The position numbers and the translations under genes are program-made. The notes below the pieces were generated by a model, which did no database searches, was not told where the DNA came from, and saw nothing but the letters and a program-made list of their open reading frames with translations. This document shows, piece by piece, positions 1 through 64,000 of a stretch of DNA of 64,000 nucleotides (position 1 is the first letter of the stretch; every line of letters begins with the position of its first letter). This stretch comes from Cladocopium goreaui (taxonomy: Eukaryota > Sar > Dinophyceae > Suessiales > Symbiodiniaceae): assembly GCA_947184155.2 (NCBI GenBank), contig CAMXCT020006577.1, forward strand, positions 253,993 to 317,992, read 5' to 3'.

Positions 1-4
1 CACT

Positions 5-52
5 CAGCCACTCTGGCAGAGCGGCTGAGTGGCTGAGTGGCTGCGGCAGAGT
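5..52. repeat. Left terminal inverted repeat
   Basis: This 48-bp stretch matches 3337-3384 perfectly in inverted orientation. It is built from the same palindromic unit as the satellite at 3337-3588 (arm AGCCACTCTG, one central base, then the complementary arm). Just inside both TIRs the short string AGCCAATG also recurs. Confidence 0.7.
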
Positions 53-89
53 GGCTAGTGCAGCTTAGCCAATGGAGTGTAAGCAGTGT

Positions 90-121
90 TACCCAGACCT
101 AATTTTTCTTAGGTCTGGGTA
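90..121. terminator. 13-bp perfect hairpin at the element 3' end
   Basis: The arms TACCCAGACCTAA and its exact complement are separated by a 6-nt loop. The same stem with a different loop is kept at 55553-55584 in the inverted copy. It sits just downstream of the minus-strand genes, between them and the TIR. A role in 3'-end formation, replication or transposition is inference. Confidence 0.45.
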
Positions 122-652
122 GTTTTTCAAGTGAGGTTTTATGCTAATTTAGGTTTTTTTTTCCTTTATCTTGTAGGCACTGGGGCATAATTCTTATGGA
201 TTGAATGGAATTTTATGCAAACATCTGTGTTAAAGGGTTTTGAGAAAGAAGTCATTAGCCATTTGTGTTAAAGGGGTTCGCTCTGTGGGTCTCTGCGGAT
301 GTCTCTGCGGATCATCGTGGTGAAAGGAATGAGACATTTGGTTATAGTTCCAATGTTTTCATATATGTACGATATTAAAGATTATATATGTGTATATATA
401 TACATGGCTAGACACAAACGCACCTAAGTTCATACCATCCACCTCCATCATTTCATCATTTACCACAGTTCATGTTCACAACATTTCATATCATTTCATC
501 ACAGTATCAACACAACATAAAACTCGATCATTTCATACATCATCATCCCACATCATTTCATCATCATCCATCATCACATAAATTCAAATCATAAAATTTC
601 ATCAAAATATTTCATCATAAATTTCATCATAATATGTTATCATAATATAATA

Positions 653-985
653 TCATAAAATAATTGTAATGGTGTTCCAGATTTGTTTCAATGTTGCAAT
701 TTTGGTTTCATCATCTTTCAAGTATTCCTCCATCTCTTTTTGTTTTTTCTCTTCTTCCTTTTTGAGTTTTTCCTTGTTGATATGCCTGTCGGTTTTAACA
801 TGTTTGGACAACCTGCATTGTTTCACATTCCGCTGGCAAATGTCGCAAAATACTTCCTTTTGATTGCAATATACTGTGTTACTCTCCTTTTGTTTGTCCA
901 AGCATTCAATACACATTCTATTCATTCCATTGAATTCGTCACCATTTTTATCTTTCTTACACTTTGTGCACTTTCTACTCTCCAT
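653..985 (-). CDS. Small zinc-finger protein of the mobile element
   Basis: This intact 110-residue ORF has two zinc-binding patterns. An N-terminal CTKC...CIEC pair (residues about 6-29) is followed by a C2H2-like finger (CDIC ... H ... H, about residues 47-68). The C-terminal third is a Lys/Glu-rich helix, probably coiled coil. It lies downstream of the helicase remnant in the same strand order. The copy at 54577-54972 is clearly homologous but has an in-frame stop. Function is unknown; nucleic-acid binding is likely from the fingers. In fuller relatives this region may be the tail of the polymerase-helicase protein. Confidence 0.5.
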   Translation of the reverse strand: MESRKCTKCKKDKNGDEFNGMNRMCIECLDKQKESNTVYCNQKEVFCDICQRNVKQCRLSKHVKTDRHINKEKLKKEEEKKQKEMEEYLKDDETKIATLKQIWNTITIIL

Positions 986-1090
986 ACTATTATAAGGTAT
1001 CCTTTTAAGTGTATTTCCTTATATCATAAAAAAATCATCCAAATCTTGTTTCCCAAAAATCATCATTGATTTCATTTATATAACTTTTTT

Positions 1091-1553
1091 CTATTCCTTT
1101 CCCTCTTCTGTATCTTTGCCTCCTACTCCTTTGTGTATCTGCAAAAATATAATGGATTTGAACATTATGTCAATGCAATTGTCAACATACTCCTCTCCAT
1201 TTTGGTTGTTGGTGAAGGGCTCTATGCTTGGAAGTTGTTTGACATCACCTGCACCTATTACAATCAAATGAGGGTGTTCATTGCAGAAGACTCTTATCTT
1301 ATTCAAGATATAAGGACTTGACATATAGATTTCATCAAAAAAATACATCATAACCGTTGTAATCATACTTTGGTAGCCTGCTTTCCCCCTTACACACAGG
1401 AACACTGAAGAATGTATTTTGGGTGACTGCATCGCATGGAACATCTTGCTTTTGCATATTTTGAGGAACAACAAAAAGTGTATTATAACTTAGGTCGTTG
1501 AAATGTTTTCCAATGAAACTCTTACCACTTCCTGCAATTTTTGCCCTAATCAT
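1091..1553 (-). pseudogene. SF1 (Pif1/RecD-type) helicase fragment
   Basis: Two overlapping frames together give a helicase N-half: Walker A (AGSGKSFIGKHF), Walker B (FFDEIYM) and motif III (GAGDVKQLPSIE). The frame change lies in a T-run just before the Walker B Asp-Glu. There are seven T here and eight in the other copy, where six would keep the frame. Coding ends soon after motif III, so motifs V and VI are missing. The order of motifs and the GDxKQL signature are those of SF1 DNA helicases. It follows the polymerase-like region directly and may once have been fused to it. Confidence 0.6.
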
Positions 1554-1713
1554 GACTCTCTTCTTCCTTATTGCTGTGTTTTTTTATTGCGTCTGTGTCC
1601 CATTCATCTTGAACCTCAATCCTTTCGCTTTTGTAAATCGGTATGTTTGGAATCTCATTGTGTTTCCATCCATAGACTTCGGGAACAGGAACAACTTTCT
1701 TGTCTTCCACTCT

Positions 1714-3272
1714 TCAGCCTCCTATGTCATTATGAAAATTCAATACCTTTTTAGTTTTCTTTAATTCCATCTTTGCTATGTGAAAGGCATCAGTCTTTAC
1801 AGCGTAAACATTGATGTTTGCCTCCTTCAACTTCTCATATGCATCATACTGCCTTTGGTCACTGACACTGACTATATAATATTTGGCGGTCTCGCTATTC
1901 TTCTCTATCTTTTGGTTGAATGAATCATTTTCACAGTAGTAGGTTTTGCCATCCTCGACGTTATAATCAAAATCTGTAAAACACGCACCGCCATTCACAT
2001 GTCTAAAAAAAGGTTTGTTGTTCTCATGAATCAACTTCGATAGTCCAATCTTCTTCTAATTCTCTCCATCTAAGATATTCCTCATACTCTTCTTCATTCA
2101 TTGCGTAAATCCTCCCATCATATTTTTTCTGGTGCTGTAATGCCTCCTTAAGATTATCAAAAATCCTACTGACAGTTTTTCTATTGTAAGACTTCTCAAG
2201 CAAACCAAAGGCTACATTAGCAATAGTTTTCAAGATTGTTTGATTCTCAAACTTGTCATCACTAATCACTGTTTTATATAAATTTTCAACCGCTTTCTTA
2301 TTCTTCACCTCTGTGAATGTATGAATGTACTTTGTAAAATAGTATCTTCATTGCTACCCCTCTCTTCATCAATTCCTTCAGGTGCTTCCCATAATGATTA
2401 TTTTTTGTTAAAAAACAAATGTTGCCCTGACACTCACTATGAACAAGGTGTAGTTATTGAATTTGTTATAATCATCTTTTTTGGTGTATGGCTTCCATAC
2501 ATCAAGATCTTTGAACACTGGAATGTGTGTAATCTTTGTTGCTTGGTATGAGTAGGCTTTCCGTGTGTCGATGCTACACATATCTTCCGGGGCAAGGACA
2601 AGTTCATAGCCCTTGCTATCATAGTTTTTTGCCTTTAACAACCTTCCATTAGGAACAATGGATCTGCATTCATCCAATGCTTTAAGGTCAGTTTCGTTAT
2701 AGTATGACTTATGATTTTCACTGAAAATTGACTCATGAGACTTGAACATTGTCGCGCTGACTTTGTTGTATTATTCCTCTGTTTCCACCAAAATATCATC
2801 ATTGATTCTATCATGGTCACGGTGCTGTGTTACAATGCTGTAGGTTACCGCTTTCTGTTTCTTGACTATCTTGTGTGTTAAATCAAACTTGATTTCTACT
2901 GCCCTACCTGCTGTGTGCCTAACCTGTGGTTCATATCCTGCTCTTTTCATTTCATAAATTGCTTGTTCAAATCATTGCCTTTTAAAATAAAACTAATCTG
3001 TATTCCTCTTCATCCTTTAAACTTCTCACATCATCGATACCATCAATCATTTTGTATTTAAGAGGTTCTTCTCTGTTGTTGATGCAATAGTTGTTTCCAA
3101 TCCTGAACGTGTAGAGTTCATCAACACACTCTTTCCTTTTAAGTGATTTCAGGTTATGGTTTAAAGTGTATATGTGGCTGTTCTTGATCAATACGTTGAA
3201 AGTTATGTAGCTATGGCAGTTGAAGTTTACAGGGTTATGTTTGTAAATCAAGTTGCTGTCAGTCAATGTCAT
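1714..3272 (-). pseudogene. Divergent family-B-like DNA polymerase remnant
   Basis: This is a broken coding region read in at least four pieces (2982-3272, 2408-2749, 2024-2308, 1714-2034). The 2408-2749 piece has CSIDTRKAYSYQ, which resembles polymerase motif A (D..K.Y). The 2024-2308 piece has NVAFGLLEKSYNRK, placed like motif B. The 1714-2034 piece has VYAVKTDAFHI, placed like motif C. Its close relative at 53299-53844 keeps about 60 more bases between the last two pieces, so this copy also has an internal deletion. The family call rests on motif order and spacing only; another replication enzyme of a DNA virus or transposon is possible. Confidence 0.4.
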
Positions 3273-3336
3273 ATAATCTTGCTTGGATATTGAAATATTT
3301 AAAAATTAAAAACTTTATCCATTTCATTGGCTGATG

Positions 3337-3588
3337 ACTCTGCCGCAGCCACTCAGCCACTCAGCCGCTCTGCCAGAGTGGCTGGAGGAGCCACTCAGCC
3401 ACTCTGCCAGAGTGGCTGGAGCAGCCACTCAGCCACTCAGCCACTCTGCCAGAGTAGCTGGAGCAGCCACTCAGCCACTCTGCCCAGAGTGGCTGGAGCA
3501 GCCACTCAGCCACTCAGCCACTCTGCCAGAGTGGCTGGAGGAGCCACTCAGCCACTCAGTCACTCTGCCAGAGTGGCTGAGTGGCTGG
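3337..3588. repeat. Palindromic satellite containing the right TIR
   Basis: About six units of a short palindrome (arm AGCCACTCTG, central base, complementary arm) alternate with CAGCCACTCAGCCACT spacers. Bases 3337-3384 are the inverted match of 5-52. Related arrays close the other copy at 55620-55790. ORFs across it on either strand are low-complexity translations of the repeat. Confidence 0.75.
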
Positions 3589-4344
3589 GGTGAAAATTTC
3601 CGCCATTGCGCGTTCAATCGAATCATTGTAAGATGTTGTGACAATATGTGACCATGTCCGCCACCTGCAGGAATAGCTCGAGGCGAAGTTGAAGCCCAGC
3701 TCTGTGGGCTGTGAAAAGGCCACCGAGCCTCCTCCGTTGAGGCGCCGCAAGCCTCAGGCAAGGCCGATACGAAGAATTCACAAAGAAAATGGAGAAAGAA
3801 ATAGAAAGAGGTAGGGAAGAGATGGGAAAAGATGGGAAAAGAGACTTGAGGGGAAACAAAACAGAACAAACATCCTCTCAGATCTCTCAGGTATATACAC
3901 TTGGAACATACTCTAGCATACTTCACTACCTTGTTAGCCCTGTTGATCGGGTGTCTTGCTCAGTCTTGCTCCAACAATTATCCTTTTCAACTCCTACAGG
4001 TCCTAAGGCTCCACTTTTGCTGCGGCAAAACTGGCGATTTCTGTTTCTGAGACTGGACCCAGCATGCCGTAGACGTCACGCATTCACATTCAACCAAGGC
4101 CGGAAGTTGCCAAAGGCATCCAAAGGCATGACGCAGACAGATCTTGTGAGGCAAGTTTGATACCTACAGTGTTTATCGATGTTTATCATGATTCACAGCC
4201 CAGAACATGTTCGGAATTTCTGGTCCTACTTTCATCTGCGCACCAATTCCTTGGAAAGCTGAAAACCTCTTGAGACAAATCCCTCATCGTGACCGACTCA
4301 CGCGACTAACAATATCTCACGATGATCTGGGCCCTCCTGCAGTC
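3589..4344. other. No complete gene; possible downstream ESCO exons
   Basis: I see no assignable complete gene. A minus-strand stretch near 4000-4070 reads VYGMLGPVSETEIASF and could be a further exon of the acetyltransferase gene at 4345-5092, but the reading is uncertain. Confidence 0.25.
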
Positions 4345-5092
4345 CACCAGTGATGTCGCAAGGCCACGCCGGCGTTCGCGACGACGGACCCAAACCACCG
4401 CCACGCCCAATGTCGGCTTGGTCCTTTGTCCAATGTCTGCCTGGCAAACAACGTGATTCAACGGAAGGCGAAAGATGGCGTGAGTGCACCATGGCCAAGC
4501 CGGCTATTTCTATATTGCAGAAAGTATCAGAAACGGATAAATGATCTCCTAGAATCCTAGAATGTGTTTGGACTTTCGCATGGACCTTGCTGGCATCTGT
4601 CTCAGACTTCTGCTTCATCCCAGATCCAGAAGAATCGAGGCAAGCTGATGAAGTCCCCGCAATCCGCTCAGCACTCAGAAGTCCCAGAACTTCCCGACCT
4701 TTCAATGCCATCAAGAGCCAAGCACTTCCATTGGCCAATCGTTCTCCACTGGGCAAGTCCAATGAATGGGACAAATCGGTTTCTCGAATCGTCTCCCACA
4801 GCTCAGCTAAACGGCTCAGCGTGGTCCCACGCAAAGTGTTGGCACCAAGCCGCACCAAACGGCATTGTCCAGAAGAAGCAGATGCGCTACAAATAGTTTC
4901 AGCTGGAAAAGGCCAATCAAAGGCTTTGCTGCACTGATGTAGTGCGTCTTCTAAGGCAGACAATCGAAGACCACAGTCTCTACAACATCTTGCCACGGCC
5001 AAAAGACGCTGCGGCTTTGAGACCGTCCTTGGCTTGTCTTTCAGTACGCGAGGCCTCTTCCGGCAGCTGGTGGAGAGCATGGCAAGGAACAC
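4345..5092 (-). CDS. ESCO/Eco1-like cohesin acetyltransferase (two exons, incomplete)
   Basis: Exon 1 (5092-4656) has a zinc-finger-like CRDCG...H pattern (Cys37, Cys40, His52 from the first Met). About 80 residues later comes EVLGLLSAERI, matching the VVGxLxAE strand of ESCO acetyltransferases. Joining 4656 to 4423 keeps the frame and gives AGTKPTLGVAVVWVRRR, then ERRRGLATSLVD. This is the GVsxIWV strand plus the acetyl-CoA-binding RRxGxAT loop of the family. The 232-nt intron begins GACTTC and ends AAAG before G, a GA-AG intron. The exon 2 end at 4345 (another GA donor) and the start Met are inferred. The usual fourth zinc ligand is not obvious. ESCO enzymes acetylate the cohesin SMC3 head during S phase. 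Confidence 0.55.
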
Positions 5093-6015
5093 TTCGACAA
5101 GTTGAATCTAGTCAAGACTTAGTCGCAATGTCTAAAATTAAAATGAAAACACTGAGATGGGCCTTTTGATTCATGGATTTCATGAATTTCATGGTGATCC
5201 TTGGATGGGCCTTCTGCATCTTTTGGCATCAACTTGGCGGTATGTGAATGTCAACCTCAAATGACCAACTGAGTCACAACGCTTCACCTGCTATTCCTCA
5301 TTGCTAGCCGCTAGTTGACAAAGCAAATTATGCGCAGTACAACCTAAATTCCACAAGACTGCTTTAAGTCCGGTTTGCTGCTCTACTTGGTTTTCCATGG
5401 TTTTCCATGGTCTTGCCTTAAGGCCTTTTTAATCTCTCATGTTGAAAGTTGTTCATCGTGTATGTCAAGGGCCAGCTGAATCAAATTGGATAGACTATGA
5501 GCAACTCTTGCGTGCGACCTACGTCCGACATTCAGCTGTTCTGATTAAGCACAGTCGGTTGCTAGCAATGTTGGAAAAACCGGGAAAGCTGCAATGGCTC
5601 TTTGTCCCGCCAGCATCTTGAAGATATGACGATACCTGACACTACTGGTAGCACGTCCTTCCCAAAGCGGTGGGAACTCGTGGGAACTCCTCATACCAGC
5701 TGGAGCGATTGCGCCACCAAGTGTTCTGGCGTTCAATGTCCTGGCCGGCAAACTCCTTCAGAAGCCGCACCACGCCAAGGTGACAAACAGCACCAACCGA
5801 GAAAACTTTGTTCTCATAGGCAGCATCTGAAGCCGGGAGGAACCCATGCAACACAATCACCTGTGCTGCCCTTAATTGACGAGAATCATTAGCACTGTTT
5901 CCTACATCTCTCTGCAGATCACATCTGCACATTTGAACATCTATGTAGAATCTATGTGCATCACGGTTGCACGAAGTCAAGAAGGACATAGAAGGCGCAT
6001 GAAGGAGCCATTGAG
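5093..6015 (-). other. Intergenic or unassigned exon-like sequence
   Basis: One minus-strand stretch (about 5700-5880) has protein-like composition, containing AAQVIVLHGFLPASDAAYEN and GVVRLLKEFAGQDIERQN. I do not recognise it. It could be a 3' exon of the phosphatase gene or a separate small gene. The rest shows nothing I can assign. Confidence 0.2.
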
Positions 6016-9000
6016 TCATTGCGACTCAAGCTGGACACTTTGGCCATGCAAGCCTCCTCGAATTCCAACCAATGCGGACATTGTAAGATGAAGATCTTCT
6101 TCATCAAACTCGCCGCTTTCTGGATCTGCATCAAGCAATCGAAAAAGAGTTTCTAAGGTTTCCCGGGAAGTGCTGTAGCCCCATTCAGCCAAAGCACTTT
6201 GGACTTCATTGCAGCTCAGCTTTCCATCGTTGTCTGAGTCAAAGCATTGAAATGCTGACGAGTATCTCTCACGCCACTTCTTCAGGCTTATCCACTTGAG
6301 TCCTGTTCCGGAGGTTCCCTTTTCAAAGAGGTCCCTCAGTGCTCCTCGCGTCGGTCTCGTACTCGAAATACTGCACAAACTCAAAAAGGATTGGAAGGTT
6401 TCCTCGACACCTGGGATTTCACAATGCGCCGAGAATTCGGGCAAAGTCACAGCACCTGAAGCACAATCCTTGACGTTTACTAGGCGTTCTTCACCCAGTG
6501 GCAAGACCAAGGACTTGAGTGCATAGGATGATGTTCCTTTTGTGGGATTGGAATTGTAAAAAGTTTTCACCACAAACTCGTTCTCTCCGTTGTCGTTGTC
6601 TTGATGCAACTCAAAGGCCAGGAAGGCCCCAAAGCCGATAGTTGGCAGCTCCAAGCCCAGGTGGGTTGCCAAGGCTGCTAATGTGGTGTCCTTGACAAAT
6701 CGACAGGACAAACGCAGACAAGTGCAACAACTTCTGTAATCTAAAACAACTTCTCTATTCATTCGAGTCTATTTGAGTCGATGAATTTCTAATTATTCCC
6801 GATTCCCAAAGCAACTCAAGAAGTCAGTCACAAATCAGGCCACAAAGGCTCTTCGGCTTGTGACTATCTGCAGGAAAATGATTCATTAACAGTAAAACTA
6901 AGATAATTGAAGAAACAATAACACCATTTGACTGGAAGACCCGAGAAGAACAATTGCCATCCATTATTTCTAACAGCTAGACTTTTGACGGACTCATGGC
7001 ATGGCGTGCACCTTAGGTTTGTTCGTAGTTCGGATGCCTTTGTCCCCTGGTCCGCTTTGCTGTAGCAACCGCCCTCTCAAAGAGCAGGACTTCAAAGATG
7101 TATGAGAAACATTATGAGAAAAAATGAGTAAACATTCAGAGACTTGGAGCCTTCGTATTGACGAACCGGTCAGTCCATTTTCAATTGCCTTTCTCAAAGT
7201 CTTCACACTACTATTCAAACCCACTGAACAGTAAACCCTGCCGAGTCTCGTGGCAGGACATCTGTACAAATCGAAGATTTGATTTCCCTTCTGCACGTTG
7301 CTGCATGTGTCGCCAGATTTTGTGCGCCAAATACCCAGCTCCTTTCTGCCCATATGACTCTCGTCGTAAACCTGAAGCCTTGGCCAAGTTGTTACAACTG
7401 TTTGGTGGCAAACAGGCAAGCCCAACCCTTGTTTGCTCTTGGTGAACTTTGATGGGGACGGGGGTCACATTCGCCCCTACCCAAGGGGTCACATTCGCCC
7501 CTACCCCACTATCCTGTCCATTGAATGTGTCATTCAACCTTTTAGGGTTTGACCTGGGGACACGGGACATTTAGGTGGGACTTGGGGACATTGCTTAGAG
7601 GGGGACTTGGGGACATTGGTTATGTCACTTGCCTCACGATTGAATACGTCATTCAGAAAACCTTTTAGCATCTTTTAGCGTTTGACGTGGGCACACGGGA
7701 CATTTAGGGGGGACTTGGGGACATTGCTTGGGGGGGGGACTTGGGGACTTTGGTTTAGGGGGTGAGGTAGCGATCCCCGGTATTTGGGGGCCCTGGATCT
7801 AAGCTAAAAAGCAATCAACACGTGTGGTCAACAGTCGGAGTGGATGATGTGAATTAAAGTGAACATGTCACATGGTGTACAAACTGTAAAGTCTTGGGAC
7901 TGACTTCCAGAGCGTCTGGGAAGTTCATTGAGATGGATGTTACAACCTAGCATCCACACCGTCTTGGAGTTGCTTGAAATAAATCGTGCCACATAGAATC
8001 TAGAGCGTCTTAGGCTTGCTTCAAAAGGATGTTACAACATAGCATCCAGAGCGTCTGGGAAGTTGATTGAATGGATGCTACAACGTACCCTCCAGAGCGT
8101 CTGGGAAGTTGATTGAAATAGATGTTACAACGTAGCATCCACAGCGTCTTGGAGTTGATTGGAATGGATGTTACCACGTAGCATCCACAGCGTCTTGGAG
8201 TTAATTGAAAAGGATGTTACAACGCAGCAGCCAGAGCGTCTTGGAACTGATTTCAAATTGGATGTTGCAACGTAGCATCCAGCGCGTCCGGGAAGTTGAT
8301 TGATGTGGATGTTACAAGGTAGCATCCAGAGCGTCTTGGAGGTTGATTAAACTGGATGTTGCAACTTAACATCCAGAGCGTCTTGGAAGTTGATTAAACT
8401 GGATGCTGCAACTTAACATCCAGAGCGTCTTGGAAGTGACTTCGAGTGGGTGTTACAACGCAGCATCCAGAGCGTCTTGGAACTGGTTTCAAATGGATGT
8501 TACAACGTAGCATCCAGAGCGTCTGGGAAGTTAATTGAGATGGATGTTACAACGTAGCATCCACAGCGTCTTGGAGTTGTTTGACATGGATCTTACTACA
8601 TAGCATCCAGAGCGTCTTGGAGCTGACTTCAAATTGGATGTTACAACATAGCATCCAGAGCGTCTGGGAAGTTGATTGAAATGGATTCTACACGTAACAT
8701 GTGAAAATGACATAAAATGACTGACTATCTGAGCTGGAAAAGATTCGCCCCTACCTCCACCTTGAGTAGGGGCAAATGCGACCCCACATGAGGTAGGGGC
8801 AAATGCGACCCCCGTGCCACTTTGGTGCATCTGTGATATGTGCATGCGTGTCATTTTCTTGCCGTGTTTTGCGAAGCCTGGAAACATCTGGAAACTCTAT
8901 TTCGCCAGCTCGTGGTGCTTCCAACTTCAACATGCAACCATGATCAAAAATGATCAAAAAGGAAGGCATAGCATATTTATGATTCTGATCATGTAAGATA

Positions 9001-10110
9001 TGTAAGCACAGGCAGATGTTGCAGGGTTTGCAAGCAAGTGGCAGCTCCGTACCAACGGCGCTTGACCTCGTTGCCAATCTCTTGCAGCATTTCCCTCTCT
9101 GCCTTGTTCAGCAGGATCCCGTTTTCGTTGACAAGGACTGGACGATTGTGTGCTTCTTCAATGGCAACTTGGGTGTCCAAGTCCTTTGCTGCAATCAGCC
9201 TGTCCATCATACTGTGCGACGGAGAGAGATGCTCTTCCCTGGTGCACTCAAAGAGTTTATCCAACAGCTCCTGATAATTCGATTGTGAAACCAAGTGCAG
9301 TAGACGCTTTGATTGTCTGATGTTACCTTTTCTCCAAGTCTCGTAGTTCTCATCAAGCCGCCACTCGTGAAACAATCGATCGTCAGATCGCACAGCATCT
9401 TCGATGTAAATGGGAACTCCAGCAGCTCGCCGGGCCGTGTCCGAGAAGACCCGCTCTGAACGAAACGCAAAAAACACGGCTGCCCGTGGAACAAAACCAA
9501 GCAGAAACGACCATGCACTCTGCAAAGTGCGTTGAACGTTTGAAGTGTAGACAGCCAATGTCGTACCATCAACCTTGTCCACACCATGAAACAATTTCCC
9601 GTTGTCAAACGCTTGTGTCTCAAGTGACTCAAGTCCGTCATGAATGTATCGTTGACGAAGCGCACTTCCAATGTCCTTCGAGAGTTGGACTTAGACAAAA
9701 CTTGCAAAGAAACGCAAACAATTGACATTTTGTGACCGGATTTCACTTTCTTTCACTTTCAAAAATTGTTTCTGACGGATTCTGTCATATTTTGTCAATT
9801 GTCGACATATGTCTACATATGTCAACGAAATTGTGTCCTGTAATTGTGAACATCCCACAGGGGTGAGATGTCCTTTGTAGCTCTCCCAAAACTGCGTTCG
9901 GATGGGCCATGCGATATCTGCCTTCCCTGTCGGCTTTGTTGGAAAACGGGCTCCGTGGCGATGAACCAAAACGACTTGACGAAGAGTCGATGCATCTCCT
10001 GCGCTGATCGGCCATGGTGACGTGGCAGCTCCGCAGTGAGCGACGAGTGCTACGAGCATCACCAGATTCCCTGCACGGTGCAGTCGGCGCAATCGGTGTG
10101 GGATCTCCAT
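6016..10110 (-). CDS. Secreted histidine acid phosphatase with C-terminal EF-hand, four exons
   Basis: Exons at 10110-9838, 9675-9048, 7341-7250 and 6690-6016 join in frame to 555 residues. A hydrophobic signal segment (about residues 14-29, LVMLVALVAHC) precedes the catalytic VHRHGARFP (about 50-57), the RHGxRxP motif of branch-2 histidine phosphatases. Exon 2 carries VYTSNVQRTLQSA, the conserved R-rich strand. The acid/base HD pair (CHDTTLAAL, about 331-332) is split exactly by intron 3. The C-terminal part has one canonical EF-hand loop (DSDNDGKLSCNE, about 472-483) and a degenerate second loop near 508. The phosphatase family hydrolyses phosphomonoesters in secretory or lysosomal spaces. 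An EF-hand suggests Ca2+ binding. All introns are GA-AG. A further 3' exon is possible. Confidence 0.8.
7458..8815. repeat. Inverted-repeat element inside phosphatase intron 2
   Basis: The string around GTCACATTCGCCCCTAC occurs twice at the left (7458-7480, 7484-7505). Its inverted form occurs twice at the right (8766-8785, 8793-8815), with two mismatches between outer copies. Between them lie two copies of a block with GGGACTTGGGGACATT (about 7500-7750) and the 47-nt minisatellite. The unit fills most of the 1706-nt intron and looks like a non-coding element that inserted or grew there. Confidence 0.55.
7890..8690. repeat. Minisatellite, period about 47 nt
   Basis: About 16 imperfect copies of a unit containing GCATCCAGAGCGTCTTGGAA followed by GTTGATTGAAATGGATG and TTACAACGTA. 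Variants alternate AGAGCG/ACAGCG and TTGG/GGGA. It is intronic. ORFs through it are repeat translations. Confidence 0.8.
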
Positions 10111-10464
10111 CGTGCACTCCGTGCTAGCAGAACCAGAACATATTTTCCATGGGCTCTGCACCGGAGCCCTTTGTGCACTCCATGCTGTGCGCAACATGGA
10201 AACACTACCGGCCTCTCATATCTCTCATCACTTTCAAAAGGCTTCGGACATTCACTGGCTACCAGCTCACTTTCTTAAAAAGATCAAAGTGCTTGTCTTG
10301 AGAAAATCAACACGGAAAGACAGTTGCTGGTTTGACATTACTGTGGCGGTGAACCCCTGGGTGAAAACACTTCCGTCACTGGCGAATAATTATTCGTGGC
10401 ATATGTTTGTATCAAAGATTATCAAAGCATACTGGCAAAATCTGGCAAACAAAATCAAACAAAT
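10111..10464. other. Phosphatase 5' flank; nothing recognised
   Basis: This is the stretch between the phosphatase start codon and the 3' LTR of the family A retroelement. I see no conserved coding or known promoter motif. The retroelement sits about 355 bases upstream of the inferred start codon, so the promoter must lie in this short stretch, in the element, or beyond it. Confidence 0.3.
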
Positions 10465-10622
10465 TGTATTTTCAGGTTTCAGCAGGGGTTATAGTTATAA
10501 TCCCAAATAGACTGATAAACCTAGAATCCGCTAAGCATCTGCGACCGCAGCACCTTTTACTGAGCCGCAACAGCTGTAATGCATGCTATAATACATGGGT
10601 TTTATGGTGGAGTGCAATTACA
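10465..10622 (-). repeat. 3' LTR of family A
   Basis: A 158-bp copy shares GTATTTTCAGGTTTCAGC, AATAGACTGATAAACCTA and the GAGCCGCA block with the 5' LTR at 22854-23027. It is preceded on the minus strand by the polypurine tract. Confidence 0.8.
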
Positions 10623-10630
10623 CCCCCCTC
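10623..10630 (-). promoter_or_regulatory. Polypurine tract of family A
   Basis: GAGGGGGG on the minus strand abuts the LTR start TGTAATTG. The same GAGGGGGG abuts the family B 3' LTR. It is the expected plus-strand primer for reverse transcription. Confidence 0.75.
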
Positions 10631-10780
10631 AGGTGAGCCGGTCACGGCAAGGCTGCCCATTTACCAGGGCGAGGTCTTTAAGACCTGCCTTACCGCTCCT
10701 GGCTCTTTTGCACGACCCGAGGAAACCCAAACAGCGGCTATTATACAAAAACCGATCGTCAATGCAAGTAGTGTCACAAC

Positions 10781-13700
10781 TTATCCCTCTTCCCACTCAA
10801 CTCGGCCATGCCTGATGACTTTCTCATACCAGCGTCCATGCCACTTCTGCCATTCTCCAGTGTAACGGCGATCATCGTGGGATTGACTTTGCTGAGGGCG
10901 GTTGATCCACTGACTTGCAGACGTTGATGATGAAGCTACCTCTACGGTGGATGGTCGGGCAACCGGTTTGGCGGTGCCTTTCTTGGAGGGACCCTGGCCG
11001 TACGCACCAGTTTGCTCAGCTTTGCGCTTGGCCTCGTTCTGTTCGCGGGCCCTGTCAGACTGCTTCTTCTTCTCTGCTGCGTTCTGCTTGTACAGCTCCT
11101 CATTTTGTCCCTTAATCCACCTCAAATGACGTTCTGCATCATGAACGGCAATATTGTCAACACCAGTACAAGACAACAAAAGATTGTGTCCAGGATTCCG
11201 GTTGAGGTAGTCAATGTACTCTTCTTCTGAGTAGATTTCCGTACGGTACATGTAGAACCATGGTTGGTCAATGTACCTGAATGATTTCGGGACATCAAGA
11301 CGGCTTGCCAAATCCAAGTAAACCAGCCTCATCGCATTGTGCTCCAGCTGAGATTGCTCAGAAACACCCATCTTGACCTGAGCTTTGGTGCGACCCGGCT
11401 TTGGCAAATGTGCAGACTTGAGGAGGTCGTACCTTTCACAATCGTACTCGTTCTCCCCCTCGTTCAGCACGCTCTCTGCGAATGTGGCGTCCTGGGCAAA
11501 CCTGTCAGCCACAGACACATAGCCTAAGCTCAAGGCACGGTCGAAACGACTCTTCGCCCTTGCCAACAAACCGGCTTCCGGACTTGAGCTTCCCCTTGCC
11601 TGGTCGTCCAACAAACCCAAAGATTCAAGCTGACCATGTGTGATGCTCTGCAGGTACTCACCACGAAAATCATAGTACAAGCCCAGCTTGTGAAGGGCGG
11701 CCTTCCTTCGTTCTGCAATCTTGGTTCGGTCGGCCTTGTTCACCCCTTCGAGCATCAATCCACACACATCGCATTCAATCTGTCCCTTGAAAGTCTGTGC
11801 AAAACATCTTGAACATTGCGTGACTTCAATCTTGACCGGCACCGGCTTCTTGTCCTCCTTCTTCACCTCTTTCTTCGAAGGTTGGTCATCGCCTTTAGGG
11901 CGAGACTTCTGCTTTGGCACGAGTGACTTTGATGTTGATGCTGGCGTCTTTTTGGGTGACTCTGCAACTGGAGCTTTTGGATCTTTCTGCACTGCCTTTG
12001 GTGGTGCAACTTTTGGAACAGGCTCCAAGAAGGCCGCAGCTGATGATGCCGCAGGCACAGCTGCGGGCACGCTTGTCAGGGCTGCCTTCTTCTTTGCAGG
12101 TTCATCCTTTGCTGCTGCATCAACTTCTGAGGTCACAGCTTTTGGAACTTCTGGTGCATGAGGTGCAGAAGTCCCTTCCTTCGGTGATGGTTTTGGAGGC
12201 GCCTTTGGCGGTGTCTTTGGGCCTTCAACCTTTGCTGCAGGAGGCTTTGGAGCTTCACCCTTCGGAGGAGGGGGCAACAATCTGCTGCTTGCATATCCAG
12301 GCATACCGGCAAGTTGGGCCACATTTGGTGGCGGAGGCTTCACCTTCCCTGGGAAAAATGCTGTTGCAGTGGGCGCGCCAGTTGAGGCGGCCGGAGGCGT
12401 GGAACCAGTCCGTTTTGATGCCTTGGCCTCAAAGGTCTCGACAAGCTGCTGGACTCCAACTTCTCCCCCACTGCTCGCTGCAGACTGTGCAACCTCCTGC
12501 TGGCGACGATACAAATTCACCTTCTTGGCAGTGTCATCGACAGAGATAATGTATTGAGGCGGTACGACATCACTTGTCAAAATGCCGTCAGAGGCCGTCC
12601 TGAAAAACACAATGCCAGCTTTGACAGCTTCAGCCATTGCTACCCTGATTTCAATGGGTCTTTCAGCACGCAACCCGCTCACATACTCGTTCTCATCGAC
12701 TCGAACATCGCTAAAATAGGAGTGAGCTCTGCCTGATGAATTTCGTTCTCCTCCTCCAGCCACGAAGCCATTCTCAATGATGCCCTTCCAATTGCCTTTT
12801 GTAGTCCTGTGATAAACTACGCCAGGGCACATCTGAGGAGTGGTAATCTTTTTACCTTTGGCGTTCATTTTCTGGATCGCTGCTGCTCCAGACAGAGCAT
12901 AGATTTCCACTGCATTGAACGTGTCCTCAGCTGAAGCGGCATTCATGGCACGTTTCGTATGCCCCTGCACTGCACGGATCCTGATGGGCCAGTAGGCTAA
13001 CCCTTTACGGGTTGCCTTCTGGTACCCGGCAATGCACTGGAACTCAAAACGGCACTTGCTGTCCCAGTAGAGCAATGAGATAAGCTCTTCAACTGTCATT
13101 CGGGGCAACTTGGCTGGCAGCATTTGGTTGAACATTCGAAAGAAGTCATCAAGGTCAAGCCACATGTTTTCATCAAATCCAGAGGTGTCCTGACCCGGCT
13201 GTCCACGTGTCACTGCATTGACCTTAGTCTTGTGTCGGTCCATGCGATCTGGGAACCTCAGCTCTTTTGCCCCATCCATCTCCCAACAGGTTTTGACGAT
13301 CAATTCGTAGGGATGGGAATCAACGACGCAATGTTCAACTACTTCTGCATTTATGTTTTCGTCCAATGTGATACGATATTTGTCAAGGTGCCCAAGTGCG
13401 TGTTTCGGAATGATGGTACCCTTGATCTCGTTTTCTTGCAGGGGCTCACCAGCTGAGGTGGCCTGAGTTGAATCCTCCTGCGTCGTCTGAGGTTTCGCCT
13501 TGGGGTCAGGCGGAGCTGCGTGGCTTGCCTTGGCTTTGCCAACAGATGGGCCCTCGTGCTCATCGGGATCCAGAGCATCCCATGGGTCGCCTTCTTCATC
13601 ATCATCTTCGGCGACACCAGCATCAGTCGGGCGAGCTCTCAACTCTTCTGCTGTGAAGCTTTCTGGGGTCGAGACGCTCGGTGCAGGCTTGTTCACCTTC

Positions 13701-15613
13701 TCCCGGAGAGAATTCAGAACCTGCACAAACCTGACTGGGAGGTGCTCCATCTTCGGTGTGACATCACGCATTGTAGCTTCACCTGCAGGGCGCCTGCGCT
13801 TGTACAAAGACAGGTTGTACTGAGGGATCAAAATGTCCGTCATGTGCAACATGTGGAGAGTTGCCATGACATATCCGATCATTTCACTTCGGTTGAGCTC
13901 GGTCTCGAACGCGTGAAAGTAGTCCCTGAGCTCAAGCCTCGGTGGGAGCATGTCATTCTTGATCCACCGAATCCGATCGTTGTCACTGGCAATCTCCTTG
14001 TGGAACCATTCCTTCAGACGATCAATAAACGTCGTGAAGATGAGACTCAATCCATAAGTGAGCGGGTCGGGCTCGCCGATTAGGGCGGCCTGATCCACTC
14101 CCAACTCCTTGAGCTGATTGTTCCACCAAACGATGTTGCCTTTGACCCTGTCCATGATGGCATTCCAGTCGCCCTGTGGTTCCCTCTGCCCCCAAATGGG
14201 AAGGGGTTCAACACCATATTCCCCACAAATTTCATTCCCAGACCAAACGATTACCGAAATAACCCTGATGGCTGATCCATGAGAAGAATATTTCGCCATC
14301 AGCTCCTTGATCATGGAAACATTTGCTTTGCAGAGCTGTTGCAAATCCTTACCCCAGAGCATGTCATGACCGATTTCGAGAACCATGTCTGACTTTCGCA
14401 ATCCCAGATCCTCCTTCAAGGTGTACTTCTTCAAAGTCTTACCCTTTCCAGTGATCAGAGCCAAAGTTGAATCAGAAGTCACCACATAGATGGTGGGCAC
14501 GACGTCTACCGCCGGCCTTGATGTCCCAGGGACGTACTCAGTAGGCAAGCTCAGATCCCACAGTGAGTCATGTTCCAACTCGGACAGATGGCGGATCTCC
14601 TTTGCCCACGGCACGTTCGTCAGGGCGTCAGTTGACATTGACTGCGCAGTAAAACACTGCATGAATCCTGCGGCCAACTCAAGGTCTTCTGTTCTGTTGC
14701 CCTGTGCCAGGATGGTTGACGAAGCGAGGACCGTGGAAAAGATGTCCTCCCACCCTGCGTGCCTATCCCCCTGAACATCAAGGCACTTCCGAAAAGCAAG
14801 CCACTCCGACATGTTGCTCTGTTGGGGCACGGTCTTTAAACCGGCCGACTTGAGAGCCCGCACGTTCATCTTGTCAGCGATCGACAAATTTGAATCATCA
14901 GAACGGCGGCTCATGGCGGGCAAAGCTAACCTTTTCCTGTTCTTGGCGGTTTGTGCCTGGTTAGCTCTGGAACGAAAACAATCATGGATGAAGTCAGTCA
15001 ACTTGAATGTGTAGTTCTCTGCAAGCTTCAGTGCAGTACCCCGGCTTTGACCATGAGTGTGGGAACCATCACAAACGTATTCTGATAGACTTGACAACTC
15101 TTCCATGTTTGTTGCAATCATCCAACCCTTTTTCATGGGATTCCCGTCCAAGTCAATAACCCCAAACTGGCAACCGTGGAATGGATACAATTTCAACTCT
15201 TGTCTCTTCAAAAACGATTGGACCATTGGCCATTTCCAATACTTGCAGTTCTTTGAGAGTTCAAATGCAATTGAAAAATGTGGCCCATCGATTTCACTGA
15301 TAATCTTTTGAAGTGATTTGAAAAGTTTTGTAAATTCCTTTTGTTGCTGTTCGATTCGTTCAGCCCCTTTGTCAGTCAAACTGTTGATGTAACCCCATGG
15401 ACTGCCGCCCACACATGGCAAGGAAGCATAAAGCAAAATCTCACCCGCTGGGTTACTCTCCCTGAAAGACTGGACTTCTTGGGCTAGCCATTTACGGCAG
15501 CCTTGGGTGGTGCCGTCCTCGTTTTCAGTTACTCGGATCAGTCTACACCCTTTACTGGCTTGCCGTGGAGTGCATAGCTTCGAATCAGATGAACAGCAAA
15601 ACTCAATCAACAT
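10781..15613 (-). CDS. Retrotransposon ORF2: MTase-like, SGNH-like, Tpt1/KptA-like, zinc ribbon
   Basis: This accessory protein has 1610 residues. Residues 1-200 contain LIEFCC, RVTENED, LYASLPCVGGSPWG and AFELSKNCKYW, a layout like a divergent SAM-dependent DNA methyltransferase. Residues about 374-540 have TSDSTLALITGKGK and VWSGNEICGE, like SGNH-hydrolase blocks I and III, without a clear final His. Residues about 790-1030 match Tpt1/KptA RNA 2'-phosphotransferase: CRFEF, IRAVQGHT, VVYHRTTKGNWKGIIENGF, GRAHSY, YVSGLRAERP, GIVFFRTASDGIL, VPPQYI. A Pro/Ala-rich linker (1060-1265) leads to a CxxC...CxxC ribbon (1267-1284) and a conserved C-terminus. The start ATG overlaps the ORF1 stop (ATGTTGA). 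Enzyme activity is inferred from the folds, except that the Tpt1 similarity is strong. Confidence 0.8.
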   Translation of the reverse strand: MLIEFCCSSDSKLCTPRQASKGCRLIRVTENEDGTTQGCRKWLAQEVQSFRESNPAGEILLYASLPCVGGSPWGYINSLTDKGAERIEQQQKEFTKLFKSLQKIISEIDGPHFSIAFELSKNCKYWKWPMVQSFLKRQELKLYPFHGCQFGVIDLDGNPMKKGWMIATNMEELSSLSEYVCDGSHTHGQSRGTALKLAENYTFKLTDFIHDCFRSRANQAQTAKNRKRLALPAMSRRSDDSNLSIADKMNVRALKSAGLKTVPQQSNMSEWLAFRKCLDVQGDRHAGWEDIFSTVLASSTILAQGNRTEDLELAAGFMQCFTAQSMSTDALTNVPWAKEIRHLSELEHDSLWDLSLPTEYVPGTSRPAVDVVPTIYVVTSDSTLALITGKGKTLKKYTLKEDLGLRKSDMVLEIGHDMLWGKDLQQLCKANVSMIKELMAKYSSHGSAIRVISVIVWSGNEICGEYGVEPLPIWGQREPQGDWNAIMDRVKGNIVWWNNQLKELGVDQAALIGEPDPLTYGLSLIFTTFIDRLKEWFHKEIASDNDRIRWIKNDMLPPRLELRDYFHAFETELNRSEMIGYVMATLHMLHMTDILIPQYNLSLYKRRRPAGEATMRDVTPKMEHLPVRFVQVLNSLREKVNKPAPSVSTPESFTAEELRARPTDAGVAEDDDEEGDPWDALDPDEHEGPSVGKAKASHAAPPDPKAKPQTTQEDSTQATSAGEPLQENEIKGTIIPKHALGHLDKYRITLDENINAEVVEHCVVDSHPYELIVKTCWEMDGAKELRFPDRMDRHKTKVNAVTRGQPGQDTSGFDENMWLDLDDFFRMFNQMLPAKLPRMTVEELISLLYWDSKCRFEFQCIAGYQKATRKGLAYWPIRIRAVQGHTKRAMNAASAEDTFNAVEIYALSGAAAIQKMNAKGKKITTPQMCPGVVYHRTTKGNWKGIIENGFVAGGGERNSSGRAHSYFSDVRVDENEYVSGLRAERPIEIRVAMAEAVKAGIVFFRTASDGILTSDVVPPQYIISVDDTAKKVNLYRRQQEVAQSAASSGGEVGVQQLVETFEAKASKRTGSTPPAASTGAPTATAFFPGKVKPPPPNVAQLAGMPGYASSRLLPPPPKGEAPKPPAAKVEGPKTPPKAPPKPSPKEGTSAPHAPEVPKAVTSEVDAAAKDEPAKKKAALTSVPAAVPAASSAAAFLEPVPKVAPPKAVQKDPKAPVAESPKKTPASTSKSLVPKQKSRPKGDDQPSKKEVKKEDKKPVPVKIEVTQCSRCFAQTFKGQIECDVCGLMLEGVNKADRTKIAERRKAALHKLGLYYDFRGEYLQSITHGQLESLGLLDDQARGSSSPEAGLLARAKSRFDRALSLGYVSVADRFAQDATFAESVLNEGENEYDCERYDLLKSAHLPKPGRTKAQVKMGVSEQSQLEHNAMRLVYLDLASRLDVPKSFRYIDQPWFYMYRTEIYSEEEYIDYLNRNPGHNLLLSCTGVDNIAVHDAERHLRWIKGQNEELYKQNAAEKKKQSDRAREQNEAKRKAEQTGAYGQGPSKKGTAKPVARPSTVEVASSSTSASQWINRPQQSQSHDDRRYTGEWQKWHGRWYEKVIRHGRVEWEEG

Positions 15614-18600
15614 CCTTTGGAAAGAATTTGAACCATCACGTCCCCCTGATCATCGACATTAGCTGGACACGCAGGCTTGGAGTCTACTTGGCGCACCTTG
15701 GGCTTGTCGGCGTCGATCCAAGTCTTTCCAATGGCCATCAACCTCAAAGCATGTTCCCATTTAGTTGGGGAAGTAAAAGGTTTTGTAAGGATGTCAGCTG
15801 TCTGCCAATTGGTGCCAACATTAATGAGGTCAAATTGTTCCTCCTCAAACTGCTGTTTCATCCATTTAAAACAGATGTTCTGAGTTTTGTTGGCGTACCG
15901 CATGGTGGAGGAATTACCGGTGCCCATCACAGTTATAGAAGCCTGATTATCTTCCATGAACTTCACTTGATAGAACTCCGGAAAATGGGCCTTCAATCCA
16001 TTGATATTTGCCGCAGAAAGGCCCCCCTCAACGTTACCATACCTGATTTCATCGATCTCTTTGTCGATACGAGTAAAAACAGGATCACATGGTTCGGGGG
16101 TGTTTGGCTTGGGGTTTGACCCAGCCTTCTGCGACAATTTCTTGAAAATGCCCAATTGCTCCAACAACGCTAACATTGGAATCCCTTCTGCTCTGAGTGC
16201 GTGATTGGCTGACACGACTTCGGCTTCAGTGGACGAGTTTGCTACAACTGTCTGCTTCTTGCTGAATGCGTTTAATGGGAAATAGGTGTTTGGCCCCACA
16301 AGAAACATGGCACAACCTGAAGTTGATTTTGAATCATGTTCCCCCGCATGATCAGCGTCAGCAAATAGCCACAGTTGACAATCCTCAAACGAGTCTCCCA
16401 CAAAACCCTCCATAAAAACATCTGTAGTTGACTTGATATATGATACCAATCTGTGCAATGCAATGTCGCACTCAATGGACCATTTCGTCACTCTAGATGC
16501 CAAGCTTTGAGTAGCTCTTAAGAGATCTGGGCGTGCCATACGGGCCGCAAAGAGAATCTTCATCAGAACCTTTGATGCAATCGGCTGCAACCTCCCTGGC
16601 TTCTCCTTCTCATCGAGAGTTGGCCGGGCTATTCCCGCTTCTGTGAACGGCGTTGCAACCACTGGCAAATCATCTTTCTGAACCTTTGCCAGTTCACAGT
16701 ATGCATCTACGCATGATTCCATAAAAGAAGACATGTCGTACCTTACCAGGTTTACAGGTTTGTTCATGCAACCGGACTTGTTTGTAACGACACTCTCAAT
16801 GCTTTTGAACCGTTGAGATTTCTTCTCATTCTTGGCTTCCCTTTTGTCTCTGTGCGGACCGGGTCTGTTCTTTGATGGGAGGGCAAACTGATTAGTGTTG
16901 CCATACTCGTCACCATACCTGAAGATTGTTCTTCCTGTCCAGAAGTCTTTTGTCTGAATCTTTTGATCCACTGTCATGTCATCTTCAACAATAGCTGAAC
17001 TTTCGTCTGACATATGCATGTTGAGAACTGGGAGACCTTTAAATTCAACATTTTTGTCGAACATTGTAACCCGTTCTGAATGCAAAGACGTGACAAACTC
17101 CCCCCCCTCATCGCCAGGCTCGAACAACTTCTTCCGTGGCTGGAGATGATACCTTGTCCAAGTTTTGTTGAAGGGGTCATGTTGCCAAAAATCATTTGTT
17201 CGATGTTGTGTACGTGCCGCAGCAGCCGCCTGAGAATCAAAAACATGTGCAAAAGGATGAGCTTTTCGTGGTAGTGTAACATTGTTAAACTCCACATGTT
17301 GACAACCGAAATATCGATCATAGGGTTCGGGGTCACCAATATTGACTGCTCGTTTGATACTTGCCCATGCTTTGTCCATGTTCTCAGTGGGACCTGCGAG
17401 TTTGAAATCATCCACGTAAACAACCAACATGCAATTGTACTCAGCATGATAGAAAATACTTTGCCATATATCAGGGAGAATTTGTTTCCAACCTTCTTTT
17501 CCGATTCTGCTGTTGAGGTGGTTTTCCCAAATACCGCCACTGTCTGGATGCCCGTACAAAGCTAAAACCAAAGGAACCATGGGTTGCCAGAATTGCTTTT
17601 CCCAGTGTTCTGGCCATCTGTTCCGTGGCAATGATAGCCATGTGGGCACCCCAGTGAAGAGGGCCTGGATATAAGCTTGAATGGCGTCTGCCTGAGCTTT
17701 TGAGAATCCGGGCTGAGAACCAAACGCGTCAAGAAGCTTTGCAGCTTCCATCGAAGCAGGACTGCTACCTAACTCGGCAAACAACGCGTGGTCAGAATCC
17801 TGGTCGCGGACATTGTTACCCTGGAAGACTGTACGGCCCTTGAATTTCCTACGAGGATCATCAGCTGGAAGTTCCGACCCCTTTTCGTAGCAGGCTTCAA
17901 AAATACGACCAAGATGTACAGTTTCCCCTTTCTTGCGGGCTTCCTCAACAATGCTTTTACATTCCTTGACTCTGGATTCGTCCCATACTCCTTTTGTCCT
18001 GAGGTTCTCCCACTCCTTATCTAAGGCAGCCTTTGCTTTGGGGTTTTTCCTAACCTCATCTTTGGGAACCAAACGTGCAACAGCAGAAAACAATTCAAGA
18101 GCCACTTTGAATTCCAACTCTGCGATCTTGTTCTTGATCATCTCTCTCAATTCCGGGCGATGCAGTTCAGCTTTTGCTGGAACCGCTTTCGGCATTGCAG
18201 GGACACAAAATTTTGGTCTATCCTTTGGAATGACCTCCCATGTTGACACACTAGGCTCACCTGAGGGGCTAGGGTTTACCCGAAGCTTTCTTGCAGTTGC
18301 AACCGCACCTTTCTTTTTCTTCGGACCCTTTGATGCTGAACTTGATGCAGCACCGCCGCTGCCAACAGCCATCTTTTCAGCCTCCTCCTCAACAAGCTTT
18401 TGCCTATCCTTCGGACTAAGCATTTTCCAAAAATCCGATGGGATCGACTCAGGGCGTTTTGACCCTTTGTACGTTTTCACAAGGCGTGTGCCGTCCCAAT
18501 GATAACCATCCGGGATTGGTGTTCCAGTTGGAGTGTACTTGATATCAGGAAAAACTGGTTCCTCAGCCGGCCTTTCATCACTGGCAAGTGCGTCAAGCAC

Positions 18601-21600
18601 TGCCTCCGTTGACTTGTCAATTGCTTCTTCACTTGCTTCTGCATGTTCCTCTGTTTGCAGTTCGGATTGAAACGGAATCGGACGAGGATCAGCAATGACA
18701 TTGTCAGCAAGGCGGTCCGGCTTGGGCTCTTTGGCCTCTTTCAATGCACGGAGTGGGAAGACAAAACCTCCCGCGATGAGCTCAACACGTCGTGCTCGCT
18801 GCACTGTGATGCTGCCCGTTTCTGCATGGTAATCCAATGCTTCTAACTTGGCAACAAGATACTCACCTTTCCATGCAAAGCCAGGTTGAATGTGGTATCC
18901 CAAAAAGATTCCATCATTTGCTGTTGGTGATGTCTTTCCAGATGTGTTGTCAACCCTTTTTGGATTGTTCCAAAACAGTATCTTTGCACCGAAAGGAATC
19001 AACTGACCTGGAAAATCTTCTTCGAATCTGAGTTTCCATGGGGCATCATCACCGTTGAGCTGTGGCGTGGCATTCACTGCCATGGAGAAATGCTGCATAG
19101 CCATCGGCCAATACTGCAATGGAAGACCTGACTGCACGAGGTTTGTGCGTGTGCCTTCAAGCATGTGCCTGATCTCCCTCTCCACAAACGACTTTGAACT
19201 GTCCACATACTCTGTTGATGTTTGATGTCTGTACCCCAACTCTGAAATTGTAGCAATAAGTTCTCGTGAATTGTCAGTGTAAACTGCCCCAACTTCATCC
19301 TTGTGAGATAAGAAGTGGTTGAAAGCATTGACACATGACTCACTCGATTTTGTCTGACTTGGATAGACGTGCCTGAACTGAGTGTGAATGTCCTTCATCA
19401 CCAATGCCACTGTTTCACCTTTGACGCCTTCTTCCACATTGGATTTGATTACAGTATGGTCAGCGACAATGTGATCCCCAAAACTTTTGGTTTCCAACCT
19501 CTTCTGTCCCCCTTTCTTCTTTGCGGGTGGCGCCATCATGCGCGCCTTCTGACAGATTTTGCAAAATGGATTCTTGGGGTAATGGCAAAACTGGTGAGAC
19601 TTGCTGCATGCCTCTTGCTCAAGGTCAGATGCCTTTCTAGACCTGACGTACTCGGTTTCGCTATCATGAGCTACTCCCTCATCCACGCCTTCTTCATCGG
19701 CACCTTCTGCTTTTGCAGCAACCATTGCAAAGAGACGTAACAGATCACAATCTTTCTTGAACTGTCCACTGTTCAAAACACGACAAGAGCTATCGATGAC
19801 CGGCACACGGCCGTCTACGTTAAGCTCAATGACTCCCATGTCCGGACGAATGAAGTAAGGCCTACCATCAGCTGGCCACACAAAACTGTAACCCTGTTCC
19901 ATACACCTGACACCAACCGAAAGAACAGCAGGAGTTTCTTCGAGGATGTATGGTGAGAATGGCTGATGTAGGGCATCGACTTTTACGTCGGCCACCTCAT
20001 CCGCTCGTGTCGAACCGTTCGCTGTAGCAAGGCTGATTGGGGTATCGCTGACACGGCGGTTTGTCGCCTTTGCAGTCTTCAGCATACCCTCACTAATCAA
20101 ATCCTGTTCACTGCCCGTGTCAACCAACCAAACACATCCATCTTTTGATGCCGGTGTAGCAACAGTGGGCAAATGAGTGTTACTGACTTTGTTCTTGGGA
20201 CCGATCATTGCTCTACAGTGGTTGCATGATACTCCCCCTTCTGGGTCATTGCATCGGAATCGGCATTTGGGCTGCGTCTCACTGCCGAAGAGCTTCACAA
20301 GTTCCTGCAACTGTCGGGCCGAAACCTGAGCACGGTGAGCCACGAGTTTGTCGGGTTTTGGCACTGACTCTGAATCAGGGAACGTCTTCTCATAGATTCG
20401 GGGTTTGTGCACTACCTTCCTCTGTTCACCTGTTGCTGGGACTTTGATGTATTCCACTTTTGATGAAAACACAATAGCTCTATGGCATTGTTCTTTCATG
20501 GCCTTTGTAGCTTTCGGCAACCCTTTTCCCTTTGCTATGCATGCATACCTTTGAGTAATGCATGGCGCAGCTTTTGCACTGGCCTTCTTCTTTGGTGCAG
20601 GGCTATTGGTGCGTTTTGGATCCTTTGTGGGTGCAGCTGCAACTTCATGTTTGTAAAAACACTTGTCACCACGACGACATTTGCCCTGTTGAAAGTAAGT
20701 GCATGGGATCTTGGCCATCTCTTCCTTCGACTTTCTGTTGGGGGAACCACTTCTGCTACCACCTTTGCCCTTACCCTTCCTTTTGGGGGTGCCAGATCTT
20801 GAGGAATCTTTGACATGCTTGTAGGGACAGTCTTTACCCTTTTCGCACTTGCCATCCCTGAACTTGTAGCATATTTTATCCCCTTTTCCACTCTGGCTAC
20901 GACCACGGGTTCGACCTCGGTCGCCCTTTCCTTTGCCGCGATCTTTGCCCCCCTGAGCGGGTGCAGCGGGCTGAGGCTTTTCGGTCTGCTTGTTCTTTTC
21001 AACGATTCTGTTTCTGTTTGAACGGAGTCTTTCTCTATCCAAAAGATCACGAATGTTTCTCAACAAGAATGCATAAGACTTTTGTTCTGACTTTTCAGGA
21101 GCTCTGTCAAATGCTTCAATGTCATACTTCATCAATTGACATTTTCGGATTTGTCTGAGTAAGATGTCTCTGAGAACCAAATCATCTGGCGGGGTTTCCA
21201 TGCCGGCAATTGTGGCGTCCCATCGGTTCAGAAACCTTCTAAGGTCCTCCACAGATTCTCCAGTGCGAACGACTCCAAGTAGGTCCTCGACGCGGTAGAG
21301 ACTGCCAGCTTCCTCAGACGTCCTGAAGTAATCTTCAAACATCAAAAGGACTCTCCTACCTCTGACTTGGATCCCTTTCTTTGACTTCTCATCTTTGAAG
21401 TTATGGATCTTTGTTGCTAAATCACCTTTGGCCGAGCGAGTTAACGCTGCCGACAATTTGGTGTCAAGTGTGATAAATTTCCCAGGTTCCTGCAGCTTTT
21501 CCTCCAACTTTTCCCTAGGGGTTTTGTTGTCAAAGACTTCATTGAGCCAAAGCCAAGCCTCATCGGGTTTGTCGGAGCACGACTTGACTTCGTCCCTGAC

Positions 21601-22827
21601 ATGATTACGCCAGTGACGATACGCTTCTGGGGCAGGCATGTCGTTCAGTTTGATAGTCTCTGCCTCTTTTGTTCGGGGCTTTTCACCATCTGAATCCTTT
21701 GAAGTCAGTCTGGTGATGAGATCTAGCAATTGTTGACCTGAAAGACCTAAGCCTGCTTCAGCTGCTTTCTTGCCAGGGTCGCTTGCTATTACTGTAGGAC
21801 TGGGCACACTATGTTCTTGATTTGCATCATCATCATTTTGTCTTTGAACTGGCAATGGTGGAAGTTTTGGAGGGGCTGCTGATCCGGCAGGGGTAGTTGA
21901 GAACAAGTTGCTCAACCTTTCCTTAGCGTCCATGGCTAAGCTACTCATACCAGTGTTTGGCATGGGTTCTGCTCCAGCCTTGGTACCGACCGCTGATTTT
22001 GGGGTCATGTACAAATCGACATTGTTCCCGCCTTGTGTATCATCAACTTCGACGGCTCTGTCGACATTGATTTCCGGAGCGCTGTACTTGTTGAGCTTCT
22101 CCATCAAATCCTCCACTTGTCCCTGCAATTGGAAGTTTAGTTCAGCAGCTTGGTTTTCCTGCCTACTGCATTCCTTTCTAATCTCCTGGATTACAGCTTG
22201 TTCCTCCTTCTTGAAACCTTCCATGCCATTCTTTGCATACTCTACTGTTTCATCCACGATTCGTTTACAGTCTGCCTCGAGGCTACCTCTGAGTTCAGAA
22301 AACCTTTGTTCGTACTGGGCTGTAACATGGGCTACCTTTTGGTTTGCTCTTTGCTCAGCTTCCAGTGCAACTGCATTTGCAGCGTTCTTCAGCTTTGCGT
22401 TTGCATCGCTAAGTTCCTGTCTCAGTTTTGCGACCTCATGCTCAGTTGCCGTTTGGGACATTGAATACTCTGACACTAGGTGTTCATGTCTGCGATCAGC
22501 TTCTGCACGTTGATGGGCAATTTCACTAAGGCAAATTCCCTCAAACTCTTGGTGCAGTTGCTGGACCTTTTGTTCCATGAGATGTGTGTGTCTCTCTTCT
22601 GCCTCTTGTCTGAAAGCGTCAATGTTACCTTCATTAATGTAGGTAAGATTGTTCTGCACGAACTGAAAATATGCCTGGACGGGCTGTGTGAAGAAACCTT
22701 CATCTACCGACATGGGCGTGGGAGTTGCCCCAGCCGTCACAGGCTGAGATCCAGTTGGTGCAGTTGCCATTGTTCCTGAAGCAGGTACAAGAGCGCCACC
22801 ACCTGTAGCATCATGTGACTTGTCCAT
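15607..22827 (-). CDS. Retrotransposon ORF1: gag-protease-integrase-RT-RNase H polyprotein
   Basis: This copia-type polyprotein has 2406 residues. A long coiled coil (about 50-250) precedes a capsid-like helical region (390-600). Two CCCH fingers follow (CYKFRDGKCEKGKDCPYKH, about 653-671, and CTYFQQGKCRRGDKCFYKH, about 709-727). The aspartic protease motif is WLVDTGSE (900). Integrase has the zinc module H..H..CKIC (about 1078-1093) and a D-D-E core with VYTDNS (about 1182) and FVEREIRHM (about 1214). RT has GRTVFQGNNVRD (about 1665) and the YVDD box (about 1804). RNase H follows with LFADADHAGEHDSKS, STEAEVV, EDNQASI and ADILTKPF. All catalytic motifs look intact. The start codon lies only 26 nt from the 5' LTR. 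Confidence 0.93.
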   Translation of the reverse strand: MDKSHDATGGGALVPASGTMATAPTGSQPVTAGATPTPMSVDEGFFTQPVQAYFQFVQNNLTYINEGNIDAFRQEAEERHTHLMEQKVQQLHQEFEGICLSEIAHQRAEADRRHEHLVSEYSMSQTATEHEVAKLRQELSDANAKLKNAANAVALEAEQRANQKVAHVTAQYEQRFSELRGSLEADCKRIVDETVEYAKNGMEGFKKEEQAVIQEIRKECSRQENQAAELNFQLQGQVEDLMEKLNKYSAPEINVDRAVEVDDTQGGNNVDLYMTPKSAVGTKAGAEPMPNTGMSSLAMDAKERLSNLFSTTPAGSAAPPKLPPLPVQRQNDDDANQEHSVPSPTVIASDPGKKAAEAGLGLSGQQLLDLITRLTSKDSDGEKPRTKEAETIKLNDMPAPEAYRHWRNHVRDEVKSCSDKPDEAWLWLNEVFDNKTPREKLEEKLQEPGKFITLDTKLSAALTRSAKGDLATKIHNFKDEKSKKGIQVRGRRVLLMFEDYFRTSEEAGSLYRVEDLLGVVRTGESVEDLRRFLNRWDATIAGMETPPDDLVLRDILLRQIRKCQLMKYDIEAFDRAPEKSEQKSYAFLLRNIRDLLDRERLRSNRNRIVEKNKQTEKPQPAAPAQGGKDRGKGKGDRGRTRGRSQSGKGDKICYKFRDGKCEKGKDCPYKHVKDSSRSGTPKRKGKGKGGSRSGSPNRKSKEEMAKIPCTYFQQGKCRRGDKCFYKHEVAAAPTKDPKRTNSPAPKKKASAKAAPCITQRYACIAKGKGLPKATKAMKEQCHRAIVFSSKVEYIKVPATGEQRKVVHKPRIYEKTFPDSESVPKPDKLVAHRAQVSARQLQELVKLFGSETQPKCRFRCNDPEGGVSCNHCRAMIGPKNKVSNTHLPTVATPASKDGCVWLVDTGSEQDLISEGMLKTAKATNRRVSDTPISLATANGSTRADEVADVKVDALHQPFSPYILEETPAVLSVGVRCMEQGYSFVWPADGRPYFIRPDMGVIELNVDGRVPVIDSSCRVLNSGQFKKDCDLLRLFAMVAAKAEGADEEGVDEGVAHDSETEYVRSRKASDLEQEACSKSHQFCHYPKNPFCKICQKARMMAPPAKKKGGQKRLETKSFGDHIVADHTVIKSNVEEGVKGETVALVMKDIHTQFRHVYPSQTKSSESCVNAFNHFLSHKDEVGAVYTDNSRELIATISELGYRHQTSTEYVDSSKSFVEREIRHMLEGTRTNLVQSGLPLQYWPMAMQHFSMAVNATPQLNGDDAPWKLRFEEDFPGQLIPFGAKILFWNNPKRVDNTSGKTSPTANDGIFLGYHIQPGFAWKGEYLVAKLEALDYHAETGSITVQRARRVELIAGGFVFPLRALKEAKEPKPDRLADNVIADPRPIPFQSELQTEEHAEASEEAIDKSTEAVLDALASDERPAEEPVFPDIKYTPTGTPIPDGYHWDGTRLVKTYKGSKRPESIPSDFWKMLSPKDRQKLVEEEAEKMAVGSGGAASSSASKGPKKKKGAVATARKLRVNPSPSGEPSVSTWEVIPKDRPKFCVPAMPKAVPAKAELHRPELREMIKNKIAELEFKVALELFSAVARLVPKDEVRKNPKAKAALDKEWENLRTKGVWDESRVKECKSIVEEARKKGETVHLGRIFEACYEKGSELPADDPRRKFKGRTVFQGNNVRDQDSDHALFAELGSSPASMEAAKLLDAFGSQPGFSKAQADAIQAYIQALFTGVPTWLSLPRNRWPEHWEKQFWQPMVPLVLALYGHPDSGGIWENHLNSRIGKEGWKQILPDIWQSIFYHAEYNCMLVVYVDDFKLAGPTENMDKAWASIKRAVNIGDPEPYDRYFGCQHVEFNNVTLPRKAHPFAHVFDSQAAAAARTQHRTNDFWQHDPFNKTWTRYHLQPRKKLFEPGDEGGEFVTSLHSERVTMFDKNVEFKGLPVLNMHMSDESSAIVEDDMTVDQKIQTKDFWTGRTIFRYGDEYGNTNQFALPSKNRPGPHRDKREAKNEKKSQRFKSIESVVTNKSGCMNKPVNLVRYDMSSFMESCVDAYCELAKVQKDDLPVVATPFTEAGIARPTLDEKEKPGRLQPIASKVLMKILFAARMARPDLLRATQSLASRVTKWSIECDIALHRLVSYIKSTTDVFMEGFVGDSFEDCQLWLFADADHAGEHDSKSTSGCAMFLVGPNTYFPLNAFSKKQTVVANSSTEAEVVSANHALRAEGIPMLALLEQLGIFKKLSQKAGSNPKPNTPEPCDPVFTRIDKEIDEIRYGNVEGGLSAANINGLKAHFPEFYQVKFMEDNQASITVMGTGNSSTMRYANKTQNICFKWMKQQFEEEQFDLINVGTNWQTADILTKPFTSPTKWEHALRLMAIGKTWIDADKPKVRQVDSKPACPANVDDQGDVMVQILSKGC

Positions 22828-22834
22828 GGCTTTA

Positions 22835-22853
22835 GAGACTACGGCTGATAACC
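22835..22853 (-). promoter_or_regulatory. Primer-binding site of family A
   Basis: GGTTATCAGCCGTAGTCTC directly follows the 5' LTR on the minus strand. The identical 19 bases follow the family B LTR at 49885-49903. Its complement reads ...ACGG CTGATAA CC, which has the form of an anticodon stem-loop, so a tRNA 5'-half primer as in Drosophila copia is likely (inference). Confidence 0.65.
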
Positions 22854-23027
22854 TGTATTTTCAGGTTTCAGCTGGGGTAATTCCTATTACACCCAAATAG
22901 ACTGATAAACCTAAAACAAGGGAATAAAACCGTTAAGCACAGCGACTCAAGCACTGTTTTTCTCCTGAGCCGCACAGCTGTCGTACATACCTATATTACA
23001 GTGTGTTTTATGTGAGGTGATTTTACA
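22854..23027 (-). repeat. 5' LTR of family A
   Basis: A 174-bp repeat related to 10465-10622. It begins TGTAAAATCACC and ends ...AATACA on the minus strand. It must hold the element promoter; no TATA-like box stands out. Confidence 0.8.
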
Positions 23028-23466
23028 GTTAGCATTGTGCTCCCCCGTCTTTCTCATCTAACCGCCCACATTATTATACTAGCAAATTCTATGGGGTTAA
23101 TACCAAAGACAGGGGAGCAACACCTTATAGAAAACAATAACATAAATCATAACAACAAAACAACAAACTCAACAAACCAAAACAATACAATGGATTATAA
23201 AATAGTCTATACCATAATCATAACAACAAAATAAAATCAAAACAACCTACTACAAACAAAAACAAAGCAACAAAACAACAATAACAAAATCCTAACAACC
23301 TACTATTAATAAAACCAATAACATAAACCACAGCAACCTCATCATATCAACCCATCTCATCCATCTCATCCGTAAAAATTACAAAATATAATCATCATAA
23401 TTGTATTGAATAATTTTCATCAAAGCATATACAAATATACATCATCTTACCTTATCTATTTCATAG

Positions 23467-23817
23467 GTGTTATTTCTAGAAATCGTCATTGCTAGAAATA
23501 TTCCTGAAAAATTAAATTGCAACATAGATTTAATAGACTTATTGTATCAAACCAATGGGGATAACCAACATTATTTTCATAATCATTTGGCAGTGTGTCA
23601 AAACCTTGTACCCCTGGCGAACATCAAAATAGCTGGTAAATGGATGTTCATTCCCCTAAAAATGGTATTAATAGGTATTGATCCATACCCATTTACTATA
23701 AATAATATTATGGGATTATATAATTACCACAGTCTCTCCCGGAATAGGGGAAGCCTCAGCCCCCAGCCAAAATACTATCCCACAGCCAGCATACATACCA
23801 GCATACATACAAACTAG
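23467..23817 (+). pseudogene. Possible uracil-DNA glycosylase remnant, copy 1
   Basis: The ORF contains VLIGIDPYPF followed by IMGLYNYHSL and RGSLSPQP. This resembles the family-1 UDG water-activating loop (GQDPYH) with its following GLxFS and PxSL segments. The Gln is replaced by Ile and the final His by Pro, variants known in UDGs of some large DNA viruses. The protein ends soon after, without the HPSPLS-type loop, so it would not be a working enzyme. Frame and end differ slightly in the copy at 27696. The call rests on one short motif block. Confidence 0.35.
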
Positions 23818-24347
23818 CATATCACAACAGCATCACATCTTTCTCAACCCCAAATCTCTTTAATTACCGCAATTACTATGCCCAAACCACCCTTCATGAA
23901 CTTGTTGATGACCATGTCTTCTTAACCTCAGCGCGATGTAAATAGCACAGCAATCCAAACTTTTGGGGCGAGATGGAGTGAAAGAGATTGTGTGTTTGGG
24001 GCTTCTCCAAACCGGGCTCCAAGTATTTGGGAGTTGTTGCCTTCTTATTAGGCATGAATGTGCTGAATGTCAAGCTTGCGAAGGCTCGTTGGCATGAATG
24101 CTCTATTGAAACAATGTCCAATTCCGACTTGACACCCTCAAACCTTCCTACCTACAGACCGTTTCAATCATAGGAGCATCTGCTAAGAGCACTGTTTTGC
24201 AAGTCGCCATGCTAGCAAGGGCAAGCAGTCTCAAATGTCTAGGCATCAAGCATCCTTGTGCTCAGCCTCATGCCCCTTCGTCACCAAAATTGATGAGCAA
24301 CAGGCGCTACATAAATGATACCACCACAGGAAACATCTCTGAAGCAA

Positions 24348-24653
24348 TCACATCTCGCATATTCTCGTCTTAATTGGTTCGCATATTTGCGTACAAACTG
24401 TGCTTAGCATTCCACACCATCTACCAGATAACTGAATGCACTCTTTGCCCAGCGCGTCACAGAATAGGTTACACACGTCGTCGTTGGAGGATGAGGTGTT
24501 CTCCTGTGCCAACAGGTTGCTCTCCTGTGCCATGACCTTGTCCATCCTGTTTTGCGAGGCACTCGGACTCGCATTGTCCGTGCCGTTGATGTCTGTAGCT
24601 CCAGCGCTCAATGCAAGGATGATGAGGCAAGCGACAAAACGGATTTGCGCCAT
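24348..24653 (-). CDS. Small secreted Cys-rich protein, copy 1
   Basis: From the second possible Met (24653) the ORF gives 101 residues with a clear signal peptide (MAQIRFVACLIILALSAGA). An Asn/Ser-rich spacer leads to a domain with seven Cys (DVCNLFCDALGKEC, WCG, VCTQIC, RIC). I do not recognise the family. The second copy (28562-28861) differs by a 6-nt in-frame deletion and five substitutions, all changing the amino acid. No homologous viral gene is evident. It may be a captured host gene or a spurious ORF; the in-frame indel favours coding. Confidence 0.45.
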   Translation of the reverse strand: MAQIRFVACLIILALSAGATDINGTDNASPSASQNRMDKVMAQESNLLAQENTSSSNDDVCNLFCDALGKECIQLSGRWCGMLSTVCTQICEPIKTRICEM

Positions 24654-25124
24654 GAACATGCCGACAGACACCCCTAAGCTAAAAAGCGTGCCCGAGCGGT
24701 TTGAGCAAAAGATGCTGAAAAATGACACAAAATTCCAAGCGCAAAGTGAAAGAGCTAATTTCTGTAGCTTTCCAATTGAGAATGTCAAAGGTGCTCAAGT
24801 TGAAACAACTTACAAATTCAAGCTCTCCAAGAACATGTGGCTTCAAACCTCCAACAGACATATTCCCAACAGCTGAGCGCCCCGACAACAGGATGCAGAA
24901 GAGATTGATGACGAAGCCATGGAGGAGCAGAAGGACAAAGGAACATAGAGTAATCCCAGCCAATGACCCAAACGTGCCAAACACAAATTCCTGGGGAAAA
25001 AGAAATGAAGGACAAAACAAAAACCCCCGAAACCAGAAAACAGCACATCAAATCAACCATCTCATGGTTGCATCAAATAGGCATACGTAAGAAAAACAAA
25101 TGCTTACAAGGCTTTCTAAAATCA

Positions 25125-26045
25125 CTAAATCTTTAAAAGTTCATGCTTCATCAACAGTCTTGGGTAATCAGTTAATTTGTAATATGTTTGGTTCAACTTT
25201 TCTGCAATCTCTTGCACAACATAATAACCTTTCAGCCAGTGGGAAGTTCTTTCTTTCTCTGTAATTGCTTTCTTTCTCATTATCTTTACTTTGTCTCCCA
25301 CCTCTAATGTTGGGTATATTCTTTCTTTCTTTGCCTTTACCGAAACATTAAGTTTTGCTTTAAACTCATTCCTTTATTTCCTTGCTTCATTTGGAGTTAG
25401 TCCAGTAGCACTATGGACGTCTTTGTTGTTGTATGTTAGTAAAATCTCGGTTATGTAATCTATCCATTGAATGTTATTTTTTCCTTTCTTCTCATCATTC
25501 TCAACCCTTTTAAAAAGTTTATCTTTAAATGTCCTAATAAATCTTTCAGCGAAGGCTGGATGACCTCTAGTTCTATAAAGTTCAATCCCTTCATCTTCTA
25601 CTAGTTGCTTGAAGTCAGCACCACTTGTACTACCTTCATCATCAGTGTATATGATTTTTGGTTTTACCCTCATCTTTTCTAGCCCTTCCATTGTTCCAGC
25701 GATGACATCGGCTGGGTGTTTGCTTTTAATAGGGACTACTACAGCATATTTACTTAATACATCAATCATTACCAACCCAGCTCTAAACTTTTGTGTTGCT
25801 TCAATATCATTTTTTGAAATGTAAAACAAATCAAGTTGAAAAGTATGGTTGTTATGGGGGGCTACAAAACTGTTCTGACCCCTTTGCTTTCTCTTAATCT
25901 CAACATTCTTTCTAAAAAAATATTCGACATCTTTCATAGTAATAGTTTTATCTTTCTCTTTGGCATCTTTCAAAGTAGTAGCCTTGCTTCCATAGCCACT
26001 TCTATCAAAATAAATATCACTAATAATCGTCTGCTTATTACTCAT
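25125..26045 (-). CDS. Retroviral/Polinton-type integrase (one in-frame TAA)
   Basis: From Met at 26045 the protein shows an N-terminal region, then a DDE core: FQLDLFYI (first Asp), IIYTDDEGS (second Asp), HPAFAERFIRTFKDKLF (Glu). After NEARK a TAA interrupts at about 25374. The same frame then continues to a TAG at 25125-25127 with YPTLEVGDKVKIMRKK, SHWLKGYYVVQEI and YYKLTDYPRLLMKHEL, the chromodomain-like C-terminal part seen in Polinton integrases. The same TAA is present in the second tandem copy. The start codon is 5 nt from the helicase stop, so the genes are tightly packed. It would insert element DNA into the host genome; activity depends on the TAA. Confidence 0.7.
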
Positions 26046-26049
26046 ATAT

Positions 26050-27300
26050 TTATAATGATATTTTATTCCAAAAAGCACAATTACATTGAACACATAAGCC
26101 TATACAATTATCCTTGAAATGCGCAATATCAGTATTAACTCTTTGACAGCTAATATTTGATGAAACCTTGCCATCTTCAAAATCAATAACCAATGGTTCA
26201 TTACAATTTTCACACTGGGTATTCATCAGGTTCATCAAAAAATCTACATCTACATAATCCCCATCTTCTACATCTCTACCTGCTTTCCTATCTTGCTCTT
26301 CATAGTTCATAATTTTCTTCTTAAAATATGTCTCTACTCTTATCTTACTCATATCATTTTCATCAGCATCATATTTGTAAAACTTAACTCTATTTAAATC
26401 TCTTGCTCTTGTAATTACAGTCCAATACCAGTTCTTACAGCAATACCACTTACACCAGTCATATATCACAATATCATCATCCACTGAACAGCCTTGTTTG
26501 CTATGACAGGTGTAACAGTAAGCATATATAAAATGCTTTCTTAACAACTTCAGTTCTATCCGTTGCTTCTCATTAGTATCCACATTTTCTAAAACAACAT
26601 CATTACCAATAATATTTACAATCCTAAATTTAAAATTCACATTAAATTTCTTGCCTTTGGTCTTAATGTATTTTCTACATATCACCTCTTCCCCCACAAC
26701 ACATTCATCATCTATGCCTTTCATTTTTCTCATCCTGCTACTCACCTCTCTACAAGTCTTGTTAGTATAAGCAATGTTGTTTTCGCATATCTCATTGCCC
26801 TCACTCCATCCAAAATATTTTCAATGATATTAAGTATAGGTTCATTGTTAAAAATCAATCTCTTAATATCTTTCAATTTATTTCTATCTTCTTCGGTCTT
26901 CAGTCTCTTACATTCATATAGCATAATATTATTTTTGAAAATTAAATCTATACAATGGTCGGCAATTTTTTCAAAACTAATCGTATTGCTTACTTTCTCT
27001 GGGTTTTTCAGTTGTTTTGTGTCTCCAATTGCTAATACAATTTTATTAGGATTGTTCTTACAGAAGTCCCATATCAAAGCCCACTTGCCCACATTGTGAA
27101 AATATATTTCATCAAAAACTATGACATCAATATCAGAATAATCACACTTTTCCAGTTTCTCATCACCATAAGATATTCCAAAGAATTTATTAATTGTCAT
27201 TGCTTCGGCTTCGCATTCTTGTTTTAAATTATTGGTAGGCACAACGAATAAAACTTGGTAATTTCTATTTTGTAAATGCTTCCATATGTATGATTTTCCA
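26050..27300 (-). pseudogene. SF1 helicase with HNH-like C-terminus, truncated at Walker A
   Basis: The reading begins at the duplication junction with GKS of Walker A, then VLFVVPTNN (motif Ia), VIVFDEIYFHN (Walker B), VLAIGDTKQL (motif III), YTCHSKQG (motif V-like) and WTVITRARDLNRVKFY (motif VI). A frameshift near 26800 separates 26742-27242 from 26050-26745. The last 50 residues have CENC ... SCQRVN..IAH...NCIGLCVQCN, a treble-clef HNH-like zinc domain. The protein is a relative of the helicase at 1091-1553 but keeps motifs V and VI. It lacks its N-terminus here, so this copy is not functional. Confidence 0.7.
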
Positions 27301-27695
27301 GAGCAAATTCTATGGGGTTAATACCAAAGACAGGGGAGCAACACCTTATAGAAAACAATAACATAAATCATAACAACAAAACAACAAAACAACAAACTCA
27401 ACAAACCAAAACAATACAATATATTATAAAATAGTCTATACCATAATCATAACAACAAAATAAAATCAAAACAACCTACTACAAACAAAAACAAAGCAAC
27501 AAAACAACAATAACAAAATCCTAACAACCTACTATTAATAAAACCAATAACATAAACCACAGCAACCTCATCATATCAACCCATCTCATCCATCTCATCC
27601 GTAAAAATTACAAAATGTAATCATCATAATTGTATTGAATAATTTTCATCAAAGCATATACAAATATACATCATCTTACCTTATCTATTTCATAG

Positions 27696-28085
27696 GTGTT
27701 ATTTCTAGAAATCGTCATTGCTAGAAATATTCCTGAAAAATTAAATTGCAACATAGATTTAATAGACTTATTGTATCAAACCAATGGGGATAACCAACAT
27801 TATTTTCATAATCATTTGGCAGTGTGTCAAAACCTTGTACCCCTGGTGAACATCAAAATAGCTGGTAAATGGATGTTCATTCCCCTAAAAATGGTATTAA
27901 TAGGTATTGATCCATACCCATTTACTATGAATATTATGGGATTATATAATTACCACAGTCTCTCCCGGAATAGGGGAAGCCTCAGCCCCCAGCCAAAATA
28001 CTATCAGCCAGCATACATACCAGCATACATACAAACTAGCATATCACAACAGCATCACATCTTTCTCAACCCCAAATCTCTTTAA
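27696..28085 (+). pseudogene. Possible uracil-DNA glycosylase remnant, copy 2
   Basis: Same motif block as at 23467 (LIGIDPYPF ... IMGL). Two small indels after it change the reading so that the ORF runs to 129 residues with an unrelated tail. The drift between copies after the motif block argues that neither is under strong selection. Confidence 0.33.
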
Positions 28086-28561
28086 TTACCGCAATTACTA
28101 TGCCCAAACCACCCTTCATGAACTTGTTGATGACCATGTCTTCTTAACCTCAGCGCGATGTAAATAGCACAGCAATCCAAACTTTTGGGGCGAGATGGAG
28201 TGAAAGAGATTGTGTGTTTGGGGCTTCTCCAAACCGGGCTCCAAGTATTTGGGAGTTGTTGCCTTCTTATTAGGCATGAATGTGCTGAATGTCAAGCTTG
28301 CGAAGGCTCGTTGGCATGAATGCTCTATTGAAACAATGTCCAATTCCGACTTGACACCCTCAAACCTTCCTACCTACAGACCGTTTCAATCATAGGAGCA
28401 TCTGCTAAGAGCACTGTTTTGCAAGTCGCCATGCTAGCAAGGGCAAGCAGTCTCAAATGTCTAGGCATCAAGTGCTCAGCCTCATGCCCCTTCGTCACCA
28501 AAATTGATGAGCAACAGGCGCTACATAAATGATACCACCACAGGAAACATCTCTGAAGCAA

Positions 28562-28861
28562 TCACATCTCGCATATTCTCGTCTTAATTGGTTCGCATAT
28601 TTGCGTACAAACTGTGCTTAGCATTCCACACCATTTACCAGATAACTGAATGCACTCTTTGCCCAGCTCGTCACAGAATAGGTTACACACGTCGGCGTTG
28701 GAGGATGAGGTGTTCTCCTGTGCCAACAGGTTGCTCTCCTGTGCCATGACCTTGTCCCTCCTGTTTTGCGAGGCACTCGCATTGTCCGTGCCGTTGATGT
28801 CTTTAGCTCCAGCGCTCAATGCAAGGATGATGAGGCAAGCGACAAAACGGATTTGCGCCAT
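28562..28861 (-). CDS. Small secreted Cys-rich protein, copy 2
   Basis: 99 residues from the MAQIRF start, with the same signal peptide and seven Cys as the copy at 24348-24653. Relative to that copy it lacks Ser-Pro and has Thr to Lys, Met to Arg, Asp to Ala, Ala to Glu and Arg to Lys changes. The Cys pattern is unchanged. Confidence 0.45.
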   Translation of the reverse strand: MAQIRFVACLIILALSAGAKDINGTDNASASQNRRDKVMAQESNLLAQENTSSSNADVCNLFCDELGKECIQLSGKWCGMLSTVCTQICEPIKTRICEM

Positions 28862-29590
28862 GAACATGCCGACAGACACCCCTAAGCTAAAAAGCGTGCC
28901 CGAGCGGTTTGAGCAAAAGATGCTGAAAAATGACACAAAATTCCAAGCGCAAAGTGAAAGAGCTAATTTCTGTAGCTTTCCAATTGAGAATGTCAAAGGT
29001 GCTCAAGTTGAAACAACTTACAAATTCAAGCTCTCCAAGAACATGTGGCTTCAAACCTCCAACAGACATATTCCCAACAGCTGAGCGCCCCGACAACAGG
29101 ATGCAGAAGAGATTGATGACGAAGCCATGGAGGAGCAGAAGGACAAAGGAACATAGAGTAATCCCAGCCAATGACCCAAACGTGCCAAACACAAATTCCT
29201 GGGGAAAAAGAAATGAAGGACAAAACAAAAACCCCCGAAACCAGAAAACAGCACATCAAAATCATCAAATCAACCATCTCATGGTTGCATCAAATAGGCA
29301 TACGTAAGAAAAACAAATGCTTACAAGGCTTTCTAAAAACACTAAATCTTTAAAAGTTCATGCTTCATCAACAGTCTTGGGTAATCAGTTAATTTGTAGT
29401 ATGTTTGGTTCAACTTTTCTGCAATCTCTTGCACAACATAATAACCTTTCAGCCAGTGGGAAGTTCTTTCTTTCTCTGTAATTGCTTTCTTTCTCATTAT
29501 CTTTACTTTGTCTCCCACCTCTAATGTTGGGTATATTCTTTCTTTCTTTGCCTTTACCGAAACATTAAGTTTTGCTTTAAACTCATTCCT

Positions 29591-29990
29591 TTATTTCCTT
29601 GCTTCATTTGGAGTTAGTCCAGTAGCACTATGGACGTCTTTGTTGTTGTATGTTAGTAAAATCTCGGTTATGTAATCTATCCATTGAATGTTATTTTTTC
29701 CTTTCTTCTCATCATTCTCAACCCTTTTAAAAAGTTTATCTTTAAATGTCCTAATAAATCTTTCAGCGAAGGCTGGATGACCTCTAGTTCTATAAAGTTC
29801 AATCCCTTCATCTTCTACTAGTTGCTTGAAGTCAGCACCACTTGTACTACCTTCATCATCAGTGTATATGATTTTTGGTTTTGCCCTCATCTTTTCTAGC
29901 CCTTCCATTGTTCCAGCGATGACATCGGCTGGGTGTTTGCTTTTAATAGGGACTACTACAGCATATTTACTTAATACATCAATCATTACC
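29591..29990 (-). pseudogene. Integrase, copy 2, cut by retroelement insertion
   Basis: It keeps the second Asp (IIYTDDEGS) and Glu (AFAERF) of the DDE core and the same TAA after NEARK. The segment with the first Asp is missing because the family B LTR begins at 29991. The chromodomain-like tail continues in frame below 29591. Confidence 0.8.
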
Positions 29991-30136
29991 TGTATTTTAC
30001 CAGGTTAGCCAACAATATAGTACAATTACTATATGGGGCGCAACAAACCGGTAAGCACTCAGCTCTTTTGAACCAACGCTACAGAGTAGATCGATGATAT
30101 ATACACTACATGGTTTTACTGCAGGAGTTTTTTACA
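29991..30136 (-). repeat. 3' LTR of family B copy 1
   Basis: A 146-bp LTR sharing TGTATTTTACCAGGT, TTTTGAACCAACGCTA, GTAGATCGATGATAT and GGTTTTACTGCAGGAG with the LTR at 49904-50038. Like the family A LTR, it ends in TGTATTTT at the left edge. Confidence 0.85.
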
Positions 30137-30144
30137 CCCCCCTC
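30137..30144 (-). promoter_or_regulatory. Polypurine tract of family B copy 1
   Basis: GAGGGGGG on the minus strand directly abuts the LTR start TGTAAAAAAC, exactly as in family A. Confidence 0.75.
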
Positions 30145-30354
30145 GGGCGAGCAGGGACGACTGCGGAGAACGAATAACCCAGAAAAGCATACCCTCGCGG
30201 GTAGCCAAATTTCTTTAGTTGGTTTTGATCATTTTTATGCAGTCTTTCAAAGGTCCCTTTAAAAAGCTCAAGCCCGTAAAACCCAGCGCAGCTTTGCAAG
30301 GAAGGCACATTACCATGCCGCATCTTGCGCTATGCTACAAAAGAAAATCATCGT

Positions 30355-33300
30355 CTACCTGCGGTTCCAATAGATCCAACGGCCGCCGGCCTCATCACGG
30401 TAATACCAAGCCCCACGCCAGAAACTCCATTCTCGGCGTGCACCATAGTGATCACGATTCCAACTCCAGGAGGCATCCGGGCGACCGGAGCTTGCAGCCT
30501 TCGATGTGGTTGTGCTTGCTGCTTTTGCAGTAGGCAGCGTCTCAGGCTCCAAGAATGGTCGTGCTCCTGCTTTGGATGTTGGTGGTTCGGGTGCAAGAAA
30601 TGGTGCATTGTTGGGATCAACTGGGGCATCAGCGTGCGAGGCGTCTGCGCGAGCAGAGCTTGAGGCGGCAGTGTCATCATGTGTAGTGACGGATGCATCA
30701 GCTTCGGCTTTGCGCTTTCGCTCTGTGGTGGGCGCGACCGTGGGGTCGGCCTTTTGACCTCCAGGACCTCCAGCCTTTGCAGCGGCGCTCTGCTTCTCTT
30801 TGCGTTCAAGGTTTCCCCGAACCAATGGAAGATTTTCCTCATACACCTTTTCGAGGAATTCAAGAGAGCCATCAAAAGGAACTTGGACAGTGCCCTTCCA
30901 GGTCAAAAGGCCACGGAATGCGCCACGACGACCGATGTAGCTGACATATTCATCCTCTGTAAAAATGTGGCGGCCGAACATGAATCCCCAGACCTTCTTC
31001 CATGTTTTGCGGAACTCAACTGGGAAACCATCAACACCTCGAGGCTGGGACATGAAAATCAACTTAGATAAGCAGTTTTCATTTTGGGCATTGGCGGCGA
31101 CGCCAGCCGAGATCTGAGCTTTGGTCCTTGGGGGATCGGGGAGGTTGCCATATGCGAACATGTCGTCAAATATGCAGTCCTGCAGGTCCTTCCCCTCACC
31201 GTGGATGCGGTCGCAAAAAGTGACGTCGCTGGAGTATCTGTCTTCCACGTCCTCGTAGCCCAGCGCTTTTGCACGTCGATGCCTGTCGCGGCAGTCTTTG
31301 AGGACTGCTGATTCCACGGATGTGATTCCCCTGGGGCCCAGTTCCCGGCGAAGCAGATTGGCTTGCTCATCCGTCAAGGCTGTCAGCAAGCTTCCGCTCA
31401 TTTTCCCAAACATTCCGAACCCGGCGAGACTTTGCATTCGCCGTTCAAGGATGCGTGTCCTCCTGTTGGGTTTGTCGGCCTCTTTTGTATCGCCACTTTC
31501 GTCCACTGGGAGTGGTTCATATCCACATGTGGTGCATGTCACTTGGCCACTGACGTACTCAACCTGGCAGAGGGGGCAGGAGCCCATGAAAGGTTCGCAG
31601 TACTTGGGTGCAATGTAAACACGGCGCGTCCTTGCGGACGGCTGGTCAACTTGCATTGGGGCAGTGGCTGCATCATCATCAGTGGACTTGGCATCGGGTC
31701 GCCCCGTGCTGGTGTCATCCATTGGGTCGTCATTTGCATCATCTCGGGCAGTCAGGGTGACCGCTTTGGATTTCGGTGCTGAGGCTGATTCCGCGCCTGT
31801 CCATGAGCTGGGCTCGAGATTGCTCTCGGCGCGGGTCCAAAGCACCTGTCCTTCTTCTGAGATGCTGACCAGAAATTGCGGTGGAATGCGTTCTGAACAC
31901 AAAATACCATCCATTTCTGTGCGACTAAAGATGACACCAGCTTCAACTGCTTGCCGCATCGCGATTTTGACTTCGACTGGACATTTTGCTCTTAATCCAG
32001 ATCGATACCCCTGTGTGCCGATACAGTGTTCTGCCATGTAGATATGAGCACGGCCACTGTTGACTGTGTCACCGCCGCCTGGAATCAGGCCGTTCTGTGC
32101 GATGCTCTTCCAGCTGCTTCTCATCGTGCGATGGAAGACAACCTCAGGGACCTCAGTCATGGCACACAAGGGCACGCCAGTGAAGGCGGCTTTTCGCTCG
32201 GGGGATACTTGGTTTGAGCAATACACCATGGTTGAATTGGCATAAAGACCCCCTGCGGTTTTCAAGGCAGCTTCGGAGTGACCCTGAATTGCACGGATTT
32301 TCACAGGATAATACGGCATGCCTAGGCCATTGTCGACAGGAAAATGGGAGATCTTTGCACACAAGAATTGGAACCTACTCTTGCCATGCTTGTCGATCTT
32401 CATTGCGGTGCCAAACAGGTTTGCGACAGTGATGAAAACATCTGGGGGCACTTCCTTGCGGAAGGCTTTGGCAAAATCCTCCAAGTCAATCCAAAGGTCT
32501 TTGTCCATTGGCACCTTGGCACAGGATCCATGCCCCCTGCAAACTTTATTGACACGGGTTGCAAAATCAGAAAATTTCTTGTCGACGCGAGTCTGGCTGG
32601 CAATGGTCTCGACGTCGGATGGCGATAGAAGTTCCAATTCGTAAGCCGTACCTTCAAAAAGGATACCGGGTACATCGTCCCCGTCTGCATTGGTTACCAT
32701 TGTATATTGGTATTCGGGCAAGTGCTCCTCCATCCAATATGCTCTCACGTGACCAGATGCATGTTCCTCTAAGCGCGCAGTTGCCTGCGGCTGGTACTGG
32801 CTGGAAGTGGCTCCTGTGTCATCTGCAGGCGCGGCTGCGGCTACAGGGACAGGTGCTGCTTTCGGTCGCGACTTCAACAAGACCTCGGCTGTTTTGACCA
32901 TGATCGATGCTCTGCTGGATGTGGCGGGCTCGCCGTCGCCGGCGGCCATTTTTGGAGGATCATCCTTGGGAGGCTCAGCAAAGGTTCCAGGAGGCATCGT
33001 CTTGACATCGATGTAATCCTCTGTGTCAGGTTGTTGAGCTTCCACATCTTCTCTGGTGAATGACCTGCCCGTCGGAGTGATGTGTCTTCGGGACTCTCCA
33101 AAAATCAACTTGGTGATGCTTGCGACCGTCTCCTGATAGGATCTTGGCAGCTCGTCGAGGACGGCGCTCATGTTCCTTCGCAAATCATCCCATGTTTCCT
33201 GGCCACATTGGGCAAGCTCAAGACCTATTCGGCCAACCCGCCATCCACAGTCAATGGCAAACAAAGTTGCCGTCCAGTATGCTGAGAGCCGCGTGCGATT

Positions 33301-36300
33301 TTCTTCAGAGTTGGCGAAATGCCACTGGTCTCTGAATTCCATTGCATCGGCGTACCCCTTTGCACGCAACCATGGAAACTTCGGGTTGGCAAGCCCTTGC
33401 AGGCTGCTGGTCAAGGCTTTGAACTTTGGCTCCAAGGTTTCAAAGAACTGGTCAAAAATCGGATGAATACCATAGTCAGCGGACCAGGGCGCGGTGGTGA
33501 GACCGGCCGATTGCAAATCCAGTTCACGGGCTTTGGTGACAAACCACGTCAGATGGCGTTCACAATCATCCATGATCGTGGGCCAGTGCCCGTTGGGACC
33601 GTCGTATGGCCAATTTGGATTTTGGGCAATCCCATCCTCACCTACCAATTCATTTCCGAACCAGGACAAATGCAGGTTGATGCGGGCATCAGGGTAGCGC
33701 TCGCGGGCGTCCGCGGCCAATTCAATCCCACGTTTGACCAACCTTTGCAGAGTTTTGCCCCAAAGCATCTCATGGATGAACTCAGTCACATACTTAGGTT
33801 TGCGCTGCCGGTAATGCTCGGACAGGTCAAACTTCTTAAGTGTTTTCCTACGCCCTGTGATCAATGCACATGACGAGTCAGAGACTAAGATCCAGACTAC
33901 ATCATTGACGGGCATCTCTGGCAGCATGATCTTTTCGATGTGGGACTCCTTTGGCAAAAAGCAGAAGCTAAGGTATTCTGCAAGCGGATCCTCTCGACCA
34001 TAGAACCTCAGGGCCGAAGCCGGCGTCCATTCAGTCATCAATCCATCCACGAGGTCCTGAGCAGCCTGATTCTCACCTTCATTGCGCATGGCCAATGCAT
34101 ACAAAATGCGATTGTGAAGGAGCAACCATGCTTCTTTGTTAGCCTCACGTGTGGCTTCGAGCGCAGCCTCGCGGCTGGCCGGGTGTGCTGTGGCATATCG
34201 CGAGTCAGCCATTTTAGCAGGACAGGCACGAATGACAGCGGGTAAAATCCTTTTGGATGTTTGGCCCACCACAGCTACCCGGAAACACTCATGGAGCATG
34301 TCAGTCAACTTGAAGGTATAGTTCTCAGCAAGTTTAAGAGCTTTGCCCCTACTTTGATCATGCTCATGTTTGCCATCACATTTAAATGAGTCTAACACTT
34401 CGAGTTCTTTGAAGTTTCCTGCAATAGTCCAACTTTTCTTCATTGGTTGACCGTTGTTTCCAAGAACACCCAACATACAACCATCAAAGTGATGAGTAGT
34501 CATGGATCGTTCCATGAGGAATTTTCTAACCATCGGCCATCTCCAATATTTGCAATTCTTGGACAGTTCAAATGCTATCAAGGTTCGTTCATCATAAACT
34601 TCATCCACAAGCTTGACAAAAGATTTGAACAACTTGGTAAACTGTTTTTGTTGCTCTTTGATGCTTTCTTGACCCTCAACAGTAAGGCCATTCACATTCC
34701 CCCATGGGCTACCTCCAACACAAGGCAACGATGCATAAAGTATCAAAGTGCCGTCATTGAAATCATTTCTGAAATCTTGGACTTGGGAGGCTAGCCGTTG
34801 CCGACAGCTGTTAGTGGTACCATCTTCTTTTTCGGTAACCCTAATGCAGTGGCAATCTTCATTGGACTTTCTTGGGGTACTAAGTTTCGAATCATCAGAG
34901 CAGCAAAATTCGATCAACATTCTGGGCTTAAAAGACTTTTGGGAGCCCCCCTGATTCCCGGCAGCAGTTGCTAGTTTTGGCACCTTAGTGGAATTCGGCG
35001 CCGCGGTGTGGCGGGCTGCTGCTTCTTCCACCTTTGTCGGGCCAATGCCAATGAGATGAATGGCATGCAACCAAAGGGCTGGTCGGGGAAAAGGGTTTGT
35101 AAGAATGTCTGCAACTTGGAAACTGGTTCCTACGTTGAGAAGATCGAACTGTTTACATTCAAATTGTTGTTTCAACCATTTGAAGTTGATGTTTTGTGTT
35201 TTATTCATGTGTCTCATGGATGCTGATGAACCGGTGGACATGACTGTGATAGTCGCTTGGTTGTCCTCCATAAATTTGACTTGATAAAATTCAGGGAAAC
35301 TGGCCTTGAGGGAGTTGATGTCCGCTGCACTACAACCTGTATCGACGGTCCCATTACGGATTTCATCAATTTCAGGGTCGATCCTAGTGAACACGGCATC
35401 TTCTTGGGGCTTCGCGGCATCGCGAGCTGGCTTACCCTGTAGCTTCTTGAAAAGGTTCAACTGCTCAAACAGGGCCAGCATTGGAATGCCCTCGGCTCTC
35501 ATGCTGTGATTTGCGGCAACTACCTCAGCCTCAGCTGAAGATATTGCAACAACCGTTTGTTTCTTACTGAATGCATTTAAGGGGTAATACGTGTTGGGGC
35601 CTACAAGCACAATGGCACTGCCAGTGGTACTCTTGCTATCATGTTCGCTTGCATGATCTGCGTCGGCAAAAAGCCAGAGTTGGCATTCATCAAAGGCATC
35701 CCCAATGAAACCCTCTAGGAAATGGTGCTTTGTACAATGAATGTATGACACCAATCTATGCAAGGCAACATCGCATTCTATGGACCATTTTGTCACTCTT
35801 GATGCTAAACTTTGTGTGGCACGCAACAAGTCGAACCTTGCCATTCTGGCGGCAAAGAGTATCTTCATCAAGATCTTGCTGGCCACTGGCTGGAGTTTGC
35901 CAGGCTTCTCATCTTCACTGAGTGTGGGCCGTGCGATGCCAGCATCTGTGAATGGTGTTGGCACCTCTTTTAAGGACGATGGGCTGACTTTTGCAAGATT
36001 ACAATAGTTTTCTACACAGGACCCTAGGAAATCACTCATGTCATACCTCACTAAGTTACCGGGCTTGGCCATGACGCCAGCTTTTGTCTTCACAGCGTGA
36101 TCAACCCCCCTGAACTTAGAGGCCTTGGCTTCCTTTTTCGCCTCGCGTTTGTCGCGATGTGGTCCTGGTCTGGCTTTACTTGCCATTGCAAACTGCTTGA
36201 ATTTGTCAGGTCCATCTTGTCCATAACAGAAAACTGTTTTTCCTGTCCAGAATTCATTTGTTTGATTGCTAGATGTTTTCCAATCGTCTGTATAAACATC

Positions 36301-39236
36301 ATAGCCCCCCTGATTGTTCCCGTCGGTGATGCTAGGACAACTTTTCAATGTTACCTTTTTGTCGAAGAAAGTTATGCGACTTGAATTTTGACAAGTTACA
36401 TCTCCCCCCTCATCAACCGGCTGGTACAATCTTTTTCGGGGTTGAATGTGGTGTCTGATCCATGCCATGTTGGTTTCATCATGCTCCCACCAGTCTTGTG
36501 TTCTGTGTTGTGCGGCTGCTGACTTCTTGGCTTCAAAGGCGAATGCGAAAGGGTGTGCCTGCGAAGGCAACCGGATGTTGTGAAATTCACCGTGCATACA
36601 GCCAAAGTAGCGGTCATACGGCTCAGGATCACCAATGTTCACTGCAGCCTTGACGCTTGCCCATGCCTTTTCCAGATTGGCGGTAGGGCCAGCCCTCTTG
36701 AAGTCATCTACATACACAACCAAAAGACAGTTGAGCTCTTGATGATGAAAAATTGAATGCCAAATGTCAGGTAAAATTTGCTTCCAACCCTGTTTTACCA
36801 CACGGCTATTGAGATGATTTTCCCAAATACCCCCACTATCAGGATGACCATAAAGGGCGAGTAACATAGGAACCATGGGTTGCCAGTACTTTTTCTCCCA
36901 ATCTTTGGGCCATCTGTTGCGTGGAAGTGACAACCATGTGGGCACCCCTGTGAAGAGGGCTTGTATGTAGGCTTGGATTGCATCTGCCTGCTGTTTGGAG
37001 AATCCGGGCTGACTACCAAAAGCATCTAGCAGCTTTGCTGCTTCCATGGATGCTGGGGAAGAGCCTAACTCATTGAAGAGTGCATGATCGGAATTCTCAT
37101 CCCTGACATTGTTTCCTTGGAAAACCGTCCTACCCTTGAACTTCCGGCGAGGGTCTGATTCAGGCAATTCAGAACCCTTCTCATAGCAAGCCTCAAAGAT
37201 TCGACCTAGGTGCACAGTTTGGCCATTGCGACGAGCCTCAGCTACTATGTCGCGGCATTCACGAACACGCTTCTCATCCCAAACGCCCTTATTACGGAGA
37301 TTATCCCACTCCTTATCAAGGGCGGCCTTGGCCTTGGGGTTGCTGGCAATCTCATCTTTTGATACAAGCCTAGCAACTGAAGCGAAAAGCTCGAGTGCGA
37401 CCTTGAACTCAAGTTCCTTGATCTTCTCTCTGACGAGCTCTCTAATTCGGGGCCGGTGCTCAATTGTGGCAGGCGCGGCAACTTTTGGCATTGCCGGCAC
37501 GGAAAACTTTTGGGAAGTGGCTGGAATAATTTCCCAAACATTGCCTACGAGCTTTGCAGTTGCAGGAGGGCGTTGAGTTGCCTCAAGCCGGGCTGGTGAA
37601 GACTTCTTCTTTTTGCCCTTGCTGCCAGACGAAGATGCTGGCTTTTCCTCCTGCTCCTTGGCTGCTTTCTTTGCTTCTTCCTCGATGATCAACTTCCTAT
37701 CTTGGGGTCCTAACATCTTCCACAATTCTGAGTCGATCCCCTCCGGACGCTTTGAACCTTTATAGTTACGTACAATCCGGTGACCATCCCAATGATGTCC
37801 ATCTGGAATTATTTCACCTTTAGGGGTCAATTTGAGATCTGGAAATACGGGCGCTTCAGGTGCATCAGGCTCGACATCGCTGTCGGCTGGTAGAGGCGTA
37901 CCTGGCTCGTATTCATACTCATCTTGTGGCGGATGCAAACTGGACTCAAGAGGCACAGCTTTGGGTGTCTGCGGAATGACCTGGTCCTCGAGGCGATCGG
38001 CTTTGGGTGCTTTCGAGTCGATCAGAGCTTTCAAAGGAAAGATGAAACCCTCGGATGGCAATTCCAACCTCTTTGTTCTTTGGATTGTCAGTGCACCCCA
38101 GTTGACATGATAATCTGCGGCTTCCAACTTGGCAACTAAGTATTCACCCTTCCAATCATGACCTGGTTGGATGTAATACCCAAGGAAAATTCCTTCATTT
38201 GCTGTTGGGGAGAGCTTACCTGATGTGTTATCCAACCTCTTGGGGTTATTCCAGAATAACACTTTAGCACCAAATGGAATGTGCATTGCAGGGAACTCTT
38301 CACCAAACCTGAGTTGCCATGGGGATTCACTGCCGTCAAGCTGGGGGCTTGCATTGATCGCGGTCGCATGATGCTGCATGGCCAATGGCCACATCTTCAA
38401 AGGAAGTCCTGATTGCAACAAGTTGCTCCGGGCACCTTCCAACATCTGACGAACTTCGCGCTCAGCAAAAGACTTTGATGAATCTACATATTCAATGGAA
38501 TTTTGGTGTCTGTAACCCAAATCCTTGATGGCCCTGATCAATTCTGGGGAATTGTCAGTGAACACAACTTGAACATCATCCTTTGATCCAATGAAGTGAT
38601 TCAAACCATCAACACAGCTTTGTGAGTCCTTGGACTGGCTAGGGTAGACATACCGATATTGGGTGTGCAGATCTTTCAACACCAATGCGACTTGCTCCCC
38701 CCTGAAACCCTCTTCTACGTTTTTCTTGATAATGACATGATCCCCAATGACATGGTCACCGAACACTTCAGTTTCGATTCTCTTCTGACCACCTTTCTTT
38801 CGTGCCTGAGGTGCCATCATCCTTGCTCGTTGGCAGGTTCTGCAAAAGGGGTTCTTAGGGAAATGCGTGTATTGATGTTGGGTACTTGCAGCTTCAGCCA
38901 ATAGATCCTCAGTCTTGCGGCTTCGGATGTACTCCTGCTGAGCGTCATCCTCCACATGCTCATCCAATTGCTCTTCATCTTGGGCTTCGTCCCGTTTGGC
39001 TTTTGAGCTCGACCGTGAGGTCGGCATTGCAAACAACTTTCTGAGGTGCTTATCCTTTTGAAATTGATCTTTGGGATAAACCTTGCAACTATCATCCAAA
39101 ACTGGGACATGACCTTCGATCTTGAGCTGGACGACCTTGTCATCTGGACGGACTAGGATTGGTTTGCCATTGGCAGGCCATACGAAACTGTAACCCTGAT
39201 CTACACATCTCGTTCCTACGGAGAGCACAGCTGGGG
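30355..39236 (-). CDS. Family B fused polyprotein (protease to ORF2 domains), partial
   Basis: One uninterrupted frame runs from just after the protease to the C-terminus. It has integrase (zinc module near 38820-38880, VFTDNSPEL, FAEREVRQM), RT (YVDD near 36710), RNase H (about 35070-35780, LFADADHASEHDSKS, ADILTNPF) and then, with no stop, the ORF2 part starting RMLIEFCC at 34920. That part keeps LPCVGGSPWG, the SGNH-like VSDSSCALITG and SWFGNELVGEDG, and a possible DYGIH. It also keeps the Tpt1-like domain (about 31850-32510: IRAIQGHS, VVFHRTMRSSW, GRAHIYMAE, YRSGLRAKCP, DGILCSERIPPQF) and the ribbon CPLC...CTTC. The fused order contrasts with the split ORFs of family A. Any apparent start beyond the gap is an artefact. 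Confidence 0.88.
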
Positions 39237-39336
39237 NNNNNNNNNNNNNNNNNNNNNNNNNNNNNNNNNNNNNNNNNNNNNNNNNNNNNNNNNNNNNNNN
39301 NNNNNNNNNNNNNNNNNNNNNNNNNNNNNNNNNNNN
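39237..39336. other. Assembly gap (100 N)
   Basis: Exactly 100 N, a placeholder of unknown true length. It joins the protease region of family B copy 1 to the Tpt1-like region of copy 2. The missing piece should include the end of copy 2, an LTR, the target's other half and the start of copy 1. Confidence 0.95.
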
Positions 39337-42300
39337 CGGGCGGCTGGTCAACTTGCATTTTGTCAGTGGCAGCATCATCATCAGTGGACTTGGCATCATC
39401 AGCGGCTTTGGCATCGGGTCGCCCCGTGCTGGTGTCATCCATTGGGTCGTCATTTGCATCATCTCGGGCAGTCAGGGTGACCGCTCTGGACTTCGGTGCT
39501 GAGGCAGATTCCGCGCCTGTCCATGTGCTGGGCTCGAGATTGCTCTCGGCGCGGGACCAAAGCACCTTTCCATCTTCTGAGATGCTAACCAGAAATTGGG
39601 GTGGGATGCGTTCTGAACACAAAATACCATCCATTTCTGTGCGACTAAAGATGACACCGGCTTCAACTGCTTGCCGCATTGCAATTTTGATTTCGACTGG
39701 ACATTTTGCTCTCAATCCAGATCGATATCCCTGTGTGCCAATGCAGTGTTCTGCCATGTAGATATGAGCACGGCCACTGTTGACTGTGTCACCGCCGCCT
39801 GGGATCAGGCCGTTCTGTGCGATGCTCTTCCAGCTGCTTCTCATCGTACGATGAAAAACAACTTCAGGGACCTCAGTCATGGCACACAGGGGCACGCCAG
39901 TGAAGGCGGCTTTTCGCTCGGGGGAAACTTGGTCTGAGCGATACACCATGGTTGAATTGGCATAGAGGCCCCCGGCGGTGCTCAAAGCAGCTTGGGAATG
40001 ACCCTGAATTGCACGAATTTTCACAGGGTAATACGGCATGCCTAGGCCATTGTCGACAGGGAAATGGGAGATCTTTGCACACAAGAATTGGAACCTACTC
40101 TTGCCATGCTTGTCAATCTTCATTGCAGTGCCAAAAAGGTTTGAGACGGTGATGAACACGTCTGGGGGCACTTCCTTGCGGAAGGCTTTGGCAAAATCCT
40201 CCAAGTCAATCCAAAAGTCTTTATCCATTGGCACCTTGGCGCAGGATCCATGCCCCCTGCAAACTTTGTTGACACGGGTTGCAAAGTCAGAAAATTTCTT
40301 GTCGACGCGAGTCTGGCCAGCAATGGTCTCGACGTCGGATGCCGATAGCAGCTCCAATTCATAAGCCGTACCTTCAAACAGGATTCCGGGTACATCGTCC
40401 CCGTCTGCATTGGTCACCATTGTATATTGGTATTCAGGCAAATGCTCTTCCATCCAATATGCTTTCACGTGGCATCCAATATGCTTTCACGTGGCCGGAT
40501 GCATACTCCTGTAAGCGCGCGGTTGCCCGCGGCTGGTACTGGCTTGATGTGGCTTTTGTGTCATCTGCAGACTCATCCACTGAGATCGGTGCTGCTTTCG
40601 GTCCCGACTTCAACAAGACCTCAGCCGTTTGGACCATGATTGTTGCTCTGCTGGATGCAGCGGGCTCGCCGTCGCCGGCGGCCTTTGGAGGGTCTTCTGT
40701 GGGAGGCTCAGCAAAAGTTCCAGCAGGCATCGTCTTGACGTCGATGTAGTCCTCGGTGTCTGGTTGTTGAGCTTCAACGTCCTCCCTGGTGAATGACCTG
40801 CCCGTCGGCGTGATGTGTCGTCGGGACTCTCCAAAGAGCAACTTGGTGATGTTTGCGCATGTCTCCTGATAGGATCTTGGCAGCTCGTCGAGGACGGCGC
40901 TCATGTTCCTTCGCAAATCGTCCCATGTTTCCTGGCCACATTGGGCAAGCTCAAGACCTATTCGGCCAACCCGCCATCCACAGTCAATGGCAAACAAAGT
41001 TGCCGTCCAGTATGCTGAGAGCCGCGTGCGTATTTCTTCAGAGTTGGCGAAATGCCACTGGTCTCTGAATTCCATTGCATCGGCGTACCCCTTTGCACGC
41101 AACCATGGAAACTTCGGGTTGGCAAGCCCTTGCAGGCTGCTGGTCAAAGCTTTGAATTTTGGCTCCAATGCTTCGAAGAACTGGTCAAAAATCGGATGAA
41201 TACCATAGTCAGCAGACCAGGGCGCGGTGGTGAGACCGGCCGATTGCAAGTCCAACTCCCGGGCTTTGTTGACAAACCAAGTCAAATGGCGTTCACAATC
41301 ATCCATGATCGTGGGCCAGTGCCCGTTGGGACCGTCGTATGGCCAATTTGGATTTTGGGCAACCCCATCCTCACCTACCAATTCATTTCCGAACCAGGAC
41401 AAATGCAGGTTGATACGGGCATCAGGGTAGCGCTCGCGGGCGTCCGCGGCCAATTCAATCCCACGTTTGACCAACTTCTGCAGAGTTTTGCCCCAAAGCA
41501 TCTCAGGGATGAACTCAGTCACATACTTAGGCTTACGCTGTCGATAATGCTCGGACAGATCGTATTTCTTAAGTGTTTTCCTACGCCCTGTGATCAGTGC
41601 ACATGACGAGTCAGAGACTAAGATCCAGATTACTTCATTGACAGGCATCTCTGGCAACATGATCTTTTCGATGTGGGACTCCTTTGGCAAAAAGCAGAAG
41701 CTAAGGTATTCTGCAAGCGGATCCTCTCGACCGTAGAACCTCAGGGCCGAGGCCGGCGTCCATTCGGTCATCAATCCATCCACGAGGTCCTGAGCAACCT
41801 GATTCTCACCTTCATTGCGCATGGCCAGTGAAAACAAAATGCGATTGTGAAGGAGCAACCATGCTTCTTTGTTAGCCTCACGTGTGGCTTCGAGCGCAGC
41901 CTCGCGGCTGGCCGGGTGTGCTGTGGCATATCGCGAGTCAGCCATTTTAGCAGGACAGGCACGAATGACAGCGGGTGAAATCCTTTTGGATGTTTGGCCC
42001 ACCACAGCTACCCGGAAACACTCATGGAGCATGTCGGTCAACTTGAAGGTATAGTTCTCAGCAAGTTTAAGAGCTTTGCCCCTACTTTGATCATGCTCAT
42101 GTTTGCCATCACATTTGAATGAGTCTAACACCGCAAGTTCTTTGAAGTTTCCTGCAATGGTCCAACTTTTCTTCATTGGTTGGCCGTTGTTTCCAAGAAC
42201 ACCCAACATGCAACCATCAAAGTGATGAGTAGTCATGGATCGTTCTATAAGGAATTTTCTAACCATCGGCCATCTCCAATATTTGCAATTCTTGGACAGT

Positions 42301-45300
42301 TCGAATGCTATCAATGTTCGTTCATCATAAACTTCATCCACAAGTTTGACAAAAGATTTGAACAACTTGGTAAACTGTTTTTGTTGCTCTTTGATTCTTT
42401 CTTGACCCTCAACAGTAAGGCCATTAACATTCCCCCTTGGGCTACCTCCAACACAAGGCAACGATGCATAAAGTATCAAAGTGCCGTCATTGAAATCATT
42501 TCTGAAATCTTGGACTTGGGAGGCTAGCCGTTGCCGACAGCTGTTAGTGGTACCATCTTCCTTTTCGGTAACCCTAATGCAGTGGCAATCTTCATTGGAC
42601 TTTCTTGGGGTACTAAGCTTCGAATCATCAGAGCAGCAAAATTCGATCAGCATTCTGGGCTTAAAAGACTTTTGGGAGCCCCCCTGATTCCCGGCAGCGG
42701 TTGCTAGTTTTGGCACCTTAGTGGAGTTCGGCGCCGCGGTGTGGCGGGCTGCTGCTTCTTCCACCTTTGTCGGGCCAATGCCAATGAGATGTATGGCATG
42801 CAACCAAAGGGCTGGTCGGGTAAAGGGTTTTGTAAGAATGTCTGCAACTTGGAAACTGGTTCCTACGTTGAGAAGATCGAACTGTTTACGTTCAAATTGT
42901 TGTTTCAACCATTTGAAGTTGATGTTTTGTGTTTTGTTCATGTGTCTCATGGATGCTGATGAACCGGTGGACATGACTGTGATAGTCGCTTGGTTGTCCT
43001 CCATGAATTTGACTTGATAAAATTCAGGGAAACTGGCTTTGAGGGAGTTGATATCCGCAACACTACAACCCGTATCGACATTCCCATTACGGATTTCATC
43101 AATTTCGGGGTCGATTCTGGTGAACACAGCATCTTCTTGGAGCTTCGCGGCGTCGCGAGCTGGTTTGCCCTGTAGCTTCTTGAAAAGGTTCAATTGCTCA
43201 AACAGGGCCAGCATCAGAATACCCTCAGCTCTCATGCTGTGATTTGCGGCAACTACCTCAGCCTCAGTTGAAGACATGGCAACAACCGTTTGTTTCTTAC
43301 TGAATGCATTTAAGGGGTAATACGTGCTGGGGCCTACAAGCACTATGGCACTGCCAGTGGTACTCTTGCTATCATGTTCGCCTGCATGGTCTGCGTCGGC
43401 AAAAAGCCAGAGTTGGCATTCATCAAAGGCATCCCCAATGAAACCCTCTAGGAAGTGGTGCTTTGTACAATTAATGCATGACACCAATCTATGCAAGGCG
43501 ACATCGCATTCTATGGACCATTTTGTCACTCTTGATGCTAAGCTTTGTGTGGCACGCAACAAATCGAACCTTGCCATTCTTGCGGCAAATAGAATCTTCA
43601 TCAAGATTTTGCTGGCCACTGGCTGGAGTTTGCCAGGCTTTTCATCTTCACTGAGTGTGGGCCGTGCGATGCCAGCATCTGTGAATGGTGTTGGCACCTC
43701 TTTCAAGGACGATGGGCTGACTTTTGCAAGATTACAGTAATTTTCTACACAGGACCCCAGGAAATCGCTCATGTCATACCTCACTAAGTTCACGGGCTTG
43801 GCCATGACGCCAGCTTTGTTCTTCACAGCGTGTTCAACCCCCCTGAACTTAGAGGCCTTGGCTTCCTTTTTCGCCTCGCGTTTGTCGCGATGTGGTCCTG
43901 GTCTGGCTTTGCTTGCCATTGCAAACTGCTTGAATTTGTCAGGTCCATCTTGTCCATAACAGAAGACTGTTTTTCCTGTCCAGAATTCATTTGTTTGATT
44001 GCTAGATGTTTTCCAATCATCTGTATAAACATCATAGCCCCCCTGATTGTTCCCGTCGGTGATGCTAGGACAACTTTTCAATGTGACCTTTTTGTCAAAG
44101 AAAGTAATGCGACTCGAATTTTGACAAGTTACATCTCCCCCCTCATCAACCGGCTGGTACAATCTTTTACGGGGTTGTATGTGGTGTCTTATCCATGCCA
44201 TGTTGGTTTCATCATGCTCCCACCAGTCTTGTGTTCTGTGTTGTGCGGCTGCTGACTTCTTGGCTTCAAAGGCGAATGCGAAAGGGTGTGCCTGCGAAGG
44301 CAACCGGATGTTTTGGAATTCACGGTGCATACAGCCAAAGTAGCGGTCATATGGCTCAGGATCACCAATGTTCACTGCAGCCTTGACGCTTGCCCATGCC
44401 TTTTCCAGATTAGCAGTGGGGCCAGCCATCTTGAAGTCATCTACATACACAACCAAAAGACAGTTGAGCTCTTGATGATGAAAAATTGAATGCCAAATGT
44501 CAGGTAAAATTTGCTTCCAACCCTGTTTTACCACACGGCTATTGAGATGATTTTCCCAAATACCCCCGCTATCGGGATGACCATAAAGGGCAAGTAACAT
44601 AGGAACCATGGGTTGCCAGTACTTTTTCTCCCAATCTTTGGGCCATCTGTTGCGTGGAAGTGACAACCATGTGGGCACCCCTGTGAAGAGGGCTTGTATG
44701 TAGGCTTGGATTGCATCTGCCTGCTGTTTGGAGAATCCGGGCTGACTACCGAAAGCATCTAGCAGCTTTGCTGCTTCCATGGATGCTGGGGAAGAGCCTA
44801 ACTCGTTGAAGAGTGCGTGATCGGAATTCTCGTCTCTGACATTGTTCCCTTGGAAAACCGTCCTACCCTTGAACTTCCGGCGAGGGTCTGATTCAGGCAA
44901 TTCAGAACCGTTCTCATAGCAAGCCTCAAAGATTCGACCTAGGTGCACAGTTTGGCCATTGCGACGAGCCTCAGCTACTATGTCGCGGCACTCACGAACA
45001 CGCTTCTCATCCCAAACACCCTTATTACGGAGGTTTTCCCACTCCTTATCAAGGGCGGCCTTAGCCTTGGGGTTGCTGGCAATTTCATCTTTTGATACAA
45101 GCCTATAGCAACTGAAGCGAAAAGCTCGAGTGCGACCTTGAACTCAAGTTCCTTGATCTTCTCTCTGACGAGCTCTCTAATTCGAGGCCGGTGCTCAATT
45201 GTGGCAGGCGCGGCAGCTTTTGGCATTGCCGGCACGGAAAACTTTTGGGAAGTGGCTGGAACAATTTCCCAAACATTGCCATTGAGCTTTGCAGTCGCAG

Positions 45301-48300
45301 GAGGGCATTGAGTTGCCTCAAGCCGGGCTGGGGAAGACTTCTTCTTCTTGCCCTTGCTGCCAGACGATGATGCTGGCTTTTCCTCCTGCTCCTTGGCTGC
45401 ATTCTTGGCTTCCTCTTCAATGATCAGTTTCCTTTCTTGGGGGTTTAACATCTTCCACAATTCTGAGTCAATCCCTGCCGGACGCTTTGAACCTTTGTAG
45501 TTACGTACAATCCGGTGACCATCCCAATGATGTCCATCTGGAATAATTTCACCTTTGCCTTTGGGGGTCAATTTGAGATCTGGGAACACGGGCGCTTCGG
45601 GTGCATCAGGCTCGACATCGCTGTCGGCTGGTAGAGGCGTCCCTGGCTCATATTCATTTTCAGCTTGTGGCGGATGCAAACTGGACTCAAAAGGCACAGC
45701 CTTGGGAGTCGGCGGAATGACCTGATCTTCGAGGCGGTCGGCTTTGGGTGCTTTCGAGTCGATCAGAGCTTTCAAAGGAAAGATGAAACCCTCGGATGGC
45801 AATTCCAACCTTTTTGTTCTTTGGATTGTCAATGCGCCCCAGTTGACATGATAATCTGCGGCTTCCAACTTGGCAACTAAGTATTCACCCTTCCAATCAT
45901 GACCTGGTTGGATGTAATACCCAAGGAAAATTCCTTCATTCCCCGTTGGGGAGAGCTTACCTGATGTGTTATCCAACCTTTTGGGGTTATTCCAGAACAA
46001 CACTTTGGCACCAAATGGAATGTGCATTGCAGGAAACTCTTCACCAAACCTGAGCTGCCAAGGGGATTCACTGCCGTCAAGCTGGGGGCTTGCGTTGATC
46101 GCAGTCGCATGATGCTGCATGGCCAAGGGCCACATCTTCAAGGGAAGTCCTGATTGCAACAAGTTGCTTCGGGCACCTTCCAACATCTGACGAACTTCGC
46201 GCTCAGCAAAAGACTTTGATGAATCTACGTATTCAATTGATGTTTGATGTCTGTAACCCAAATCCTTGATGGCCCTGATCAATTCTGGGGAATTGTCAGT
46301 ATACACAACTTGAACATCATCCTTTGATCCAATGAAGTGATTCAAACCATCAACACAGCTTTGTGAGTCCTTGGACTGGCTAGGGTAGACATACCGATAT
46401 TGGGTGTGCAGATCTTTCAACACCAAAGCAACTTGCTCCCCCCTGAAACCCTCTTCCACATTTTTCTTAATGATGACATGATCCCCAATGATGTGGTCAC
46501 CAAACATCTCAGTCTCGAGTCTCTTCTGACCACCTTTCTTTCGTGCCTGAGGAGCCATCATTCTTGCTCGTTGGCAGGTTCTGCAGAATGGGTTTTTGGG
46601 GAAATGAGTGTACTGATGTTGGGTACTTGCAGCTTCGGCCAGCAAATCCTCAGTCTTGCGGCTTCGGACATACTCCTGCTGAGCGTCATCCTCCACCAGC
46701 TCATCCAACTGCTCTTCATCTTGGGCTTCGTCCCGCTTGGCTTTTGAGCTCGACCGTGAGGTCGGCATTGCAAACAACTTTCTAAGATGCTTATCCGACT
46801 TATCCTTTTGAAATTGATCTTTGGGATAAACCTTGCAACTGTCATCCAAGACTGGGACATGACCTTCGATCTTGAGCTGGACAACCTTGTCGTCTGGACG
46901 GACTAGGATTGGTTTGCCATTTGCAGGCCATACAAAACTGTAACCCTGATCTACACATCTTGTTCCTACGGAGAGCACAGCTGGGGTATGGTCAAGTACA
47001 TACGGATGCACAGGATCTGGCAATGCGGACAGCTTTACATCGGCAACCTCATTTGCCTCGGTCGAACCATTGGCTGTGACTAAGGAAATCGGATGCTCGG
47101 CTGCACGGCAGTTCTTGGCACTGACATCCCTCAGCATTCCTTTGGACACAAGATCGGATTCACTACCTGAGTCGACAAGCCAACTAACGCCGGCCTTTGG
47201 CGCAGCTGTGGCAATTGACGGAAAACGACCAATGTCTCTAAGAGCTTTGGGACCGCTGATGAACCTGCACTCTTTGCATGTGATGTCACATGTGTCCTCA
47301 TTCCAACAACAAAACCCACAACTAGGTGCAACATCTGAATCATGAAGTTTCACAGTTTCTTGAAGCTGTCTTGCACGGACCTGAGCCTCATGTTGTTCAA
47401 CCTTGGATGAAACTGGAACATCTTCAGCTGTCTTGTACACCTTAGTGAACTCTCTTGGACGGTGCTTGACTGGGACTTGACGACCGACTGCCTTCACCTC
47501 GATCACATGTGGGGCCTTTCGGAATCTAAGACGCTTCATGCTGACACTTGACTCATCAGAGCACGAAGTTGCCTTCGGCTGTTTTCGGACGATGCAGGCG
47601 AACTTCTGAATCAGGCATGGAGCGGCTGTGGAATCCTTGCTCTTCTTTTTGGGAGGGGGTGAATTGGCCCTTTTGGTGTCTTTGGTGGCGGCGGCAGCTT
47701 TGTCATCATGCTTATAAAAACATTTGTCACCGCGTCTGCACTTTCCCTGGGCATGATAGATACATGGGGTTTTGGCCATCTCTTCTTTGGACAACTTCTT
47801 CCCCTTATCATCTTTGTTGCCCCTTGATGGTGAACGTGTCTTGGTTCTTCTGGGTGATTGAGTTCGAGATTTATCATCATCTTTGACATGCTTAAATGGA
47901 CACTTCTTCCCCTTATCACAGGTACCCTTTTGGAACTTATAGCAGATTTTGTCACCTTTGCCACCTCGTTCCTGCGATCTACCACGACTCGGAGAGCCCT
48001 TTCGGCCACCGCGACCATCGCCTTTGGCGGGTGCGGCCTTTGTGTCCTTGATCCCAGCCTTGTTCTTCTCCGCGATGCGGTTCCTGTTTTCCCTCAATCG
48101 TTCACGGTCGATCAAGTTCTTCATGGATTGGTGAAGAAAACTATAAGACTTTTCATGGGACTTCTCATGTGCACGATCAAACATCTCGATGTCATATTTC
48201 AGCAGCTGACTTGGCCGGATCTGCCTCAACAAGATGTCCCTTAACACAGCATCATCGGGCGTGACAGCCATGCCAGCTAGGGTAGCATCCCATTTGTTGA

Positions 48301-49873
48301 TGAATCTTCTGAGATCCTGGACAGTATCGCCTACTTTGACAACACCCAAAAGATCTTCTACTCTGTAAAGGCTACCTGCTTCTTCTGATGTTTTGAAGTA
48401 GTCCTCGAACATGAGCAGAACATACCTTCCCCTGACCTGGATGCCTTTTCGGGATTGCTGCTCTTTGAAGTTCAAGATCCTAGTTGCGAGGTCCCCACCG
48501 GCTGAGCGCGTGAGCGCTGCTGATAGCTTTGTGTCCAGCGTGAGGAACTTTCCAGGATCTTGGAGTTTCTTCTCCAACTGCTCCCGGGTGCACTCTTGAT
48601 CGTACACCTCATTGAGCCAGAGCCATGCCTCGTCTGGGCGATCTGAGCAACTTTTCACTTCATCCCTGACATGATTCTTCCAAGTCCTATATGACTCCGG
48701 AGCGGGCATGTTGTTCAGCTTGATGATTTCGGCCTCCTTAGTTTTTGGCTTATCCTTTTCTTCCCTTTGGGTTAAGGCTTTCACCTATTCAATAAGATCT
48801 GAGGGACCCATCACTTGCTGTTGCTTGTTTACGCTCTTTGGGGAATCGTTTGGGGGAGTTTTGATAGCCTCAGTGGGAGTGAAAAACCCTGACTGCGTTG
48901 GCAACTGAGGCTGGTCGTTGCCGACAGCCGGTTTCTGCTTGGGGCTGCCACCTTTGAGCAGCTCATCCAATTTGGCTTTTGATTCCTGGGCCAACACTGC
49001 AGGCGTTTTCAGCTCTTGAATCGGCTCATCGCTGCCTTTGGCAGCTTGTGCATCGGATGCTCTAGGAGTGGCAATGTTGAAGTGGGGCACGCTAGTGGTA
49101 GCGGCTGGCTCGGCATTCTGGACGGATGCTTTCGGAACGGAGGCATGCTGCGCTTTGGCAACATGCCTTAACTGCTCCTGAAGGTCATCGATTTGGTCCT
49201 GAAGGCTGAGATTCTGAGCCGCTGCCTCGTTGATCTTCTCGGCCATCTCCTTCTTGTAGTTCTCGAATTCGGTCCTCAAACTGATGAACCTGGCCTGATC
49301 AACTGCAGCCTGATCTTCATATTGCTTCTTCGTGGCAGCTATGGCATTCTTAGCATGTTCAACAGTCTGTGCATAGGAAGCTTCGAATGCACTAGTGATA
49401 CGTTGCCTTTCCTCTGCAATTTTCTGATCATGCTTTGTGTTTGCCTCTACCTTGAAGTCCTCTACTCTTTTGTCATGCGATGCCTGAGCCTGATTTAACC
49501 TGACCTCTAACTCGTCGCCTTGTTTCCTTTCCTCGTTGACGGCGCTGATGGCCTTACCTTCAACCTCCTGCAACCTTTGCTCATACTCCTGCTCCTGCAT
49601 TACGAGCCTACTTGACCATTCGTTTCGAATTGAGTCAACTACTCCATGCATTATCTGAAGGTGCCTCTGTTCAGCTTCCCTCATGACTTGCAGGGTATTC
49701 CCACTAGTAATCTGGGACAGGTTGTTTTGTATGAAGGTAAAGTACGCGACAACGGGTTGGAACATTGTTTCGTCATCCATCGGCTCGGGGTTGCCCCCGG
49801 CCACATTGGGCACAGCGACAGCCGATGGACCTGACCCTGGAACGGCGAGAGGATGGTCAATTGGGGTCCCCAT
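39337..49873 (-). pseudogene. Family B polyprotein, copy 2, interrupted
   Basis: Gag starts at 49873 with MGTPIDHPL and a long coiled coil. An in-frame TAG ends it at 48785, between coiled coil and capsid-like region. The frame reopens with two CCCH fingers (CYKFQKGTCDKGKKCPFKH, CIYHAQGKCRRGDKCFYKH), protease WLVDSGSE and integrase. A 2-nt insertion (extra TA near 45106, absent at the same place in copy 1) shifts the frame just before RT. RT to ORF2 then runs open from 44948 until a 22-nt tandem duplication near 40453-40496 shifts it again before the Tpt1-like domain (about 39580-40240). The methyltransferase-like motif reads GGSPRG instead of GGSPWG. This copy should be non-functional. Confidence 0.85.
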
Positions 49874-49884
49874 AGCAAAGTAGT

Positions 49885-49903
49885 GAGACTACGGCTGATA
49901 ACC
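49885..49903 (-). promoter_or_regulatory. Primer-binding site of family B copy 2
   Basis: Identical 19-mer to the family A site, directly internal to the LTR and 11 nt from the gag start codon. Confidence 0.65.
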
Positions 49904-50038
49904 TGTATTTTACCAGGTCAACCGGAAATGGGGTAAAATGCAACACAACCGTTAAGCAGCTAGTCCTGTTTTGAACCAACGCTATCGGGTAGATCGATGA
50001 TATGTACAATACATGGTTTTACTGCAGGAGTTTTTACA
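49904..50038 (-). repeat. 5' LTR of family B copy 2
   Basis: A 135-bp LTR with TG...CA ends, related to 29991-30136 but differing in a block near its left end. It directly abuts the ATT/ATC microsatellite. Confidence 0.85.
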
Positions 50039-50700
50039 CATTATTATCATTATTATTATCATTATGATCATTAAAGTCATTATTATCATTATTATCATTA
50101 TTATTATTATCATTATTATCATTATTATCATTATTACCATTATTATTATTATCATTATGATCATTATTATCATTATTATTATTATCATTATTATCATTAT
50201 ACACATATACACATATACACATATACACATATACATTTATTATTATTATTATCATTATTATCATTATTATTATTATCATTATTATTGTTATCATTATTAT
50301 CATTATTATCATTATTATCATTATTATTATTATCATTATGATCATTATTATCATTATTATCATTATTATCATTATTATTATATACACATATACACATATA
50401 CACATATACACATATACATTTATTATTATTACATATACATATACATATACATCTACATCTACATCTACATCTACATCTACACATACATACATACATACAT
50501 ACATACGTACGTACATACATACATTACATTACATAACATAACATAGCATAGCATAGCATAGCATAACATAACATTACATTACATATATATATACATACAT
50601 ATACATGTATATATATATTACATAGTTATAGACATATACATATACATATACATGTACATGTACGTGTACATTTACATTTGCATACACATTTGCATATGTA
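50039..50700. repeat. Compound microsatellite
   Basis: Long runs of TTATCATTA-type trinucleotides are followed by blocks of ACATATAC, ACATCT, ACATACAT, CATAG and TATATA repeats. ORFs across it on both strands are repeat translations. Confidence 0.9.
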
Positions 50701-51589
50701 TACAATCAACAAAATGATGCAAGGCAACAATGATCAATTCTAGGGAACAAAAAATGTTGTGGAAGTTTGAATATAGGGGTGTCCTGTAGACGGGGATTTC
50801 ATGATGGAAATTGGGGATGGAACCCACAATAGCGTTGTGATGTAACCCATATACGTAACTCATAAAGATAGGGATTTAACTATTTCACCCATTAATTGTC
50901 CATCAATATATCTGGCCTTTGTCCATACTTTCAGGATGGGCCGCAAACATTGCCAGTTTGGTGGGAGATGTGATCATCATCAATTTGAAGATACCCTCTT
51001 TTCAGACAAACCCAGATGACAAGGGGAAGAAGATATAACCTTAAGGAATCAAGGAAAAAATGGAAAAAGTTGAATGACATGGAGATGTCACAAATAAAAA
51101 AAGTGGAATTAATGCTGCATACCAAAAGGTACAAAAGGTATTCCCCTTCCTGTGCTGGTTCAATTCCCCTGCGTTCAACATATCTATCCAGCTAGGCCGC
51201 GTGTAGCTCATGACTGAGCTCTTGCCTGCCATCAAGAGCAAGTGAGGGTTCACATCTTGATATCAAATTGAAGCTCCTGGGGCCCAAAGATATATATATA
51301 TATGTGGAGGGGACCTTTATGTATAGAATGACGGGGTTCTGGATCTCGCTTCTGAGGACCTCAATTACAATTCCATAAGAAAGGCTAGTCTAAAATCCGA
51401 TCTCCATATTCATCTCCTTTTCAATGTTTCTATAAATTCATGGCTGCATTTCCTTTGGCTTTCCTTCAAGTTTGCTGTCTTATTTATCCTGGCCTTTGTA
51501 GATTTCCTTTCCGAAATCTAAATTCCTAATGAAATTGTCTTTTTCCGGTTCCTTCTGAAATTTGCTTGCAAATATAAATTTCCTTTTAA
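50701..51589. other. No gene recognised
   Basis: AT-rich sequence with only short ORFs and a short TATATA run near 51290. I see no conserved protein motif or RNA gene. Confidence 0.4.
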
Positions 51590-53025
51590 TTTCCTTTTAA
51601 AGCTATTTCAAATGTTCGTTGGAATAATTCTATTTGGACACGGTTCAAAAACGGAAGCGGAATTATAAAGCATAGGGCCAAGGCATTTTGTCTCGCATGC
51701 AATGTAAAGTGTATGCTTTTCATTGCTTTTCTGCATGTGCCAATGTCTTCCCACCTCTTGGGATTCTCTACGCCTTTCCTCGCCGCTTCTCCACAGCTTC
51801 TTGCCCTCCCCCCTCTCCACCTACAAAGGAGAAAGACGAAGAAAGGGGGTGAAGCAGGTGGAAAGTTGTGGGTGGAAGGGTAGGTGGAAGGGGTGGATAT
51901 GGTTGGAGAGGTTGGGTGAAGATGATGCTAGGGTGATGCGAGGGTGGAGCGAGGTTGGAGCGATGGTGGAATGAAGGGTGAGGTGTGGAGAAGGTGATAA
52001 AAAATTGATACCAAGTACAAGGATACATCGACTGTATTTATTCACATCCTTTGCGCGATCCACTCCTTGGGATTCTCTCCTTCCCTTTTCACTTTCCCGC
52101 ATTTTTTTCTCTTCTCTCCCCCTCTCCACCCTTCTACATGTCCATCTCCGCTCAATACCTTCATTCCTCTGTCCGAAAAGAATTTTAGGGGCAGAAAGTG
52201 TGGAGAGGAGTGAGCAGGGATGGAAAGCGGAGAGAATTAAATGAAGTTGGGGTGATGGACGGGGTCACGATGAAGAGTTGGGCGGTCGGGCGTAACGAAA
52301 GGCAGATGGATGGAGAAAAAGAACATGTACATTAAATAGATGCAAGTAATTCATCCTGAATGCTTTCTTATCTAGCCGTTTCTTTTTTCAAAACTACTTT
52401 AAAGTTCAGTTGTGATTGCCTTTTCCAGCTCCATCTTAAATTGGCTTGCATAGATCAAAAAAATGTATGTCTACTTTCTTTTTTGGACATACTTTTCAAT
52501 GTGCCTTGGAACAAATCTCTTAAGACATGATTCAAAAGCAGCAGTGCAAATACAAAGCATAGGGTGGACTAAGGCATTTTGCCTCTCAGGCAATGTAAAA
52601 GTGCATGCTTTTCATTGCTTTTTCTGTGGGGGGAGCGAGGGCGGAGCGGGGGTGGAGTGAAGGGTGGAGTGAAGGGTGGAGTGAAGGGTGGAGTGAAGGG
52701 TGGAGTGAAGGGTGGAGTGAAGGGTGGAGAAGGTCGCCAAAAATTGATACAAACGATGCATATTTATTTCGTTTTTTGCTTGATCCACTGCTTGTGCTTT
52801 TTCCCTTGCCTTTTCACTTCTCCGCAAACTTTTTCTCTTCCATCCCCCTCTCCACCCTTCTACATGTCCATCTCTGCCTCCACTCAACACCTTCATTCCT
52901 GTTCTGAAGATAAGGTGCTAGGGGACAAAGGGGTGAAGAGGAGTGAGCATGCATGGAAAGCGGAGAGGGTTAAATGAAATTGAGGTGATGGGCAGGGTCG
53001 CGATGAAGGGTTGGGCGGTGGGGTG
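51590..53025. repeat. Two copies of a 0.7-kb repeat
   Basis: Blocks at about 51600-52300 and 52480-53025 share, in the same order, TGCTTTTCATTGCTTTT, a G-rich TGGAG region, AAAATTGATAC, CTCTCCACCCTTCTACATGT and a closing block with GGAAAGCGGAGAG and GATGAAG. They are about 730 bp apart. A third partial copy lies at about 55830-56290, beyond the inverted element. No coding capacity is evident. Confidence 0.65.
52640..52728. repeat. 12-bp minisatellite
   Basis: About seven near-perfect copies of TGGAGTGAAGGG inside the second 0.7-kb repeat. Confidence 0.9.
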
Positions 53026-53125
53026 NNNNNNNNNNNNNNNNNNNNNNNNNNNNNNNNNNNNNNNNNNNNNNNNNNNNNNNNNNNNNNNNNNNNNNNNNNN
53101 NNNNNNNNNNNNNNNNNNNNNNNNN
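53026..53125. other. Assembly gap (100 N)
   Basis: Exactly 100 N between the 0.7-kb repeat and the interior of the polymerase-helicase element. The element's 5' end and its second TIR are therefore not seen. Confidence 0.95.
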
Positions 53126-53844
53126 ACCTGAAGGAATTGATTAAGAGAGGGATGGCAATGAAGATACTATTTTACAAAGTACCTTCATACATTCACAGAG
53201 TGAAGTATAAGAAAGCGGTTGAAGATTTATATAAAACAGTGATTAGTGATGACAAGTTTGAGAATCAAACGTCTTGAAAACTCTTGCTAATGTAGCCTTT
53301 GGTTTGCTTGAGAAGTCTTACAATAGAAAAACGGTCAGTAGGATTTTTGATTAAGGAGGCATTACAGCAGCAGAAAAAATATGATGGGAGGATTTACGCA
53401 ATGAACGAAGAAGAGTATGAGGAATATTTTAGATGGAGAGAATTAGAAGAAGATTGGACTATCGAAGTTGATGAGAACAACAACCCTTTTTTTGGACATG
53501 TGAATGGCGGTGCGTGTTTTACAGATTTTGAGTATAACGTCGAGGATGGCAAAACCTACTACTGTGAAAATGATTCATTCAACCAAAAGATAGAGAAGAA
53601 AAGCGAGACCGCCAAATATCATATAGTCAGTGTCAGTGACCAAAGGCAGTTGATGAACGGATTTAGGTATATCAAAGAACTACTGTTACAAAATCATAAC
53701 TTTCATATGTATGATGCGTATGAGAAGTTGAAGGAGGCAAACATCAATGTTTACGCTGTAAAGACTGATGCCTTTCACATAGCAAAGAGGGACTTAAAGA
53801 AAGCTAAAAAGATATTGAATTTTCATAATGACATAGGAGGCTGA
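53126..53844 (+). pseudogene. Polymerase-like remnant, right copy
   Basis: Reads KYKKAVEDLYKTVISDDKFE at the start, then a frameshift near 53275, then an open stretch 53299-53844 ending NFHNDIGG with VYAVKTDAFHI near its end. It keeps about 20 residues (FRYIKELLLQNHNFHM) that are deleted in the left copy. After the stop, sequence homologous to an in-frame continuation (VEDKKVVPVPEVYGW) leads towards the helicase, supporting an original polymerase-helicase fusion. Confidence 0.42.
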
Positions 53845-53948
53845 AGAGTGGAAGATAAGAAAGTCGTTCCTGTTCCCGAAGTCTATGGATGGGAAAACAA
53901 TGAGATTCCAAAAATACCGATTTACAAAAGCGAAAGGATTGGTTCAAG

Positions 53949-54450
53949 ATGAATGGGACACAGAAGCAATTTAGAAAAACAGCAATAAGGAAGAAAAGAG
54001 TCATGATTAGGGCAAAATTTGCAGGAAGTGGTAAGAGTTTCTTTGGAAAACATTTCAACGACCTAACTTATAATACACTTTTTGTTGTTCCTCACAATGT
54101 GCAAAAGCAAGATGTTCCATGCGATGCAGTCACCCGAAATACATTCTTCAGTGTTCCTGTGTGTAAGGGGGAAAGCAGGCTACCAAAATATGATTAGAAC
54201 GGTTATGATGTATTTTTTTTGATGAAATCTATATGTCAAGTCCTTATATCTTGAATAAGATAAGAGTCTTCTGCAATGAAAACCCTCATTTGATTGTAAT
54301 GGGTGCAGGTGATGTCAAACAACTTCCAAGCATAGAGGCATAGAGCCCTGCACCAACAACCAAAATGGAGAGGAGTATGTTGACAATTGCATTGACATAA
54401 TTTTCAAATACAATATCTTTTTGCAGATACGCAAAAGAGCATGAGGTAAA
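53949..54450 (+). pseudogene. SF1 helicase fragment, right copy
   Basis: Walker A reads AGSGKSFFGKHF. A TAG follows at LPKYD, and a run of eight T shifts the frame before the Walker B DEIYMSS. Motif III reads MGAGDVKQLPSIE. The coding trace ends soon after, as in the left copy. Confidence 0.6.
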
Positions 54451-54576
54451 GATACAGAAGAGGGAAAGGAATAGAACAAAAATAAATGAAATCTATGATG
54501 ATTTTTGGCAAAAAGATTTGGATGATTTTTTATGATATAAGGAAATACACTTAAAAGGATAATACCTTATAATAGT

Positions 54577-54972
54577 ATGGAGAGTAGAAAGTGCACAAAG
54601 TGTAAGAAAAATAAAAATGGTGACGAGTTCAATGGAATGTATAGAATGTGTATTGAATGCTTGGACAAACAAAAGGATAGTAACACAGTATATTATAATC
54701 AAAAGGAAGTATTTTGAGACATTTGCCAGCAGAATGTGAAACAATGCAGGTTGTCCAAACATCTTAAACTCGACAGGGATATCAACAAGGAAAAACTCAA
54801 AAAGGAAGAAGAGAAAAAACAAAAAGAGATGGAGGAATACTTAAAAGATGATGAAGCCAGAATTGCGAAATTGAAACAAATCTGGAAAACCAATACACCA
54901 AAGAACTTTAAAAGACTTAAACCCCATAATTTTTTCATATCAAAATATATGACAAATATGATACGAACATAG
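54577..54972 (+). pseudogene. Zinc-finger protein, right copy
   Basis: Starts MESRKCTKCKK like the ORF at 653-985. It has a TGA in place of the first Cys of the C2H2-like finger (near 54716), with a Tyr replacing one upstream Cys. The Lys/Glu-rich tail is kept and extended. Confidence 0.55.
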
Positions 54973-55552
54973 GCATGTTAGAGATGGATGATTTAGATTT
55001 ATGATATTTTTTATGGCATTGTATTATGATAACATATTATGATGAAATTTATGATGACATATTATGATGAAATATTATGAAATTTTATGATTTGAATTTG
55101 TGATGATGGATGATGATGAAATGATGTGGGATGATGATGTATGAAATGATGTTGTTTTATTTTGTGTTGATACTGTGATGAAATGATATGAAATGTTGTG
55201 AAAATGAAATGTGGTAAATGATGACATGATGGAGGTGGATGGTATGAACTTAGGTGTGTTTGTGTCTAGCTATATGTATAATATAATATAATATATATAT
55301 ATATATCTTTAATAGCATACATATATGAAAACATTGGGACTATAACCAAATGTCCCATTCCTTTCACCATGATGATCCGCAGAGACCCACAGAGCGAATC
55401 CCTTTAACACAAATAGCTAATGACTTCTTTCTCACAACCCTTTAACACAGATGTTTGCATAAAATTCCATTCAATCCATAAGAATATATGCCCCAGTGCC
55501 TACAAGATAAAGGAAGAAACCCTAAATTAGCATAAAACCTCACTTGAAAAAC

Positions 55553-55584
55553 TACCCAGACCTAAGGAAAATTAGGTCTGGGTA
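55553..55584. terminator. 13-bp hairpin, right copy
   Basis: Same stem as 90-121 with loop GGAAAA in place of TTTTTC-type sequence. The stem is unchanged while the loop differs, in a region otherwise drifting. Confidence 0.45.
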
Positions 55585-55619
55585 ATACTGCTTACACTCC
55601 ATTGGCTAAGCTGCACTAG

Positions 55620-55790
55620 CTATTCACCCACTGAGACATTCTGCCACAGTGGCTTGGTGCAGCCACTCAGCCACTCAGCCACGCAGACGCTCTGGTAAGA
55701 GTGGCTGGTCCAGCCGCTCTGCCAGAGTGGCTGGTCCAGCCGCTCTGCCAGAGTGGCTGAGTGGCTGAGTGGCTGAGTGGCTGCTTCGAT
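55620..55790. repeat. Palindromic satellite at right copy end
   Basis: Several units of the AGCCACTCTG palindrome with GAGTGGCTGAGTGGCTG spacers, related to 1-60 and 3337-3588. Confidence 0.75.
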
Positions 55791-56289
55791 TTCGCAAGCC
55801 GTGTTGCACATCCACTCTTATATTTGCTTGCAAAGATCAAAATTAAAATGGCTGTCTACTTTCTTTTGGACATACTTTTCAATGTTCGTTGGAATAATTC
55901 TCTTAAGACATGATCCAAAAGCAGCAGTGCCATTACAAAGCATAGAGTGGACTAAGGCATTTAGCCCCGCAGGCAATTCTAAGATGGTAAAGCCAAAAAG
56001 GAACCTAACATTTGGGGATGACTTATTATAAACCTAATTATGAAGATTTTGGGTGTTGCCATATTAAATTGTATGCTTTTCATTACTTTTCCGTATGTGC
56101 CAATATCTGTCCCATTGATACCATTCCGCGCGTGTTTCTCCTTTTTTTCCCCTTTTCTCTACACCCATTGGATTCTCCACCTCTTGGATTTCTCGACACT
56201 GTACGCTTTGCCTCACCGCTTCACGACATTTTCTTGCCCTCTCCCCCTCTCCAGCTACAAAGAAAAAACAGGCGGAAAGGGGGTGAGGC
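55791..56289. repeat. Third partial copy of the 0.7-kb repeat
   Basis: Shares TTTGGACATACTTTTCAATG, AAAGCAGCAGTGC, GTGGACTAAGGCATTT and CTCTCCCCCTCTCCA with the blocks at 51590-53025. No gene is seen. Confidence 0.6.
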
Positions 56290-59200
56290 TTCCCGAAAAT
56301 AAAGAAAATCAAAAAAATAGATCTTTATTGTCTTTCTTTTCTTTATTTACTTTTCCAGGTGTCCAACAGGATGAAAATTATAGAAACTAAATATTTATTT
56401 TCTTTATTTTCTTTATTTTCTTTATTTTCTTTATTTTCTTTATTTTCTTTTTGGGGCTCCAGAAAAATAAAGAAAATGAATATGTTTTTTCTTTATTTTC
56501 TTTATTTTCTTTTTAAGGCTCCAGAAAAATAAAGAAAATAAATCTTTATTTTCTTTATTTTCTTTTTGAGGCCTCAGGAAAATAAAGAAAATAAAAAAAA
56601 AACAAACTTTTTTTTCTATAGATTCCATCCTGCTGGACACCTGGCAAAGTAAATAAAGAAAATCAAAAAAATAGAGAAAATAAAGAAAATAAAGATTTAT
56701 TTTCTTTGTTTTCTATATTTTCTTTTTAAGGCTCCAGAAAAATACAGAAAATAAAGAAAATAAATCTTTATTTTCTATAGATTCCATCCTGCTGGACACC
56801 TGCAAAAGTAAATAAAGAAAAAATAAAAATAAATAAAGAAAATAAAGAAAATAAAGAAAATAAATCTTGATTTTCTTTATTTTCTTTATTTTCTTTTTGA
56901 GGCTCCAGGAAAATAAAGAAAATAAAGAAACATATCTTTATTTTCTATAGATTCCAACCTGCTGGACACCTGGAAAAGTAAATAAAGAAAATAAAGAAAA
57001 TAAAGAAAATAAATCTTTATTTTCTTTATTTTTTTTGAGGCTCCAGGAAAATAAAGAAAATAAAGAAAAAAAATCTTTATTTTCTTTATTTTCTTTATTT
57101 TCTTTTTGAGGCTTCTGGAAAATAAAGAAAATAAATCTTTATTTTCTATAGATTCCATCCTGCTGGACACCTGGAAAACTAAATAAAGAAAATAAAGAAA
57201 ATAAATCTTTATTTTCTTAATATTCTTTGTTGAGGCTTCAGGAAAATAACGAAAATAAAGAAAATAAATCTTTATTTTCTATAGATTCCATCCTGCTGGA
57301 CACCTGGAAAAGTAAATAAAGAAAATAAAGAAAATAAAGAAAATAAATCTTTATTTTCTTTATTTTCTTTTTGAGGCTCCAGGAAAATAAAGAAAATAAA
57401 GAAAATAAATCTTTATTTTCTATAGATTCCATCCTGCTGGACACCTGGAAAAGTAAATAAAGAAAATAAAGAAAATAAAGAAAATAAATCTTTATTTTCT
57501 TTATTTTCTTTATATTCTTTGTTGAGGCTTCAGGAAAATAAAGAAAATAAAGAAAATAAATCTTTATTTTCTATAGATTCCATCCTGCTGGACACCTGGA
57601 AAAGTAAATAAAGAAAATAAAGAAAATAAATCTTTATTTTCTATAGGTTCCATCCAGCTGGACACCTGGAAAAGTAAATAAAGAAAATAAAGAAAATAAA
57701 GAAAATAAATCTTTATTTTCTTTATTTTCTGTATTTTCTTTTTGAGGCTCCAGGAAAATAAAGAAAATAAAGAAAATAAATCTTTAGTTTCTTTATTTTC
57801 TTTATTTTCCTGAAGCCTCAAAAAGAAAATAAAGAAAATAAAGAAAATAAAGATTTATTTTCTTTATTTTCCTGGAGCCTCAAAAAGAAAATAAAGAAAA
57901 TAAAGATTTATGTTCTTTATTTTCTTTATTTTCTTTATTTACTTTTCCAGGTGTCCAGCAGGATGGAATCTATAGAAAATAAAGATTTATTGTCTTTATT
58001 TTCTTTTTTTTCTTTTTGAGGCTCCAGGAAAATAAAGAAAATAAAGAAATTAAATCTTTATTTTCTTTATTTTCTTTATTTTCTTTTTGAGGCTCCAGGA
58101 AAATAAAGAAAATAAATCTTTATTTTCTATAGATTCCATCGTGCTGGACACCTGGAAAAGTAAATAAAGAAAATAAAGAAAATAAAGAAAATAAAGATTT
58201 AATTTCTTTATTTTCTTTATTTTCTTTATTTACTTTTCCAGGTGTCCAGAAGGATGGAATCTATAGAAAATAAAGATTTATTTTCTTTATTTTCTTTATT
58301 TTCTTTTTGAGGCTCCAGGAAAATAAAAAAAATAAAGGAAATAAATCTTAATTTTCTATAGATTCCATCGTGCTGGACACCTGGAAAAGTAAATCAAGAA
58401 AATAAAGAAAATAAAGATTTAATTTCTTTATTTTCTTTATTTTCTTTTTGGGACTCCAGGAAAATAAAGAAAATAAAGAAAATAAATCTTTATTTTCTTT
58501 ATTTTCTTTATTTTCTTTTTGAGGCTCCAGGAAAATAAAGAAAATAAAGAAAATAAATCTTTATTTTCTTTATTTTCTTTATTTTCTTTTTGAGGCTTCA
58601 GGAAAATAAAGAAAATGAAGAAAATAAATCTTTATTTTCTTTATTTTCTTTATTTTCTTTTTGAGGCTCCAGGAAAATAAAGACAATAAAGAAAATAAAT
58701 CTTTATTTTCTATAGATTCCATCGTGCTGGACACCTGGAAAAGTAAATAAAGAAAATAAAGAAAATAAAGATTTAATTTCTTTATTTTCTTTATTTTCTT
58801 TTTGAGGCTCCAGGAAAATAAAGAAAATAAAGAAAATAAATCTTTATTTTCTTTATTTTATTTATTTTCTTTTTGAGGCTCCAGGAAAATAAAGAAAATA
58901 AAGAAAATAAATCTTTATTTTCTTTATTTTCTTTATTTTCTTTATTTACTTTTCCAGGTGTCCAGAAGGATGGAATCTATAGAAAATAAAGATTTATTTT
59001 CTTTATTTTCTTTATTTTCTTTTTGAGGCTTCAGGAAAATAAAGAAAATAAAGAAAATAAATCTTTATTTTCTTTATTTTCTTTTTGAGGCTCCAGGAAA
59101 AAAAGATAATAAAGGAAATAAATCTTTATTTTCTATAGATTCCATCGTGCTGGACAACTGGAAAAGTAAATAAAGAAAATAAAGAAAATAAAGAAAATAG

Positions 59201-60190
59201 AGAAAATAAAGATTTAATTTCTTTATTTTCTTTATTTTCTTTTTGAGACTCCAGGAAAATAAAGAAAATAAAGAAAATAATCTTTATTTTCTTTATTTTC
59301 TTTATTTTCTTTTTGAGGCTCCAGGAAAATAAAGAAAATGAAGGAAATACATCTTTATTTTCTTTATTTTCTTTATTTTCTTTTTGAGGCTCCAGGAAAA
59401 TAAAGAAAATAAAGGAAATAAATCTTTATTTTCTATAGATTCCATCGTGCTGGACACTGGAAAAGTAAATAAAGTAAATAAAGAAAATAAAGAAAATAAA
59501 GAAAATAAAGATTTAATTTCTTTATTTTCTTTATTTTCTTTTTGAGACTCCAGGAAAATAAAGAAAATAAATCTTTATTTTCTTTATTTTCTTTATTTTC
59601 TTTTTGAGGCTCCAGGAAAATAAAGAAAATAAAGAAAATAAATCTATATTTTCTTTTTTTTCTTTATTTTCTTTTTGAGGTTTCAGGAAAATAAAGAAAA
59701 TAAAGAAAATAAATCTGTTTTTTCTTTATTTTCTTTATTTACTTTTGCAGGTGTCCAGAAGGATGGAATCTATAGAAAATAAAGATTTACTTCTTTATTT
59801 TCTTTATTTTCTTTATTCTCTTTATTCTCTTTTTGAGGCTTCAGGAAATTAAAGAAAATAAAGAAAATAAATCTTTATTTTCTTTATTTTCTTTATTTAC
59901 TTTTCCAGGTGTCCAGCAGGATGGAATCTATAGAAAATAAAGATTTATTTTCTTTATTTTCTTTATTTTCTTTATTTTCTTTTTGAGGCTCCAGGAAAAT
60001 AAAGAAAATAAAGAAAATAAAGACAATAAATCTTTATTTTCTATAGATTCCATCGTGCTGGACACCTGGAAAAGTAAATAAAGAAAATAAAGAAAATAAA
60101 TCTTTATTTTCTTTATTTTCTTTTTGAGGCTTCAGGAAAATAAAGAAAATAAAGAAAATAAATCTTTATTTTCTTTATTTTCTTGTACTT
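56290..60190. repeat. AT-rich palindromic satellite, about 3.9 kb
   Basis: Runs of AAATAAAGAA and their complement TTTCTTTATTTTC are separated by two recurring spacer modules. One contains TTTTTGAGGCTCCAGG. The other contains CTATAGATTCCATC and TGCTGGACACCTGG. Modules occur in both orientations, so the array is a succession of potential cruciforms. All ORFs here are repeat translations. Confidence 0.9.
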
Positions 60191-60360
60191 TAAAATAATG
60201 AAGATTAGTAAAGGCGTCAAATAGTACAGAAAGGTCTCTCTAACATTATGGATAAATTACAACAACTCACTAACGCAAAAGACGGCTATTTTGGGATAGT
60301 TACCCTTACTAACCAGCATTCCAATGACGTCACAGAGAGGTCGTTAAAATTTCTCCAAAC
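60191..60360. other. Short unique stretch after the satellite
   Basis: No recognisable gene or repeat. Confidence 0.4.
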
Positions 60361-60478
60361 ACATATATATATATATATATATACATACTGTATATATATA
60401 TATACACATATACACTGTGTACATATATATATATATGTATATATATATATGTATATATATATATAGAGAGAGAGAGAC
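60361..60478. repeat. TA-rich microsatellite
   Basis: Runs of TATATA with interspersed ACACATATAC and a closing GAGAGAGA. Confidence 0.9.
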
Positions 60479-63400
60479 ATATAAACAGTGCATACATGAT
60501 ATCTATGCGCACATGGCCCCCCCTTCTCATTGCTACCATTCTACCCACTTGTCTCGTCATTTTGAGGTCCTGCAGTCTCCAGCTTGGAGGTACTTAACCT
60601 TGATCTTGACCCATACCTAAAGTGGGTCCAAAAAAACACAAGGACCCAAATCTCCTCCAAAATATGCGGATGAATCAAACTATCTACGAAATACCATATT
60701 TGGGGAGCATGAACATCCATAAACACCAGCAATCTTGCTGTTCACCTAGAAGAACCATGGGTTTTGATCCAGAACCAGATGAATTTCCAGCCGCCGATCT
60801 CACCTGTCAAGCCGATGTTGGTCTCCTCGTCCTCCTGGGATGTGCAAATATGTCCATTGCCAGGTTAGATTACCGGGATTACCAATGGTTACCCACTTTA
60901 CAAATTTCATGACTTCTTTGGGCAGCCCTGGAAACTTGGTTGCAGACATTGACATCCATCAACGGACTCCATCTTGCCATCCTCTTATACTGAAAATGGT
61001 TCATCAAACAATCCAGATTCGTTGGGACTTTGGGCTGGCGAATGCGTCACAAAAGTTGCAGTTATCACCATGCAGGTAGAGGATCAAACCTGGGACCCCG
61101 GAAAAAAGGAAAAGAGAAAAGTGATTCGATTGTAATTGGTAGTGTATTTCTGTGCTGTCAAAATTGGAGGATCCAATTCTTGGTCTATGCAAAATGGAGT
61201 CCGTATGGAGTGCCCTAAAGAATTGCCCCAGATTCATCTATGTACATAGTGACTCGACCAGCTTGACCGAAAAACCTGGAAATGTCTCAGATCAGGAACA
61301 CCACCAACTATTTCTGCTACTCCACTTCTTGGGCCAGTAGGATAAGTAGGATTTAGGATGGGATCTATCTATAGTCCGATGGGGGTATACACAAACTTAT
61401 ATCCCATCAATCTCTATTTATGATGGGATAAATGTGTACTTAAATAACTATATATATATGCCTACCTATGATTTATGATGGGGTTATCACCAAACAAACA
61501 TCACTTGGTGAGGGGCTATCCCCCTGTGCCTTCCCCCGTGCCGTGCGCTTGACACGGTTGACATCCTCCAAAGGCGCCAAGGTCCACAACAGCACATCGT
61601 CCAAACCATCGCACCTCAGAATGGGGATCTCATGGTAATACCTACCGGACCTACCCTCTTTTCTAATCAAACGTCGCAATAAAAAATCCCCTAAAGATAG
61701 AGATAATAGAGGCTAAAAGTGCCACGAAAGCTTCTTAGGGGATTTTCCATTGCGGGAACATCATCGAACTATTGGTGGATTTTCAAGCCATGGAGCTGAT
61801 TACCGGGTAGTGAAAATGGAGCACCCATGCAGCCGTGGCATCTGTATAAAATGCTAAACAGAGATCTTATACCCTTTTTTCTGGTTCCAGACACTGAAGA
61901 GTGCAAAGAAAATCGTGGAAATGCCATCATCCACGAGATCATTTTCTATGAAGACTGGCTTTTTCCTCCCCAAAAACCTTGAAGTGCCGGAAGATGCCGG
62001 AAGCTTGGGCCACCCATTTCGCCATTTAGGCCCCAACCTCCAAGTATCTTCAAAGAAGCTTCGGATCTCAAGGCCTGGCCACCGATGGCCACCGACAACC
62101 GGACAGCGCTCCCCAAACGCGCTCCACGACCCGCCTCCCATGCCGGGCACTTTGCTGTCAGCCTTGTCCCGTTTGTAGCCTGCTGCTAACATGTACACCT
62201 CAAAGGTCTTAGAACCTGCGCAGTTTGGGACATTTTGGTAGAAATCTGAGAGAAATTTGGGGAGCCGGATGATCCGGGATCCTTTATTCATGAAAAACCT
62301 GTAATTTGAAGTTCATGCCACCCCTTATTTCGGTGCGTAAATCTTACCATGTTGAGCATTGTTTGGGGGTGATCTGCGCCAAGTTTTTGCAGCTGCGCCA
62401 GCTCACAGAATCAGGGCTTGGAGGAGATGACCCATGGTGACCCATGGTGACCCACAGCCTTCGGGGCTGAAGACATGAACACGCTGAAAGAGCTTTCGCA
62501 GCGAACCTCCAGGGCTGGCGTTGACAGGTGAATTTTTTCAGTGCCCACAGGTCAATGGTTGAATCTTGGACCCGAAACCACTGGGTTTACCCAGAAGGCA
62601 AAAGGGTTAAACCCCGATTGTCTTCCCTCAAACTAAGTCTGGGATTAGTAGTTCACAAGGCAGCTAGAAGGGCTGGGTTGGCCCACCAAATGCCATCATT
62701 TACAGTATATACCTTAAGTCGTTTTGAAGAATGGAGGGCCACCCGACCTTTTTTCATCAACCATTCCGATTTCAGGACATCCATTTCACCCTGGATGGTT
62801 CATAGCAAGCTAACATCATTTGTTGGTCAACTCCTGGGAATGCATGGCTGCATAATGGCCTGCAATGAAGAAGAGCACTGGGTGCAAAGGGAGCCCAGGC
62901 CACACCATCACCAGACTTCCATCCTGGGGGTTTCCACTGGTTCCGTGGATCTTCCCGCGCAGATAGGATCTGGGTCACAACCCCCCTTGAGAACTAGGAG
63001 TGTTGTAACTGGGATTCCGGCAGATCAAGTTCTAGCCCTTTAGGATCCTTTAGGTATGGGTCAAAACCCAAGGAGTAATCACAAGGTTTTATCTTTGGTG
63101 GCCGTGACCATTTGGTCTCGGGGTACCCAAAGCCTTAACCGAGGACATTTCTTGGGATATGATGGCCACAGTGTTCGTGATGTCTTCCATGGTTCGTGTT
63201 CTTGGTTCTATACCCTGGCCTGCGTGCTCTATCCCCCATTTTTACACAAATGACCGCCGGTTTGATCCCAACTAAGCTTGACATAACTCAAGAGAAACCT
63301 TCCCCAATATTACCATATGGTGAACCTTACCCTCTGGTACTTTGACATGGCTCCTTGGAGAATCCCCTACTATTCTAAATTGGGGGATGCCCCAGTAAGT

Positions 63401-64000
63401 GGCCGCTTCGAAATTGGGGAAAATGATGACAAAACCTGAGATCGTTGAGGCAGGCCATTGAGAGCCATACGCAATTACATCAAACTGGGAACCCCCAAAT
63501 CCCATGGTGGGTCACACACAAACCGCAACAAACTCAAATGTTACAGATTACAGTCCCCCCCATCTAAAAAAAACTTAAATCCAGAATGATATCGCGCAAA
63601 ATACATCCTATTGTCATCCAAGTTATGGTAAATCCCTGCAGTGTTCTCAATGCCATCATACACCATCTCGATTATATCCCCCATTGTGGGTTAGTTTCAG
63701 ACCCATTTATCAAATGTTAGCTAAATCCCCTCATACTGTATCCCATGATTGATATATCCCATTATGTATATATATATATCATTATGCATAATCCCATTAT
63801 CGCCCACTATATTGCTATATCCAGTCATATCCCACTTATAGATATCTATACAGTATATATATATATCCAATATTATCCAATTATCCCAGTCAACTTGTTT
63901 GTCCCACTGTTCCTTTTTATTTCATCCCTGCCACAGTATATACCTACCATATCCATTGACTTATCCCATGAACATCCATGAACCAATGCGACACAAAATC
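60479..64000. other. No gene recognised
   Basis: Only short ORFs without familiar motifs are present. Near 61360-61480 and 63600-63960 there are many interspersed TATCCCATTAT-like motifs and TATATATA runs. A minus-strand ORF at 61473-61679 and another at 61854-62291 have protein-like composition but I cannot assign them. Exons of host genes could be missed here because short exons with GA donors are hard to see. Confidence 0.35.

Follow-up and report, generated by a model that had tools for sequence, protein, structure and literature searches.

A Tpt1/KptA-like domain in the polyprotein of copia-type retrotransposons from a dinoflagellate genome and its possible role at half-tRNA primers

What would an LTR retrotransposon do with a domain of the family that removes splice-junction 2'-phosphates from RNA? 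The question arises in a 64,000-nt stretch of the Cladocopium goreaui genome (contig CAMXCT020006577.1; "the window" refers to the whole of this stretch), where an earlier note had read a Tpt1/KptA motif series within an open reading frame of a copia element and had proposed several roles for it, action on a tRNA-half primer among them. The element in question, element 1, consists of the following features:

22854..23027, minus strand: 5' LTR, 174 bp, TG...CA
22835..22853, minus strand: primer-binding site (PBS), GGTTATCAGCCGTAGTCTC, immediately downstream of the 5' LTR
15607..22827, minus strand: ORF1, 2406 aa, with CCCH-finger gag, protease, integrase, reverse transcriptase (RT), and RNase H motifs in copia order
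10781..15613, minus strand: ORF2, 1610 aa, the C-terminal part of the polyprotein
10623..10630, minus strand: polypurine tract, GAGGGGGG
10465..10622, minus strand: 3' LTR, 158 bp, equal to the 5' LTR at 129/155 aligned bases

Judged by its motif order and by the paired LTRs, PBS, and polypurine tract, all of which are present, element 1 is a copia-type LTR retrotransposon. The ORF1 motifs lie at residues 901 (protease), 1089 (integrase), 1802 (RT), and 2155 (RNase H), an order common to the database relatives P0101-P0103; the Pfam copia RT model (RVT_2, cut-off 31.6 bits) scores below its cut-off in ORF1 (16.7 bits, E=0.0059) as well as in P0101 (18.7 bits) and P0102 (19.3 bits). Inspection of the element 1 flanks by eye revealed no target-site duplication. 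The two LTRs are ~83% alike despite the long open frames, which may reflect a recombined copy or fast LTR change. The split between ORF1 and ORF2 is a frame change in this copy: in P0001, and likewise in element 2 (described below), the RNase H frame continues into ORF2 sequence, which makes ORF2 the C-terminal portion of a single polyprotein and leads us to reject its reading as a separate gene.

The Tpt1-like domain is present in three copies in the window:

12506..13255, minus strand: Tpt1-like domain of element 1, ORF2 residues ~787-1036 (PF01885 match, and fold match over ORF2 787-1037)
31828..32574, minus strand: Tpt1-like domain of element 2, bounds set by offset from the QGH motif
39548..40294, minus strand: Tpt1-like domain of element 3, bounds set by offset from the QGH motif

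The motifs named in the earlier note are present in ORF2, and hmmscan places a PF01885 (Tpt1/KptA) match at residues 835-1014 (E=3.3e-12; 47.3 bits versus a curated cut-off of 26). When the predicted structure of the element 1 domain is compared with the PDB by Foldseek, all 21 matches at E<=0.001 are Tpt1/KptA chains, the best of them being mouse and human TRPT1 (7yw2 and 7yw3), and both the RNA lobe and the NAD+ (ART) lobe are found. On this structural model, ORF2 residues ~787-1036 are a two-lobed domain of the Tpt1/KptA fold, and the claim that such a domain sits inside a copia-type element is upheld by Pfam, fold, and element motifs alike. Other searches return matches of varying strength: a single-sequence PDB search gives E=0.077 (weak) for the element 1 domain, to human TRPT1, and E=0.0007 for that of element 2, and a profile search gives, for human TRPT1, E=0.001 with profile A1 and E=0.0056, no better, with profile A2. 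PHROG 5470 matches the domains of element 1 (3.7e-05) and element 2 (2.7e-05), and the matches of ORF2 to NCBIfam equivalog models are weak and far below cut-off.

The domain is a regular part of the polyprotein in a copia-type lineage, where it lies downstream of RNase H. Database searches returned six proteins with the ORF2 domain region, 93 with profile A1, and four long ones with the element 2 domain region. Six long relatives (P0001, P0003, P0100, P0101, P0102, and P0103) show, by motif or Pfam match, the order RNase H, PCVGGSP domain, Tpt1-like domain; five of these carry the strict QGH motif (P0102 has a Pfam match instead), and five carry the RT motif (P0100 begins downstream of RT). 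P0101 (3599 aa) and P0102 (3909 aa) span everything from the CCCH fingers to Tpt1. The clusters of P0001 (371 members) and P0101 (282 members) are of a size that suggests many element copies.

The PCVGGSP domain (MLIEFCC...PCVGGSP...FELSKNCKYW) is conserved directly after RNase H in all three elements:

15613-14939, minus strand: PCVGGSP domain of element 1
34920-34246, minus strand: PCVGGSP domain of element 2
42653-41979, minus strand: PCVGGSP domain of element 3

For this domain, Pfam gives no hit in ORF2, and its profile has none in the PDB with E below 0.35. Between it and the Tpt1-like domain, ORF2 residues 377-567 (~14485-13913, minus strand) carry spaced SDS, GNE, and DxxH motifs that, by eye, may recall an SGNH/GDSL hydrolase; GNE and DxxH occur in all but one of the 11 sequences examined, the exception being element 3a, which stops short of the region. 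Past the Tpt1-like domain, ORF2 residues 1267-1285 (11815-11759, minus strand) form a zinc-ribbon-like CxxC...CxxCG motif; of the 11 sequences examined, 8 have it and the other 3 show no match.

The other two elements in the window belong to a second subfamily:

30355..39236, minus strand: element 2, one open frame with protease-integrase region, RT, RNase H, PCVGGSP, Tpt1-like domain, and C-terminus
29991..30136, minus strand: 3' LTR of element 2, 146 bp, equal to the element 3 5' LTR at 113/132 aligned bases
39337..49873, minus strand: element 3, coding region in four ORFs through frame changes
49885..49903, minus strand: PBS of element 3, same sequence as in element 1
49904..50038, minus strand: 5' LTR of element 3, 135 bp

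An assembly gap (39237-39336) takes away both the 5' part of element 2 and the 3' end of element 3. Identity between elements 1 and 2 is 83% in the RT segment, 75% in RNase H, ~59-60% in PCVGGSP, and 35% in the Tpt1 segment, and dN/dS for this comparison is saturated; the selection estimate comes from a single pair, elements 2 and 3. In that pair, the Tpt1 region (320 codons; 60 differences at the nucleotide level, 14 at the amino-acid level) has a dN of 0.020, a dS of 0.246, and a dN/dS of 0.083 by NG86 (0.111 by YN00). The corresponding ratios by NG86 and YN00 are 0.079 and 0.120 for RT-RNase H, 0.082 and 0.126 for the PCVGGSP domain, 0.147 and 0.204 for the stretch from PCVGGSP to Tpt1, and 0.415 and 0.769 for a 50-codon linker. 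In this one measurable pair, the Tpt1-like domain is under purifying selection and as constrained as RT-RNase H; because element 3 is broken, the estimate, if anything, understates past constraint.

Elsewhere in the window, positions 23081-29562 hold direct repeats of ~2.2 kb, spaced ~4.2 kb, around AT-rich DNA. Two ORFs lie inside this repeat region, one integrase-like (25374-26093; rve, E=1.5e-06) and one AAA_30-like (26742-27242; E=0.0018), both scoring below the respective cut-offs; the region is perhaps an integrated virus-like element. By eye, the integrase sequence recurs directly beside the 3' LTR of element 2. A histidine-phosphatase-like fragment just downstream of element 1 (10197-9691, minus strand; PF00328, E=6.7e-05, just below cut-off) and an EF-hand ORF (6762-6016, minus strand; PF13499, E=4.7e-08) are probably host exons. 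GC content falls to 22% in positions 58001-60000, against ~48% in the elements, and a spliced-leader search of the 64-kb window gave 0 matches.

Whether the domain could act as its relatives do depends on its active site, for which the residue register is a profile alignment to CthTpt1 (6e3a), with numbering that agrees with the residues described in PMC6333775:

13207-13205, minus strand: R803, equivalent of CthTpt1 Arg18
13204-13202, minus strand: G804, equivalent of His19
13057-13055, minus strand: K853, equivalent of Lys66
13051-13049, minus strand: R855, equivalent of Arg68
12811-12809, minus strand: H935, equivalent of His101
12730-12728, minus strand: R962, equivalent of Arg121
12670-12668, minus strand: R982, equivalent of Arg139, just outside the active-site block 12728..13207

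The N-lobe piece of this alignment scores 2 bits only, and its register is backed by an Arg-to-Trp spacing of 15 residues, equal in 6e3a (Arg18, Trp33) and the elements examined, and by a helix at that place in the predicted structure. Conservation was counted, with gapped rows omitted, over an alignment of 104 rows that represent 102 sequences (the three window copies and 99 database proteins); these rows are fragments of related copies and hence not independent. The Arg18 equivalent is Arg in 68/70 rows, and the His19 equivalent is Gly in every one of 70. Lys66 and Arg68 equivalents are kept in 71/77 and 72/77 rows; those of His101 and Thr103, the HxT motif, in 57/61 and 58/61; and those of Arg121 and Arg139 in 45/49 and 48/49. 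The equivalent of His125, the second ART His, is Tyr in 48/49 rows, and Arg takes the place of Gly in the HGT motif in 53/62. Alignment A2, built largely from the same proteins, gives Gly in 48/48 rows for His19 and Arg in 46/48 for Arg18, with a noisier Arg121 column (Arg in 38/46). The arginine cage thus keeps its Arg121 and Arg139 equivalents, and the Arg140 equivalent is Ala in element 1 (GLRAERP), a position at which RslTpt1 carries His (PMC6333775).

As such, the Arg-His-Arg-Arg tetrad that the earlier note proposed to align survives in its three arginines and not in its histidine. Homology to the family is supported, and removal of splice-junction 2'-phosphates, which that note had ascribed to it, is at most a possible activity of this domain; since the tetrad reads Arg-Gly-Arg-Arg, we speak of a Tpt1-like domain rather than of a proven RNA 2'-phosphotransferase. 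According to PMC6333775, Arg18 and Arg68 of CthTpt1 hold the 2'-phosphate, the His and Thr of HxT bind the NAD+ ribose, and the sole contact of His19 is with the junction 3'-phosphate; in RslTpt1, the matching His-to-Ala change slows step 2 threefold, and two arginine mutants slow it 710- and 210-fold. Because His19 touches the junction 3'-phosphate only, an enzyme of this family acting on RNA that terminates in the phosphate could dispense with it, and arginines kept alongside a His-to-Gly change in every row would fit a phosphate at the RNA end and not one within the chain.

Elements 1 and 3 carry the same 19-nt PBS (2 matches versus 0.02 expected), although their 5' ends otherwise align locally over no more than 34 columns. 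The complement of this PBS is spaced like positions 22-40 in a tRNA-Ile with inosine at 34, tRNA-Ile(IAU); by this pattern, the PBS seems to pair with the anticodon arm of a tRNA and not with a tRNA 3' end. No tRNA genes were seen within the 64-kb window, and scans of viral contigs for the predicted anticodon arm yielded either no match or two, neither of the two having a tRNA gene. There is precedent for such priming: Drosophila copia is primed by a half-tRNA, and the internal tRNA end used by Ty5 is made by RNase P cleavage (both described in PMC5371799), while plant Bianca elements are described as using an edited half tRNA-Ile (PMC6317226).

We infer from the PBS and the residue pattern together a primer-healing model. 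Because the PBS seems complementary to the anticodon arm, minus-strand synthesis would, like that of Drosophila copia, be primed from a tRNA half at its 3' end. If the nuclease making that half leaves a cyclic, 2'- or 3'-phosphate, this would block the reverse transcriptase until its removal, and the domain would transfer the blocking phosphate to ADP-ribose from NAD+, leaving an extendable 3'-OH. That the Tpt1-like domain is an NAD+-dependent element enzyme that unblocks a half-tRNA primer by taking the phosphate off its 3' end is our preferred, if tentative, reading, with a probability of roughly 0.35. Just as tentatively, the lineage might encode an end-healing enzyme of this NAD+-dependent kind, in which Tpt1 has been re-tuned from internal junctions to terminal phosphates, making primers of cleaved tRNA halves that carry a blocking phosphate. 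The suggestion of a tRNA-half primer role in the earlier note gains indirect support from the PBS and from the residues lost and kept.

Several observations bear on this reading from both sides. RNase P cleavage should leave a 3'-OH, so that a primer made in this way need not require phosphate healing. The replacement of the second ART His by Tyr also counts against primer healing. PMC9458441 describes activity on 3'-phosphorylated RNA for the CthTpt1 and ApeTpt1 homologs but reports none for human TRPT1; the latter counts against the reading because the human enzyme, with that of mouse, is the closest fold. Finally, PMC6333775 calls the tetrad, its His included, essential, which counts against an active domain with Gly in its place.

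An unlikely alternative is that the domain caps RNA or cDNA by ADP-ribosylating its 5'-phosphate, or that it targets host RNA and thereby weakens an RNA-based defence. Tpt1 and TRPT1 are described as modifying a terminal RNA 5'-phosphate (PMC9458441), PDB titles show KptA bound to DNA, in one case as 5'-p-ADPR-DNA, and KptA domains in two RNA-virus polyproteins are discussed in PMC9503650 in terms of RNA processing or repair, but no feature of the element points to a 5'-end substrate.

Rather unlikely, too, is canonical Tpt1 activity, in which internal 2'-phosphates would be removed from cleaved and ligated element RNA or from host tRNAs, thereby enabling copying or translation. Fold and family are those of Tpt1, both lobes are present, and three of the four tetrad residues are kept; the residue that reads the junction 3'-phosphate is nevertheless the one that is Gly in 70/70 rows. 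We also know of no source of 2'-phosphate junctions in element RNA, which further counts against it.

It is improbable that the fold is catalytically dead and binds RNA as, for instance, a packaging or primer-holding module. Replacement of the tetrad His and the second ART His, along with Arg for Gly in the HGT motif, would suit a dead enzyme, but the residues holding 2'-phosphate and NAD+ are kept among domains ~35-40% identical, and a mere binder need not keep both. The prospect of chance similarity, or of a decayed insert useless to the element, is close to negligible, given that the weak single-sequence PDB and NCBIfam scores are opposed by Pfam and fold matches (on which a chance match to Tpt1 was rejected), by the same placement in diverged elements, and by the low dN/dS.

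If the domain is active, a reverse-transcribing element would possess an RNA-repair step of its own, and the system would allow a direct test of the way in which copia elements primed by half-tRNAs come by a 3' end that can be extended. Were end healing its true role, retrotransposition would be tied to tRNA cleavage and NAD+. Natural Tpt1 variants with the His replaced and the arginines kept are, moreover, useful for separating recognition of junction and terminal phosphates.

A literature search over titles and abstract starts, with most subscription papers outside it, found no Tpt1 domain in a retrotransposon, and broader searches, which are weak negatives, returned no such domain among the matches listed. 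KptA in RNA-virus polyproteins and other enzymes in dinoflagellate retrotransposons are already known; within the literature searched, a Tpt1-like domain in a reverse-transcribing element appears to be new. The viral cases are Beihai picorna-like virus and a Botrylloides leachii nidovirus, which resemble our elements, by their description in PMC9503650, in having a KptA domain in a polyprotein and RNA-based genomes, but which are positive-strand RNA viruses, whereas the host here is a reverse-transcribing LTR element. The cytosine-methyltransferase retrotransposons of Symbiodinium are likewise dinoflagellate retroelements with a host-type enzyme, although these are LINE and DIRS elements, and Copia elements are described there as being without the methyltransferase (PMC5890265, a paper from which the word "phosphotransferase" is absent). 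Half-tRNA-primed Drosophila copia, yeast Ty5, and plant Bianca may share with our elements a PBS fitting the anticodon arm of a tRNA, and the portions of PMC5371799 and PMC6317226 consulted mention no Tpt1 domain in them. Tpt1, KptA, and TRPT1 themselves share the two-lobe fold, the N-lobe Arg, and the KxRF, IRAxQGHS, HxT, RxH, and G(L/V)RA motifs; the element domain differs from them in being embedded in a retrotransposon polyprotein and in having Gly for the tetrad His and Tyr for the second ART His.
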